Shown: positions 1 through 64,000 of the stretch, one piece after another
Numbering within the stretch: the stretch's first letter is position 1
Layout: each line of letters starts with the position of its first letter
Origin: Neoarius graeffei
Lineage: Eukaryota > Chordata > Actinopteri > Siluriformes > Ariidae
Reading direction: 5' to 3'
Assembly (NCBI RefSeq): GCF_027579695.1
Contig: NC_083572.1
Location: 13,662,915-13,726,914, forward strand
Length of the DNA stretch: 64,000 bases
Program-made: the position numbers and the translations under genes
The notes under the pieces: generated by a model
What the model was told of the DNA's origin: nothing
Database searches by the model: none
What the model saw: only the letters and a program-made list of their open reading frames with translations

Positions 1-411
1 AAGCTGGTCAAGACTGAAGGAAAGATAGATGGCACTAAATACAGGGAAATTCTGGAGGAAAACCTGTTTGAATCGGCCAGAGGTTTGAGACTGGGACGAA
101 GGTTCACATTCCAACAGGACAATGACCCTAAACATACTACTAAAGCTACATTGGAGTGGTTTAAAGAGAAACATTTAAATGTCTTGGAACGGCCTAATCA
201 AAGCCCAGACCTCAATCCAATTGAGAATCTGTGGCATAACTTGAAGATTGCTGTACACCAATGCAACCCATCTAACTTGAAGGAGTTGGAGCAATTTTGC
301 CTTGAGGAATGGGCAAAAATCCCAGTGGCTAGATGTGCTAAGCTAATGGAGACATACCCCAAGAGACTTGCAGCTGTAATTGCAGCAAAAGGTAGCTCAA
401 CAAAGTATTGA
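1..411 (+). CDS. Tc1-like transposase, C-terminal part (5' end outside window)
   Basis: This is the C-terminal half of a DDE transposase of the Tc1 family, the enzyme that cuts and re-inserts the element at TA sites. The frame is open from base 1 to the TGA at 409-411, giving about 136 residues. The second catalytic aspartate lies in QQDNDPKHT and the catalytic glutamate in SPDLNPIENLW. The C-terminus ends AAKGSSTKY, the usual Tc1 ending. No stop or frameshift is visible in this part. The N-terminal DNA-binding domain and first aspartate are off the left edge, so whether the whole gene is intact cannot be judged. Confidence 0.85.
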   Translation, partial: KLVKTEGKIDGTKYREILEENLFESARGLRLGRRFTFQQDNDPKHTTKATLEWFKEKHLNVLERPNQSPDLNPIENLWHNLKIAVHQCNPSNLKELEQFCLEEWAKIPVARCAKLMETYPKRLAAVIAAKGSSTKY

Positions 412-631
412 CTTTGGGGGTGAATACCTATGCACACTCCAGATTTCTGTTTGTTTTTTTATCTTAATTATTGTTTGTGTCACAATAAAACAACAATTTT
501 CACCTTTAAAGTGTTAGGCACGTTGTGTAAATGAAATGGTGCTAACCCCCCCAAACCCATTTTAATTCCAGCTTGTAATGCGACAAAACAGGACAAACAC
601 CAAGGGGGATGAATACTTATGCAAGACACTG
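1..631 (+). mobile_element. Tc1-like DNA transposon, 3' part
   Basis: The window opens inside a Tc1/mariner element. It ends with the terminal inverted repeat read as GCAAGACACTG at 621-631, followed by the TA target duplication at 632-633. A related inward motif (AAGGGGGATGAATACTTATG) just precedes the end. The 5' half lies outside the window. The coding part is described separately. Confidence 0.9.
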
Positions 632-633
632 TA

Positions 634-1905
634 TGTGAGTTTGATCAAAATCCAATTAATCCTGTTGGAGGAGGAGCGATTTTTGTGGACGGATGGATGA
701 CAGATGAAGCGTGATCGCATAAGCTCATCTAGCCTGGCCTGCGGTCGGCTGAGCTAAAAATGCTCTGTTTCTCAAAATCCAGTGAATGTGGATAAAATAA
801 AGCAGTCATTCCACTCAATCTCGGTGCTACGCACCTCGTCAGCTATCAGTTCATATATGACTTGATTTTGTGGAATAACTGTTAAATATCTTTAAATGCT
901 TGGTGAGATTGGCAAATACATCCAGTATTAGCCAGGGGAAAAATGCTGCCTCTGTATAGAATAGGCGATCCATTAAATAAGAGTTCCCAAGACTTTTAAT
1001 ACAGCTCAAGTGACTGGTCAGTAGCTTGTCAGGTGTATTTGGAGTTGAGAACCCTTAATGGTTCCCAATCTATAGCAATGACCATCGAATGTGTCATTGT
1101 CATTGTGTTACAAAAAATGAAAACCCTAGGGGCAGTCAGTCCTAACCTTTGCAGAAAAGGATTTTGTGATCGCAAAACAGAAGGATAGAAGATAAAAGAT
1201 GGTAACAGGGCTGTCTAATATATTCTACAGCCATCAGTTATGTCAAAAACTACGTACATAGTACTGTATTTGGCACACTATTTTGACATAATTCATACAG
1301 TAACATATATTACACTGATTTGATGGCTTACTGATGTGCAAGCATGCAGTTTCTTGCTTGGCTCAGGTGTGTTCGGAGAGGGAACAAAATAAAAATCTGG
1401 ATATCAAACACCCTGAGAATTTACCCCAAATGTTATTTATGTAAGGGATAATGTTTGGCCTGTCATTACTCCAAAACGATGAATTACGGGACTTGAATTA
1501 CAACGAAGGGGTTTATTTCACAAGAATTAAATTCACATTAAACTGAACATTATAATTAATATTAGAAAATTCTTCCAGGGTGTTTTCTGATGGAGTAGCC
1601 TTTTGATTTTTTTTTTTTCCCCTCACAGGGTGTCACAAATGAGATGATGATATTAATTTGATTACAAAAGCAACAAAATTAAACAGATTTCTTTCTGCGG
1701 ATTGATATGACTAGACCTTGTTCTCCAGATCAGAGCTATGTCTATAGCAATGGTCTGCTTTTCAGAAATAACAGCCCGTAGAATGACATAATTGACCAAT
1801 CAGAATGTAATCATCTTCTGGCAGCTCCCGTTAAGGGTCACCACAGCGGATCATCTGTCCCAATTTCGATCCACATATTTGATTTGGCATAGGTTTCACA
1901 CCAAA
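634..1905. other. Non-coding stretch with one dispersed-repeat fragment (756-893)
   Basis: I see no gene here. Bases 756-893 (from AAAATGCTCTGTTTCTCAAA to TGGAATAACTGTTAAAT) are a diverged copy of a repeat also present at 48842-49006, so this is an undefined TE fragment. The rest is AT-rich and unassigned. Confidence 0.5.
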
Positions 1906-1907
1906 TG

Positions 1908-2245
1908 CCCTTATCCTGTTCTTCAGGGTCGCAGGCAAGCTGGAGCCTATCCCAACTGACTATGGGTGAGAGGTGGGGTACACCCTGGACATCGCAGGGC
2001 TGACACAGAGACAGACAACCATTCACACTCACATTCACACCTACGGTCAATTTAGAGTCACCAGTTAACCTAACCTGCATGTCTTTGGACTGTGGGGGAA
2101 ACCGGAGCACCCGGAGGAAACCCACGCAGACACAGGGAGAACATGCAAACTCCACACAGAAAGGCCCTCGCCGGCCACGGGGCTCGAACCCGGACCTTCT
2201 TGCTGTGAGGCGACAGTGCTAACCACTACACCACCGTGCTGCACC
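1908..2245 (-). mobile_element. tRNA-derived SINE, minus orientation, tail-truncated
   Basis: This is one of the recurrent teleost SINEs. Read on the minus strand it has a tRNA-like head with A-box-like TGGTTAGCACTGTCGCC and B-box-like GGTTCGAGCCC, then a body including CAGTCCAAAGACATGCAGG and a tail CTGCGACCCTGAAGAACAGG. The terminal GATAATGAGATG part is missing, and no clear target duplication is seen. Confidence 0.9.
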
Positions 2246-2538
2246 CTATTAGAATGTAAATTTAAAAAAAAAAAGGATTAAAGCCTTTTAAGGGAGTTCA
2301 CACACTGGTCAATGTGTAAAAACCAACACTATAGCAGTTTTACAGCATTTGCTGAAAACCTCGTTGTAGAATCTGAGCTAGTAGTGACTGTGATAGGTTT
2401 GTGTTATTGTGTCATAAAACATATGAGCCAATCATGTTCCCGGTATGCAAATGCAAACTATAGAAAATCATATAGTGGGATCATGTAGGTTGGTTCCAGT
2501 GTTAAACTGATAAATTTAACTTTCATGAAACCTTCAGG

Positions 2539-2908
2539 GGGCGGCATGGTGGTGTAGTGGTTTGCACTGTCGCCTCACAGCAAGAAGGTCCTGGGTTCGA
2601 GCCCAGCAGCCAATGAGGGCCTTTCTGTGCGGAGTTTGCATGTTCTCCTCGTGTCCGTATGGGTTTTCTCCGGGTGCTCCGGTTTCCCCCACAGTCCAAA
2701 GACATGCAGGTTAGGTTAACTGGTGACTCTAAATTGACCGTAGGTGTGAGTGTGAATGGTTGTTTGTCTATGTGTCAGCCCTGCGATAACCTGGCAACTT
2801 GTCCCAGGTGTACCCCGCCTCTCGCCCATAGTCAGCTGGGATAGGCTCCAGCTTGCCTGCGACCCTGTAGGACAGGATAAGCGGCTACAGATAATGGATA
2901 GATGGATG
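2539..2908 (+). mobile_element. tRNA-derived SINE, plus orientation, with 12-bp TSD
   Basis: A full-length SINE begins GGCGGCATGGTGGTGTAG and ends with a GGATAGATGGATG tail. It is flanked by the direct repeat GAAACCTTCAGG at 2527-2538 and 2909-2920. The duplication shows retrotransposition by a LINE-type target-primed mechanism. Confidence 0.95.
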
Positions 2909-3433
2909 GAAACCTTCAGGTCAAACTACTGTATTTCTTGGATATAGGAAAGGAACTAGTTGAAGGTGTGCTAATAAAGCACATGGTGTCTTTTACCATT
3001 TAACCACACGATGGCGCCACTTACCCACTCGCTCACTCTGTAACTTCAACAAGTGATACGTCTTTTTTTGTTTGTTTTTGGGGGGTTTTTTCCAAGTTTT
3101 TTATTAAATATCCAGATAAAAAAATTATATCATACTAGGGCATGAATTAAAGTATCCTAGATTTGTTTTAAAAAAAAAGCCTAGAAACTGAAAAAAGATA
3201 CTCCTCAGAAAAAACTGCGTTTGGTGCAGCTGGGAAATTTTTATTCCAGCACTTTCTGCGTCTCTTTGAAGGAAAAATTACCCTTCCTGGAGGAAAAAAA
3301 AATCTGTTTTTACTGAAAGGAAACGACATAAAAGTATTCACCGATTACAACTTTTACAGTTATACAGTTCAGAATTAAAATGTGCGGTTTGGAGAGCTTT
3401 CAGCGACATCTACAGTCTACATGCGTAACTACA

Positions 3434-3641
3434 CGGATTGCCAGATTGGTTTTATTTTAAACATAATTTATTGAGAAATGTAATGAAAAGAATAACTTTA
3501 AATATAATATATCTATGTAGATTTATATATTATTAGCTTCTGTACTTGTTACAAATCAGTTTGGCTCTTGTATCGATTTGGAAAGGTGTTTTAAAGCGAG
3601 ATTGGCTTACAAAACTATTACAACCAATCTGGCAACCCTGA
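3434..3641. mobile_element. Short TIR element (MITE-like, about 210 bp)
   Basis: Inverted ends CGGATTGCCAGATTGGTTTT (about 3434) and ACCAATCTGGCAACCCTG (3623-3641) face each other around an AT-rich core without coding capacity. The target duplication is unclear, so the family is undetermined; a hAT-type MITE is possible. Confidence 0.5.
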
Positions 3642-3649
3642 TTATAATA

Positions 3650-3759
3650 GCCCCAGCGGCGGTCCTCAAGATTCAGTGAGAGAACAGAAATGGAGCAGCA
3701 CTAATTAGATGAAGGTCCAAGGACTTGGGAAGATGGTGAACACGTGAGAAAAAAAGCAG
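3650..3759 (+). other. Possible 5' non-coding exon of lrrc8e (tentative)
   Basis: A short GC-richer patch runs from CCCCAGCGGCGGTCC to a good donor, AAAGCAG|GTGAGG (exon end 3759). LRRC8-family genes usually have an untranslated first exon several kilobases before the ATG exon. Nothing else supports it, and an adjacent MITE makes chance likely. RNA data would decide. Confidence 0.2.
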
Positions 3760-4202
3760 GTGAGGATTGTTATGCTTATTTAAATATCATCTAATTACAT
3801 TAAAAGTGTCGTTTAATTTGCAGAGTCGTTTAGATTTGTCTATGAGGCTGTGAAGAAACACTTTGTATTGCACTTAAATGGGGTTATGGTGGTATTTTTG
3901 TGACTTAAACCTGTTCTGGTAGTGTTCATGTGACTAATTTTAAAATTCTTTATTCCATGGAGTAAACTTTCACATTTCTGCATCACTTACTTAAAGTGGC
4001 CGTATGTAAGTTTTTTTTAATTATTATTTTAAAGTGGCGGTATGTAAGGCTTCATTTTAACCATTATTGAAACAATTCTGCAAAATATACAAGTCCTGGG
4101 CTGCTGTAAACCCTGGAAAGGTATTTCAGAGTAAGTCAGAGCTGTTGGGTTGGATTTGGCAAGAACTTTTAGACACACACCAGTTACCTCATTATTATTT
4201 TG

Positions 4203-4313
4203 CTCCCCGGGCACTGCAGCACAGCTGCCCACTGCTCTGGGAATGTGTGCTCACATCCCCAAATGGGTTAAATGCAGAGAAAGAATTTCATTATGCGCTA
4301 ACATACATGTGAT
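4203..4313 (+). mobile_element. Second SINE type, 3' fragment
   Basis: The stretch from CTCCCCGGGCACTGCAGC through CTGCCCACTGCTCTGGGAA to GGGTTAAATGCAGAGAAAG is the tail region of a different teleost SINE. A longer copy sits at 31942-32275. The tRNA-like head is absent here. Confidence 0.65.
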
Positions 4314-4715
4314 GAATTGGGAAAAAAGATCCATTCCTCAAAAGCATGCTGACTTCCTAAACTAAGATCCCACATGTCATTGGAAGGGTGTCCTAAATGT
4401 CCTAGGTATCTTTAGTTAAAGGAACAAGAGGTATTTTTGATTAATTTTTGGTAAACCCTTCATTTTTGTGAGGTTGGCGGTGGATCCAGTGGTGGCAGTG
4501 TTACCACCTGTGCCTCAGTTCTGTCAAAGGATTATACTGTACATGTAAAATATCATTTAAGGTATATAACAGGGCCAGTGTTGTACATCCACTGAATACA
4601 GAACATTAACAGTGTTTGTTTGTCAATTGGGGAAGAAAAATATAAGGGTATATACCTTTTTTCTGACAGTATGGTTGTGATCCAGAGCAAAACATAAAAA
4701 CACCATTCTCATATA

Positions 4716-6316
4716 CAGTTGTGGTCAGCAGTTTACATACAGTGACATGAATGTCATCTTGGACATGAATGTAATGGCAATATTTGGGCTTTCAGTAATT
4801 TCTTTGAACTGTTCTTTTTCTGTGGCAGAATGATTGTACAGCATACATCGTTAATTAAAAAAACACTAGAATTTGGTGCACAAGTTTTAATTTTCTTTGG
4901 GTTTTCTGAAATCAACACAGGGTCAAAATTATACATACAGGGTCAAAAATTTACATACACTCACTTATTGATTCAGAGGTGCTGAAACTTCCAAAATGTC
5001 TCTTATCTTGCCATGGCCAAGGTTTCTTAACTTCCTGTTAGCGATCATGATTGACTACAGCTGGTAGCTTCTCTGTGCCTTCATAAAAAGGGTTTGTTTA
5101 CAGCACTCATTGGATTGACCAACACACAGTAAAATGGGAAAGTCCAAGGAGCTCAGTGCAGATCTGAGAAAGAGGATCGCAGATATACACGACTCCGGAA
5201 TGTCTCTTGGAGCCATTTCTAAACAACTGCAAACTCCAAGATCAGTTCAAACAATTGTATCCAAGTTATTGTGAGGTGTAGTCACTTTGCCAAGCCACTT
5301 TGTTTCAAGAAAACTCAAGCTGTCACCATCAGCTGAAAGGAAATTGGTTTGGATAGTCAGGAACAACCCAGGAACTACCATGGCACAGCCCTGCCATGAA
5401 CCGGAAGCTCATGGATCACTGTCTACAGTTCAGATCACCATGGACTAAGAGGCTGCTATCCAAGAAGTAACCCCTTGCTCCAAAATTGACACCTTCGAGC
5501 TTCACTAAAGTTTGAAGCTGACCACACGGACAAAGAAAAAGCCTTCTGGAGGATAGCTGTATGGTCAGATGAGACAAAGATTGAGTTTGGCCACAATGAC
5601 CACCATGTACAGAGGGACACTGTACCAGCTGGTGGTGGTGGTAGGATCAACATGCTCTGGGGCTGTTTTGCTGCCAGTGGAACTGGTTCATTGCACAAAG
5701 TGGATGGAATAATGAAGAAGGAGGACTACCTCAGAATTCTTCAGCATAAACCATCAGAAACTTGAACACGACTTGGGAGTTACAACAGAACAATGAACCC
5801 AAACATGCATCAGAGCTGGTTGTGGAGGATAAAGCAGGCTAACATTAAGGTTAAAACAAATCCTGACTTCAACCCTATTGAAAATATATGGACCATGCTT
5901 ATAAGTCCATAAGACCATGCCAAGAAAAAAAATTAATTGAACTCTACCAGTTCTACCATGAAGAGTCGTGAAATATCCAACCAGAATTCTGCCAGAAGCT
6001 TGTTGACGGTAAACAAAAATGTTTGGTCAAGTTGAATCTTGCGAAGAGACATTTTACCCAAGTATTAGGTGTGCTGTATGTATATTTTTGACCCTGTATG
6101 TATAATTTTGACCCTGTGTTGATTTAAGAAACCCCAAAGAAAATTAAAACTTGTGCACCAAATTCTAGTGTTTTTTTTTAATTAAAGATGTATGCTGTAC
6201 ATTCTGCCACAGAAAAAGAACAGTTTCAAGAAATTACTGAAAGCCCAAATATTGCCATGACATTCATATCCAAGATGACATTCATGTCACTGTATGTAAA
6301 CTTCTGACCACAACTC
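4716..6316 (+). mobile_element. Sleeping-Beauty-like Tc1 element, decayed
   Basis: The ends read CAGTTGTGGTCAGCAGTTTA on the left and, inverted, GAGTTGTGGTCAGAAGTTTA on the right (about 6316). A left-flanking TA lies at 4714-4715. Internal direct repeats with AGGGTCAAAATTATACATAC lie near both ends (4918-4966 and 6076-6117), the IR/DR layout of the Sleeping Beauty/Tdr group. The element is about 1.6 kb, the normal size. Confidence 0.9.
5134..6030 (+). pseudogene. Decayed Tc1-like transposase
   Basis: The start reads MGKSKELSADLRKRIADIHD, typical of the paired-like DNA-binding domain of Sleeping-Beauty-type transposases. Homology continues through LGAISKQL, the SDETKIEFGHND region around the first catalytic aspartate (about 5570-5600) and the NPIENIWT-like region (about 5870-5895). 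The frame is broken several times by stops and small indels; the first stop comes after QTIVSKLL. It cannot encode a working enzyme. Confidence 0.85.
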
Positions 6317-6651
6317 TGTGTGTGTGTGTGTATAAAATTTATTTATTTATTTTCTTTATGTATCTTCACACCTCTATTCCTGGAGTGTTACAGTCTGTGT
6401 GGAATTTCTTTACATGTTCTCACTGTGACCATGTGGTTCTTTGGTTTCCTCTCACCTCCCAAAAATATGTTTGTAGGTGGATTGGCTACTTTACATTACT
6501 CCTAAGTGTGAATGAATGTGTACATGGCATCCTGTGATGGACTATTGTCCCATCCAGGATGTATTCCCATTTCACCCCCAGTGTTCCTGAGATAGACTGC
6601 AGATTGACTGTGACCCAAAACAGAGGTTACTAGTATAGAAGGTTATAAATT

Positions 6652-7030
6652 CATCTCATCTCATCTCATCTCATTATCTCTAGCCGCTTTATCCTTCTAC
6701 AGGGTCGCAGGCAAGCTGGAGCCTATCCCAGCTGACTATGGGCGAAAGGCGGGGTACACCCTGGACAAGTCGCCAGGTCATCACAGGGCTGACACATAGA
6801 CACAGACAACCATTCACACTCACATTCACACCTACGGTCAATTTAGAGTCACCAGTCAACCTAACCTGCATGTCTTTGGACTGTGGGGGAAACCGGAGCA
6901 CCCGGAGGAAACCCACGCGGACACGGGGAGAACATGCAAACTCCACACAGAAAGGCCCTCGCCGGCCCCAAGGCTCGAACCCAGGACCTTCTTGCTGTGA
7001 GGCGACAGCGCTAACCACTACACCACCGTG
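6652..7030 (-). mobile_element. tRNA-derived SINE, minus orientation, 12-bp TSD
   Basis: This is a full copy with a four-unit CTCAT tail at 6652-6675. It is flanked by AGGTTATAAATT at 6640-6651 and 7031-7042. Open frames inside it on both strands are SINE sequence and not genes. Confidence 0.95.
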
Positions 7031-7577
7031 AGGTTATAAATTGCTTATTGAAAATGAATAAATGTTTAAATCTACTCCCAGTATGAGCAGCGTTATGAAA
7101 AGTTGCTGAAGCTTTCTTTCAACAGTCTTTGCAAAACAGTCATTCTACTCTGATGGCCGATAATGGTATCTGACCATGTTTTTTTGTTGTTGTTTGTTTG
7201 TTTTGTTTTTTCTGTAGTTGATAGATAGATAGCATTCCTGTGCATTATGCAAACCTCTTTCCTACCCCACAATGCTCCTGTTATAAACAGAAGTTAAATA
7301 TTTGTCACGGACCTGCTTCCGAGCTTAAATAAAGACTTTCCATTATAATGCAGTATGTGAGAACCTGTCAAATAAATTGAACATTTACAGAGATATACAG
7401 TTTAATGTGGGAAAACGAGGGAAAGTGAAACATTTGGTACAAAATTAGTGTCAGAAAAAGTATTGACAATACCTGTGATATCTCATATTGCGATACTAAG
7501 CTCATTTTTATTTTTGATTTCATTTTAATTTAAGTCATATCCTTCATATCATATCCACCTGATGGGCAGATTCCAGC

Positions 7578-7718
7578 ATGATTCCCGTTAATGAATTCCG
7601 TAACATTACCTCGGAACAAAATCCACGGTTCCGAGTTTTAAAGCCATGGTGGGACGTCTTCTCGGAGTACCTGTGCATAGCCATGCTAATGATCGGCGTC
7701 TTTGGATGCACCATGCAG
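7578..7718 (+). CDS. lrrc8e: Volume-regulated anion channel subunit LRRC8E, coding exon 1
   Basis: This exon encodes residues 1-47. It begins MIPVNEF, continues with [10 protein letters not shown], the invariant LRRC8 N-terminal signature, and then the first membrane helix (about residues 24-46). It ends GCTMQ at CAG|GTACCT, a phase-0 donor. LRRC8 genes characteristically split at exactly this point. The N-terminus lines the cytoplasmic pore mouth in LRRC8 hexamers. The only in-frame ATG giving this motif is at 7578; a possible acceptor, GGGCAG at 7564-7569, lies just upstream. The partner exon is at 12313-14592, across a 4594-bp intron. Confidence 0.93.
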
Positions 7719-7790
7719 GTACCTTCACCTTTCACATTCACTTAACTTCCTCCACATTGCTCATGCATTTTAATCCAGATAAGAGAGTGT

Positions 7791-8228
7791 ATACACTGAT
7801 CAGTCATAACATTAAAAATCACTGGCAGGTGAAGTGAATAACATTGATTATCTCATTACAATGGCGCCTGTCAAGGGGACAGCAAGTGAACAGTCAGTTC
7901 TTGAAGTTGATGTGTTGGAAGCAGGAAAAATGGGCAAGTGTAAGGATCTGAGCAACTTTGACAAGGGTCAGATTGTGCTGGCGAGATGACTGGGTCTGAG
8001 CATCTCCAAAATGGCACATCTTGTGGGGCGTTCCCAGTATGCAGTGGTTAGTACCTACCAAAAGTGGTCCATGGAAGGACAACCGGTGAACCGGCGACAG
8101 GGTCATGGATGTCGAAGGCTCATTGGTTCGCATGGGGCACAAAGGCTAGCCCATATGTTCCAGTCCCATAGAAGAGCTACTGTCGCACAAACTTCTGAAA
8201 AATGTTAATGCTGGCTAAAACAGAAAGG
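7791..8228 (+). mobile_element. Tc1/mariner relic (5' part) in lrrc8e intron
   Basis: The left end reads ATACACTGATCAGTCATAAC, a familiar teleost Tc1-family terminus. Behind it is the start of a transposase with a helix-turn-helix region: [18 protein letters not shown], then VGRSQYAVVSTYQKW and GQPVNRRQGHG. A stop interrupts the frame after LAR, and homology ends near 8228, before any catalytic motif. It is a truncated, dead copy. Confidence 0.75.
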
Positions 8229-10150
8229 TATCATTGACAGTAATGTTTATTAACAGTAATGTTCCTGCTTGGTTATCAGCAAGTCTGCAATGAAGTGACC
8301 TTGAAAGTCATTTTAGACGTGTTATTAAGCAGCTACAAAATGGCTTTGGAAATTCACAAGTTGGTGTTGATACACTAAAAATGTCCTATAAATATTAGTA
8401 AAGTCATGGAAAAGTGTACAGTTGGCCTTTTAATCTGTGGAGATTGCATATCGTAGCGTATATTCTCTTCATTTGACATTGCATGCATCTTAGTTAGTTA
8501 CTAAATCATGGAAGAGTGACGATAACTATCTATATCCTATTACCTCAGAGGCAGTCTACCAACATTTATCTCTTTTCACTTTATTTTTACCGAGAGAACC
8601 TGTACAAGAGGCTGTATGGCTGGATTTCTGTCAAGATTTTAAATTGTCTTTCGTTTGATTAGTTGTCGGACTGTTCTCATATTGCTTTCTTTGAATTCAG
8701 GGTTTTAGTCATGATCTGCTTGGTTCTTTGGTAGGGACAGAAATGGTTTGAGCCAATTTGAATATAAATATCCTATTAAAATTAAGCAGCCGTTAAGTCT
8801 TTAACAATGAGTAAGCGCTTTACTTCTAACATTTCCGCATAACGGTTTGTCTGATTATGTGCCAGTCAGTCAGAAAGGCGCCTTTAAGGGTTGGACTGTT
8901 GACTTTAAGGTTAAAGCATGTTGGCAGAAGTGAGTCATTCTATGATGACCTTCTGTGAGCAAGACCTGTTTATATATGTATATGCGTGTATGTCCTGATT
9001 TCCTAAAAAAATAGTGGGATCTGTGGTTTATATTACACTTTTAATTGTATATTCACTGCATTCTCATGTACTTATACTACCTCACTTTGACTTCCATGCT
9101 GTCTTCATGTGAAATGGCCAAGCTATTTATTTACTGTGGTAGGTGTACTGTGTTTTAAATTTATTTCTTCTTCAGTGATGTGACCAGGTTAACCACTTCT
9201 GAGCAAATTATTTACAGAGGTGGTCTGGCAAGACACAGAGGAGGATAAAGTAATGAAAGCAAAGCAAGAGAGACAGAGACAGTAGGATATAAACTGAAAT
9301 ACTATAAACAACTATAAGCCACAGCAGTAGGCTCAGTTATAGATCAAAAACGTTGTAATGTATGGGAAAATTCAGACCTCACGTCTACTCCCAGTATTTA
9401 AATATTATTCGCAAGTTCTTATTTGTAAGTCTAACCTTCTAGTGCATGTAAGGGATAACAGTCTCGCCTGGTTTTGCACTGTCCTGACCTAGATTCATAT
9501 AGAATTGGATTAGATGCTCTCTAGGGCTTAATATTTCATTCGTACAATCTTATATTAGCAATTATAAACCTGATCCATGCAGCCATCAAGACCTAATACT
9601 AAACGACTGAGTAAAGAAGGTTTATTTTATCTCTGAACATTCCTACGTGTGCAAAAAATGGAGAGTAGCAAGTACAGTAATTTGCTCCATGTTTCAAACG
9701 CTGCTTGTTGGTTGAATAGCTTCTAGTAGGGGAAGGTGACAAGAGAAGGAAATAGCAGTTTACCATAGTTGAAGATGTTTTCACGATATATTTTATGTAT
9801 TAGGATATTTAGCTCTGCTGAGCGCCAGAAATTACCATTTTATAGTTTGGAAAGCCAATGAAAACTGTAAGTTAATGATTTTTGTTAGGAACTGCATTGG
9901 AAATTGAATCAATTGATTAGATTTTTTTTAAATAGTTTTTCAGACTAGTCCTCTGAGTATCAGCGGAGTTAATCAATGATTTGGAAGTATTAATTATATA
10001 AATATATTATTATACTTCCAAAAAGGTATACAGTGATATAATTTATTGATATTTCAATATAGAGATTGTCGTATCAGCTATCCAGAGCTACTATGTTTAT
10101 AAAGAAAAAGGCACAACAATGCATGCTGAAGATTAAAGTATTTTCCTATA
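8229..10150. other. lrrc8e intron, nothing recognised
   Basis: AT-rich intronic sequence without convincing open frames, RNA genes or repeats that I can name. Confidence 0.5.
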
Positions 10151-11173
10151 GCCCCCTTTCACATGACGTCACCGCGCCGCGAGATTTTGTTAGGCGCCAT
10201 ATTGGAAGACCAAGTACATGCACTCACAATATAAAACAAAGTACGAGCGAGAGTAAAGTGACACGATGGATGATAATTCTGGTTATGTGAGTACATTACC
10301 AGTTGCAGAAAGGGCACGGTATGTGGAGAAACTGGCTGTGATTGATGGGTTTGACCCATATGATAAGACTCGCGGCAAGGGAGAATAGAAACATAAGGAG
10401 GACCGGACACCAATTCTGCCATCTGTTTGCTACCCAGACATTGTAAACTATTTGTTGTTTACACCCAGTGCCTACACTCAGTGTTCGAACTATGCCGATA
10501 TTTTCGGGGGGGTCCCTTTCTTTCCCTTGGGGGTGTGTGTGCTTGCGCTTGTCTCGGAGCGCAGATCTCCAAACACATGAGAAGCCTATCTTACGCACAT
10601 ATCACGCGGACTCCACACACGCATTGCGTCTGAAGTCATAACTCATCAGGGGAAATCGTGTCCGCATTGGCATGTTCAAAAAACAACCTCGCATCAACAA
10701 TGATACCACATGCAAGAAAAAAAAAAAACAGTCAGGCTACTCAACAACCAACCTGGCAGCAGCGAGCAAGCCCCAAACCATCCTAAATTATTATTATTAT
10801 TATTATTAAACTGTAGAAGTCTGGGAGGCTTGCTCCTCATACAGTTATCGACTTGGGGCCACTTTAGCATGTTTTAAATCTGAATTTCTTGCATTTGCTT
10901 ACCTCAAAATGTCCGCAGATCATGCACAGACTTATCCATTATATCCACAGTTTTTTGCCAAGTCTCACACAGGTTTCTTTCAAGTCTACTGTTGGGCCAA
11001 TAAATCATAAATAAAACAGCTCAGATTTGTTTAAGTCATTTGCCACTCCACTTTATTCTCGTGGGTTCACATACCGCTGCCGTTATTATCCCCTTATCAC
11101 GAGTTTGTTGGTCTTCCAAAATGGCGCAGGGTCTGTTTACTTCCGGTTTCGGGTGACGTCAGTGAAAGGGGTC
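10151..11173 (+). mobile_element. TIR DNA transposon remnant, probably ISL2EU-type
   Basis: The ends are GCCCCCTTTCACATGACGTC and, inverted, GACCCCTTTCACTGACGTCA, flanked by TA at 10149-10150 and 11174-11175. From 10266 an open frame reads MDDNSGYVSTLPVAERARYV, then EKLAVIDGFDPYD and, after one in-frame TAG, SVCYPDIVNYLLFTPSAYT. I recognise this as the N-terminal region of the YqaJ-nuclease-associated protein of ISL2EU-type transposons (family assignment from memory). The rest of the protein is missing, so this is an internally deleted copy. Confidence 0.6.
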
Positions 11174-11444
11174 TATAAGAACATGTCCTGAAGTGTTTTT
11201 TATTCCCCTTATACCTCAGTAATTTGCCAATGACGACAATCTGTACTTTATTTATGAAGTACATGATACTTTTTCACTGTTTATCGTTACATTTAATGTA
11301 ATGGAATGTCCATGAAGGAGGTTGGTTCTTATTATATCCCTCATCAAAAAATTCCTGTGCAGGGATTGGCCAAGGATGGCTCACATGACATAAAATAATT
11401 CCACCATTAATTAAGTAGTGATGCCAAAAAAAAAAAAAAATAGA

Positions 11445-11880
11445 TATGCTGTGAGTCAGTCATGGTATATCCTGGATATACCATGGACTGATATCACAAT
11501 TTCAAGCTATATGGCCGACTCGAGTCACAGTGTGTGGATCTACGTATCATGATCATGCCTAGCGAGGCAGGCGATAACATGGTACATTGCACATGCACAA
11601 GTCAAAGGTCGCGCCGACGTAAACAACAAACATGGCTGCCTCCAGTGAGTTTATGCCAGGATTCAGTCTTAAAACTTTTAGTTTGGAATTTTTTAATGAG
11701 GGATATAAATCAAATATACCAAGCACTGAGAGGCACTGGGGATTATGGATTCTCTTCAGTGACTGGCATAGTACTATTAGTACTATTAGAAAATGGTATG
11801 ATGCCAGTCACCTCAGAGAATCCATAATTTCAACTGGAGCCTCTCAGTGCATGGTATATTGCATGGTTATCATCACGTAC
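11445..11880. repeat. Imperfect palindromic repeat in lrrc8e intron
   Basis: Arms of about 60 bp face each other around 11766. The left arm holds GCACTGAGAGGCACTGGGG and GATTCTCTTCAGTGACTGGC; the right arm holds the inverted forms. The block lies just before lrrc8e exon 2 and is probably a MITE, but its ends were not defined. Confidence 0.45.
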
Positions 11881-12312
11881 TTTATAACACTTATAAACAG
11901 CCATTCCCTAACCGGCTTCTATTTTATCTCTCTTGAAGTTAATAAGTAAAAAAAAAAACCACACACACACAACTTGTGATTTTACTGAGAAACCAGAAAA
12001 GGCAAAGTCGTCTGCCCTGAAGACTCCCTGATGGAAAAAATTATATCATGCTGACACCGGAGACTCTTTCCATAATGTTGAATAAATGTCTAACAGAAAG
12101 CTTCACCATATTAATCATTATATGTTTTTCTTCGCTAAATATCTTTGAATTACATCCACGACTGTTGGAACTGTCAGACACCTTCAGATTTGACAATTCA
12201 ACAAAGCTGTGGTATAATTAAATGGAATGTTAAATGGTGTGAACCACATGATCAATGTTTGGATATGAATTGTTTCAGGTAGCAGGTCTCTGACAATTCT
12301 CTCTTTTGATAG

Positions 12313-14592
12313 CTGACACAGGAAAAGATCTCCTGTCTCCCTGATTGCTTCGCTGGAGACTTAGATGAAAGCATGGATTGCAGCTACCTCCAAAAACCCA
12401 GAGAGAGCAAGAGCCTATGGGAGCATGCCATCACCAAGAACATCACCCCAAACATTGTAGAGGTGTTTGGCCGAAAGAACAACCTGGACATTCACCAGTA
12501 CATCTTCATAAACAGTTTCTGCTATGAAAGGGCAGTGCACTGGTATGGCAAGTACTTCCCCTACCTGGTGGTCATCCATACTATGATCTTTATGGTAGCC
12601 AGCAGTTTCTGGTTCAAATTCCCTGGGACGTCGTCCAAGATCGAGCTGTTTGTGTCAATCCTGGGGAAGTGCTTTGACTCCCCCTGGACCACTCGAGCAA
12701 TTAGTGAGGTATCTGAGGAGAGAGAAGACATGGTCACGTGGAAGAAAAATTGCACAGCAAAAGCATCGGCGGTGGAAAGTCCTGATGAGGAGGACAAATC
12801 TGCTGCCTTTATTCGTTCTACGTCGGTTGTGTCTGACCAGGAGAAGGAGCCTGAGCATGCCACGTCTGTCCTGGACAAAAAAGAAGGCGAGCAGGCCAAG
12901 GCTCTGTTTGAGAAGGTGAGAAAATTTCAGACACATGTAGAAGAGGCAGACCTCCTCTACCTTATGTATGTTCTCCAGACCTCACTCAAGGTGCTAAAAT
13001 TTGCCATCATCACCATTTATAGTGTTTTCCTTGTACCAAATATTGAGATTGTAGTGACTTGCAGAGTCCCACCTGACCTGACTGGTTTTGGTTTGTTCTG
13101 CTGTAATAACAACAAAGCACACCTCTTCTCAAAACTAGCCTACTGTTACATTGGGTTTGTTGGTGTGTATGGAATACTATGCATCTATTCTCTCTACTGG
13201 CTCTTCCATCGGCCACTGAAAGCATACTCCTTCGAGCATGTACGTCTGGAGACAGGGATCAACGACATCCCTGACGTTAAAAATGACTTTGCATTCCTCT
13301 TGCACCTCAGCGATCAGTACGACCCTCTCTACTCTAAACGCTTTGCTGTTTTTCTCTCTGAAGTGAGTGAGAGCAGGTTGAGTCAGGTTAACCTCAATCA
13401 CGAGTGGCCCATCAAGAAACTCCGCACACGTCTCTCAAGGAACACCAGTGACCGCTTAGAACTGCACTTGTTCATGTTGCCAGGCTTACCCAGCACTGTG
13501 TTCGATGTGCCAGAAGTGGAATCTCTGAAGCTGGAACAGATCAATAATGTGACTATTCCTGGCACGGTGACCCAACTTGCAGTTTTACAGGAAATCTCCC
13601 TCATTCACTGCCCTGCCAGACTTCACCTAGAAGCCCTCACTTACCTACGAGAGAACCTGAAAGTCCTCCTCCTCACCTTCAGCAACCCAGAGCAGGTCCC
13701 CTTGTGGATGTACACTTTAACAAATTTGGAAGAGCTCCACCTGAGTGGGCCACTCACCAATGAGGTCCATCGTGGCACCACCTTAGACACCTTGCGGGAG
13801 CTCAAGAACCTTCGTGTGTTGACCTTGCGTGGTAAACTTGCCAAGATCCCTTCCAGTGTGGTGGATGTAGGTGGCCAGCTGCTAAGATTATGTGTGCACA
13901 ACGAGGGCAGCAGGCTGCATGCCTTCAGTAGTCTGAAGAAGCTTGCAAACTTGGCCATGCTGGAGCTGATTGGTTGCGAACTGGAGCGCCTCCCCAGCGC
14001 TATCTTCAGCCTCACCAATCTGCAACAGCTGGATCTGAAGGAGAACAGGCTTACCACTGTAGAGGAAATCCTTAGCCTGCAACACTGCCGCCGACTGAGC
14101 ACGCTCAGACTATGGCACAACTCTATCCGCTCCATCCCCGAGCACATCAACAAATTGCGCTCGCTTGAGACACTCGACTTGAGCTGGAACAAGATTCATA
14201 GACTGTCATTGCACCTTTGTTACTGTACCAAGCTTCGGCACCTGGATCTGTCCCACAATCAACTCACCTCATTGCCCCCTGAAATTGGTATCCTCCAGAG
14301 TCTGTGGCACCTTTCTGCTGCTTACAACTCACTAGAAGTGCTCCCAGAGGAGCTGTTCTCCTGTAAGAGGTTGAGAACTCTTGAGCTGGGGAATAACAGA
14401 ATTTCCTTTTTGTCTCCAAGGGTTGGGAACTTGGCCCACTTGGTGTGTCTGGAACTAAAGGGTAACAGGCTGGAGTCTTTGCCTATTGAGATAGGTGACT
14501 GCAACCTATTGAAGTTGACTGGGCTCATCGTAGAGGAGAGTCTGATTGATATCTTGCCTACTTACATAAAAGATAGTATGAAGGAGAGGTGA
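12313..14592 (+). CDS. lrrc8e: Volume-regulated anion channel subunit LRRC8E, coding exon 2 (residues 48-806)
   Basis: This exon starts at acceptor TTTTGATAG|CTGACACAG in phase 0 and ends at TGA 14590-14592. With exon 1 it gives 806 residues; human LRRC8E has about 796. LRRC8E joins LRRC8A in plasma-membrane hexamers that release chloride and osmolytes on swelling. Visible parts: extracellular loop starting [13 protein letters not shown]2 about 128-148 ([14 protein letters not shown]), a cytoplasmic loop with the conserved [21 protein letters not shown]3 about 273-293, TM4 about 324-345, then [13 protein letters not shown] and some 15 leucine-rich repeats to the C-terminus. LRRC8E rather than LRRC8C is indicated by [19 protein letters not shown] and [14 protein letters not shown]. 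The frame is open throughout. Confidence 0.95.
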
Positions 14593-14940
14593 TTCAAAGA
14601 CTGACTCACATTTGAGTTGAGTTGGAAAACCAGAGCATATTCGGCACAAAGAAGGAAACATCGCTGGTTCTAGAAGTTTTTGTATTTTGAGTAAGCTGAA
14701 ACATGTCATATAACTTGGGTCTGCTTAATTTATTTTTATTTATTTACCTTTTTGTGTAGATAAAAACAAAACATGTCAAATAAATTTTAGTCATTGCATA
14801 CACAAACACATACTTCATAATGCATTTCAAATGAACAGTTAGAATTAGTGAATATTATTTATTTTAATTGCTGCATTGAAGTGCCTTTGGGAAATTTTTA
14901 TAGCTTTTTGGAAATAAAATGTTTTTATACACTTTGTATA
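14593..14940 (+). promoter_or_regulatory. lrrc8e: lrrc8e 3' UTR with polyadenylation signals
   Basis: The sequence after the stop is AT-rich and contains canonical AATAAA hexamers at 14779-14784 and 14913-14918. Either could direct cleavage 10-30 bp downstream. TE sequence begins only at 15413. Confidence 0.6.
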
Positions 14941-15412
14941 TAGTCATTTTATCATTAAGTTTATATTAAATTATTATTTCAAGAAACTTTCTGACCATTT
15001 CAAAACCCAGCGAACGGTAAAATTTTATCTCTATCTGGTGAAAATGTACTTTTGCATATTTAATACACGGTCTCTGATTGTACTGAATTATCATCCCCAA
15101 AGGAACTTTCAGCCTTCGTAAATTACATTGCAATGTGCTAAGTGAATCTCCACTAGCTGCGGGGAGTCAGCCAAAAGAGCATTAGTGACGCATCAAACTT
15201 GGCAAACCATGTCTTTTAGTTTCAGTGAAGGAAAAATTGTAATGCTACAGCAAACAAAAACATCCTACACAACTGTGTGCATACAATTTTAAAGCAGCGT
15301 CTGCCTATGCATATGAATTCATGTGGTATGTAGTATACAATCTGTTGCAATGTCCATTTCAAAATAATAGAGAAAGTAACTATTGAAAGTATTTAGGTCA
15401 ACACCTCATGTA

Positions 15413-16690
15413 CAACCCCAGTTCCAAAAAAAGTTGGGACGCTGTGTAAACTGGAAATAAAAACAGAATGCGATAATTTGCAAAGCATGGAAACCCTATA
15501 TTATATTGAAAATAGTACAAAGACAACATATCAAATGTTGAAACTGAGAAGTTTTATTGTTTTTTGAAAAATATATGCTCATTTTGAATTTGATGTCAGC
15601 AACACGTTTCAAAAAAAAATTTGGAACAGGGGCATGTTTACCACTGGGTTATATCACCTCTACTTTTAACAACACTCTGTAAACGTTTGGGAACTGAGGA
15701 CACTAATTGCTGTAGTTTTTGAAAGAGAAATATTGTCCAATTCTTGCCTGATATACAGTTTCAGTTGCTCAACAGTTTGGGGTCTCTTTTGTCATATTTT
15801 GTGCTTCATAATGCGCCAAATGTTTTAAATGGGAGACAGGTGTGGACTGCAGACAGGCCAGTTTAGCACCCGGACTCTTTTACTACGGAGCCATGCAGTT
15901 TTAATACGTGCAGAAAGCGGTTTCGCATTGTCTTCCTGAAAAAAGGAAGCCTTCCCTGAAAAAGATTTTGTCTGGGTGACAGTATGTTACTCTGAAACAT
16001 GTATATATCATTTAGCATTAATGATGCCTTCCTAGATGTACAAGCCACCTATGTTATGTGTACTAATGCACCCTCATACGATCACAGATGCTGGCTTTTG
16101 AACTGTGCACTGATAACAAGCCAGAAGAATGCTTGGAGGACGTGGTGTCCATCCAACCATCCATCCATTATCTGTAGCCGCTTATCCTGTTCTTCAGGGT
16201 CGCAGGCAAGCTGGAGCCTATCCCAACTGACTATGGGTGAGAGGCGGGGTACACCCTGGACATCGCAGGGCTGACACAGAGACAAACAACCATTCACATT
16301 CACAGCTATGGTCAATTTAGAGCCACCAATTAGCCTAACCTGCATGTCTTTGGACTGTGGGGGAAACCGGAGGAAACCCACACAGACACGGGGAGAACAT
16401 GCCAACTCCACAAAGAAAGGCCCTCGCCGGCCACTGGGCTCAAACCCAGGACCTTCCTGCTGTGAGGCGACAGTGCTAACCACTGCGCCAGCGTGCCGCC
16501 CCATGGTGGCCATGATTTTAAAAAAAAATGTCTCCTTTTGATTCGTCAGACCTCAGGACAGTTTTCCACTTCACCTCAGTCCATTGTAAAAGAGCTCGGG
16601 CCCAGAAAAGGTGACGATGTTTCTGGATATTATTTATATCTGGTTTTAACTTGCATTTGTGGATGCAGTAATGAACTGATGGTTTTAACA
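15413..16690 (-). mobile_element. Tc1-like element, old subfamily, 5'-truncated and carrying a SINE
   Basis: The left end CAACCCCAGTTCCAAAAAAA follows TA at 15411-15412. A decayed minus-strand transposase matches the copy at 44869-46796. Homology stops near 16690, so the other end is lost. The frame contains many stops. A SINE at 16153-16501 is inserted within it. Confidence 0.8.
16153..16501 (-). mobile_element. tRNA-derived SINE inside the old Tc1 copy
   Basis: It is flanked by slightly diverged direct repeats CGTGGTGTCCAT (16141-16152) and CATGGTGGCCAT (16502-16513). The undisturbed site in the related Tc1 copy reads CATGGTGGCCAT, which confirms insertion of the SINE into the Tc1. Confidence 0.9.
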
Positions 16691-16699
16691 TAAATGACT

Positions 16700-17508
16700 C
16701 ACTAGAGAGGATTAAACTTGTTGGATCACACTTCAATAGCAGACAGTTATGAGTGTCTGGATCCATGCTTAAACTTAAAAGCTACATCATCCAAATACAA
16801 TGCCAAAAACAAAACAAAAAAAGGCCAATTACTAAAATTCAAGGTTTCATGTACCCTAAATGTACTTTTCCACATTAAAGTGAGTGTACTGCAGTGACGT
16901 ACCCAATTCTAGCCAATAAGGTTAAGACTCTGCCCATGCCCTGTGGATATCCTGCTCGATAAATCATTTATGTGAAAAACAACTTCTCCTGATGATTCAT
17001 AAATGGGTGTAATAATGTGGCACTTTATTGCTTTGTCTTTGTTTGTTTTTTTAAAAAAAAGGTCAAACATGGAAACTGGAAAAACATTAAGAAACTGGTC
17101 ACGAACAGGAGACGCTCTTGACTAAACTGGTACAAGCCAAGTTTATGATTTGTCTACAGTCAGGGATAATGACAAGGCCATTATTTAAAGTTTAACCCGA
17201 TTCATGAGTAGAGTGCTAATTACGGGTTCAAAAATTCCCCTTGAATGCATGCAGTGACATAAGCCGCTGTCCTCTCACTTTATTTTTGTCATCCCTGAAA
17301 AAAACTCACCTACTTTCTTTGTCCATCTTATTTGCGCTTGAAACTGAAGCACATGCCGAAACAAGTTTCTATGCTGCAACTAAAATAATGACGCAATGTT
17401 CTGAATGGTGCCCTCTAGTGTTCTGCCACAATAGTCTGCTTTTACAAAAAAAAAAAAAAAGATGGGCGTCACATTAGGCATTGTAAATCTCCAGGCTGTC
17501 ATGACACT
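16700..17508. other. Intergenic, nothing recognised
   Basis: No coding, RNA or named repeat feature is visible, apart from short A-runs. Confidence 0.5.
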
Positions 17509-17577
17509 CTTGTTCCATCCATTCATTATCTGTAGCCGCTTAACCTGTTCTACAGGGTCGCAGGCAAGCTGGAGCCT
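17509..17577 (-). mobile_element. SINE tail fragment
   Basis: Only the last 70 bp or so of the SINE remain (TATCTGTAGCCGCTTAACCT and GGGTCGCAGGCAAGCTGGAG). They match the 3' region of the other copies. Confidence 0.8.
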
Positions 17578-18041
17578 TGAGTTAAATAGCTTAAGGATTA
17601 AATAATCGTAAAAACCTCCAAATTCTACACTCAAAGGGTTCTTCAATGGTTCCTTGAATTATTAAGTGTTCCAAAAACTTTCTGATTAGGAAGCACCGTG
17701 TTGTCAGGTTATACATAGAGCCTTTAAAAGTTTTCCAGATGGACAACCCTTCAAGGAAAACTCCACCCATTTTTTATTTATTTATCAAAAATCGCGATGT
17801 GCTCAGCGATTCTGGTGCTAATCTGCGAGTGTTGTATTTTTGCTACTCCTGTGAGAAGTTAGTAGTGGTCTGATGGATAAAAAAAATGGACAGCGTATCA
17901 TCTCTAAAATGTGAAGCTACCACAGATATAGCACCCCTGCTGGCTGGTTGCAGTACACTTTTTAGCCCCGCCCATCCCCATGTGTTTCAATCAAGAACAT
18001 AATTTTTTTCCTCTCACTTTTGTCATCTAAACTATCTTTCC

Positions 18042-18406
18042 AGGCGGCATGGTGGTGTAGTGGTTAGCGCTGTCGCCTCACAGGAAGAAGGTCCTGGGTT
18101 CGAGCCCCGGGGCCGGCGAGGGCCTTTCTGTGCGGAGTTTGCATGTTCTCCCCGTGTCCGCGTGGGTTTCCTCCGGGTGCTCCGGTTTCCCCCACAGTCC
18201 AAAGACATGCAGGTTAGGTTAACTGGTGACTCTAAATTGACCGTAGGTGTGAATGGTTGTCTGTGTCTATGTGTCAGCCCTGTGATGACCTGGCGACTTG
18301 TCCAGGGTGTACCCCGCCTTTCGCCCATAGTCGGCTGGGATAGGCTCCAGCTTGCCTGCGACCCTGTAGAAGGATAAAGCGGCTAGAGATAATGAGATGA
18401 GATGAG
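18042..18406 (+). mobile_element. tRNA-derived SINE, plus orientation, 11-bp TSD
   Basis: A full-length copy ends in GATAATGAGATGAGATG. It is flanked by ACTATCTTTCC at 18031-18041 and 18407-18417. Confidence 0.95.
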
Positions 18407-19034
18407 ACTATCTTTCCATCTACAGTGTCTAATCTGAACACTTAGTTTTCCCTATGCTGCTATCTGTATGTTGTTGTTTTTTTATTTTACCCCAGAAATT
18501 AGTTTTTAAAACGTTATTCTTATATAAAGTCAGAATTCGTGGATACACTTGGGAATTATGCGATTTACAGCTTTCCTGGAAGAGATCGACTGAAGCCAGC
18601 CAGCTAACTTCACCACAGAATTTACCTACTTATTTGAACTTTTCTGGAAACATGCACTAATAAAAACTGTTCGATGTTTCTTTGAAAAACGTTGGAAACA
18701 CTGAGAGATTATAGCACATATAGCCACCATGATAGCAATATTAATGACATCCAGCTGGCCAGCTATCGAAATTTGCACAAAAGCCATTTGTTTGACCGTA
18801 AACACACGCTATCTATAGGATTATGATCACTTTTATAGATAATACATTTTTAACCTGCTGTGCACTCTAAACCAGCTGCTCTTCCTGAAACTACAGTTGA
18901 TCTGATGGCGAATGTCCAGTTCATGTCCAAGTGATAAATGTCCTTGATTAGCATCATGAACACATTTGGTAACGCACTGGAAAGGAGGTTGGGTCTACCA
19001 AAGTACTGGGGTGTACCTCACTTTGCCTCTTGTC

Positions 19035-19255
19035 TTTACACTGTCAGAAATGGGGCTACAATAGAAGTCCATTTCTGTCTCCCAAGGTACAACCTACACT
19101 AATGTACCCCCTACGGCTCATTACTAGACCTCAAGGTAACTATGTGTACCTTTTTAGAGCCAAAAAAGTACATATGTTCCCAAGCAGTATATAAAGGGTA
19201 CAGATAAGTACCTTAGATTGTACCTCTAAAGTTACAACAAGATCAACTGTGAGCT
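19035..19255. repeat. Dispersed-repeat fragment, family uncertain
   Basis: A run rich in GTACC-type words (AAGGTACAACCTACACT, AATGTACCCCCTACGG, AAGTACCTTAGATTGTACC) looks like a teleost dispersed element I have seen but cannot name. Ends were not defined. A C-run of about 15 bases follows at 19274-19288. Confidence 0.35.
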
Positions 19256-19487
19256 ACTGCTCACTTATGTGTCCCCCCCCCCCCCCCCGCTCATATCAAA
19301 ATGCAAGCAATCGAAGGAATAGGACACTTATTATGAATGCTGACTTCAACAAATAATTAACCCTGAAACAAGTAAGTCAAGAGCGGTGTTCTCCCCAGGG
19401 ATTTCAAATAGGATCCTGGTAAACGGTCATTTTGAAATAGCATTTCGCTTCTTAAAATAGCGTCAAAATCCACCCTGTATGTTTCTT

Positions 19488-19765
19488 AAATACATTAAGT
19501 CAGTAAACAGGAAGTTGATGTGCGACAGACCTGAAAATGGTATATACAGTATAGAAGCCCAAGCTGGAGCTCAGTACCAAATATCAAGCAGTTGAGATTT
19601 GTAGTTGCTGAGAAAAGTGTTCCAAAAATTTTGTAAATACATTAAGTCGGTAAACAGGAAGTTGATGTGCAACAGACCTGAAAACAGTATACACAGTATA
19701 GAACCCCAAGCTGACGTTTGGTACTAAGTGGCTATGATTTGTGGTTACTGAGAAAAAGGGTGTTT
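19488..19765. repeat. Two tandem units of about 147 bp
   Basis: The unit begins AAATACATTAAGTCAGTAAA and recurs at 19635 as AAATACATTAAGTCGGTAAA. Both units share GGAAGTTGATGTGC, CAGACCTGAAAA and ACAGTATAGAA at matching offsets. The second unit is incomplete. Confidence 0.75.
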
Positions 19766-19799
19766 CGGATGGATGGAAATATGGATGGCTGGACAGAGG

Positions 19800-21619
19800 T
19801 AAACGAGTATAATAATGTACTTTATTTTCTGTGCAAACCCAAGAAGGAGAATGTTTCTACTGCACAGAGTCTGGTTACAAATTTGACATGGTGGAAGTAT
19901 TTTGGTTTCATTTCTACAGAATGGGAGGCAAAGGAGCCACGCCGTCCATATTTTCTACAGTCGATGATCTGGATAGTATGAAGGTCTAAAGACCTGCTGC
20001 AATCAGGTCCTTTAGGTAGAGATACAGTAAATTCCCATTGGCGTCACTCAACAGGAAGTCAAAAGGTATTGTGGATAAACTGTTAATCAAGGTGATGAAA
20101 AAAGTTGAACGCCAAAAGTTGAAGCCAACTGCGAATTTTATCCTTAATTGAAAAACCACACATTGATATGCAGGTTGTTCAGGGTGGATTTTTTCCTTCA
20201 AGTGTGGAACAAGGTGGATACGTTATATTTGTCCAGTTAAAGTGAAAGGAACTGCGACCAGAAAGCGATCTGAATGAATGCCACTGGAGATTTTGTTACA
20301 AAATGCAACAGGCAGCCAGTCTAGTCTTTTGGCTTTAAAGCAGAAGAGCCAACAATAACATCCATTGTGCTGGTGTCCTTTAAAACAGCAACGCTGCGGA
20401 CAAATAGGATTCCTGTTCTCAGTGCTTTATTCTGTGGTCTACCTGAGTGATGGCGTGCTGTCAGGCTTGTACAGTAAAGTGCATTCCTGTATGGTGCAAT
20501 TATAAACGTCCTTGCTGACTCACCTTGGTCTCAAACACACACACGGTGTGCACAAACTTATCCAGTTTATCAGCGCTATCCATCCGTCATGCATCGTTCT
20601 GTAGACATTCGTCAACTATTTGTAGTTTTGGTCAACTTCATGAAAATTTCTAGAATTCCTGCTTTAGTGTTACGTACCGGTAGATCACTATTTTGGTGTT
20701 CGGATCTTTTTGACCAAATCATTCTTGTAAAAAACTAAATCTAACTAGATTTTGGTCTAAAGTCTAATATCCTGGTTTAATTGCAGGAAAAAAAAAGTTA
20801 ACATTTTTCAGCGCAAATGTTTTTGTGATTATTTCAGTTTGAAGTTGTGAATAGAGCCCTCTTGTGGTGCAAGGAACTTCCAATTTCATCGACACGATAC
20901 AACACACAGTGAGACAAGCCTTTTAAATTTAAGAATTTAATTGTGTTTCAAAGAATTCATGTAATAACACCACCATTACATCAGTACAAATCTTCAGGGT
21001 CGGGGCAGAGGGGCATCAATAAGTACCTTTATAAATAACATCAGAAATCCCACAATAAACATAAATCTATTTACAATCTGTCAATAAATAAGTTGATATT
21101 TTCATAAAATGCTATGTACACATTTAAAAACAACAACCAAAAAAAAAAAAAACGCTAAATTGTGTTTTACACACACAAACAAATACAAACTAAGCAAATG
21201 ATCATGCAAGTTCATCAGTGCATGCTGCACAGTCTCACCAAGTGAGAAAGGCAACAGTAATTTCACGAGATTTCTTTTTAGAAAATGAACAATTCAAGTT
21301 TTCTACACAGACCCGTGCAGTAAATGTAACTTCGGTTGTAAAAGAATGAAAAAAGAGCTGTTCTACAATTGTGCATGGCAAACTCCCGACTCGATGGTGA
21401 ACGGAACGCGATCCTTGTTTCCGATAACAATTCTTTGCTCTGTGCAAAACTGCTGCTACATTCTTCATCTAGTATTAACTGTATAACTGAACGACGAAAT
21501 AAACTAAAATAAACATAGTACCGTAGTAATGTAACCTAATCCTATACATGAGAAAAAGGTCTTTGTGGACTTCTACCACTTTAGAGCTGCTTAGAATTCG
21601 CAACTCAACGTGGAATTTT
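19800..21619. other. Intergenic and presumed cdkn2d 3' UTR
   Basis: No gene is visible. The part next to the cdkn2d stop (about 20930-21619, minus strand) is a plausible 3' UTR. An ATTAAA-type signal on the minus strand lies in the AATTTAATTG region near 20935. The transcript end is not determined. Confidence 0.35.
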
Positions 21620-21991
21620 CTAGGATTGGAAAGCCAGGGAGGATTCCAGCTGCCGTTTCAACAGCTCCACCAAGTCCGGCGTGCACGAGGCCTTGGCGAT
21701 GTCCAGCGCCGTGTCCCCTCGCGTGTCCTGGTGGCCGAGGTTCGAACGCGGTGCCAGGAACTCCACCACGTCTCTGTAGCCCTCTCGGATGGCAATGTGG
21801 ATGGGCAGAGCACCAGACTGATCGGGAATGTTGACCGAGGCACCGTAGTCAACCAGGACACACAGCGTGTCCAAAAAGCCTGTCCGGGCTGCGTCGTGGG
21901 CCGGTGTGATCCCGAAGCGGTCCTGGATGTTCGGGTCAGCACCGTTCTCCAAAAGCAGGCAAGCAACGTTGGGGTTACCCATCATCATTAC
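21620..21991 (-). CDS. cdkn2d: INK4-type CDK4/6 inhibitor p19 (CDKN2D), exon 2 (residues 48-170)
   Basis: This exon begins at acceptor CTGCAG|GTAATGATG in phase 0 and ends at TAG 21620-21622. It encodes [20 protein letters not shown] and three further ankyrin repeats: [36 protein letters not shown] and [13 protein letters not shown]4 proteins bind CDK4 and CDK6, blocking cyclin D activation and holding cells in G1. The five-repeat length (170 residues; human CDKN2D 166), the phrase [17 protein letters not shown] across the junction, and adjacency to ap1m2 favour CDKN2D over CDKN2C or CDKN2A/B. No disabling change is visible. Confidence 0.92.
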
Positions 21992-22257
21992 CTGCAGAGA
22001 CGACAGTACCAAGTCTTTAAATGTCCGTTAAATTAAAAACATCATTTTAAAAATACTCAATTCCTCTTGAAGTATAGACCACACCATTATTTTTCTACAT
22101 CATCATGCCCTGTCATGTTCGGATATAAAACTATATCGATCAGTATTCGGGTCAAATCTATAGGATATGGTGTATTATATTGCTAGTAATATGACAATGT
22201 AAACCTTAGACTTGTACTGGGACTCAGGTTCATGTCGACAAGTAACTCGCCAGATCT

Positions 22258-22625
22258 CATCTCATTATCTCTAGCCGCTTTATCCTGTTCTACAGGGTCG
22301 CAGGCAAGCTGGAGCCTATCCCAGCTGACTACGGGCGAAAGGCGGGGTACACCCTGGACAAGTCGCCAGGTCATCACAGGGCTGACACATAGACAAAGAA
22401 CCATTCACACTCACATTCACACCTACGGTCAATTTAGAGTCACCAGTTAACCTAACCTGCATGTCTTTGGACTGTGGGGGAAACCGGAGCACCCGGAGGA
22501 AACCCACGCGGACACGGGGAGAACATGCAAACTCCGCACAGAAAGGCCCTCGCCGGCCACGGGGCTCGAACCCGGACCTTCTTGCTGTGAGGCGACATTG
22601 CTAACCACTACACCACTGTGCCGCC
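22258..22625 (-). mobile_element. tRNA-derived SINE in cdkn2d intron, 13-bp TSD
   Basis: A full copy flanked by CTCGCCAGATCTC (22245-22257) and CTCACCAGATCTC (22626-22638). It lies about 250 bp into the intron, upstream of exon 2 in transcript terms, and antisense to nothing but the intron. Confidence 0.93.
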
Positions 22626-22639
22626 CTCACCAGATCTCT

Positions 22640-23636
22640 CGCATTTAAAATGGTAGGTGAACATTCCCAGTTCGGATATTTTCGTTCTTCTTAAGAATTA
22701 AAGGAATACTTCCAAGCCATTTTATTAGTATCTTGGATATACTGAACAATTTTTCTATAGACTTCTTGTTGTATTTTTAGACGTTCAATTCAGCAGGGGG
22801 AAAAAAAAAAACAAAAAACACACCACATTATAGTTCCTTACAAGCTAATTACTATTAATAAGCCCCTAGAGTCAACTTTACATTTCAAATTCAGTAACAG
22901 CAGCTGATGCAACCCTCCCATGCTTCACAATGCGCGTCTGTGTCACATACAATAAAAGACGGTCATTGTCATGGCATTTAAGATACAGATCTTTGACATT
23001 TCAATTGGACCAAAAATAACCTCGTGACAACCGTACATATAACGATCGAATACATGTCCGTTCTCTGTTGATATACAGTCATAAATGCGCTAATAATAAA
23101 AGCAAAAAAAAAAAAAGTTCACCGTCTGGCCAGGTAGGACTGCTGTGTGATGAATGTTTATAATAAACTCATAAGTCTTACATTTACCCTGAGGCTTTGT
23201 CCTCATTCCTGAAGATCTACTGACACGCATAGTAAGCTTCCAGCACAACTGCCTCTGCAACCTCAGATGCCAGTTGAAGGCCCTGATAAACTGGATCAGG
23301 TGTGACAAACAAAGCTGGATTCCACGCGGTTAGGGTTAGGCAACTGTGCTCACGTACAGCCATTTAACATAAAGCCATCACAGTAAACATTTACAGGCGG
23401 ATCTTTTATACGTTCAGAAAAATTCAAACAAATATCCGTTCTGTATATCGACATATGGTATTTCGTGTAATGGTATACCATAATATTATACATATTGCAC
23501 CGAGGATCATCACTTTTTATAAAAAAGTAGTTATAGTGATTTATGGACTAAGAGAGATTTTATTTCTGGGAAATTCAACATCACAGCAAATATTAGTTTT
23601 GCAGGCTATAAATTGGCAGCTCATACGTAATGGTAT
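22640..23636. other. cdkn2d intron, nothing recognised
   Basis: AT-rich intronic sequence with A-runs and no supportable feature. Confidence 0.45.
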
Positions 23637-23637
23637 A

Positions 23638-25239
23638 CAACCCCGATTCCAAAAAAGTTGGGACAAGGTACAAATTGTAAATAAAAACGGAATGCAATGA
23701 TGTGGAAGTTTCAAAATTCCATATTTTATTCAGAATAGAACATAGATGACATATCAAAATGTTTAAACTGAGAAAATGTATCATTTAAAGAGAAAAATTA
23801 GGTGATTTTAAATTTCATGACAACAACACATCTCAAAAAAGTTTGGACAAGGCCATGTTTACCACTGTGAGACATCCCCTTTTCTCTTTACAACAGTCTG
23901 TAAACGTCTGGGGACTGAGGAGACAAGTTGCTCAAGTTTAGGGATAGGAATGTTAACCCGTTCTTGTCTAATGTAGGATTCTAGTTGCTCAACTGTCTTA
24001 GGTCTTTTTTGTCGTATCTTCCATTTTATGATGCGCCAAATGTTTTCTATGGGTGAAAGATCTGGACTGCAGGCTGGCCAGTTCAGTACCCGGACCCTTC
24101 TTCTACGTAGCCATGATGCTGTAATTGATGCAGTATGTGGTTTGGCATTGTCATGTTGGAAAACGCAAGGTCTTCCCTGAAAGAGACGTCGTCTGGATGG
24201 GAGCATATGTTGCTCTATAACCTGGATATACCTTTCAGCATTGATGGTGTCTTTCCAGATGTGTAAGCTGCCCATGCCACACGCACTAATGCAACCCCAT
24301 ACCATCAGAGATGCAGGCTTCTGAACTGAGCACTGATAACAACTTGGGTCGTCCTTCTCCTCTTTAGTCCGAATGACACGGCGTCCCTGATTTCCATAAA
24401 GAACTTCAAATTTTGATTCGTCTGACCACAGAACAGTTTTCCGCTTTGCCACAGTCCATTTTAAATGAGCCTTGGCCCAGAGAAGACGTCTGCGCTTCTA
24501 GATCATGTTTAGATATGGCTTCTTCTTTGAACTATAGAGTTTTAGCTGGCATCGGCAGATGGCACGGTGAATTGTGTTCACAGATAATGTTCTCTGGAAA
24601 TATTCCTGAGCCCATTTTGTGATTTCCAATACAGAAGCATGCCTGTATGTGATGCAGTGCCGTCTAAGGGCCCGAAGATCACGGGCACCCAGTATGGTTT
24701 TCCTTGACCCTTACGCACAGAGATTCTTCCAATTTTCTCTGAATCTTTTGATGATATTATGCACTGTAGATGATGGTATGTTCAAACTCTTTGCAATTTT
24801 ACACTGTCGAACTCCTTTCTGATATTGCTCCACTATTTGTCAGCGCAGAATTAGGGGGATTGGTGATCCTCTTCCCATCTTTACTTCTGAGAGCCGCTGC
24901 CACTCCAAGATGCTCTTTTTATACCCAGTCATGTTAATGACCTATTGCCAATTGACCTAATGAGTTGCAATTTGGTCCTCCAGCTGTTCCTTTTTTGTAC
25001 CTTTAACTTTTCCAGCCTCTTATTGCCCCTGTCCCAACTTTTTTGAGATGTGTTGCTGTCATGAAGTTTCAAATGAGCCAATATTTGGCATGAAATTTCA
25101 AAATGTCTCACTTTCGACATTTGATATGTTGTCTATGTTCTATTGTGAATACAATATCAGTTTTGAGATTTGTAAATTATTGCATTCCGTTTTTATTTAC
25201 AATTTGTACTTTGTCCCAACTTTTTTGGAATCGGGGTTG
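23638..25239 (-). mobile_element. Tc1-like element, young subfamily, full length
   Basis: The 1.6-kb element has matching ends CAACCCCGATTCCAAAAAAG and its inverse, flanked by TA at 23636-23637 and 25240-25241. It is closely similar to the copies at 33047-34627 and 52766-54356. The inverted repeats extend inward through GTAAATAAAAACGGAATGCA. Confidence 0.95.
23859..24932 (-). pseudogene. Tc1-like transposase, disrupted in its N-terminal half
   Basis: The C-terminal 197 residues (23859-24452) are open and carry the first catalytic aspartate ([10 protein letters not shown]), the second ([11 protein letters not shown]) and the glutamate ([12 protein letters not shown]), ending GDVSQW. Upstream, the DNA-binding domain (MTGYKKS..., [14 protein letters not shown]) is interrupted by stops and small deletions compared with the intact copy at 33206. 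This copy is therefore inactive. Confidence 0.88.
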
Positions 25240-25334
25240 TAGAATATTCTACTGTACATATTGTCCTGTGCTTCATTAATTGTCAGAATTACCATATATA
25301 TGTAAAATATTATACATTGTACTTTAAAGGAATA

Positions 25335-25640
25335 AATAGCTATATTTCTGATGTTTACCTCCAACAACTTTGTTGGATGAGGTTGTTTTCGCCTCCATTT
25401 GTTTGTTTCCAACGTACCTCAAAAAGTACAAAAAACAGATTTGGATGAAATTTTGAGGAAAGGTGAGCCATGGGCCAAAGAACAAATGATTAGATTTTGA
25501 TGCAAATCTGGATATGTGGATCCAGGATTTTTTTTTTTTGGTTCCCAACATGATTCAAAGTAGTGAACGGATTTGGATGAAATTTGGCGTCCAGCTTTAG
25601 TATTATGCTTGGTTCAAGTGATCTGGCTTTATCTAATGTG
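25335..25640. repeat. Teleost dispersed element fragment
   Basis: Characteristic words are CTCCAACAACTTTGTTGGAT, TTTTCGCCTCCATTTGTTTG and two GGATTTGGATGAAATTT phrases. They match a repeat common in fish genomes whose family I cannot name with certainty. Confidence 0.4.
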
Positions 25641-25894
25641 TAACAATGATTAATATTAATTATATAGGTTACACATATATCATTGGGGGTAATGGTGTAG
25701 TACAGGGTTAGTCAAAATTAACTCAAAATGGTAGAAACCAATCGGATCACGATCTGTAAGTAGACATCTGAGGTCACTGTCGGGGTGTCCAAAAAAAAAA
25801 AGTAGGGCCCAATTACGCCAGCAGCAGTCACACATTCAGAAGAAAAATAATCCATGGGTGTTAACATAATTTTGGCTAACCCTGTCTATAAAGT

Positions 25895-26225
25895 CCACAC
25901 CCACCTGCTGTTTTATGCGGTTATCCAATCATAAGATCATGCAGATAGAAATCAAAAGCTCTAGTTAATCTTCCTTTCAGACGTCAGAATGGGAAAAACG
26001 ATTGTGATCTCAAAGTGTGACTTTCACTTTGACATGGGTGTTGGTTTGAGCCAGATGAACTGGTTTGAGTATTTCAGAAACTGCTGATCTCTTGGGATTT
26101 ACAGAATGGTACGAAAAAAAAAAAAAAAAAAGACATTGAGAGTTCCGTGGATGGAAACGAACGCCTTGTTGATAAGAGAGGTCAAAAGAAAATGGCCAGA
26201 TTTGGTTTGATGTTTGGATACATCC
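25895..26225 (+). mobile_element. Tc1/mariner relic, 5' fragment
   Basis: Contains CACACCCACCTGCTGTTT, ATAAGATCATGCAGATAGAA and a decayed transposase start near 25988 (MGKTIVISKCDF...), followed by CGAACGCCTTGTTGATAAGA. It is frameshifted and truncated. The family is recognised from the teleost Tc1-like group with a GKK...DLSDFDRG start. Confidence 0.6.
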
Positions 26226-26827
26226 AGGAAGGGTAACGTCCTGGGAACCAAGAAGAAAAAAAAAAAAAAAAGTCTCTCAATTTCTCTTTTGTTGTGATTT
26301 CCTTACTAGGAATTTCACAGCAACCCTCCTAGTCACATATCATTAGAAAGCCCAGGATGTACTCTTGACAAGACACCAGGATTCAAGTGAATAGCTTAAA
26401 AGAGTAAAAGGGTGTGCACGTAAAACAAATGTCAACTACAGAGGACAAGTCTAATGGGTTGGTTGTCAGTAACTCTGTACAACCGTGCTGAGCAGAAAAG
26501 CATCTCAGCATGCAATAACAGTCCTGCAGCCAAAGAACAGGAATCTTAGAATCCTGTTAAAGTGCCTGACACACCCTTGGTTTGATTATTTTATCATATC
26601 ACAGGAACAGGAACCATCTGCAGCTCAACACCTCGAAGACCAAGGAGCTGGTCATTGACTTCGGGAGGTCCAGACCAAGGTCACAACCAGTTCTGATCGA
26701 AGGAGTCAAGGTGGAGGCTGTGGATTCCTACAAGTACCTCGGGCTGTGGCTGGACTTGCAACACCAACCACCTGTACAGGAAGGGACAGAGCAGGCTGCA
26801 CTTCCTGAGGAGGCTGCGGTCCTTTAA

Positions 26828-27691
26828 AGTGCATATCACGGGTAAATTCAGGAGCAAGATCAATGTAATTCTCCTATTTTATATTAAACTTTGGTCAAAT
26901 ATCTGTCACATTTTGCGCAATACCAGAAAAATTCAGTTGAAATCAAGCCATTTGAGGCGAATTGGTCCGCCTCTGAAAAAACTTGGCATTTGGATTTCCC
27001 GGGAAACGTTGATTTTCATGACGTCGCGTGCGGGACGCCTCCCTCTGAATCCTACATCAGCGCTGGTTTGTTTATGAGAAAACGACCTGGTGGTTTTCTG
27101 CAAATTTCTTCAACATTATCACGTAATTATTAAAATGGTTAACAGATGTATCGTAGGAGGGTGTAGCAACACCAATCTTGATAGGATTAGTACTCATCGT
27201 TTTCCAAAAGACCAGACAATGAGAAAGAAACGGGAACGCTTCGTGCGAAGCACCCGGAAAAATTGGCTACATGCTACAGCATTATTTGCGGTGCTCACTT
27301 CACAAGGCCCGACGACTTTGAGAACTACAGTAAATGAAGTGGGAAATGGGCTTCGAGAGGCAACTTGATCTGAAAAAAGACGCAGTTCTATCCAGCACTC
27401 AGGTGACAATTCCATATTTCAATGCAAAATCGCTAGCTGCTAAACTTGGTCTACACAGACCGTGCACTGAATCCATGCAAGCTCTCGCAGCCTGCTGGCA
27501 CTTCCGCACGTGACGTCACGAATCTGGCTCCAGACTCCCTTGGGATTTTTCCAGACGCGTTTTGTTATTTTATTTTTTTCTGCTGTAGACAGATGGCCTT
27601 GTGCAAAATTACCCTTCTGGATGAGTGTGTAAAGGGACATACTTTCATATAAAAAAAAAAAAAAACACGAAGTTGGTCCAGGACATGCACT
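26828..27691 (+). mobile_element. TTAA-flanked TIR element with THAP-domain exon (Kolobok-like)
   Basis: The ends read AGTGCATATCACGGG and, inverted, AGTGCATGTCCTGGACC. TTAA lies at 26824-26827 and 27692-27695, and the flanking LINE sequence is contiguous once the element is removed. It is 864 bp and carries one THAP-coding block. TTAA targets plus a THAP domain fit the Kolobok superfamily, but the catalytic region is absent, so this is a non-autonomous or deleted copy. Confidence 0.8.
27135..27530 (+). pseudogene. THAP-type zinc-finger fragment of the TTAA element
   Basis: The frame begins MVNRCIVGGCSNTN, giving the CxxxxC pair, then HRFPKDQTMRKKRERFV. A one-base shift near 27285 moves the second pair (CGAHFTRPDDFENY, C-x-x-H) into another frame. 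Conserved residues of a THAP C2CH finger (C, C, P, W, C, H, F) are recognisable. Downstream of the finger about 50 residues continue and stop at 27512. THAP domains bind DNA; here it would be the DNA-binding end of a transposase. Confidence 0.75.
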
Positions 27692-29957
27692 TTAACATCT
27701 GCAGGAAACTCCTGTGGATGTTCCATCAGTCCATGGTTGCCGGTGTCCTGTTTTACACCGTGGTGTGCTGGGGGGCAGCACATCCAAGAAGGACGCATCC
27801 AGGCTGGACGGCTCTGTGGTCGGCGTGAAGCTGGACTCTCTGGTGACGGTGGCAGAGAAGAGGACTATGGACAAACTACTGAACATCATGGACGATGCCA
27901 GTCACCCTCTGCACACCGTCATCAGCAACCAGAGGAGCATTCTGTCACTGAACAGGCTCCTTCCCAAGCGCAGGACTAACAGACTTAAAAACTCCTTTGT
28001 CCCTCACGCCATCAGACTGTACAACTCCTCTCTTGGGGGGGGAATACCTCTGCAATACCTCTCTTGCTGGACTTTTTTCATAAGGGTCTGTCTCAGAAAC
28101 TGGGTACTGTGGGGGTAGCCCACTAAATATACTCACAGTCAATAAACTATACGGTTTTGAATGGTGATGTTGGTTTTAATTTGAAATAAAATGAAAGAAA
28201 TAATACAGATAAAACTAAATCTTTGATGTGAATATTCAGAATTTGGCAAAAATTCTGCAAATGTGTGGAAAAATGGCGGCTTGATCTGGGACATGATAAA
28301 TGGTCGACTACATCGCATTCCCTTAAAAAGGTTGTAGTCCACTGAAAAGTCTACAGTTATCACTAATTGTATTTTAAGTTGTAACTTTATACACCTAAGG
28401 ATTGGTGCGCTCACAGAATAACCATAACCGTAATAAAACATCATGCAAAATACTTGATCACCATCGTAACTCCATTTTCCGCATACCCAAAACCAATACG
28501 ATCGTGTGTTTTGATCTAAACGGAAAGCCTCAGGGTCAAGGTCACTGCCTCACCAAAAGTAGGAACTTAAAATCACTACGCCATATAAAAATTTAGTTAT
28601 AAATCTGCAATTTTGTTTTTTAAAACGAAAGCTGAAAGTTAGGTATAGAATATGTTTCTTACAGAATATGTTACGATGGTAGCTGGTCTTGTATGAATTT
28701 CTGAGCTATAAAATGAGTTGTGGTCTATTTTTTACCGCAGTGTGTTATTTGTGTGCGGGGAAGGACACACATTAACAATTTGCATGTGTAGAATGGAATT
28801 TTCCACTCCAACAGTTAGAAGTTGATCGCGCTTCCATTTGCGGTCTTTCTGTTACGCGGGTGATCTGTTCGGACGTAATCGCTGAAAAGGTGAGTTTTGA
28901 CAGTTTTATTTTGTTTTAGTCTTGCAGTATAAGGCAATAGAATGTTTCTTTTTCATCTTACTTTCATATTTCGTACTGTTTGCGTATTTTTGGCCAATAT
29001 TTTGCAACCACGGTCAATTTAGATCAAACTTTTGATAGAATCTACGGCCAGTCATTTTGCCCGCCCCAGCCTCGCGCTCCGTCCGGTGCGGTAGTGATGT
29101 CCCGTCGCACCCGCGTGACCTTCAGCCGGTACAGTCGATGTTCTTTTACCACCGCCGTTATTCTCATCTTTCCGGTGTGTTCTTGATTTTTCCATTGTGT
29201 CCTATTTCGCCATATCAAATACCCAAAATGTATCATATTATTCATATTTAAGTGAATAATCAATTCAGTCATCATAACTTGGCATTTTTAACCCAAGCAA
29301 TCAAAAAGAGGAAATTTATTCAATATTTTCACTCATCTGTGAAGGAGGGGCTTTAATTCTTCATGATGTAGTTATTTTATATGGAAATCAATTTTACAAA
29401 AGCATTTGAATTGTAATCAAAAAAAATTTTCCACAGTGGAGGCCAGATAAAGCAAGATACTATCTTTATTCTTATAAAACATGACAAAAGAAACATTGAG
29501 TGTTACATAAATGGGGGGAAAAAAAAAAGTAAAATTGGGAAAAAAAAAAAATTGACCATAACGCGACTCATTTTAGATTTTTCGAATCACGGATCCACCG
29601 ACAGCAGTTAAATACTACCGCTGAAAAAATAAAACAAGCCTGTGTGTATTTTATTTGAACCGCCGAAACGTACAAAAAGAAATGACAAAATTTTCAGGTC
29701 ACATATTTTTCTTGTAACAGCATTGCATCCCCAGGACTAGATCCTATTTGTCACAAGTAAAAAGGAAAAATCGTAAATACAAACGACAACGTGTGTTGTA
29801 TATATATCCACTTCAGCCAAGTCAGAAAACGAAACTATTTAGCGACATTGCGTATTCACTTGAATGTTAGATTCGAATGTTGCAAATTCTACAGGGTGAT
29901 TTACGACCGCTTTACGACAGTATAAACCTCGTGCTGATCACGGCTGATGCTGACAGC

Positions 29958-29987
29958 ATGGCTTCCGAGCCATCAACTCAACTCTAT
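29958..29987 (+). CDS. Candidate first coding exon of the 4.2-kb TIR element (unknown product)
   Basis: ATG at 29958 opens MASEPSTQLY and ends at a good donor, CTCTAT|GTAAGC. The next open exon (30191-30312) continues in phase 0 if the acceptor TATCAG| at 30190 is used. I do not recognise the product. It lies between the element's inverted ends, so a transposon gene is more likely than a host gene. Confidence 0.3.
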
Positions 29988-30190
29988 GTAAGCATAACGT
30001 GGTAAACAAAAATCTTTTCATTGTCTCACCGACCAAAACGTGGGCGATTTCGTCTCTCAAGCGTTGAAGATAAACAATGAAAAGATCAAAACAATCTTTG
30101 GTTCACAGAGAGAAAAGTAGCGATTTAACCAGGGCCATGCTGAACATGCCTGCAGTAACATTAGTTTGAGATTTTGGCTGCAGGTATCAG

Positions 30191-30312
30191 ACTGAAGAAT
30201 TAGAAGAGGAAGGTGCCGGAGAGAGTCCTATCGAACCGAGTATCATGAAGGTATCAGCCCTCGATGTGCTAATGAGAGCTCAACGGTCATATGACCACAC
30301 GCCTTCAGAGAA
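30191..30312 (+). CDS. Candidate second exon, unknown acidic N-terminal segment
   Basis: The open segment reads TEELEEEGAGESPIEPSIMK then VSALDVLMRAQRSYDHTPSE and ends at a consensus donor, GAGAA|GTAAGT. Two acceptors are available: GGCTGCAG| (which would shift the frame into a stop) and TATCAG| six bases later (which keeps it open). It is acidic and has no recognised domain. No downstream exon was found before the nested MITE at 30542. Confidence 0.35.
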
Positions 30313-30541
30313 GTAAGTACTGGAATACTAGTCCAGTTTTATATTAGAATACACACATTTTATATACATGTGTGCCTACTTAGGATTTGTCATTGGGAAT
30401 GCCAGGCTAGCACTAGGATTTCAAATTGATTAACCACATTACAGTAAATCAAAAGAAGAAATATATTTTTGGCTAATTTGTATTATATTTTTCAAGATTT
30501 TCTTTAAGTGGCTGATGGCTAGCGATAACCTCATGAGCATA

Positions 30542-31069
30542 CACTACCGTTCAAAAGTTTGGGGTCACCCAGACAATTTTGTGTTTCCCATGAAAAGTCA
30601 CACTTTTATTTACCACCATAAGTTGTAAAATGAATAGAAAATCTAGTCAAGACATTTTTCTGGCCATTTTGAGCATTTAATCGACCCCACAAATGTGATG
30701 CTCCAGAAACTCAACCTGCTCAAAGGAAGGTCAGTTTTATAGCTTCTCTAAAGAGCTCAACTGTTTTCAGCTGTGCTAACATGATTGTACAAGGGTTTTC
30801 TAATCATCCATTAGCCTTCTGAGGCAATGAGCAAACACATTGTACCATTAGAACACTGGAGTGAGAGTTGCTGGAAATGGGCCTCTATACACCTATGGAG
30901 ATATTGCACCAAAAACCAGACATTTGCAGCTAGAATAGTCATTTACCACATTAGCAATGTATAGAGTGGATTTCTGATTAGTTTGAAGTGATCTTCATTG
31001 AAAAGAACAGTGCTTTTCTTTCAAAAATAAGGACATTTCAAAGTGACCCCAAACTTTTGAACGGTAGTG
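30542..31069. mobile_element. 528-bp non-autonomous Tc1-type MITE, copy 1
   Basis: The ends CACTACCGTTCAAAAGTTTG and the inverse are flanked by TA at 30540-30541 and 31070-31071. There is no coding capacity. A second copy of identical length in opposite orientation is at 57585-58112. Confidence 0.92.
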
Positions 31070-31476
31070 TATGTATGGTACTCGTACAGGTATAAATTGA
31101 TGGTGTATAGAAAAATAGCTCCGATATATGTTTTTGAGATCAGACAAGTACATGCATCTGTGGTACAAAATACCTCTTGCTGTGTGCTTTTAAGAAATGA
31201 TGAAACTGATTTTTTTTTTTTTAAGGCGTTTGTTTAAAAAAAAAAAAATTGTCCAATTTCTGTTTCATATTTTAAAATGTTCGTGATAAATATAACTGCA
31301 GTGAAAGTCTTGGTCTTTATACTACACTGTGTGTGCGCGCAAAATATAAAAAAAGGGAGTCTCTTGAATTTAAACTATTTTATCATCTTAATCCGACACT
31401 GAAATTTTGCCATGCGAAAAACAAAGAAAAAAAAAAATAGACAAGGACACTTATTTTTACCGACGTGATCAGAAAT

Positions 31477-31844
31477 CTCATCATCTCTAGCCGCTTTATC
31501 CTGTTCTACAGGGTCGCAGGCAAGCTGGAGCCTATCCCAGCTGACTACGGGCGAAAGGCGGGGTTCACCCTGGACAAGTCGCCAGGTCATCACAGGGCTG
31601 ACACATAGACACAGACAACCATTCACACTCACATTCACACCTACGGTCAATTTAGAGTCACCAGTTAACCTAACCTGCATGTCTTTGGACTGTGGGGGAA
31701 ACCGGAGCACCCGGAGGAAACCCACGCGGACACGGGGAGAACGTGCAAACTCCGCACAGAAAGGCCCTCGCCGGCCACGGGGCTCGAACCCGGACCTTCT
31801 TGCTGTGAGGCGACAGCGCTAACCACTACACCACCGTGCCGCCC
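31477..31844 (-). mobile_element. tRNA-derived SINE, minus orientation
   Basis: A full-length copy running from ATCATCTCTAGCCGCTTTAT to CCACCGTGCCGCC. Target duplication is not clear. It is inside the 4.2-kb TIR element. Confidence 0.92.
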
Positions 31845-31941
31845 ATATGTTGAAAAAAATCCGTGAACCTAAAAATAAAAAATGGGTGGCCTAATATTCA
31901 CTGCAGTGATAAATATAACTGCAGTGAATGTCTTGGTGTGT

Positions 31942-32275
31942 GTGGAGCACGGTCGCCTCACAGCAAGAAGGTTCTGGGTTCGAGCTCAGTGGCCGGCGAG
32001 GGCCTTTCTGTGTGGAGTTTGCATGTTCTCCTCGTGTCTGCGTGGGTTTCCTCTACAATCCAAAGACATGCGGTTAGGTTAATATGGGACGGCCTTGGGC
32101 TGAGGTGCCCTTGAGCGAGGCACCGAACTCCCAACTGCTCCCCGGGCGCTGTTAGCATGGCTGCCCACTGCTCTGGGTATGTGTGTGTGTGTTCACTGCT
32201 TCAGATGGGTTAAATGCAGAGAGGAAATTTCACAATGTGTGATGAATAAAAATTGTGCTCGCTCTTTCTTTCTAA
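31942..32275 (+). mobile_element. Composite SINE: tRNA-type head with second SINE tail
   Basis: The first 140 bp or so (GGTCGCCTCACAGCAAGAAG ... GACATGCGGTTAGGTTAA) resemble the head and body of the common SINE. After that it continues as GGCCTTGGGCTGAGGTGCCC, CTGCTCCCCGGGCGCTGTTA and GGGTTAAATGCAGAGAGG, a different tail shared with 4203-4313. It ends near AATAAAAATTGTG. Confidence 0.7.
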
Positions 32276-33046
32276 TGTCCCAAATGAAAGACCAGTTTCT
32301 GAGACGGACCCCATATGTAGATACTTAATTTATCTAGAAGTTCTCTCTATTTTTCTATTCTCTGTTTATCTAATTTAATCTCAGTAATGAGACAGAAGAT
32401 ATAGGGTGAGCAAAAAGAACACATTACGTTATCATTACTTAATACTGCAGAGTGAAGACAGGCACGACGAAAGGATTTCCCATCAAACCCAAGGAATATA
32501 GATTTATAGTTAGCTCTATTCCCAGCGGTTTGAAAGAGCTAATGAAAGGCTGTAGTAATCTACACGAGGTTATTAACCTTCAACAGACACTTTATTTAGA
32601 TGGAATCCAGTTTATTATTAGTTATAAATGTACAAATAAAACATTAAAAGATGCCTTTATAGCAAAAGAAAAATAACTCCTCATGGAAAGACTTATTGGA
32701 ACTCCCTCTTCAAAGATATAAACTGGAGTAGAGCTTGGCTTGTCCCATTTAAATTTTTAATTTCTAACAAAATCAGAGAATTACATCTTAAACTATTACA
32801 TAACATCTATCCTACTAATGCATACATCTCCAGATTTTCCGATATCGATGACAGCTGTACCTTTTGTAAAAAAAAAAAATCATCCATTTATTTTATAAAT
32901 CCCCATTTTGTATCACCTTTTGGAAAGATTTGGGAAATTTTCTTTTTGCTAAAACTACAGTCAAGTATCACTTTGATGAGAAAATCATTATTTTTGGCAC
33001 TTTCTCGTACAATAATAAATTTAACATAATTAATCTCTTTATATTA

Positions 33047-34627
33047 CAACCCCGATTCCAAAAAAGTTGAGACAAAGAACATATTGTAAATAAAAACGGA
33101 ATGCAATGATGTGGACGTTTCAAAATTCCATATTTTATTCAGAATAGAACATAGATGACATATCAAATGTTTAAACTGAGAACATGTATCATTTAAAGAG
33201 AAAAATTAGGTGATTTTAAATTTCATGACAACAACACATCTCAAAAACTTGGGACAAGGCCATGTTTGCCACTGTGAGACATCCCCTTTTCTCTTTACAA
33301 CAGTCTGTAAACGTCTGGGGACTGAGGAGACAAGTTGCTCAAGTTTAGGGATAGGAATGTTAACCCGTTCTTGTCTAATGTAGGATTCTAGTTGCTCAAC
33401 TGCCTTAGGTCTTTTTTGTCCTATCTTCCGTTTTATGATGTGCCAAATGTTTTCTATGGGTGAAAGATCTGGACTGCAGGCTGGCCAGTTCAGTACCCGG
33501 ACCCTTCTTCTACGCAGCCATGATGTTGTAATTGATGCAGTATGTGGTTTGGCATTGTCATGTTGAAAAATGCAAGGTCTTCCCTGAAAGAGACGTCGTC
33601 TGGATGGGAGCATATGTTGCTCTAGAACCTGGATATACCTTTCAGCATTGATGGTGTCTTTCCAGATGTGTAAGCTGCCCATGCCACACGCACTAATGCA
33701 ACCCCATACCATCAGAGATGCAGGCTTCTGAACTGAGCGCCGATAACAACTCGGGTCGTCCTTCTCCTCTTTAGTCCGAATGACACGGCGTCCCTGATTT
33801 CCATAAAGAACTTCACATTTTGATTCATCTGACCACAGAACAGTTTTCCACTTTGCCACAGTCCATTTTAAATGAGCCTTGGCCCAGAGAAGACGTCTGC
33901 ACTTCTGGATCGTGTTTAGATACGGCTTCTTCTTTGAACTATAGAGTTTTAGCTGGCAACGGCGGATGGCACGGTGAATTGTGTTCACAGATAATGTTCT
34001 CTGGAAATATTCCTGAGCCCATTTTGTGATTTCCAATACAGAAGCATGCCTGTATGTGATGCAGTGCCGTCTAAGGGCCCGAAGATCACGGGCATCCAGT
34101 ATGGTTTTCCGGCCTTGACCCTTCCGTGCAGAGATTCTTCCAGATTCTCTGAATCTTTTGATGATATTATGCACTGTAGATGATGATCTGTTCAAACTCT
34201 TTGCAATTTTACACTGTTGAACTCCTTTCTGATATTGCTCCACTATTTGTCGGCACAGAATTAGGGGGATTGGTGATCCTCTTCCCATCTTTACTTCTGA
34301 GAGCCGCTGCCACTCCAAGATGCTCTTTTTATACCCAGTCATGTTAATGACCTATTGCCAATTGACCTAATGAGTTGCAGTTTGGTCCCCCAGCTGTACC
34401 TTTAACTTTTCCAGCCTCTTATTGGCCCTGTCCCAACTTTGAGATGTGTTGGTCATGAAATTTCAAATGAGCCAATATTTGGCATGAAATTTCAAAATGT
34501 CTCACTTTCGACATGTTGTCCATGTTCTATTGTGAATACAATATCAGTTTTTGAGATTTGTAAATGATTGCATTCCGTTTTTATTTACAATTTGTACTTT
34601 GTCCCAACTTTTTTGGAATCGGGGTTG
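33047..34627 (-). mobile_element. Tc1-like element, young subfamily, apparently complete
   Basis: Long inverted ends (CAACCCCGATTCCAAAAAAG) are flanked by TA at 33045-33046 and 34628-34629. It is 1581 bp, inserted in the L1-like LINE. It carries the only uninterrupted full-length transposase frame in the window. Confidence 0.95.
33206..34342 (-). CDS. Tc1-like transposase, open full-length frame
   Basis: The frame is 378 residues. The likely start is the internal Met at 34288 (MGRGSPIPLIL), because the upstream ATG (34342, MTGYKKS) overlaps a TATAAAAAG box that probably drives the gene. From the internal Met to GDVSQW is 340 residues, the normal Tc1 length. Visible: two helix-turn-helix regions ([26 protein letters not shown] just after), an [10 protein letters not shown] linker, and a DDE triad in [21 protein letters not shown] and [11 protein letters not shown]. 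The usual stop after GDVSQW is changed (TAA to CAA, judged against the other copies), adding 20 residues. Function is cut-and-paste transposition in the nucleus; activity is untested. Confidence 0.9.
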   Translation of the reverse strand: MTGYKKSILEWQRLSEVKMGRGSPIPLILCRQIVEQYQKGVQQCKIAKSLNRSSSTVHNIIKRFRESGRISARKGQGRKTILDARDLRALRRHCITYRHASVLEITKWAQEYFQRTLSVNTIHRAIRRCQLKLYSSKKKPYLNTIQKCRRLLWAKAHLKWTVAKWKTVLWSDESKCEVLYGNQGRRVIRTKEEKDDPSCYRRSVQKPASLMVWGCISACGMGSLHIWKDTINAERYIQVLEQHMLPSRRRLFQGRPCIFQHDNAKPHTASITTSWLRRRRVRVLNWPACSPDLSPIENIWHIIKRKIGQKRPKAVEQLESYIRQERVNIPIPKLEQLVSSVPRRLQTVVKRKGDVSQWQTWPCPKFLRCVVVMKFKIT

Positions 34628-35130
34628 TACTAGGCAACCCCCTCATTCCCATTATTTTTAATTGAATTAAAAATGTATTTTGAGTCCATCACATATCGAA
34701 TCCAACAAAAAGTGCTCATCAGCTATTCAATTTTATTCAAGTGAAATTGTCTGTCATTTCAATTTGCCCTGTTTTTATACATCTTCTCTTTCTTTAGACT
34801 TATTTCTATTTATTATTTTATCCACTTATCACCCCTATTTTTTTTCTATATTATTTTTTTATTTATGGGTTGTTTTACAATCAGGGTACGCAAGCTAAAA
34901 ATCACATTTAACACTTATTATCTTCAATATCAAAAGGCTTGACTAAATAAACTTGGTTGTTTATTGTAGCCCTGTGATAGCTCTATTTACCATGCAAAAA
35001 AAAAAAAAAAAAATTTGTGATAACGTTATTTTTGGTGAATGTATGGCAATGTGTGTCATATTTAGCAAAATTATTCGTGCCATTTAGAAAAAGTGCTTTT
35101 TTGACCACAGGTAGCTCCAAAAGGGATGCA
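34628..35130 (+). other. L1 remainder and undefined repeat sequence
   Basis: The first 250-300 bp after the Tc1 insertion continue the L1-like sequence (TTTTGAGTCCATCACATATC ...). From about 34875 the origin is unclear; A-runs and AT-rich words are present but no open gene. Confidence 0.45.
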
Positions 35131-35143
35131 CTTAAATCATTCT

Positions 35144-35515
35144 CATTCATCTCATCTCATTATCTCTAGCCACTTTATCCTGTTCTACAGGGTCGCAGGC
35201 AAGCTGGAGCCTATCCCAGCTGACTACGGGCGAAAGGCGGGGTACACCCTGGACAAGTCGCCAGGTCATCACAGGGCTGACACAGACAACCATTCACACT
35301 CACATTCACACCTACGGTCAATTTAGAGTCACCAGTTAACCTAACCTGCATGTCTTTGGACTGTGGGGGAAACCGGAGCACCCGGAGGAAACCCACGCAG
35401 ACACGGGGAGAACATGCAAACTCCGCACAGAAAGGCCCTCGCCGGCCACGGGGCTCGAACCCGGACCTTCTTGCTGTGAGGCGACAGCGCTAACCACTAC
35501 ACCACCGTGCCGCCC
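35144..35515 (-). mobile_element. tRNA-derived SINE, minus orientation, 13-bp TSD
   Basis: Flanked by CTTAAATCATTCT at 35131-35143 and 35516-35528. Full length, lacking 6 bp in the ACACAGACAACC region relative to other copies. Confidence 0.95.
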
Positions 35516-35528
35516 CTTAAATCATTCT

Positions 35529-35904
35529 TTATACCATAAAACAAATATTTGGTTCCATATCATTGGAAACAAAGTTTTAATGTTGAATGCCAGTAAGTTT
35601 TCAGACTGTTTTGATCAAATTAGTATGTAATTGTGTCAAAAAAAAAAAGTCCTCTCCGAGACAGCTAATTTTTCAATATAAAATAACATATCTAAAATGA
35701 TTATTTTCATCCTAAAATGTGGTCAAGATAATGGGACATAAATATTAGAGACAACTAACACAAAGCTTACAGCCTTATATTTAAAAGCACTATGGAAGTA
35801 ATGGATTCTGAATTGTCAAAAAAAAAAAAAAAGTCCTCTCTGAGAATCACTTCATTTGTTTCTCCCATCTTATAGCAGATTACACAAAACTACCATACAC
35901 TTAA
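35529..35904. other. Unassigned sequence within the L1 interval
   Basis: AT-rich, with two similar phrases AAAAAAGTCCTCTCCGAG and AAAAAAGTCCTCTCTGAG about 185 bp apart. Probably a TE remnant; no gene. Confidence 0.4.
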
Positions 35905-36029
35905 AGTGCCATTCCACCATTGGATGTATTCTTTGGCATAAAATACAATATATTTTATGACAACATGACTAGACAGAGAAATCTTTTAGCTTCAAAATGA
36001 TATATCAAACATATTTTTTTGACAACGAC

Positions 36030-36409
36030 AAGTATATTAATTTTGCGACCAAAATCATCTACCCTTTTAATTTCCGCGCGGTAGTGAAACGTGATGTCAT
36101 CGGCAGGTTCCCCTTCTTGTGTACCACGTCACGTGGCACAGATTATCAGCAATGGCGGATAGAACGCGATTTCCACTTGTCGATTGCTGTGCCGATATTC
36201 ACCATCGACCGTCTCCTTTGGGCATCACTTGCTATTTTCCTTCGCTTCTTTTCCGAAGCCGACAATCGCGTTCTATCCGCCATTGCTGATGGTCTGTACC
36301 ACGTCACACGTGACGTGGTACACAAGAAGGGGAACCTGCCGATGACATCACGTTTCACTACCGCGTGGAAATTAAAAGGGTAGGTGACTTTGGTCGCAAA
36401 ATTAATATA
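36030..36409. repeat. Near-perfect hairpin core
   Basis: About 130-bp arms (36030-36165 and 36285-36409) are inverted copies with few mismatches. They include GGTTCCCCTTCTTGTGTACC and its inverse, and CACGTCACGTG near the centre. Such an arm pair could form a cruciform. Confidence 0.85.
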
Positions 36410-36823
36410 GGGGAGAGCGGGGTAAGATGAGCCACTTTTTACATGTGTCATCATAACTACATGTTAAAGCCATTTTTGCTTCCAGTCTACACACCATACC
36501 AAATTTCAAAGTGTACTGTTACTATCTGAGCAAAAAATAATTGATAAGCTCTTATGGTTAGAGTGATATTACCTCTTGAAAAAAAAAAAGTCAAGTGGCT
36601 CAACTTACCCCATGCACGGGGTAAGATGAGCCACTGTGTGGGGTAAATTGAGCCAACACAAAACATGTTAGGTTAACAAAGTAAACAACTTTTATTATTA
36701 GAAATGCAATCAATGAATCAAGTCAATCAAGTGGGGGACAGGGCCGTTGCATAGAGAAGGGGAGATGAAGAGAGAGGTGATAGAACGAGATGGGATAGGG
36801 AGGGATAGATAGATGGATAGAGA

Positions 36824-36830
36824 GAGATGC

Positions 36831-36907
<77 letters not shown>
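36824..36907. repeat. (GATA)n microsatellite
   Basis: About 20 consecutive GATA units, preceded by impure GATA/GAGA repeats from 36784. Spacing is 4 bp without unique spacers, so this is not a CRISPR array. Confidence 0.97.
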
Positions 36908-37050
36908 GGGATGGTTAGAGAGGGAATGAGAGATGTACTATATTATAGAAATTACTAAAACAGTAGAACAGTGCCAAAAAATCTTATTTCTTTCAGTAGG
37001 TTAAAACATTGCTAAAACATGCAGCAATCATTCCATCAATCATTCCATCA

Positions 37051-37377
37051 TTATTCAATGTTCCAAGCGTTCAAATGGCAAGGGAACACCATTTGCCTCT
37101 CCCTCCGTGCTGTCCCCCCAACAGTAAAGGGGTGGGGCAATTTTTTCACAATATCCTGTCTTGACAGGACAGCCTCATCTTTCTCTTTGAAGACAAAGGT
37201 TGGCTTTCTTACAGAGCCATGGCATGACCGGCTTCTTTTGAGAAATCTTGCCTCTATTTCGAAGACATCCAATTTGATTATCTGGCCAATGAAGAAATGC
37301 ACTTTCTTCTTCCCCGTGAATTTTGCCACAACATAATCCCCCACATCTAACAACTGGTCTTCCTCATCTGATGTCAT
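37051..37377 (-). pseudogene. C-terminal tail of a pogo-like transposase
   Basis: The frame reads MTSDEEDQLLDVGDYVVAKF, then KKKVHFFIGQIIKLDVFEIE, ARFLKRS, and ends near TVGGTARRERQMVFPCHLNA. I recognise this as the small tail domain after the DDE domain in some animal pogo-type transposases (VGDYV..KF..KK...F.GQI pattern, from memory). The catalytic domain is missing. The open frame starts only 2 bp from the MITE inserted at 37379, so the upstream part was cut off or deleted. Confidence 0.6.
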
Positions 37378-37378
37378 A

Positions 37379-38363
37379 TGAGTGATTCCACGCTTATGGG
37401 TACTGAAATGGGGACATGAACTTATTCACCTAAAACCATTTCTTTTTTTACCATCAGGTCACAAAACATGTAATCTTTAATGAATGATATGTTAAAAGAT
37501 AACTTTAATTTTCTGAGATGTAATAAAAACATATTTATATGCCAAAGTCAAGCCTATGAGTTCCAAAATGATGTCGGTTACATTACTTCTGTTACGATTG
37601 TCCATCTCGCGCCTGTTACAAATTAATTACAATCTAGCTATATACCATGTTAATCTTATTGAAAGAATGTGTATGTTTATTCTACTACACATGTTTATTA
37701 ATTATATTTGCTAAAACATCACCTTCCTATGTTTCAAAAAGTAATTCTACATTGTTAAAATTGAGAATATATATGTCCACAACACTTCTGTTACGTTCTG
37801 ACTTTGGCATATAAATATGTTTTTATTACATCTCAGAAAATTAAAGTTATCTTTTAACATATCATTCATTAAAGATTACATGTTTTGTGACCGGGCGGCA
37901 CGGTGGTGTAGTGGTTAGCGCTGTCGCCTCACAGCAAGAAGGTCCTGGGTTCGAGCCCCGGGGCCGGCGAGGGCCTTTCTGTGTGGAGTTTGCATGTTCT
38001 CCCCGTGTCCGCGTGGGTTTCCTCCGGGTGCTCCGGTTTCCCCCACAGTCCAAAGACATGCAGGTTAGGTTAACTGGTGACTCTAAATTGACCGTAGGTG
38101 TGAATGTGAATGGTTGTCTGTGTCTATGTGTCAGCCCTGTGATGACCTGGCGACTTGTCCAGGGTGTACCCCCGCCTTTCACCCGTAGTCAGCTGGGATA
38201 GGCTCCAGCTTGCCTGCGACCCTGTAGAAGGATAAAGCGGCTAGAGATAATGAGATGAGATGTTTTGTGACCTGATGGTAAAAAAAAAGAAATGGTTTTA
38301 GGTGAATTTTTAAAAAATAAGTTCATGTCCCCATTTCAGTACCCAGAAGCGTGGAATCACTCA
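37379..38363. mobile_element. TA-flanked foldback MITE carrying a SINE
   Basis: The ends TGAGTGATTCCACGCTT and the inverse are flanked by TA at 37377-37378 and 38364-38365. The arms are about 190 bp (37379-37560 and 37790-38363 excluding the SINE), including CTGAAATGGGGACATGAAC and AATGAATGATATGTTAAAAG. The net length without the SINE is about 605 bp. No coding capacity. Confidence 0.88.
37893..38260 (+). mobile_element. tRNA-derived SINE at the deepest nesting level, 12-bp TSD
   Basis: Flanked by TGTTTTGTGACC at 37881-37892 and 38261-38272. It sits in the right arm of the foldback MITE, and the matching left-arm site (near 37455) is uninterrupted. Confidence 0.96.
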
Positions 38364-38714
38364 TATATATACACACATGTTGTTGTCATATATGACCAGT
38401 AAATGTGAAAACTTAAGTGTCATCCATATTGGGTAAGCTCAGCCACCAATGGGGTAAGTTGAGCCAGTGGCTCAACTTGCCCCACATCTAATGGCTCATC
38501 TTACCCCGTGGCCACCATTTTGTAGAAAAATGCTAATAAAGGGGATTAGGCTAATCAAAATATTTTTATTAGCATTCATATCATAGCTTAGAAAGCCACA
38601 AACTTAACCCTAATGTGTCTAAATATTATTCTACTTTTGTCTTCTCTAAATCATCTTCACTGTGGACAAACATGGAATTGACTTAGAAAGCACAAAAACA
38701 CATTTTTATAAATA

Positions 38715-39263
38715 CCGTATTTTCTGGACTATAAGCCACTACTTTTTTCCTAGGTTTTGAACCATGCGGCTTATACAAAGGTGCGGCTATTCTGTGGATT
38801 TTTCTTCCACCGCTAGGGGCGCTCTAACCGGAAGTAGAATCAAAAATAAGATAGACGAAAAATCAATGCAAAGAAGAATTAGCAGATCTTTAGCAGATAG
38901 AACACGCATGACAAATTACTAACTGGTAATTATTTTCAAATCCAGCGAAGATGATTAAAGTGACTTGTGGTTTCAAACACAGGAGAAATGAAGGTAAATA
39001 AATACCGGTTATTTTCTCTTGGTTCTGTTCCGTTTTAATCAGCAAAGTTGCTGCCGTGTTAAAAGGCACTGTTCGGAAAGAATCTGTTTAGGTACATACA
39101 TGTACATTTACAGTACAAAATCGTTCTGTACATGCAGTAAATATCTAATTTTTCAACATAGATATCTGCGGCTTATAGCCCGGTGCGGCTTGTATATCTT
39201 TTTTTTTTTAATAGAGCGGATGCGGCTTATATACAGGTGCGCTCTATAGTCCAGAAAATACGG
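38715..39263. mobile_element. TA-flanked TIR element (CCGTATTTTCTGGACTATA ends)
   Basis: The ends ACCGTATTTTCTGGACTATA and the inverse lie at 38715 and 39263, flanked by TA. Subterminal repeats of TGCGGCTTATA occur near both ends. It is 549 bp, non-coding and inserted in the pogo-like element. The superfamily was not assigned. Confidence 0.85.
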
Positions 39264-39759
39264 TATCTCCCTCACCTAGTTTGACATGTGGTGCTCCTCT
39301 CCACAAGTGTAAGTAAATGGTCCCGCCCCTCCTTTGAATGTGGTCACATTTGTTTACTGTTTCTTAGAAACAGGGGGTGGCTCATCTTACCCCGCTCTCC
39401 CCTACTTGTCAAAAAATTATATGTTTGATATATCATTTTGAAGCTAAAAAAAGATTTCTCTGTCTAGTCATGTTGTCATAAAATATATTGTATTTTATGC
39501 CAAAAAAAATGCATCCAATGGTGGAATGGCACTTTAAAAACTGGTACAACAAGAACCAGTTTGAATCTATTTGAATTTTGGACCCCTGTGACACAAACTT
39601 TGTAAAAAAAAAAACAACCCTTATATGCCTTTGTCATGTCTTGGAATGTCTGTCACTTGTTCTTACTGTTTTGTTGATGTATTGTCCAATCTTAAATTTA
39701 AAAAAAAAAAAAAAAAGACAGGCACGACGCGACTCCTAATCTTTATATATATCCAGAAA

Positions 39760-39767
<8 letters not shown>

Positions 39768-39804
<37 letters not shown>
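39768..39804. repeat. (GA)n microsatellite next to cdkn2d exon 1
   Basis: About 17 GA units followed by GATAGATAC, starting only 22 bp into the intron from the exon 1 donor (39826). Confidence 0.95.
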
Positions 39805-39807
<3 letters not shown>

Positions 39808-39825
39808 TACTCGGTTAAGCGGTAC

Positions 39826-39966
39826 CTGTAAGGCAGTTTTGCCGAACTCGTTGCTGGTGTCGGGGTGAACCCGGTTCTCCTCCAGCAGCCTCCTCACCTC
39901 CGCCGTGTCTCCTCTCGCCGCCGCCGCAGTCAGACTCTTCCCCGCGTCGCTCTCACTCAGCACCAT
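39826..39966 (-). CDS. cdkn2d: INK4-type CDK4/6 inhibitor p19 (CDKN2D), exon 1 (residues 1-47)
   Basis: ATG at 39966 opens [20 protein letters not shown], then [16 protein letters not shown] and NEFGKTALQ, ending at CTTACAG|GTACCG, a phase-0 donor. This is the first ankyrin repeat of an INK4 protein and aligns with human CDKN2D (AAARGDVQEVRRLL, VHPD, FGKTALQ). A GTG two codons upstream is in frame but is not a likely start. The exon joins 21991, giving a 17834-bp intron filled with transposons. ap1m2 ends 1.2 kb upstream on the same strand. Confidence 0.92.
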
Positions 39967-40770
39967 GATCACTCTATGATTATTATTATAATTTACACAC
40001 TGCTCTATCAGCCCTTCAGGGGGAAAAAAAACACAAACACCACCTTGGAGATGTTTTATCCAGACCTGACAGACACAGTGCGGCTGGTTTGTATTCTCTA
40101 TCCGCAGCTTTGTTGGAGCTCGAGCGCCTTTAATTAAATGCCGGCTGTTCGCTCGTGCTAAGCTAACAGGCTAACTTGTTTACCACAGCGTAAACTCGGT
40201 TATAACTCGATTAGCTGTCAACAAGGAAGCGCCCAGGACACACTGAAATATCCACAACACGTTACATCACACACCTGAGACACATAAAATACGTGTGCGT
40301 GAATAATCCTGAGCGGTTGAATTCTTTAAGAATAGGGAAACGAAAGTGTTTTTAACGCAGCCAGCTCCGCCGCGTCGCCTTGCCTTACCTTATCTCATCT
40401 GCTTAGCCTTCTAAAAACCTGTGGCTTTTCAAATATCGACCGTTACGCGCGGCTCCTTCTGGTCTCTTATTTACAAAGAATTTCAAATAAATCCAAACAA
40501 ACAAGAGCGCCAGTGCCTTTAATTTGCGCGCTTGGAAAACACTGACAAATTTCTTACACGACTTCTCAAACGGTGACGAGAGAGAGGAAGAAAAAATAAA
40601 AAGCGTCCACCAATCACAAGCTACAAACGAGGCCAAACCCTACCATATATGGTAAAAAGGGCGGAGTGAACGTACGGTTGCTACAGTATCCCCATGGTAA
40701 CTGCGCCTCTGGCCAATCAGAATGAGCGCGCAGACGGCGGGCGATTTGAGAAGGTTATTTCTCCACTCTG
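39967..40770 (-). promoter_or_regulatory. cdkn2d: Presumed cdkn2d promoter with E2F-, CArG- and CCAAT-like motifs
   Basis: This is the only TE-free, CpG-containing block upstream of exon 1. It contains an E2F-type word TTTGCGCGC (40523-40531), an exact CArG box CCATATATGG (40643-40652), two CCAAT boxes (AACCAATCAC-type near 40609 and GGCCAATCAGA near 40713) and GGGCGG (40660 region). E2F control of INK4d is known in mammals; whether these sites act here is inference. Confidence 0.45.
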
Positions 40771-41168
40771 GCACGTTCATTCATGTTTCTCCTTCAGCAG
40801 TGCGATAATCAGAGAAAAAGGCGGGTTTATGGGGGTTTGTTTTGTACAGTGCATCTGTCCAAGCCCTAATCAACTCCAGTGTCATAATTTAAACCCATGA
40901 AACAACATGATCTTCTGCAGACAAAACCAAAACTCATCGCTTTTAAGTCATCAGAAAAATATTTTAATTTAACATTTTAAACCATGATTTAGTGAAATCT
41001 TCAAAAAGGAAGCATTTCAGCCCATTAACAACATTATTTTCCTTCTGCTTCAAAAAAAAAAGAAATATTAAGACAGTTTTTGATGCAAATTATTATGCCT
41101 TCATCAGATTATTATTATTATTATTCGCCTCAGGTCTTGAACAGGATCAGGAAATGCAAAGTGCTTCT

Positions 41169-41191
41169 CTAGTTCGTCCTGAGTTGGTAAT
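41169..41191 (-). CDS. ap1m2: ap1m2 exon 12, stop codon
   Basis: 23 bp after acceptor CTTTGCAG| encoding (G)DYQLRTN and TAG at 41169-41171. DYQLRT is the invariant AP-1 mu C-terminus; the extra N replaces the S of human AP1M2. Confidence 0.92.
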
Positions 41192-44100
41192 CTGCAAAGT
41201 AAAAGGGGGGGAAAAAAAGCATACTGAATTTCATTTTCAAGGCTTTTAAATAAACAGTGACCTAAAGTGATTTTGCCACATCCTCTTTGGTCAGAATCTT
41301 TTTGCGTAAACACTGGGTTTACAGGAAAAAGTTTGTCAATAATCTGTCATGAAATGATTAATTAAAATGTTCCAGTTGTAAGATCTTATTAAATACATTA
41401 CAGTAAATAGTACTAATAATTCCTACAGTTTCCTAATGTATACAATTTTTTTTTTAAACTCCATCATGTTACGTATTTCCTGTCAGTTAACTGGAAGACT
41501 ACTGGCAGCTAAAATGACAAGTCCCCTCTCAAATACACTATCCAGCCAAAAGTATGTGCACACCTGTATGTGCTTCTTGTCCAAACTGCTGCCCCAAAGT
41601 TGGAAGCACACAATTTTCTCAGATGTCGTTGACTGCTGAAGGATTACACTTTCCCTTCACTGGAACTTATGGCCCTTTTCCACTACCCTTTTTCAGCTCA
41701 CTTCAGCCCGACACGGCTCGCGTTTCGACTACCAAAAAACAGCACGACTCGGCTCGCTTCAGCCCTGCTTAGCCCCTAAAACTCGCACCGTTTTGGAGTG
41801 GGGCTGAAGCGAGCCAAAGCGAGCCGAGTGAGGCTGGGGGCGTGAGCAGACACTCCCCTGTGCACTGATTGGTGAGGAGGAGTGTCCTCACATGCCCGCA
41901 CATGCCCCGCGAGCACGCTGGGATCTGTAAACACCGCAAACCCGGAAGAAGAATAATTACGAATTACGAGAATTTCTGAAGCCTTATGCGCCTCGCCTCA
42001 TCTATACGCTCTTGCCAGTATCTGTTGGCGTTGTCGGTGACAACAAGCCACAGCACCAAGACCAGCAACACTAACGACTCCATGTCCTCCATGTTTATTG
42101 TTTACTATTCGGGTCATGAGACTACCGCTTAAAAGCTCACTGATGTCACTGTTTGCGCTGCTTAACGACATCACGTGACGTCCACCCACTTTCGCTAACT
42201 CCACCCAATGTGTCCACCCACTTCCAGCCAGCACAGTTCAGCGCGGTTGTAGTCGAAATGCAACTCCAACAGCCCCGCTCAGCTCGACTCAGCACGGCAC
42301 GGCTCAGCCGCGTTTGTAGTGGAAAAGCGGCATTAGGGTTCTCAAAGTATGTCCCAGAATGACAAAGCGAGCTCCTTGAAGACATGGTTTGCCAAGGCTG
42401 GAGTAGAAGAACTGGAGTGTCCTGCACAGAGACCTGACATCAAACCCTGCTGAACACCTTTGGGATAAACTGGAACGCTGACTGTACCCCAGGCCTCCTC
42501 TTCTGACGTCGGTGCCTAATCTTACTAATGTTCTTGGTTGAACGAAGACGTTTCTAGTGGCTTCTCATGGAAAGCGGAGGTTATTATAACCAAAAAGCAC
42601 ATATGGATGTGATGATCAGGTGTCTTCATACTTTTGGCCATAGTGTGCTGCCTGTGATGAACCAAAATAACAGCTAATTGAATATCAGACCACGTTTTTG
42701 CTATATTTTCCAGTCACTTTGTTGGTGTGGCTCTAATACAGTAATGTTTTCTCTGACCCTTTATGATGATGCTATGCAAATCACCCACCTAAACCCAGGC
42801 TTGCTATGTGCAAACATGCAAATACTCCAGCTTACCTCCACTCTGTGTGATGTACCTAACCCAAGGTAATGCCTGGTAGCCACTCTTCTCGATGATCTTC
42901 ATATATCGCACCTTATGAAATGAAAACAAAGCCAGACAAAACTAATGTTATATATGATACAATTCATAATAATTTGAATTATTAATAAGAATTATTGTCT
43001 TGTAGATAAGTGAAACATCATGATGTACATGTGATACAAATATACCCACAGGAAAAAACACACACACACCTGTATTCCTGACACAGTGAAGTACGGGATC
43101 TCAAATTTGACTGTAATGGGTGGTTTTCCCTCCAGCTCATCCTTCTCCACACTGGGGAGGCCAAAGTGGGCTCGCATTAGGAACTCTTTCCCTCCCTACA
43201 CACCCACACAATATTCAGACACGAGGTGAATAACCAAATTAAGGTGATGGAGAGTTAACAGGCATAACATGCAGCAGAATGTCCTGTTACTATAATACCT
43301 GCACAACATAATGCTTTAAAATCCATTAAGAATAAGCAGAAAAAAAAGCAAATTCTTATAAAATAAATGATCTGGGTATGAAATCCACAAAATTGCATAC
43401 AAGGCGGCAATCTCGTTTGAGATTTTACTCACTGGGAAAGATTTAATGGTCCACACCACCAGGTTCTTCTCAGGAACGTACTTTGCATGGCCAGTACTCG
43501 TTTTAAACTTTGGGGAGTCAGCATCACTCGGGACAGGAACGCGCACCTCGACGTTATTCGCCACGGACTGCTTTTTAAATTGTCCTTTAGCCTGAAGGGA
43601 AAATAAATTAGACTTGAAAGAGCATGCGTTAATGCTGATGTTAAATTTTTACATTGCTATAATTACCTAAGAATTTTCATCACCACAAAATTACATTGCA
43701 GACATTTAGCAGACACTCTTATCCAGAACAACGTACAACATACCCAGAGCAGCCTGGGGAGCAATTAGGGGTTAGATGCCATTCCTGCTGGTCCAGGGAA
43801 TCGAACAGGCGACCTTTTGGTCCCAAAGCTGTTTCTCTAACCTTTAGGCCATGGCTTTCCATAATTCTATTAAAGGGATACTCCAGCATTTTTAAAGCTA
43901 AAATTCTATCGTCTGCATCTGCACAATATGTGATTATCTTAGACAGGAATTAACACGTTTCTCTATCGTGAGTAAATACCAGAACTTAGCTTTTGATTAA
44001 AACGCACTTATACGTAATTGTAGCCCAAGTCCAGTTGTTGGAGCAGCCAGGAAAATGTGTGTGAGAAACACTTTAGTGAAGTCTTTTGTCAAAGGGAGTT

Positions 44101-47100
44101 GTAAATTGAGGTTCAAATCTATAATTTGTTCTTTTAGAGATAAGATTAACTATATAGAAGAATGAATGTTATCGTGTCAGAATGGCACGAGTTAAAAATT
44201 AACACAAAAGTTCATCAGTTTGGGCCTGGAATTACTTGCTGGCTGTACTGCTCCAGTGCTGGAAAGTTGAATAAAACTACTTAAGAACAGCAGTCGTAAA
44301 ACTCTCTCTCATTATTCTTACAATATAATGGGTCTTATTTTGAATTTGCCTTGGCAATTCAACATCTACCGCAGAGTTTTATTAGAAGTATATTCAACAG
44401 CCTTTACTTCTTTTATACGAGTGCTGAAATTCATATCTGTAGTAAGTCACACGTACTCAGAAAATCCAGTGGGTAGATATTATGTTGAAATGTGCCAGAG
44501 TGTTCCTTTAATTCATTTACAAGTTTACTTGCACCTGTTCTCACTGGAGAGCAAAAAATCTGCACATTTCTTGTTCGCCATTTCTTTCAAATAGTCATCC
44601 TGGACTCTCATACTGTGTACTGGGATAGCTTCTGTGGCTGATCCTTACTTTGAATTTGTCCAAAACTACAGTATTATGGGCATTTACAGGCAATTATGGG
44701 CACTAGGCTAGTCATTAAAACTAGAAATGCTGGTAATACATATATAAATTAATTGTGCAACTTGAATTTTCTCACTAATGTGGCTATTAACACAAAGTTG
44801 TGATACTAGGAGGCCATACTAGGAATTATGGGCCATTCCTTTAATAAATCTTCTAATAAAAGCACATACAACCCCAATTCCAAAAAAGTCGGGACGCTGT
44901 GTAAACTGTAAATAAAAGCAGAACGCAATAGCGTGCAAATCATGGCAACCCTATGTTTCATTGAAAATAGCACAAAGACAACAGATCAATACGGACAGAG
45001 AAATTTTATTGTTTTTTGAAAAATATACGCTCATTTTGAATTTGATGTCAGCAACACGTTTCAGAAAAGTTGGGACAGGACAACAAAAGACTGGAAAAGT
45101 TGTGTAATGCTAAAAAAATAAATAAATAAAATAAACAAATAAAAAAAATTTGGTTAATTGGCAACAGGTCAGTAACATGACTGGGTATAAAAAGAGCATC
45201 CCAGAGAGGCGGAGTCTCTCAGAAGTAAAGATGGGGAGGGGTTCACCGCTCTGTGAAAGAGTGCGTTGGCAAACAGTGCAGCAATTTAAGAATAAAGTTC
45301 CTCAATGTAAAATTGCAAAGAATTTGGGCACCAGATCATCTCTGGTACATAATATCATTAGAAGATTCAGAGAATCTGGAGGAATCTCTGTATGCAAGAG
45401 ACAAGGCTGAAAACTGACATTGGATGCCTGTGATCTTCAGGTCCTCAGGAGACACTGCATTAAAAGCAGACACGTGTCTGTAGTGGAAATCACTGTATGG
45501 GCTCAGGAACACTTCAGAAAATCATCGTCTGTGAAAACAGTTCATTACTGCATCCACAAATGCAAGTTAAAACCAGATATAAGCAATATCCAGAAACTCT
45601 GACACCTTCTCTGGGCCCGAGCTCTTTTACGATGGACTGAGGCAAGGTGGAAAATTGTCCTGAGGTCTGACGAATTAAAAGTAGAAATTCTTTTTAGAAA
45701 TCATGGCCACCATGACCTCCAGGCTAAAGAGGAGCGGGACCATCTGGTTTGTCATCAGCGCACAGTTCAAAAGCCAGCATCTGTGATGGTATGAGGGGGC
45801 ATTAGTGCATATGACATGAGTAGCTTGTACATCTGGGAAGGCATCGAATGATATACACATGTTTCAGAGCAATATGCTGCCATCCAGACAAAATCTTTTT
45901 CAGGGAAGGCCTTCCTTCTTTCAGCAAGGCAATGCCAAACCGTTTCCTGCGCATATTAAAACTGCATGGCTCCTTAGTAAAAGAGTCCAGGTGCTAAACT
46001 GGTCTGCCTGCAGTCCAAAACATTTGGCGCATTATGAAGTACAAAATATGACAAAGGAGACCCCAAACTGTTGAGCAACTGAAACCGTATGTCAGGCAAG
46101 AATGGGACAACATCTCATCTCATTATCTCTAGCCGCTTTATCCTGTTCTACAGGGTCACAGGCAAGCTGGAGCCTATCCCAGCTGACTACGGGCGAAAGG
46201 CGGGGTACACCCTGGACAAGTCGCCAGGTCATCACAGGGCTGACACATAGACACAGACAACCATTCACACTCATGGCCAATTTAGAGTCACCAGTTAACC
46301 TAACCTGCATGTCTTTGGACTGTGGGGGAAACCGGAGCACCCGGAGGAAACCCACGCGGACACGGGGAGAACATGCAAACTCCACACAGAAAGGCCCTCG
46401 CCAGCCACGGGGCTCGAACCCGGACCTTCTTGCTGTGAGGTGACAGCGCTAACCACTACACCACCATGCCGCCAGAATGGGACAACATTTCTCTTTCAAA
46501 ACTCCAGCAACTGATCTCAGTTTGAAAACGTTTACAGAGTGTTGATAAAAGTAGAAGCGATCCAACACAGTGGTAAACATGCCCCATTCCAACTTTTTTG
46601 AAACATGTTGCGGACATCAAATTCAAAATGAGCATGGATTTTTCAAAAAACGATAAAATTTCTCAGTTTCAACATTTGATATGTTACCTTTGTACCATTT
46701 TCAATGAAATATAGGGTTGCCATGATTTACAAATTAGCGCATTATGTTTTTATTTACAGTTTACACAGCGTCCCAACTTTTTTGGAATTGGGGTTGTACA
46801 TGTTATTACTTTTGCTTGGGAGATGACGAACAAGGAAACACTGCAAATGCTTGAGTTTAACCCACCTTTACCATGATTTCCACTCGACTGTGTGAGAACT
46901 TTTCAATAACAGACTCGATCCAGATCAGAGGTTTCACCTGCATGATAAATTTTGCAACATTTTTGGCAGGTCTGTTCTTATTAACTTTACCATTCGCTCA
47001 ATAATAATATATTCTTAATATGGTTGGTAAAATGCAGTGAATGGAGTCTCACATGAGTATTGATACGGTAAGACATCAGCTCCGACTCCCCATCCGGAGG

Positions 47101-50100
47101 GATGAATGAGATGGTGCGGTCGCTCTCAAAGCGAGAGAGTCGTACACACTGGTGAAACTTCACATCTTCCATTGCTACAGTCTTCCCCTTGTCTCCTGCA
47201 GACAAACGGACAAGAAGTACAACGTGGTCATGTATGGTCCGTCTTTCTTTATGACGGATAAAACAGTGCTGAGAGTGAATGACTTGTTATTTCCAAGGTC
47301 TGAATCTAGTTTAGTTAGTTTCTGATGCAACTTTAGCCCTTTAAGAGATCCTCGGATATAAAACAGAGAACGTGTGTGGTGAAATTGTTGCTTACGGCCA
47401 GTAAGGGCGAAGAGCACACGGTCATTGAGGCCCAGTCGGAGTTCAGGCATTCCCGAGAGCATAGTTTTCAGTTTAATACTGCCCACAATATCACTGCTCA
47501 TTACGCTTCCATTGGCGTTCACCTGTGAGCCATAGACCAATCAATCAACCAAGCGATTTACATTGCAAAACATCAAACATCACAAACTATTAAAGAAATG
47601 ATTCTGTGAAAAAGTAATTGTACATAATGTTCCACTTATCCCAAAAGTAACTGATCAGCCAAGACATGTTCAGTGTCTAACATTTGCTTCGTTTGTTTTG
47701 CACTGGATAGAACCAGACCCTTATTTATCGGCTTCAAGGAACATCCCAGTGGAACCAACGGAAAAATAAGTAATTTCAGTTGTCCAAGATGGCTTCACAA
47801 ATTCTGGAATATATACTATAAAACAAACAAATATTCATCTATGCTGTGATGTTCTGCATATTTGTTTAAATTTTTATGGTTTACAGAAAGTCATACTGTG
47901 TATGAAACCCAAAAAGCAAGTCTGCTTGGCATTACCCAAGAGCTAGATATGGTTTGAGGCAGATCTTTATGAAAAAGAGTTTACATGACATTGACATCAT
48001 TACTTATTCAAGCTATAAATTATCTGTAAAGTTGTTAAAGAAGCAAACAACTTCGCTAACTGGGCTACATTTGGATTAGGGGAAAAATTGTTTAAATTTC
48101 ATTTTTCAGTGCATAATTCATTTAACACTGCATAAATCCAACAGACGTGAAAGTTATATAGCAATAACCGTTTAAAAAAAAAAAAAGTATGTTGCATGTG
48201 TGTAATAACAAGTAATGCCACTCCAATGGCAAAAACTAGAGACCTGTGCAGGTCTGAGCTCAGCCTTTTATGTCAACGCCAGGATTCAAACCGATGTTGC
48301 AAAGTCTGTTCCTTTCCTGGACAGCACTCCAGACCACTCGGTCACGGAGGATTACACTGCGAACTCCGGTTATGTGGTGCTACGATGCACTATGGAATCA
48401 CTACTTGAGGCTAGCACACCAATTACATTCTTAAACACGCTCAACCTCAGTTAAACATACACATACAGACAGGCGCCTCTGTAGGCTTCAGCCAAAGGCT
48501 GAGCCAAAAAGGAATTATCAAATAGCAGTAATTACTCTATCCACAGTCACGGGATATGAGTAATCATTACTAGGCTATCAGCTCGTATACCACAAGTAGA
48601 GAAAAACAAAATGGCGGCGCGCGTTGCTGAACCGACCGAGGACTAAATAAAAACTCTACTTGAAAACAAAACCCCTAAAAAGCAACAACATAATGAAAGT
48701 ATTCGATGGGAAGAATGTATCGTTATTTTTCAAGAATTATTATTATAGCATTTTTCACAAATTGCTCCTGTCATTTCACCGGCTTGTTTACATTCTAAGC
48801 GGAAATGAATCTGTCGGATGCTTTGTAGAAAAAAAGAATTTGCAAAAAATAAAAATGCTCCGTTTCTCAAAATCCAGTGAATGTGGAGAGAATAAAACAG
48901 TTATTCCACTCAATCTAGTCATACATGGCTTATAGCCGACTCAGCGCTACGTGCCTCGTTGGCTATCAGCTCATGTACGACTCGATTTCGTGGAATAACT
49001 TGTGTACACGTGTATTCCAAAAATCGACTGAATAAGTTCCTGTCAAAGAACCTCAGCACTCACCAGGACATTTATGGACTCAATGACGTCTATGAAAACC
49101 TCATTCTTCTTATACTTGATGCCTTCAGACCTCCAGGACACGGCGTTGGTGACTGTAGTGGGCACTTTGGCCTTAGCAACTTCCAGTTTGTTGCCTTCTT
49201 GTGTGATGTATCTAAATATAATTGAGGGATTCAAAGTAGTTAAAAGGCAGGTCACTAAAAGGTTCATTCATCACACGCAGCTCACTGACAACTCATCTGT
49301 TGCAATCTTCTCGAAGGCCACAGTTGTGGTAAGCCACCCACACTCGGCACATATTCTGAACAGGAGTACTTTCTCACCCAGCAACACTGAAATCACTAAT
49401 GTGCTCTTTACACGGGCAGTGGGAACAAGTTGCGCCCACTTTTCTTGGTGTTCACACGCTCACTCTCGATTGGTGGCAAACCAAAGGTTAGACACGTAAA
49501 CACAAACCTTGTTACCTCCAGGTTGGATTATTGTAATGCCTTACTGTCCGGATGTTCAAATAAGTGCAGAAACAAGCTCCAGTTAGTTCAAAATGCAGCA
49601 GCAAGAGTCCTTACTAGAACTAGAAAATAGGACCACATCACCCCTGCCATACAGTACTCACACTGCATTGGCTCCCAATCAAATTTCGTACTGTTTATAA
49701 AATACTACTACTGACCTTTAAAAGCACTGAATGGTCTCGCGCCACAGTACCTGAGCGAACTTCTGGTCCTTTATAACCCGCCATGTCTACTTAGATCAAA
49801 AGGTGCAGGCTATCTGCTGGTACCTCGTACAGTGAAGGTTACATCAAGGGGCAGAGCCTTTTCTTACAAAGCCCCACAGTTCTGGAACAGCCTTCCAAGT
49901 AGTGTTCGGGAATCAGACACAGTCTCAGCGTTTAAGTCTAGGCTGAAAACATGTCTGTTTAGTCAAGCCTTTTGTTAATGGTGTTTATGAGGTAAAGGTG
50001 TAGATCTGGAAGGTCCTCAGGCATAGAGTGTTTTGGTAAACTGGGATGTATGGATGGTGGCCGCTTTATGTCCCGGGGTGCCCTCATGCCTGTGCTATCT

Positions 50101-53100
50101 TCCTCAGACCTGCCTGATCCATCCTGGTGCCCTGTGTCTGGCTGGAGTCTCATCGCATCGCTCCTGTGGAGGACGACCCCATATGGACAGTTGGAAGTCA
50201 CACTTGGAAGACGCTCTGGACACTTACTGTACAGTAATGCTTTTATGGCTGAGGACTACAGTTGACTTGATAACTTTAAGACTGCAGTTGTCGTGAACAG
50301 TTTTGCACTCAAGTTTCCATTAATGAAGAGTTACAACATCAACGAAACAGACTTCATGTTAAAACTGTTATAATCGCAGTGTCTGTTATCACCCAAATGA
50401 GGATGGGTTCCATTTTGAGTCCGGTTCCTCTCGAGGTTTCTTCCTCATGTCATCTGAGGAAGTTTTTCCTGGCCACTGTCACCACAGGCTTGCTCATTGG
50501 GGATAAGATTAGCTCAAGCCATTAAAATTCTGTACAGCTGCTTTGCGATAATGTCTATTGTTAAAAGCGCGATAAAAATAAACATGACTTGACAAAAGCG
50601 TTAATGCGCAAATCAGTGATCAGAAGCTTGTTTTTAACTTGCTTTATTGTCTTCCCGCTGCTCGTTTCTGTTTAAACGCTCTGTGATTTGGCGGTAAATC
50701 CAACTTTCGCTTCTGGAAAACTGATTCACTCTGAGTGATGTGTCGTTCAGGGAACGGATCGACTCTTTGATGAATTTTAAATTTAAAAAAAAAGTGAACA
50801 ATGATCTGCATATCCCCACACCTGGATGAGGGCAAGAACATCATCTTTAGTCCAGGTATCACTGCGATTGGCTTGGGAATCTCTTGACTGCATCATTTAA
50901 AGGTGGAGAAGTTTGACAAGGAAAAGCACTCGAGAAGAACTGACCACTGAATTTTTTTTTTTTTTATTGAAGCGGTCTTGTCCGGATGATAAATGACCCG
51001 GATGAATGCCATCGCGCACGCATAAGCCGTCCTACTTGCCACAGTTTGTGTTTAGACAGTAAGCGGGAACAAGATGTGCTCACTGGTGTCAAATTGTTCC
51101 AGAACAAATATTTCGACAGGCAATTGCGCTGGGGCGACGTGTTCCAGAAACAACTTGTTCTGATGCGAGTGCCTGTGTAAAAGCAGCTAAAGAAGCAGCC
51201 TAACAGCTAATTGACCAATATGCTGAATTGTCTTGCCTATGTTTCTTAAAAACATTTAAAACTAATCCATATAACACTGACGCAAGGCCTTTAAGAAGCA
51301 CTGGCTGGAACACTTTTGTTTAATGTAAATCATAGTTTGGGGTGTTGATAGAAACAGAACGGGTCATGAGCACGTACTCCTGTAGGATCTTGCTATCTGT
51401 AGTCTGAGGGAAGCCGAAATCCATGAGCTCATCCAGCAACTCGTACACCACAACAAAGTTATCCTGAATGCTCTCTTCTTCCAGCTCTTTAAAGTACTCT
51501 GTGAACACCTGGACAGAGAACACACATAGTATATAAGCGAGTGTCTGGTTTAGCACTGGAGATCTGCATATGGTGGCTCGTATAAAGTGCAAAAAACACA
51601 CCAAGAAAAAAAAAAAAATGCAATAGCAGTAAGTCAAAAGGTCAGGTCTTTATCGAACACAGGCTTGTTGCTTGGACAGAACATCCTCCAGCTCTTTGTT
51701 TTCCTCCATCAACTCTCAGACTGAACCAATCAGCAACAAGCAATGTGATGTTGGATACGGACTATTTTGAGTACGTTATTACTGCTGCTGCATTTTCGTA
51801 TTTGTTGTGGTGTTTTTGTGATTTGCTGTTGTGTTTTCTGATCCGTTAACATGTTTTGCACTTACATTCCACCATATATCCATGTCTAATGTAGCTAACA
51901 AGTATTAATATCAAGTCATCAAGTCTAATCATATTTTGTTATGACGACAAAATGTTATAATTTCTAGCTTTCGGATACAATTCTGCCTTCAAATCAAATA
52001 CCAAACAATTAACTCTAGTTGTTTTGCATATCACTAATGAAAACAGGGAGTCAGATTATCCAAAATAGCTGCCTCTAGAACATTACAGCGTTCAGGTAAC
52101 AGAGTAAGGTTTTGTGTAATTTGTATTCATTGTACAGTCGTAAGCCCTGTGTCTGAAACCACTTCAGGAAGTCTGTGTACATTGATAAGCAACTCCGACA
52201 CACAAGAATCATCTCAAAGATATTCAAAGAGCACGCAGTCCATCCTCGGCTTGAGTATCAACCCCGCGGCAGAGTTGAATTCCAACAGTAACATCTTATT
52301 CAAATGTGCACATGCCGCTAAACTAAAGTTGACACGAGTCCAGATGGGATTAAACTTCTTTACTCCACTACAACGAATAAGGTGTGTAGTTTCTTACCTC
52401 CACCAGCTTGTACAGAAAAGAATACACCAGAGATGCATTGGAGTTCTTGTTGGTCGTAGCCACCACTGTACAGTGATCATGTTAAGTCTCAAACGCAATA
52501 TTAGTTGGTCTAATTTCTCCAAAGTTCACGATACTTCTAATTAATCTCAGTGCAGGAGCTTGTTTCGGAATTATTGTATTGAACTTGGACGCAAAAACGA
52601 GAAGATATTGGTTTTGTATTGGAGCTACGATGTTTAACTGGAGACTATACCCTCAGAAATAAAAAGGTAGTCAATGGGGTAGTACATGTTTTGTACTTGT
52701 GGCATATACAGTACCAGTATCAAAAGTTTGTACACCCCTACTCAGAGGTTTTTCTGTATTTTCTACAACCCCGATTCCAAAAAAGTTGGGACAAAGTACA
52801 AATTGTAAATAAAAATGGAATGCAGTGATGTGGAAGTTTCAAAACTCCATATTTTATTCAGAATAGAACATAGATGACATATCAAATGTTTAAACTGAGA
52901 AAATGTATCATTTAAAGAGAAAAATGAGGTGATTTTAAATTTCATGACAACAACACATCTCAAAAAAGTTGGGACAAGGCCATGTTTACCACTGTGAGAC
53001 ATCCCCTTTTCTCTTTACAACAGTCTGTAAACGTCTGGGGACTGAGGAGACAAGTTGCTCAAGTTTAGGGATAGGAATGTTAACCCATTCTTGTCTAATG

Positions 53101-56100
53101 TAGGATTCTAGTTGCTCAACTGTCTTAGGTCTTTATTGTCGTATCTTCCGTTTTATGATGCGCCAAATGTTTTCTATGGGTGAAAGATCTGGACTGCAGT
53201 ACCCGGACCCTTCTTCTACGCAGCCATGATGTTGTAATTGATGCAGTATGTGGTTTGGCATTGTCATGTTGGAAAATGCAAGGTCTTCCCTGAAAGAGAC
53301 GTCATCTGGATGGGAGCATATGTTGCTGTAGAACCTGGATATACCTTTCAGCATTGATGGTGTCTTTCCAGATGTGTAAGCTGCCCATGCCACACGCACT
53401 AATGCAACCCCATACCATCAGAGATGCAGGCTTCTGAACTGAGCGCTGATGATAACTTGGGTCGTCCTTCTCCTCTTTAGTCCAAATGACTCGGCGTCCC
53501 TGATTTCCATAAAGAACTTCAAATTTTGATTCGTCTGACCACAGAACAGTTTTCCACTTTGCCACAGTCCATTTTAAATGAGCCTTGGTCCAGAGAAGAC
53601 GTCTGCGCTTCTGGATCGTGTTTAGATACGGCTTCTTCTTTGAACTATAGAGTTTTAGCTGGCAACGGCGGATGGCACGGTGAATTGTGTTCACAGATAA
53701 TGTTCTCTGGAAATATTCCTGAGCCCATTTTGTGATTTCCAATACAGAAGCATGCCTGTATGTGATGCAGTGCCATCTAAGGGCCCGAAGATCACGGGCA
53801 CCCAGTATGGTTTTCCAGCCTTGACCCTTACGCACAGGGATTCTTCCAGATTCTCTGAATCTTTTGATGATATTATGCACTGTAGATGATGATATGTTCA
53901 AACTCTTTGCAATTTTACACTGTCGAACTCCTTTCTGATATTGCTCCACTATTTGTCGGCGCAGAATTAGGGGGATTGGTGGTCCTCTTCCCATCTTTAC
54001 TTCTGAGAGCCGCTGCCACTCCAAGATGCTCTTTTTATACCCAGTCATGTTAATGACCTATTGCCAATTGACCTAATGAGTTGCAATTTGGTCCTCCAGC
54101 TGTTCCTTTTTTGTACCTTGAACTTTTCCAGCCTCTTATTGCCCCTGTCCCACCTTTTTTGAGATGTGTTGCTGTCATGAAATTTCAAATGAGCCAATAT
54201 TTGGCATGAAATTTCAAAATGTCTCACTTTTGATATTTGATATGTTGTCCATGTTCTATTGTGAATACAATATCAGCTTTTGAGATTTGTAAATTATTGC
54301 ATTCCGTTTTTATTTACAATTTGTACTTTGTCCCAACTTTTTTGAAATCGGGGTTGTACATTGTGGTACAATACTAAAGACATCAAAACTATGAAATAAC
54401 ATATGGGTCATATATGGAATAATGTAGTAAACAAAAAAAAGGGTTTAAAAAAAATTAAAAAGCAAAATACGTTTCACATTTTCGATTCATCAAAGTAGCC
54501 AGCGTTTCCCTTGATGACGCTTTGTTCACTATTAGCATTATCTTAACCAGCTTCATGAGGTAGTCACCTGGAATGCTTTTCAATTAACAGTTCATTAGTG
54601 GACGAGTCTCTTGCCTTCTTAAATGTGTTTGAGATCAAACAGTAAATAATAAAACTAGATAGAGAGACTGTGACTAAAGTCACAGTAATTTGTGCTAGCT
54701 GACCTTTGTCAGTTGAAGGTCAAGGAAAAGTTGCGTCCTGCCGCCCTGAACGAAATAAAAAAGCTGAATGAAAAAGAAAAAAAAAATCATGAAAATTGAC
54801 AGAGTTATAAGTAATTGAAAAAAAAAAAGCCTGTTTCTCATGGATCATTCCGGTTCGGTGATCCAGATCAGCACCAAAAGTCATAGCAATGTAATTCAGC
54901 CCAGAGGTATTCATGTGAAATTTGGTGATGATTGGCTGAAAACTAAGGGAGAAATACCATCCTAAAAAAACGTTAGGAGAAGAAAGTAGAAAGATCCTGA
55001 GTGAGAATAACAATTTGCTAGCACAAATAAATAATAAAAATACAGTAAATAGCCCTATTCCTCCCCGTGACTGACATCTTGACACGGTGGGGAGGCTTGC
55101 GAGCCCCAGTGACCCTAAGAACTATGCTGGCTGGACCTTTGGGTCCTGGTAGGGTCACTCATGCCAGACAGGTCGAAGGATACGGGACAGACAGAGAGCA
55201 GTCACCCGGCCCTCCAGGTCAATCGGGGGTTGTACAGGGGGGCTAACAACCTTTTTACGTTTAAAAAAAAAACTACTTGTTATGGAAACAGCAACAGACC
55301 AATCTACATCTGTGCAAAATGGACTCTCTGGATCCCAGTACAGAGACAGTGACGCCAACGGGCATGCTGTCACCAGGAGGATCAGTATGACTGGCAGAGG
55401 TCAAAGCCAACAGGACGCCTCCGACACAAACTGGGTAGCCATTAGCGCAAAATCTACTACCCTCATAGAGGAAGCGCGGACATCCCAAGGCCACGTGGAG
55501 GAGGACTGTAGAGATGGAACTGAAAGAAATGGGTCACACCTGGGCCAGCATACAACGAGTGGCCAAAGATCGCCAGAGATGGAGTAGTCTAGTTGCTGCC
55601 CTACGCACCGCCGGGTGTAACAGGATTAAGTAAGTAAATAGCCCTATTCCACAACTGCAGTAATCCATATTATGTCAAGAACCGCTCAGCTAAGTAAAGA
55701 GAAACGACATCCATCATTACTTTAAGACATGAAGTGTCTTTTAATGAAAAAAAATAAAGAAAAACCACTGAATTAGGAGGTGTGTCCAAACACTTGACTG
55801 CTATTGTGTCGATCACCTGGGAATGTGCAACTTTAATTAGCTTTTTGGGTAAAATTTTAAGAGGTCCATGAGTGATCCTTCAGGTCCAATTATTTACCGG
55901 AAATTATTTTTAAAGGGGAATTGGGCATTTCACAATCCTTTACAGACTAAACAGATGTGCTATTTTATAATGATGAGTCCTACATCAGTGCTTCACCATG
56001 CTGAAACACTACCAAACAGTGCCCTGGCATGAATTTTTAACACTATTATTATCCACTCCTGCATTCAGACAGACCAGACAATTACAATAGAAGTTTCTGT

Positions 56101-56333
56101 ATCACAAACCATTTCAAACTATCAAACCTGCGCTTGTGGGAGCGTCAGCCGCTCAAAACCACCGATGAAAGGATACAATAAAGATTGCTGTGCTTGATCC
56201 ACATGAAGTGGACGTTGCCATGTGAAATAACAGGGCACATTAGCCCTTCCTCTTCCTGTTGCAACAGCAGTGGCAGGAAATGGTCGATCTCCAACATGTC
56301 CACATCGCCTTTGTAGTTGCGACATATGAGCAC
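41169..56333 (-). CDS. ap1m2: AP-1 clathrin adaptor complex mu subunit (AP1M2), gene span, exon 1 outside or not found
   Basis: Eleven coding exons encode 409 residues plus stop. Adding the expected 14 codons of exon 1 gives 423, equal to human AP1M2. Exons, 5' to 3' on the minus strand: 56333-56177, 52465-52398, 51508-51378, 49211-49064, 47522-47396, 47195-47053, 46937-46866, 43591-43433, 43195-43070, 42911-42836, 41191-41169. All junctions are GT-AG with matching phases. The protein has an N-terminal longin-like domain and a C-terminal mu-homology domain that binds YXXphi sorting signals at the trans-Golgi network and endosomes; the pocket residues are visible (D in [10 protein letters not shown] in ALPWVRYIT). 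AP1M2 (mu1B) rather than AP1M1 is supported by [39 protein letters not shown] and adjacency to cdkn2d. Confidence 0.94.
41536..42645 (+). mobile_element. Tc1-like relic split by a Harbinger-type MITE
   Basis: The left end CACTATCCAGCCAAAAGTAT follows TA; the right end is its inverse (TTTTGGCCATAGTG). A stretch at 42405-42500 reads like a degraded transposase C-terminus (TTTGGGATAAACTGGAACGC = LWDKLER-type). It lies in the last ap1m2 intron. Confidence 0.75.
41670..42332. mobile_element. PIF/Harbinger-type MITE, 663 bp
   Basis: The ends TGGCCCTTTTCCACTACC and, inverted, TGCCGCTTTTCCACTAC are flanked by the 3-bp TTA at 41667-41669 and 42333-42335. Near the ends are many CGGCTCGC/GCGAGCC-type words in both orientations. 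A TWA-type 3-bp target duplication suggests PIF/Harbinger. Confidence 0.75.
42836..42911 (-). CDS. ap1m2: ap1m2 exon 11
   Basis: 76 bp encoding [20 protein letters not shown] then ITQSG. Contains the signal-binding tryptophan (PWVRY). Too short to be seen as an isolated open frame. Confidence 0.94.
43070..43195 (-). CDS. ap1m2: ap1m2 exon 10
   Basis: 126 bp encoding [40 protein letters not shown] and IQ. Donor ACAG|GTGTGTG. Confidence 0.95.
43433..43591 (-). CDS. ap1m2: ap1m2 exon 9
   Basis: 159 bp encoding [40 protein letters not shown] and [13 protein letters not shown]. Donor CCCA|GTGAGT. Confidence 0.95.
43690..43860. mobile_element. tRNA-like SINE fragment of a third type
   Basis: CATTTAGCAGACACTCTTAT, GGGGAGCAATTAGGGGTTAG and ATCGAACAGGCGACCTTTTG recall the common teleost SINE family whose minus strand ends in a tRNA-like B box (TCGATTCCC). 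It is within ap1m2 intron 8. Confidence 0.6.
43874..44507. mobile_element. TTAA-flanked TIR MITE, 634 bp
   Basis: The ends AGGGATACTCCAGCATTT and, inverted, AGGAACACTCTGGCACATTT are flanked by TTAA at 43870-43873 and 44508-44511. Non-coding. Kolobok or piggyBac types both use TTAA. Confidence 0.75.
45178..46580 (+). pseudogene. Decayed Tc1-like transposase (old subfamily)
   Basis: Starts [20 protein letters not shown] and keeps [16 protein letters not shown] and [15 protein letters not shown], then meets a stop before [14 protein letters not shown]. The first catalytic aspartate region reads [10 protein letters not shown]. Several further stops follow, and a SINE splits the C-terminus at 46114. 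Not functional. Confidence 0.85.
46114..46473 (-). mobile_element. tRNA-derived SINE inside the old Tc1 copy, 15-bp TSD
   Basis: Flanked by AGAATGGGACAACAT at 46099-46113 and 46474-46488. Compared with other copies it lacks about 12 bp of the TTCACACCTACGGTC region. Confidence 0.96.
46866..46937 (-). CDS. ap1m2: ap1m2 exon 8
   Basis: 72 bp encoding [20 protein letters not shown] then IMVK. Only 70 bp separate its 3' boundary from a Tc1 element ending at 46796. Confidence 0.95.
47053..47195 (-). CDS. ap1m2: ap1m2 exon 7
   Basis: 143 bp encoding [40 protein letters not shown] and SYRINTH. Donor CTCAT|GTGAGA. Confidence 0.95.
47396..47522 (-). CDS. ap1m2: ap1m2 exon 6
   Basis: 127 bp encoding [40 protein letters not shown] and TG. 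Acceptor CTCACAG|GTGAAC; donor TGGCC|GTAAGC. Confidence 0.95.
47530..48460. other. ap1m2 intron 5, left part; nothing recognised
   Basis: Intronic sequence without a supportable feature apart from A-runs near 48175. Confidence 0.45.
48470..49010. repeat. Dispersed TE fragment close to ap1m2 exon 5
   Basis: Bases 48842-49006 (AAAATGCTCCGTTTCTCAAA ... TCGTGGAATAACTTG) match 756-893, with an additional palindromic core (TACATGGCTTATAGCCGACT / GGCTATCAGCTCATGTACGA). It ends within 60 bp of the exon 5 donor. The full element may start near 48470. Confidence 0.55.
49064..49211 (-). CDS. ap1m2: ap1m2 exon 5
   Basis: 148 bp encoding [20 protein letters not shown], then [20 protein letters not shown] and VIESINVL. 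Holds the tyrosine-signal-binding aspartate (FID). Donor CCTG|GTGAGT. Confidence 0.95.
49502..50594 (+). mobile_element. L2-like LINE 3' end
   Basis: The first part encodes a reverse-transcriptase C-terminus: [37 protein letters not shown], then (after frame breaks) [18 protein letters not shown]-like and [21 protein letters not shown] long 3' UTR follows (TCCTCTCGAGGTTTCTTCCT, CTGCTTTGCGATAATGTCTA) and ends AATAAACATGACTTGAC. It is antisense in ap1m2 intron 4 and 5'-truncated. Confidence 0.88.
50600..51370. other. ap1m2 intron, nothing recognised
   Basis: No supportable feature; a T-run lies at about 50952-50965. Confidence 0.4.
51378..51508 (-). CDS. ap1m2: ap1m2 exon 4
   Basis: 131 bp encoding [20 protein letters not shown] to TDSKILQ(E). 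The donor is the upstream site CAGGA|GTACGT, not the later GTGCTC, because only it restores the EYITQEG junction with exon 5. Confidence 0.93.
51520..52390. other. ap1m2 intron 3, nothing recognised
   Basis: No supportable feature. Confidence 0.4.
52398..52465 (-). CDS. ap1m2: ap1m2 exon 3
   Basis: 68 bp encoding (L)[20 protein letters not shown] then VE. Acceptor CTGTACAG|TGGTGG; donor GTGGAG|GTAAGA, phase 0. Confidence 0.93.
52766..54356 (-). mobile_element. Tc1-like element, young subfamily, full length
   Basis: Ends as in the 33047 copy, flanked by TA at 52764-52765 and 54357-54358. It lies in ap1m2 intron 2, in the same transcriptional direction as the gene. Confidence 0.95.
52986..54048 (-). 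pseudogene. Tc1-like transposase, inactivated by a small deletion
   Basis: The first 248 residues (54048-53302) are open and include the helix-turn-helix domains and [10 protein letters not shown]. The frame is lost near 53300, and about 14 bp present in the other copies (GCTGGCCAGTTCAG) are missing near 53199. The glutamate region ([12 protein letters not shown]) is readable in another frame, and the normal stop follows GDVSQW. Confidence 0.88.
55062..55635 (+). mobile_element. Short LINE-derived element joining a LINE 5' leader to its 3' tail
   Basis: Flanked by the 15-bp direct repeat AAATAGCCCTATTCC (55047-55061 and 55636-55650), so it inserted as a 574-bp unit. An ATG at 55282 opens 101 codons ([20 protein letters not shown]...). 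The 3' end reads, in another frame, [20 protein letters not shown] then [14 protein letters not shown], a typical LINE reverse-transcriptase C-terminus, followed by an AAGTAAGTAAA tail. The central enzyme region is absent. Confidence 0.7.
56177..56333 (-). CDS. ap1m2: ap1m2 exon 2
   Basis: Encodes [20 protein letters not shown] to WIKHSNLY. Acceptor CTCATCAG|GTGCTC; donor TTTATT|GTATCC in phase 1. Part of the longin-like domain. Confidence 0.93.
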
Positions 56334-56399
56334 CTGATGAGAGTAAAATTCAAAATTTGGATGAATGTTTCTATGCATGTATATTAGGAGTTCCCCCCC

Positions 56400-56552
56400 A
56401 AAAAAAAAGCATTTTCACATACAAATCATCCAGAGATTGCTTTACACAACTCTTACACTTTAATTCAGGAAATTAGTAGCCCATTATTGTGATAAGTGTT
56501 TCTAAGCTAATGTTATCTTAAACAAGAGAGTTATATCTGCATTACCGGGTTA
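56400..56552. other. Sequence upstream of ap1m2 exon 2
   Basis: No MSASAVFILDVKGK-type exon 1 could be found here or further right on the minus strand, so ap1m2 exon 1 probably lies beyond the window. Confidence 0.4.
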
Positions 56553-56780
56553 CGGCTGTGGTCAGAATTTTACATTCATTCATCATGGACATGAACGTCA
56601 TGGCAATATTGGGCTTTCAATTCTCTTTCTTTCAACTGCTTTTTTTCTGGGGAAGAATGATTGTACAACATGCGTCTTTAAGAGGAAAAAAATAAATATG
56701 GTGCACAAATTTTAATTTATTTTGGATTTTCTGAAAAACAAAAACAAAGTAGGGTCAAAATTATGCATACAAAGTCAAAA

Positions 56781-56785
<5 letters not shown>

Positions 56786-56809
<24 letters not shown>
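56786..56809. repeat. (AT)n microsatellite
   Basis: About eleven AT units within the Tc1 relic. Confidence 0.9.
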
Positions 56810-56813
<4 letters not shown>

Positions 56814-57584
56814 CACCCACTTAAATTATTCATTCAGTTGTATGGACAGTTCCAAAATGTCTTAACTTGCCAAGGCCTCTTAACTTCCTGTAAGTGATCA
56901 TGACTGACTACAGCAGGTAGCTTCTTTGTAGAGTTTGTTTGAGAAGTACAGGTTATTTAGAGGTGTAGCCACTTTGCCCAGGTCTGGAAGACGACCCAAA
57001 TTGTGATCCTCAGCTCTGAGGAAATTGGTTTGGATGGTCAGGAACAACCCAGGAACCACCCAAGCACAAGGCCTGCCATGAACTGGAAGCTGCTGGAACA
57101 TTAGTGTCACGGTCTACAGCCAAGCGAGTTTTACATCACCATGGACTTTTTTTTTGGTTGCCATCCAAAAAAAAAAAGACCCCGCTCTAAAATCGACACC
57201 TTGAAGCTCAACTAAAGTTTGCATGGACAAAGAAAAAGCCTTCTGGAGGAAAGAAAAGATAAGACAAAGATTGAGTTGCTTGCCACAGTGCCCCAAGGTA
57301 TGTTTCAAGGAGTAAAGGTGAGGCATTCAACCCCAAGAACACTGTGCCACCTGTTAAGCAAAGTGAAAGGTATAATTAAGAATGAGGACCATCTCAGAAC
57401 TCTTCAGCATAACCTCAAACTAGGCTTGTAGTACTCAAGTCCAACTCGTGACCTAATTTTAAGGACTCGTGACTTGACTTGGAATTGGACTCATGTATTA
57501 ACTGCATTCAGACTCGTAAACTGGAGACGAGGACTATGATTTTTCTTTATTTTTTTGTAACATGCCATAAGATATTTATATCTA

Positions 57585-58112
57585 CACTACTGTTCAAAAG
57601 TTTGGGGTCACTTTGAAATGTCCTTATTTTTGAAAGAAAAGCACTGTTCTTTTCAATGAAGATCACTTTAAACTAATCAGAAATCCACTCTATACATTGC
57701 TAATGTGGTAAATGACTATTCTAGCTGCAAACGTCTGGTTTTTGGTGCAATATCTCCATAGGTGTATAGAGGCCCATTTCCAGCAACTCTCACTCCAGTG
57801 TTCTAATGGTACAATGTGTTTGCTCATTGCCTCAGAAGGCTAATGGATGATTAGAAAACCCTTGTACAATCATGTTAGCACAGCTGAAAACAGTTTAGCT
57901 CTTTCGAGAAGCTATAAAACTGACCTTCCTTTGAGCAGATTGAGTTCCTGGAGCATCACATTTGTGGGGTCGATTAAATGCTCAAAATGGCCAGAAAACT
58001 GTCTTGACTATATTTTCTATTCATTTTACAACTTATGGTGGTAAATAAAAGTGTGACTTTTCATGGAAAACACTAAATTGTCTGGGTGACCCCAAACGTT
58101 TGAACGGTAGTG
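57585..58112. mobile_element. 528-bp non-autonomous Tc1-type MITE, copy 2 (inverted)
   Basis: The ends CACTACTGTTCAAAAGTTTG and the inverse are flanked by TA at 57583-57584 and 58113-58114. It is the reverse complement of copy 1, of equal length. Confidence 0.93.
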
Positions 58113-58264
58113 TACGTTAATTTTTATACTAATTTCATGCAAGAGAATGTACATTCACCTGTTCATACGTCATGTTCAGAAACAAACTAACATTAATGGC
58201 GCTAAAATGCCTGGAGAGACGCCCCTAGGATTGTCCGCTTTGCTTCTACAGACTTCTTGTACAG

Positions 58265-58395
58265 TGGGAAAAAAAAAAAAAATGCACTGCTACGTGTTCC
58301 ATACTGTACGTAGAAGAACTATCAAGGAGATGACGAGGAGAACCTCAAACTTCAATCGTCATTTGGTAAGACTCCACCCAGAGAAGGAAGTGACA
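58265..58395 (+). pseudogene. BED zinc-finger remnant of a hAT transposase
   Basis: HCYVFHTVRRRTIKEMTRRT then SNFNRHLVRLHPEK matches the C-x2-C ... H-x3-5-H ending of BED fingers (TSNFNRHL..HPEK); the first cysteine pair is degraded. It lies inside the hAT unit and supports its classification. Confidence 0.6.
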
Positions 58396-58879
58396 TGCTA
58401 TGTTCATTGCCCTGTTGATAGCGGGCGGGGCTTGCTGAGCGACGAACAAGCTTTTTATCTGTAGCCTATTAAATAAAATGGGGCAGTCGAGCAGTAACGT
58501 TAGTCCAACATAGTAGCAGAGACGCTTTCACAGAAAGGCAGCAACAGCCACTGTCAAATGGTGCGGTTGGAGTCTTGTTCTTAGCGAATCCCATCGCTAG
58601 CAGAACAGAACCTAGTGCTAGCATTCGAGGGCTTGTAAAAACATTTCCATGGTAACAGCAAGCGCCGCCAAATCAGGCACTTGCAGTCAGAAGTGTAGCC
58701 TCGTGCTTCTAAATGAAACCACAATTAAAACAAAAGGGTTCTAAGGAACGATGCATTATATTGTTCATATGGTCTCCTACTACTACAGGAATGCTACTAA
58801 CATATGCAACATAATTCAATAAACAATCATCTACATAGGCTAACGTTAAGCTTTCCACACTACTCAACGCTATCAATGA

Positions 58880-59892
58880 CTACGTTTACATGCACATCCA
58901 AATCGAGCTGCTGTCGGTAATCGAGCTGAAGGTCCCAGCAGGGTGCCAGAGAAATCCAATCGTACATGCACACAATGAAATCGGGCTATTGTGTGAGGTG
59001 CATTGTGCACCCGAACCACAGGTGGCGCAACACGCCCCATCGTGTTGGTACACTTCCGGTTGTCGTCATGAAGAAGAGCTATTCAAGAGTGTAAACAAAG
59101 TTATCAGTTCCGTGTTCTCCATTGCGCGTTTTTCTCCCGTCCATGAATTTTAATATATTTAACTCCTTAAGCTGAATGAGCATGAACTCTGTCTCCTCAT
59201 TGCTCCAGAAGTGCACGTTTCCGCTTGCCTGTGGCAGTGGGGGCGTGGTCAAGCGCCGGTCTGTGACAGGAGGGCGGAGCCAGGGAAGGTGAGTGGCAGA
59301 ATCACTTCACCTGACGGTAATTAACCTGTGTTTGTGTGTCTTCCCAGTAACCGCGCCCTATTTAAGGAGGCAGAGGGAGAGCAGAGGGGAGAGCTCATCC
59401 CGGGACTAGAACACAGCGCGCGCGCGCGCGCGTGTGTGTGTGTTTTTCTCTCAAGAATAAAAGTAGGCTGTTAAACTGAAAAGTCTGACAATAAAAAGCC
59501 TATTAGTACCAGAAGCTTTGTCCTGCCGTCCTCTGTGCTCCACCCACACTTCAGAGAGCTCTACATCGCCATTTTCTCTTCTTCGTTTGTTCCTCCTGAC
59601 CTCTTCTGCTGCTCGCTACTACTGTTGTCATGCCGACCGAGGCTGTTGTGTTTCCCGCTTGTGGTCTCGTCACTCGTCACTTCCGGAAGTAGCTCGACAA
59701 CTAGCTCGATAGGGTTTACATGCACAAAGTAACTCGGCAGAAATCGCATAAACTAGGTCGTGTAGCTCGATTCCGAGAAACCAAGTTCGGTTCAATTTCA
59801 GCCGAATTAAGGTGTATACATGGCATTTTGAACTTCGATTTCAGTCGAGCAACGGCAGAAATTCGATTCTCTCTATGTGCATATAAACGTAG
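58880..59892. mobile_element. TIR element (CTACGTTTACATGCACA ends) with a solo LTR inside
   Basis: The ends CTACGTTTACATGCACA and, inverted, CTACGTTTATATGCACA are flanked by TGA at 58877-58879 and 59893-59895. Subterminal AATCGAGCT-like words recur at both ends. A 3-bp duplication is compatible with PIF/Harbinger, but the class is uncertain. Confidence 0.65.
59230..59569 (+). mobile_element. Solo LTR (retrotransposon fossil)
   Basis: About 340 bp from TGTGGCAGTGGGGGCG, with a TATTTAAGG promoter-like box (about 59369), a CG/TG microsatellite and an AATAAAAG signal (about 59455), to a CA end near 59569. No internal protein region accompanies it, so it is a solo LTR, probably Gypsy-type. It is a relic; exact ends are uncertain. 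Confidence 0.55.
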
Positions 59893-60599
59893 TGAATGTG
59901 TTTTAGAGTGTGTGTGTGATAACTGTCGTGTGTCGGACTCGACTCGAAATTTTCTTTAATGACTTGGACTTGAACACTGGGGACTCGAGGTTTAATGACT
60001 CGACTACAACACTGCCTCAAACCATCAGCTAAACAGTTGAAACTTGTACACAGTTGGGTGTTCCAATAGGACAACGACCCCAAACGCATCAAAGCTGATT
60101 GTGGAATGAATAAGGCTTTTGGAAAGGCCTTCCCAAAATCCTGACTTCAACCCTAACAAAAATATGTGGCTTGTGCTTAAAAGTCAGGTCTATGCCAGGA
60201 AACACACAAATTTAACTGAACTCTACCAATTCTGCCAAGAACACTGGTCAAAATATCCAATCAGAATTCTGCCAGATACTTGTTGATAGAGAACAAAAGC
60301 ATCTGGTCAAGGTTAAACTTGCTCAGGGACATTTAATATATTAAATATTAGGTGTGCTGTATGTATACCCTTGACCCTGCCTTGATCTCAGAAATCCCAA
60401 AATAAATTAAAACTTATGCATTAAATTCTTGCTTGTTTTTCCCCCCTTCTATTAAAGATGCATAATCATTCTTCCCCAGAAAAAAAAAAAAAAAACAACA
60501 ATTCAAAGAAATCACTGAAAGCCCAATATTGCCATGACATTCAGGTCCACGATGAGCGTATGTAAACCTTTGACCACAAATCTATGTGCAATAGGATTA

Positions 60600-61230
60600 C
60601 AGGAAAGCGCACCCCTCCCTTCTGTTTTCTCGTCTGCCCTCCTTTAGCCCATTGTGAAAGAAATCGAGCCAGCTCATCTCACGTTACAAATCCAGGAGAC
60701 ACCTTCTGAATAAGGCATTAGATGAAAACGCCTCCATCATACACCACAAAAATCAAAACCGAAGAAATAAAAAATTTGAAAGTTTCACATAGACTGTTTT
60801 TCCAAGGGATCCTCCAGGATCCGTTAAACAAGGCCAGTACGTCATTCATTCATTTATTTGTTACAGTAGAAATCACAATCCGTCATTTGTATTTATTATT
60901 CAGCTCTTATACTTATCAGGCTGTTTGACTGGTTAGGTGAATAAAATGTATTTTAATCCAAACCTCAGTAACTTAAAAAAAAAGGATGGCTATAAATGTC
61001 AACTTGGACCTTTTTGAAAAAAATTTCAGGAAGGAAAAACCTTGAATAAATCGACAAAATTATTTTTAATACATTTCATTTGAATAAATGGATGTGTATT
61101 TGACTAACTCACAAAAATAAAGATGGGCTGAGGATTGTGTGTGTGCTCTTTTATAACAGACTGTAAAAAAAGTTTGAGAAGCCCTGGATTAAGGGCTAAA
61201 TTAGGAGGCAGTGAGGAAATTTGAGCGGGT
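60600..61230. other. Intergenic, nothing recognised
   Basis: No supportable gene or named repeat. Confidence 0.4.
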
Positions 61231-61232
61231 GT

Positions 61233-61236
<4 letters not shown>

Positions 61237-61285
<49 letters not shown>
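61237..61285. repeat. (AC)n microsatellite
   Basis: About 24 AC units immediately adjoining the left end of the next Tc1-like element. Confidence 0.97.
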
Positions 61286-61286
<1 letters not shown>

Positions 61287-62768
61287 GTGCATCTCAAAAA
61301 AATTAGAATACCATGAAAAAGTTCCTTTTTTTCATAATTTAATTAAAAAAGGTAAACTTTCATATATTCTATATTCATTACATGTAAAGTGAAATATTTA
61401 AAGCCTTTTTTGTTTTAATTTTGATGATTATGGCTTATAGCTCATGAAAATCAGAAATCCAGTATCTCAAATTATTAGAATATTCCCTAAGATCAATAAA
61501 AAAAAGGATTTACAATACAGAAATGTCCAACTTCTGAAAAGTATATTCATTTATACACTCAATACTTGGTTGGGGCTCCTTTACCATGAATTCCTGTATC
61601 AATGCGGTGTGGCATGGAGGTGATCAGTCTGTGGCACTGCTGAGGTGTTATTGAAGCCCAGGTTGCTTTGATAGCGGCCTTCAGCGTATCTGTATTTTTG
61701 GGTCGGGTGTTTCTCCTCTTCCTCTTGACAATACCCCATAGATTCTCTATGGGGTTCAGGTCAGGCAAGTTGGCTGGCCAATCAAAACACAGTAATATCA
61801 TGGTCAGCAAACCATTTGGTAGTAGTTTTGGCACTGTGGGTAGGTGCTAAGTCCTGCTGGAAAAGGAAATCAGCATCTCCAAAAAGCTCGTCAGCAGATG
61901 GAAGCATGAAGTGCTCTAAAATCTCCTGGTAGATGGCTGTGTTGACTTTGGACTTGATAAAATACAGTGGACCAACACCAGCAGATGACATGGCACCCCA
62001 AATCATCACAGACTGTGGAAACTTCACACTGGGCTTCAAACACCTTGGATTCTGTGCCTCTCCACTCTACCTCCAGACTCTAGAACCGTGATTTCCAAAT
62101 TAAATGCAAAATGTACTTTCATCTGAAAAGAGGACTTTGGACCACTGAGCAACAGTCCATTTCTTTCTCTCCTTAGCCCAGATAAGACACTTCTGACATT
62201 GTCTCTGGCTCAGGAGTAGCTTGATATTAGGAATGCGAAAGTTGTATTCCCTTTCTTGAAGATGTCTGTTCGTGATGGGTCTTGATACACTGACACCAGC
62301 CTCAGTCCACTCCTCGTGAAGCTCTCCCAAGTTCTTGAATCGACTTTTCTTGACAATCCTCTCAAGACTACGGCCATCCCTGTTGCTTGTGCACCTTTTC
62401 CAGCCACCCTTTTCAGCAATGACCTTTTGTGGCTTACTCTCCTTGTGGAGGGCATCAGTGATCATCTTCTGGACAACAGTCAAGTCAGCAGTCTTCCCCA
62501 TGATTGTGGTTGTGTGTACTGAACTAGCTCGAGAGATACGCTGTGTTCATACTGTTTTACTCAAACTCGAAATGAAATATTCTAATATTTTGAGATGGGT
62601 TTATGTTTTTGTACTGTATGCCATACTGACTAAAATTAAAATAGAAAAATGCTTGAAACATTTTAGTTTATGTGTAATGAGTCTATAATATATAACATTT
62701 TCACTTTCTTAAATAACTGATGGAAAATATTGAACTTTTTCACAATATTCTAATTTTTTGATATACAC
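61286..62768 (-). mobile_element. Tc1-like element (AGTGCATCTCAAAAAAATTA ends), decayed
   Basis: The left end AGTGCATCTCAAAAAAATTA and the inverted right end GTGTATATCAAAAAATTAG frame a 1.48-kb unit. It carries a minus-strand transposase remnant and abuts the AC microsatellite. Confidence 0.82.
61559..62501 (-). pseudogene. Decayed Tc1-like transposase (MGKTADLT type)
   Basis: Starts MGKTADLTVVQKMITDALHK, keeps FKNLGELHEEWTEAGVSVSR and LFSDESTF (first catalytic aspartate), then breaks. Further pieces read SVMIWGAMSSAGVGPLYFIK, FQQDLAPTHSAKTT (second aspartate) and, in another frame, LPDLNPIENLWGIVK (glutamate), ending GKGAPTKY. At least three frame changes, and part of the helix-turn-helix region is missing. 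Confidence 0.85.
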
Positions 62769-62772
62769 AAAC

Positions 62773-63000
62773 ACAGTACTGTGCAAAAGTCTCAGACCCC
62801 CTGTTTTTATATTACAAACGTTGTTATCGATTTCTATTTTATGACTTCTACATGATCAAGTCAGAACAAAAACATTTGAGAGTTTGTTTTCCAACACAAA
62901 ATTAAATGCTATAGGAGAAAAAAAAAAAAAAAAAAAGTTTGTACCTGAGCAGCATGTTACAAAAGAGACCAATTTTCAGAATAAAAAAGAAAACATAACT
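62773..63000. mobile_element. Tc1-like terminus fragment
   Basis: ACAGTACTGTGCAAAAGTCT is a familiar teleost Tc1 end. Only about 200 bp follow before homology is lost, and the other end is not present. Confidence 0.55.
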
Positions 63001-63127
63001 TGGACAACCTTTATTGTCATTTAGTATGCAACAAGTGTACACCGAATGAAATTTCGTTGCAATCTGGCTCAGCACAGAATTAAATATGAAGTGGATTAGA
63101 TTAAATTATGCATCAGCAAAAATATTC

Positions 63128-63266
63128 ATCTCATCTCATTATCTCTAGCCGCTTTATCCTGTTCTACAGGGTCGCAGGCAAGCTGGAGCCTATCCCAGCT
63201 GACTACGGGCGAAAGGCGGCGTACACCCTGGACAAGTCGCCAGGTCATCACAGGGCTGACACATAG
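63128..63266 (-). mobile_element. SINE 3' part, cut by a following insertion
   Basis: The SINE tail and part of the body (CTCATTATCTCTAGCCGC ... CATCACAGGGCTGACACATA) stop abruptly at 63266, where another element begins. The head is not found before the window ends. Confidence 0.85.
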
Positions 63267-64000
63267 GCCCTGTCCACATGGCAACAGATTCAGGTGACTC
63301 CGATACAATTGCTTATCGTTTAGGCCTGGCGTCCACACGGCACCGGCGTTTTGGGTGCCCAAAACGCAAATCTTTTTGAGAACGGGTTCCAGAGTGGAAA
63401 GATCTGGCAACGTTGCCGTTGTGAAGTCGTCTGGATGAGTAGAACGGATTTGTTTACGATGACATCGCAACCACATGACTGAGTGCTTCACGCCGGGTAG
63501 AAGTGTAACGAATATCACCAGGAAAAAGCCTTACAGAGCACTAGTGAGAGTGAAACACGAGCTTGGATATTATTATTATTATTATTATTATGTTCAGTGT
63601 TAGTTCACAGTAGTAATGCAAGAAGCAGAATAGTGACAGTAATAGTGAAGCAAAAACATGCAATTGTACAAACACTGCAGCTCTACAGCAAAATATTCAT
63701 TTATGAAATGGTCTGATTCTTAACACCAGTAGTGCCAATGATCTTCTCATTGCGATGCGAGTTGTCAACAAATCCTATAACTTGGTTCATGAAACGCGCT
63801 TACAAAATATTTTCACTGTGAATATTTATTGTGTAATGGTGCAATCCCGCCAGCAAAAATAGGGAAAAAAAAGGAGCGATCTCACCTCTTCAGATGTTGA
63901 TTTAAGTCCGACAATACATTCCTCAAAAAGGGCGTAGAGGAGCAAATTAATCCAATTTATTCCAGACCATTAAAGACGCCACCTTCCGCGTAGAATCATA
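63267..64000. mobile_element. DNA transposon, left part, running off the window
   Basis: GGCCCTGTCCACATGGCAAC, then GGCCTGGCGTCCACACGGCA and GTGCCCAAAACGC are subterminal repeats of a teleost hAT-like family (recognised from memory). A short minus-strand open stretch near 63850-63950 (LLLYALFEECIVGLKSTSEE) may be part of its coding region. The right end is outside the window. An ATT microsatellite sits at about 63571-63591. Confidence 0.5.

What the first reader, a model, noticed from the sequence alone, without database searches (positions are those of the whole stretch)
32457..39729. Five-level nested transposon stack inside the cdkn2d intron
Flanking duplications give an insertion order. 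An L1-like LINE (TSD GACAGGCACGACG) contains a TTAA foldback element (TTAA twice), which contains a pogo-like element (TA twice), which contains a TA-flanked foldback MITE, which contains a SINE (TGTTTTGTGACC twice). The same LINE also received a Tc1 and another SINE, and the pogo-like element a second TIR element. Every layer closes cleanly, so this is a readable relative chronology of seven or more transposition events in one intron.
Basis: seen in the sequence. Interest (0 to 1): 0.8.

Follow-up and report, generated by a model that had tools for sequence, protein, structure and literature searches.

The report
Six-deep nested transposons in catfish intron
A stretch of an intron in a cell-cycle gene of a fish holds nine mobile elements that jumped into one another up to six layers deep; this is ordinary for repeat-rich genomes but unusually easy to read, and one layer belongs to a family that favours runs of TATATA.

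Summary
The window's own genome (2.34 Gb, 38 contigs; size and number match the published catfish Neoarius graeffei assembly, inferred) supplied uninterrupted relatives at all eight inner junctions. Corrected main line: L1 LINE > element X (TTAT duplication, missed) > TTAA foldback > TA-flanked "pogo-like" element > TA foldback MITE > SINE. Side insertions: a Tc1 in the L1, a SINE in X (not in the LINE), a second TIR element in the pogo-like element. That is nine insertions, six deep. Closure is not clean everywhere: L1 lacks about 35 bp beside the Tc1, X lacks about 46 bp beside the foldback, X's closure leaves 2 extra bases, and a (TA)n run hides the MITE's duplication. Divergence agrees broadly (outer two layers about 2%, inner two about 0.4%) but does not resolve single steps. 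A random-insertion model expects about 300-4,000 insertions at depth six or more per genome at 50-70% transposon content (none in the 40% run), so the stack is not exceptional. Side finding: the TA foldback family has (TA)n at 2,879 of 5,330 matched ends (54%), against 31 of 708 (4.4%) for the pogo-like control; similar plant MITEs are known.

The parts
32457..39729 (+). Layer 1: 5'-truncated L1 LINE with 13-bp target duplication; body about 32470-33044, 34630-34862 and 39625-39716, poly(A) at the right end
   Evidence: duplication and poly(A) read directly; healed body aligns with L092, L093, L094 and L096 into their A-rich 3' ends; DNA upstream of the related copy L093, held as L097, has reverse transcriptase sequence
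33045..34629 (-). Side insertion in L1: Tc1 element 33047-34627, TA on both sides, 381-codon open frame on the minus strand
   Evidence: ends read directly; DDE_3 and helix-turn-helix matches; 6 of 6 fetched L1 copies uninterrupted at the target; about 35 bp of L1 missing to its right
34863..39624 (.).
   Evidence: X copies and contiguous LINE copies L010/L011; 11 of 15 X copies with both ends found have equal 4-bp flanks; empty site in 4 of 6 L1 copies
35131..35528 (-). Side insertion in X: SINE 35144-35515 with 13-bp duplication CTTAAATCATTCT
   Evidence: 22 of 28 X loci contiguous across the site
35901..39537 (.). Layer 3: TTAA-flanked foldback element, about 640 bp without its insert; lies in X
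   Evidence: healed arms match at 257 of 265 aligned positions, with 20 gap positions; 5 of 7 genomic copies uninterrupted end to end; TTAA on both sides in 7 of 7; X empty site
36408..39404 (.). Layer 4: TA-flanked element with ends GGGGAGAGCGGGGTAAGATGAGCC..
   Evidence: equal 2-bp flanks in 27 of 27 copies with both ends found, TA in 26; 708 matches of its left-end pattern in the genome
37377..38365 (.). Layer 5: TA foldback MITE 37379-38363, about 600 bp without its SINE, inserted in the (TA)n run inside the layer-4 element
   Evidence: healed arms match at 174 of 175 aligned positions, with 13 gap positions; 22 hits of its core including itself, 93-100% identical; empty site with a TA run; 5,330 matches of its end pattern
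37880..38272 (+). Layer 6: SINE 37893-38259 with 13-bp duplication ATGTTTTGTGACC
   Evidence: 21 of 21 MITE loci contiguous at this place in at least one arm
38713..39265 (.). Side insertion in the layer-4 element: second TIR element 38715-39263, TA on both sides
39826..39966 (-). cdkn2d coding exon 1; the stack ends about 96 bp into the intron that follows
   Evidence: p19-INK4d chains lead the matches; splice donor and start codon read by eye
21623..22027 (-). open frame that holds cdkn2d exon 2 (exact acceptor site not fixed)
   Evidence: matches p19-INK4d residues 44-160 at 5.5e-38

Best explanation
The stretch is a fossil record of nine separate transposition events in intron 1 of cdkn2d. 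A 5'-truncated L1 was copied in by target-primed reverse transcription; later a Tc1 and a cut-and-paste element X (4-bp duplication) entered the L1; a SINE and a TTAA-specific foldback entered X; a TA-specific element entered one arm of that foldback; a second TA element and a TA foldback MITE entered that element, the MITE in a (TA)n run that the element itself carries; a SINE then entered the MITE. Shown here: the sequence of each junction and the existence of uninterrupted relatives for all eight inner junctions. Inferred: the transposition mechanism of each family (from its ends and duplications) and that insertion was random apart from local target preferences. The order is partial: side branches (Tc1 against X, SINE against foldback in X, second TIR element against MITE) are not ordered by nesting.
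For: Target duplications at the layers; healed foldback and MITE arms become complementary over their length; empty sites for the eight inner junctions in the same genome; copies of four of the DNA-element families elsewhere carry equal flanks of the expected size (pogo-like 27 of 27, foldback 7 of 7, X 11 of 15, MITE 11 of 17); differences from family consensus are higher in the outer two layers than in the inner two: L1 16 of 884, X 17 of 722, foldback 8 of 629, pogo-like 17 of 1295, MITE 2 of 610, SINE 2 of 367.
Against: Two small deletions beside insertions and 2 extra bases at the X closure. The divergence order is not strict: X is nominally above L1, foldback and pogo-like are equal, the inner SINE is nominally above the MITE, and of 15 uncorrected pairwise tests on differences from consensus only 4 have p < 0.05. 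Counting only changes unique to this copy, the order is not monotone (L1 8 of 884, X 3 of 722, foldback 7 of 629, pogo-like 7 of 1295, MITE 1 of 610, SINE 0 of 367) and 2 of 15 tests have p < 0.05. The consensus sequences rest mostly on the copies most like the window's own. Four of 15 X copies and 6 of 17 MITE copies do not show equal flanks. The outermost empty site is untested.
Confidence: 0.95

Rival explanations
1. Some layers moved together: for example X already carried the foldback, or the foldback already carried the pogo-like element, when it arrived here, so the stack records family history rather than successive insertions at this locus.
For: None found directly; foldback copies with a SINE inside exist (L003, L005), so hosts with passengers are around and could in principle move.
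Against: 21 of 28 X loci are contiguous at the foldback site; 5 of 7 foldback copies are uninterrupted and the other 2 carry a SINE instead; 28 of 29 layer-4 loci lack the second TIR element; 21 of 21 MITE loci lack this SINE in at least one arm.
Confidence: 0.04
2. The layout is an assembly artefact that joins repeats from different places.
For: The region is almost wholly repeats, several from families with near-identical copies.
Against: The layers close with matching duplications, among them a 13-bp one at the outer edge; the published assembly of the same size and scaffold number was made with HiFi reads, optical maps and Hi-C (passages).
Confidence: 0.01
3. The (TA)n runs beside the TA foldback MITE grew after insertion from the duplicated TA, so the family has no preference for TA runs.
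For: Short TA duplications might seed microsatellites (recalled, from no call).
Against: In the window's host element the run exists without the MITE: 17 of 29 copies hold a plain TA or TA-rich run at that site. Another TA-duplicating family rarely has such runs: 31 of 708 ends against 2,879 of 5,330.
Confidence: 0.2

Closest known systems
Nested transposons and transposition-in-transposition dating (TinT, PMC3014933, abstract read; interruption analysis, PMC2517846, start of abstract in a listing)
   Same: Element-in-element insertions give a relative order; the TinT abstract speaks of thousands in present-day genomes.
   Different: Here a single locus is read to six levels with DNA transposons, a LINE and SINEs; no new principle.
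MuTAnT and Ac-mMITE, plant elements that favour (TA)n microsatellites (PMC4486113 and PMC8449440, abstracts read)
   Same: Short non-autonomous elements, many copies flanked by (TA)n.
   Different: The abstracts tie the plant families to Mutator (9/10-bp duplications for pineapple copies outside TA runs); the fish family shares only TA at the three sites outside TA runs that I read (L075, L076, L077), and no autonomous partner was looked for.
Foldback or MITE elements with TTAA target (Kolobok or piggyBac type, recalled)
   Same: TTAA on both sides, long inverted arms; two internal open frames without Pfam match.
   Different: No transposase was tied to this family, so the superfamily is open.

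Membership tests
L1 LINE | L1-type reverse transcriptase | tested here: met
   In DNA upstream of a related copy (L097), not in the truncated window copy: RVT_1 at 1.9e-8 and 4.2e-7; for the second piece the five matches are four LINE-1 ORF2 sequences and one RNA-directed DNA polymerase; for the first piece R2 chains score above LINE-1 ORF2
L1 LINE | poly(A) end, target duplication, 5' truncation | tested here: met
   a related copy continues upstream (L097)
Tc1/mariner | TA duplication, inverted ends and DDE transposase | tested here: met
pogo superfamily (layer 4) | TA duplication | tested here: met
   TA in 26 of 27 copies, CT in one
pogo superfamily (layer 4) | pogo-type DDE transposase (own or of a partner) | tested here: inconclusive
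   the 124-aa open frame has no Pfam match; a 107-aa part of it has 150 scored genomic hits of 787 candidates, in open frames of at most 240 aa
TTAA superfamilies (Kolobok, piggyBac) | TTAA duplication | tested here: met
   window and 7 of 7 copies
TTAA superfamilies (Kolobok, piggyBac) | related transposase | not tested
   no partner element sought; two internal open frames without Pfam match
(TA)n-targeting MITE (layer 5) | copies flanked by (TA)n well above control | tested here: met
   2,879 of 5,330 ends against 31 of 708 for the pogo-like control; in fetched loci 24 of 39 against 1 of 29; empty site holds the run
Mutator-type (TA)n MITE (MuTAnT, Ac-mMITE) | 9/10-bp duplication at sites outside TA runs | tested here: not met
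   only TA is shared at L075, L076 and L077; three sites only
tRNA-type SINE (layer 6 and the SINE in X) | tRNA-like promoter | tested here: inconclusive
   no tRNA called in the window, no Rfam match; the SINE label rests on length, copy number and 13-bp duplications

The most novel reading that the evidence does not exclude
The catfish genome holds an abundant and, in the copies sampled, young MITE family that really targets (TA)n microsatellites, and a second transposon family that carries such a run inside itself serves as a movable landing site for it. That would be an animal counterpart, with a different duplication and so probably a different transposase, of the plant (TA)n-targeting MITEs.
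Probability: 0.5. Interest if true: 0.45.

Novelty: new member of a known kind. Interest (0 to 1): 0.3.

Why it matters
As a stack it is a teaching-quality example with a built-in order of nine insertions, and if the species is Neoarius graeffei, relatives are sequenced: a study reports short-read assemblies of 66 species, among them N. graeffei and one outgroup (PMC11579386, passages), so each layer could be placed on a tree. The wider point is the TA foldback family, whose strong link to TA runs could test whether microsatellite targeting arose more than once.

Tried and rejected
Clock dating of single layers: rejected as too coarse (two sets of 15 uncorrected tests; an earlier run with slightly different cuts gave X 16 of 711, MITE 2 of 609 and otherwise the same counts). 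The Tc1 could not be dated: only 3 copies cover half of it and the sparse consensus mixes families (75 of 1,100 sites differ). The second TIR element has no consensus because its copies could not be fetched. 'The TA foldback has only 22 copies' was rejected: that search used its core only; a search with its arm found nothing, not even itself (the tool skips very common words, my reading of why); the end pattern gave 5,330 matches. The depth model uses guessed element lengths, one 40-Mb run per setting and a range of transposon contents, since this genome's own content was not measured; at 40% no insertion reached depth six. Pfam gave no family for the pogo-like, LINE and two foldback open frames.

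Paper searches were about (TA)n-targeting elements; their listings were capped (12 of 2,600, 10 of 112, 10 of 16 papers), and the ones I recognised as describing such targeting are in plants. This does not show that none is described in animals. Searches were about nesting, catfish repeats, the species and pogo elements.
Full report
What was checked. The window lies in a genome of 2,341,909,251 bases in 38 contigs, at C4:13662915-13726914. A paper reports the Neoarius graeffei assembly as 2.34 Gbp in 38 scaffolds (PMC11579386, passages and one section read); that this is the same assembly is my inference.

A missed layer. A search with the stretch between the TTAA foldback and the poly(A) end split in two: 39538 to about 39624 matched one repeat family, and about 39624 to 39698 the LINE end. 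Copies of the first (L012 and others) run on into window 34867-35900, while LINE copies L010 and L011 are contiguous from 34867 to 39624. So an element X with ends like GGGTTGTTTTACAATCAGGGTAC sits in the LINE and holds the TTAA foldback and one SINE. Eleven of 15 X copies with both ends found have equal 4-bp flanks, four do not; in the window both flanks are TTAT. Four of six further L1 copies show the empty site.

Empty sites. L1 at the Tc1 target: 6 of 6 fetched copies uninterrupted, of 41 places other than the window listed; at the X target 4 of 6, the other two being diverted by other sequence first. Two more distant LINE copies have SINE sequence near the Tc1 target instead (L010, L011). 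X: contiguous across the SINE site in 22 of 28 loci and across the foldback site in 21 of 28; the rest were not examined one by one. Foldback: 5 of 7 loci, of 39 places other than the window listed, align over the full 642-bp healed sequence; the other two carry SINEs within about 10 bp of the same place, with shifted duplications, so they look like separate hits. Layer 4: 28 of 29 loci show the empty site of the second TIR element, one could not be scored. At the MITE site 17 of 29 hold a plain TA or TA-rich run of 8-78 bases, 3 a run with SINE sequence in it, 8 a different internal sequence, 1 not scorable. MITE: 21 of 21 are contiguous at the SINE site in at least one arm.

Not quite clean. 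Beside the Tc1 the L1 lacks about 35 bp that its relatives have, between two AGG; left of the foldback X lacks about 46 bp that its relatives have. Either may predate or follow the insertion. After removal of X with one TTAT, two extra bases remain compared with the L1 copies.

Age signal. Differences from family consensus, window copy: L1 16 of 884, X 17 of 722, foldback 8 of 629, pogo-like 17 of 1295, MITE 2 of 610, SINE in X 3 of 368, innermost SINE 2 of 367 (consensus from 9, 25, 8, 29, 21, 47 and 47 copies). The outer two layers are older in bulk, but only L1 > MITE (p 0.0066), X > MITE (0.0012), X > innermost SINE (0.021) and pogo-like > MITE (0.031) stand out among 15 uncorrected tests. 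Changes unique to the copy do not fall steadily inward (8, 3, 7, 7, 1 and 0 from L1 to innermost SINE). So divergence is compatible with the nesting order and does not prove it; the order rests on the junctions.

How unusual. In a random-insertion model, one 40-Mb run per setting, insertions at depth six or more, scaled to 2.34 Gb, number 0, 292, 1,989 and 3,978 at transposon contents of 40, 50, 60 and 70% (smaller trial). Real content was not measured here. The stack is thus expected somewhere if content is about half or more. Its place in cdkn2d intron 1, ending about 96 bp from exon 1, is established by matches of exon 1 to p19-INK4d residues 1-46 and of the exon 2 open frame to residues 44-160; I made no test of any function.

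A family that likes TA runs. The MITE of layer 5 inserted in a (TA)n run inside layer 4. In fetched copies 12 of 21 have (TA)6 or more within 25 bp of an end, against 1 of 29 pogo-like, 0 of 7 foldback, 1 of 25 X and about 1% of 20,000 random positions in the loci. Genome-wide, the 42-base end pattern matches 5,330 times with up to 3 mismatches, and with ten more bases of TA run in front 2,879 times, that is 54%. The same test on the left end of the pogo-like family, which also duplicates TA, gives 31 of 708, 4.4%. The reversed-pattern controls gave 0 in all four searches. On loci in hand the same test gave 24 of 39 for the foldback, 1 of 29 for the pogo-like element and 0 of 5 for Tc1. Plant MITEs with this preference are known (PMC4486113, PMC8449440, abstracts read).

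Naming. L1: a related copy's upstream DNA holds reverse transcriptase that matches LINE-1 ORF2 among others. Tc1: 381-codon open frame with DDE_3 and helix-turn-helix matches. Pogo-like: TA duplication only; no transposase shown. X and the TTAA foldback: superfamily open. The SINE label rests on length, copy number and duplications; no tRNA or Rfam match was found.

Noticed in passing
window 33209-34351, minus strand: The Tc1 in the LINE keeps a 381-codon open frame, while two other copies in the window (23636-25241 and 52764-54359, about 95% alike) show shorter ones (212 and 251 codons the longest listed).
   Followed up: partly
L003 about 1985-2400 and L005 about 800-1235: Two foldback copies carry SINEs within about 10 bp of the place where the pogo-like element entered the window copy, with differently placed duplications: a possible local insertion hot spot.
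   Followed up: partly
L050, L055, L067: The (TA)n run inside the pogo-like family has also received SINE sequence in 3 of 29 copies, so the run takes more than one kind of element.
   Followed up: partly
L040, L047, L051, L052, L053, L062, L063, L065: A second form of the pogo-like element has other sequence (about 300 bp in L040) where the window form has the (TA)n run.
   Followed up: no
window 36831-36906: A GATA microsatellite inside the pogo-like element, left out of the divergence counts.
   Followed up: no
window 12313-14589, plus strand: A 759-codon open frame with leucine-rich repeats that looks like an LRRC8-type channel gene (recalled, not searched).
   Followed up: no
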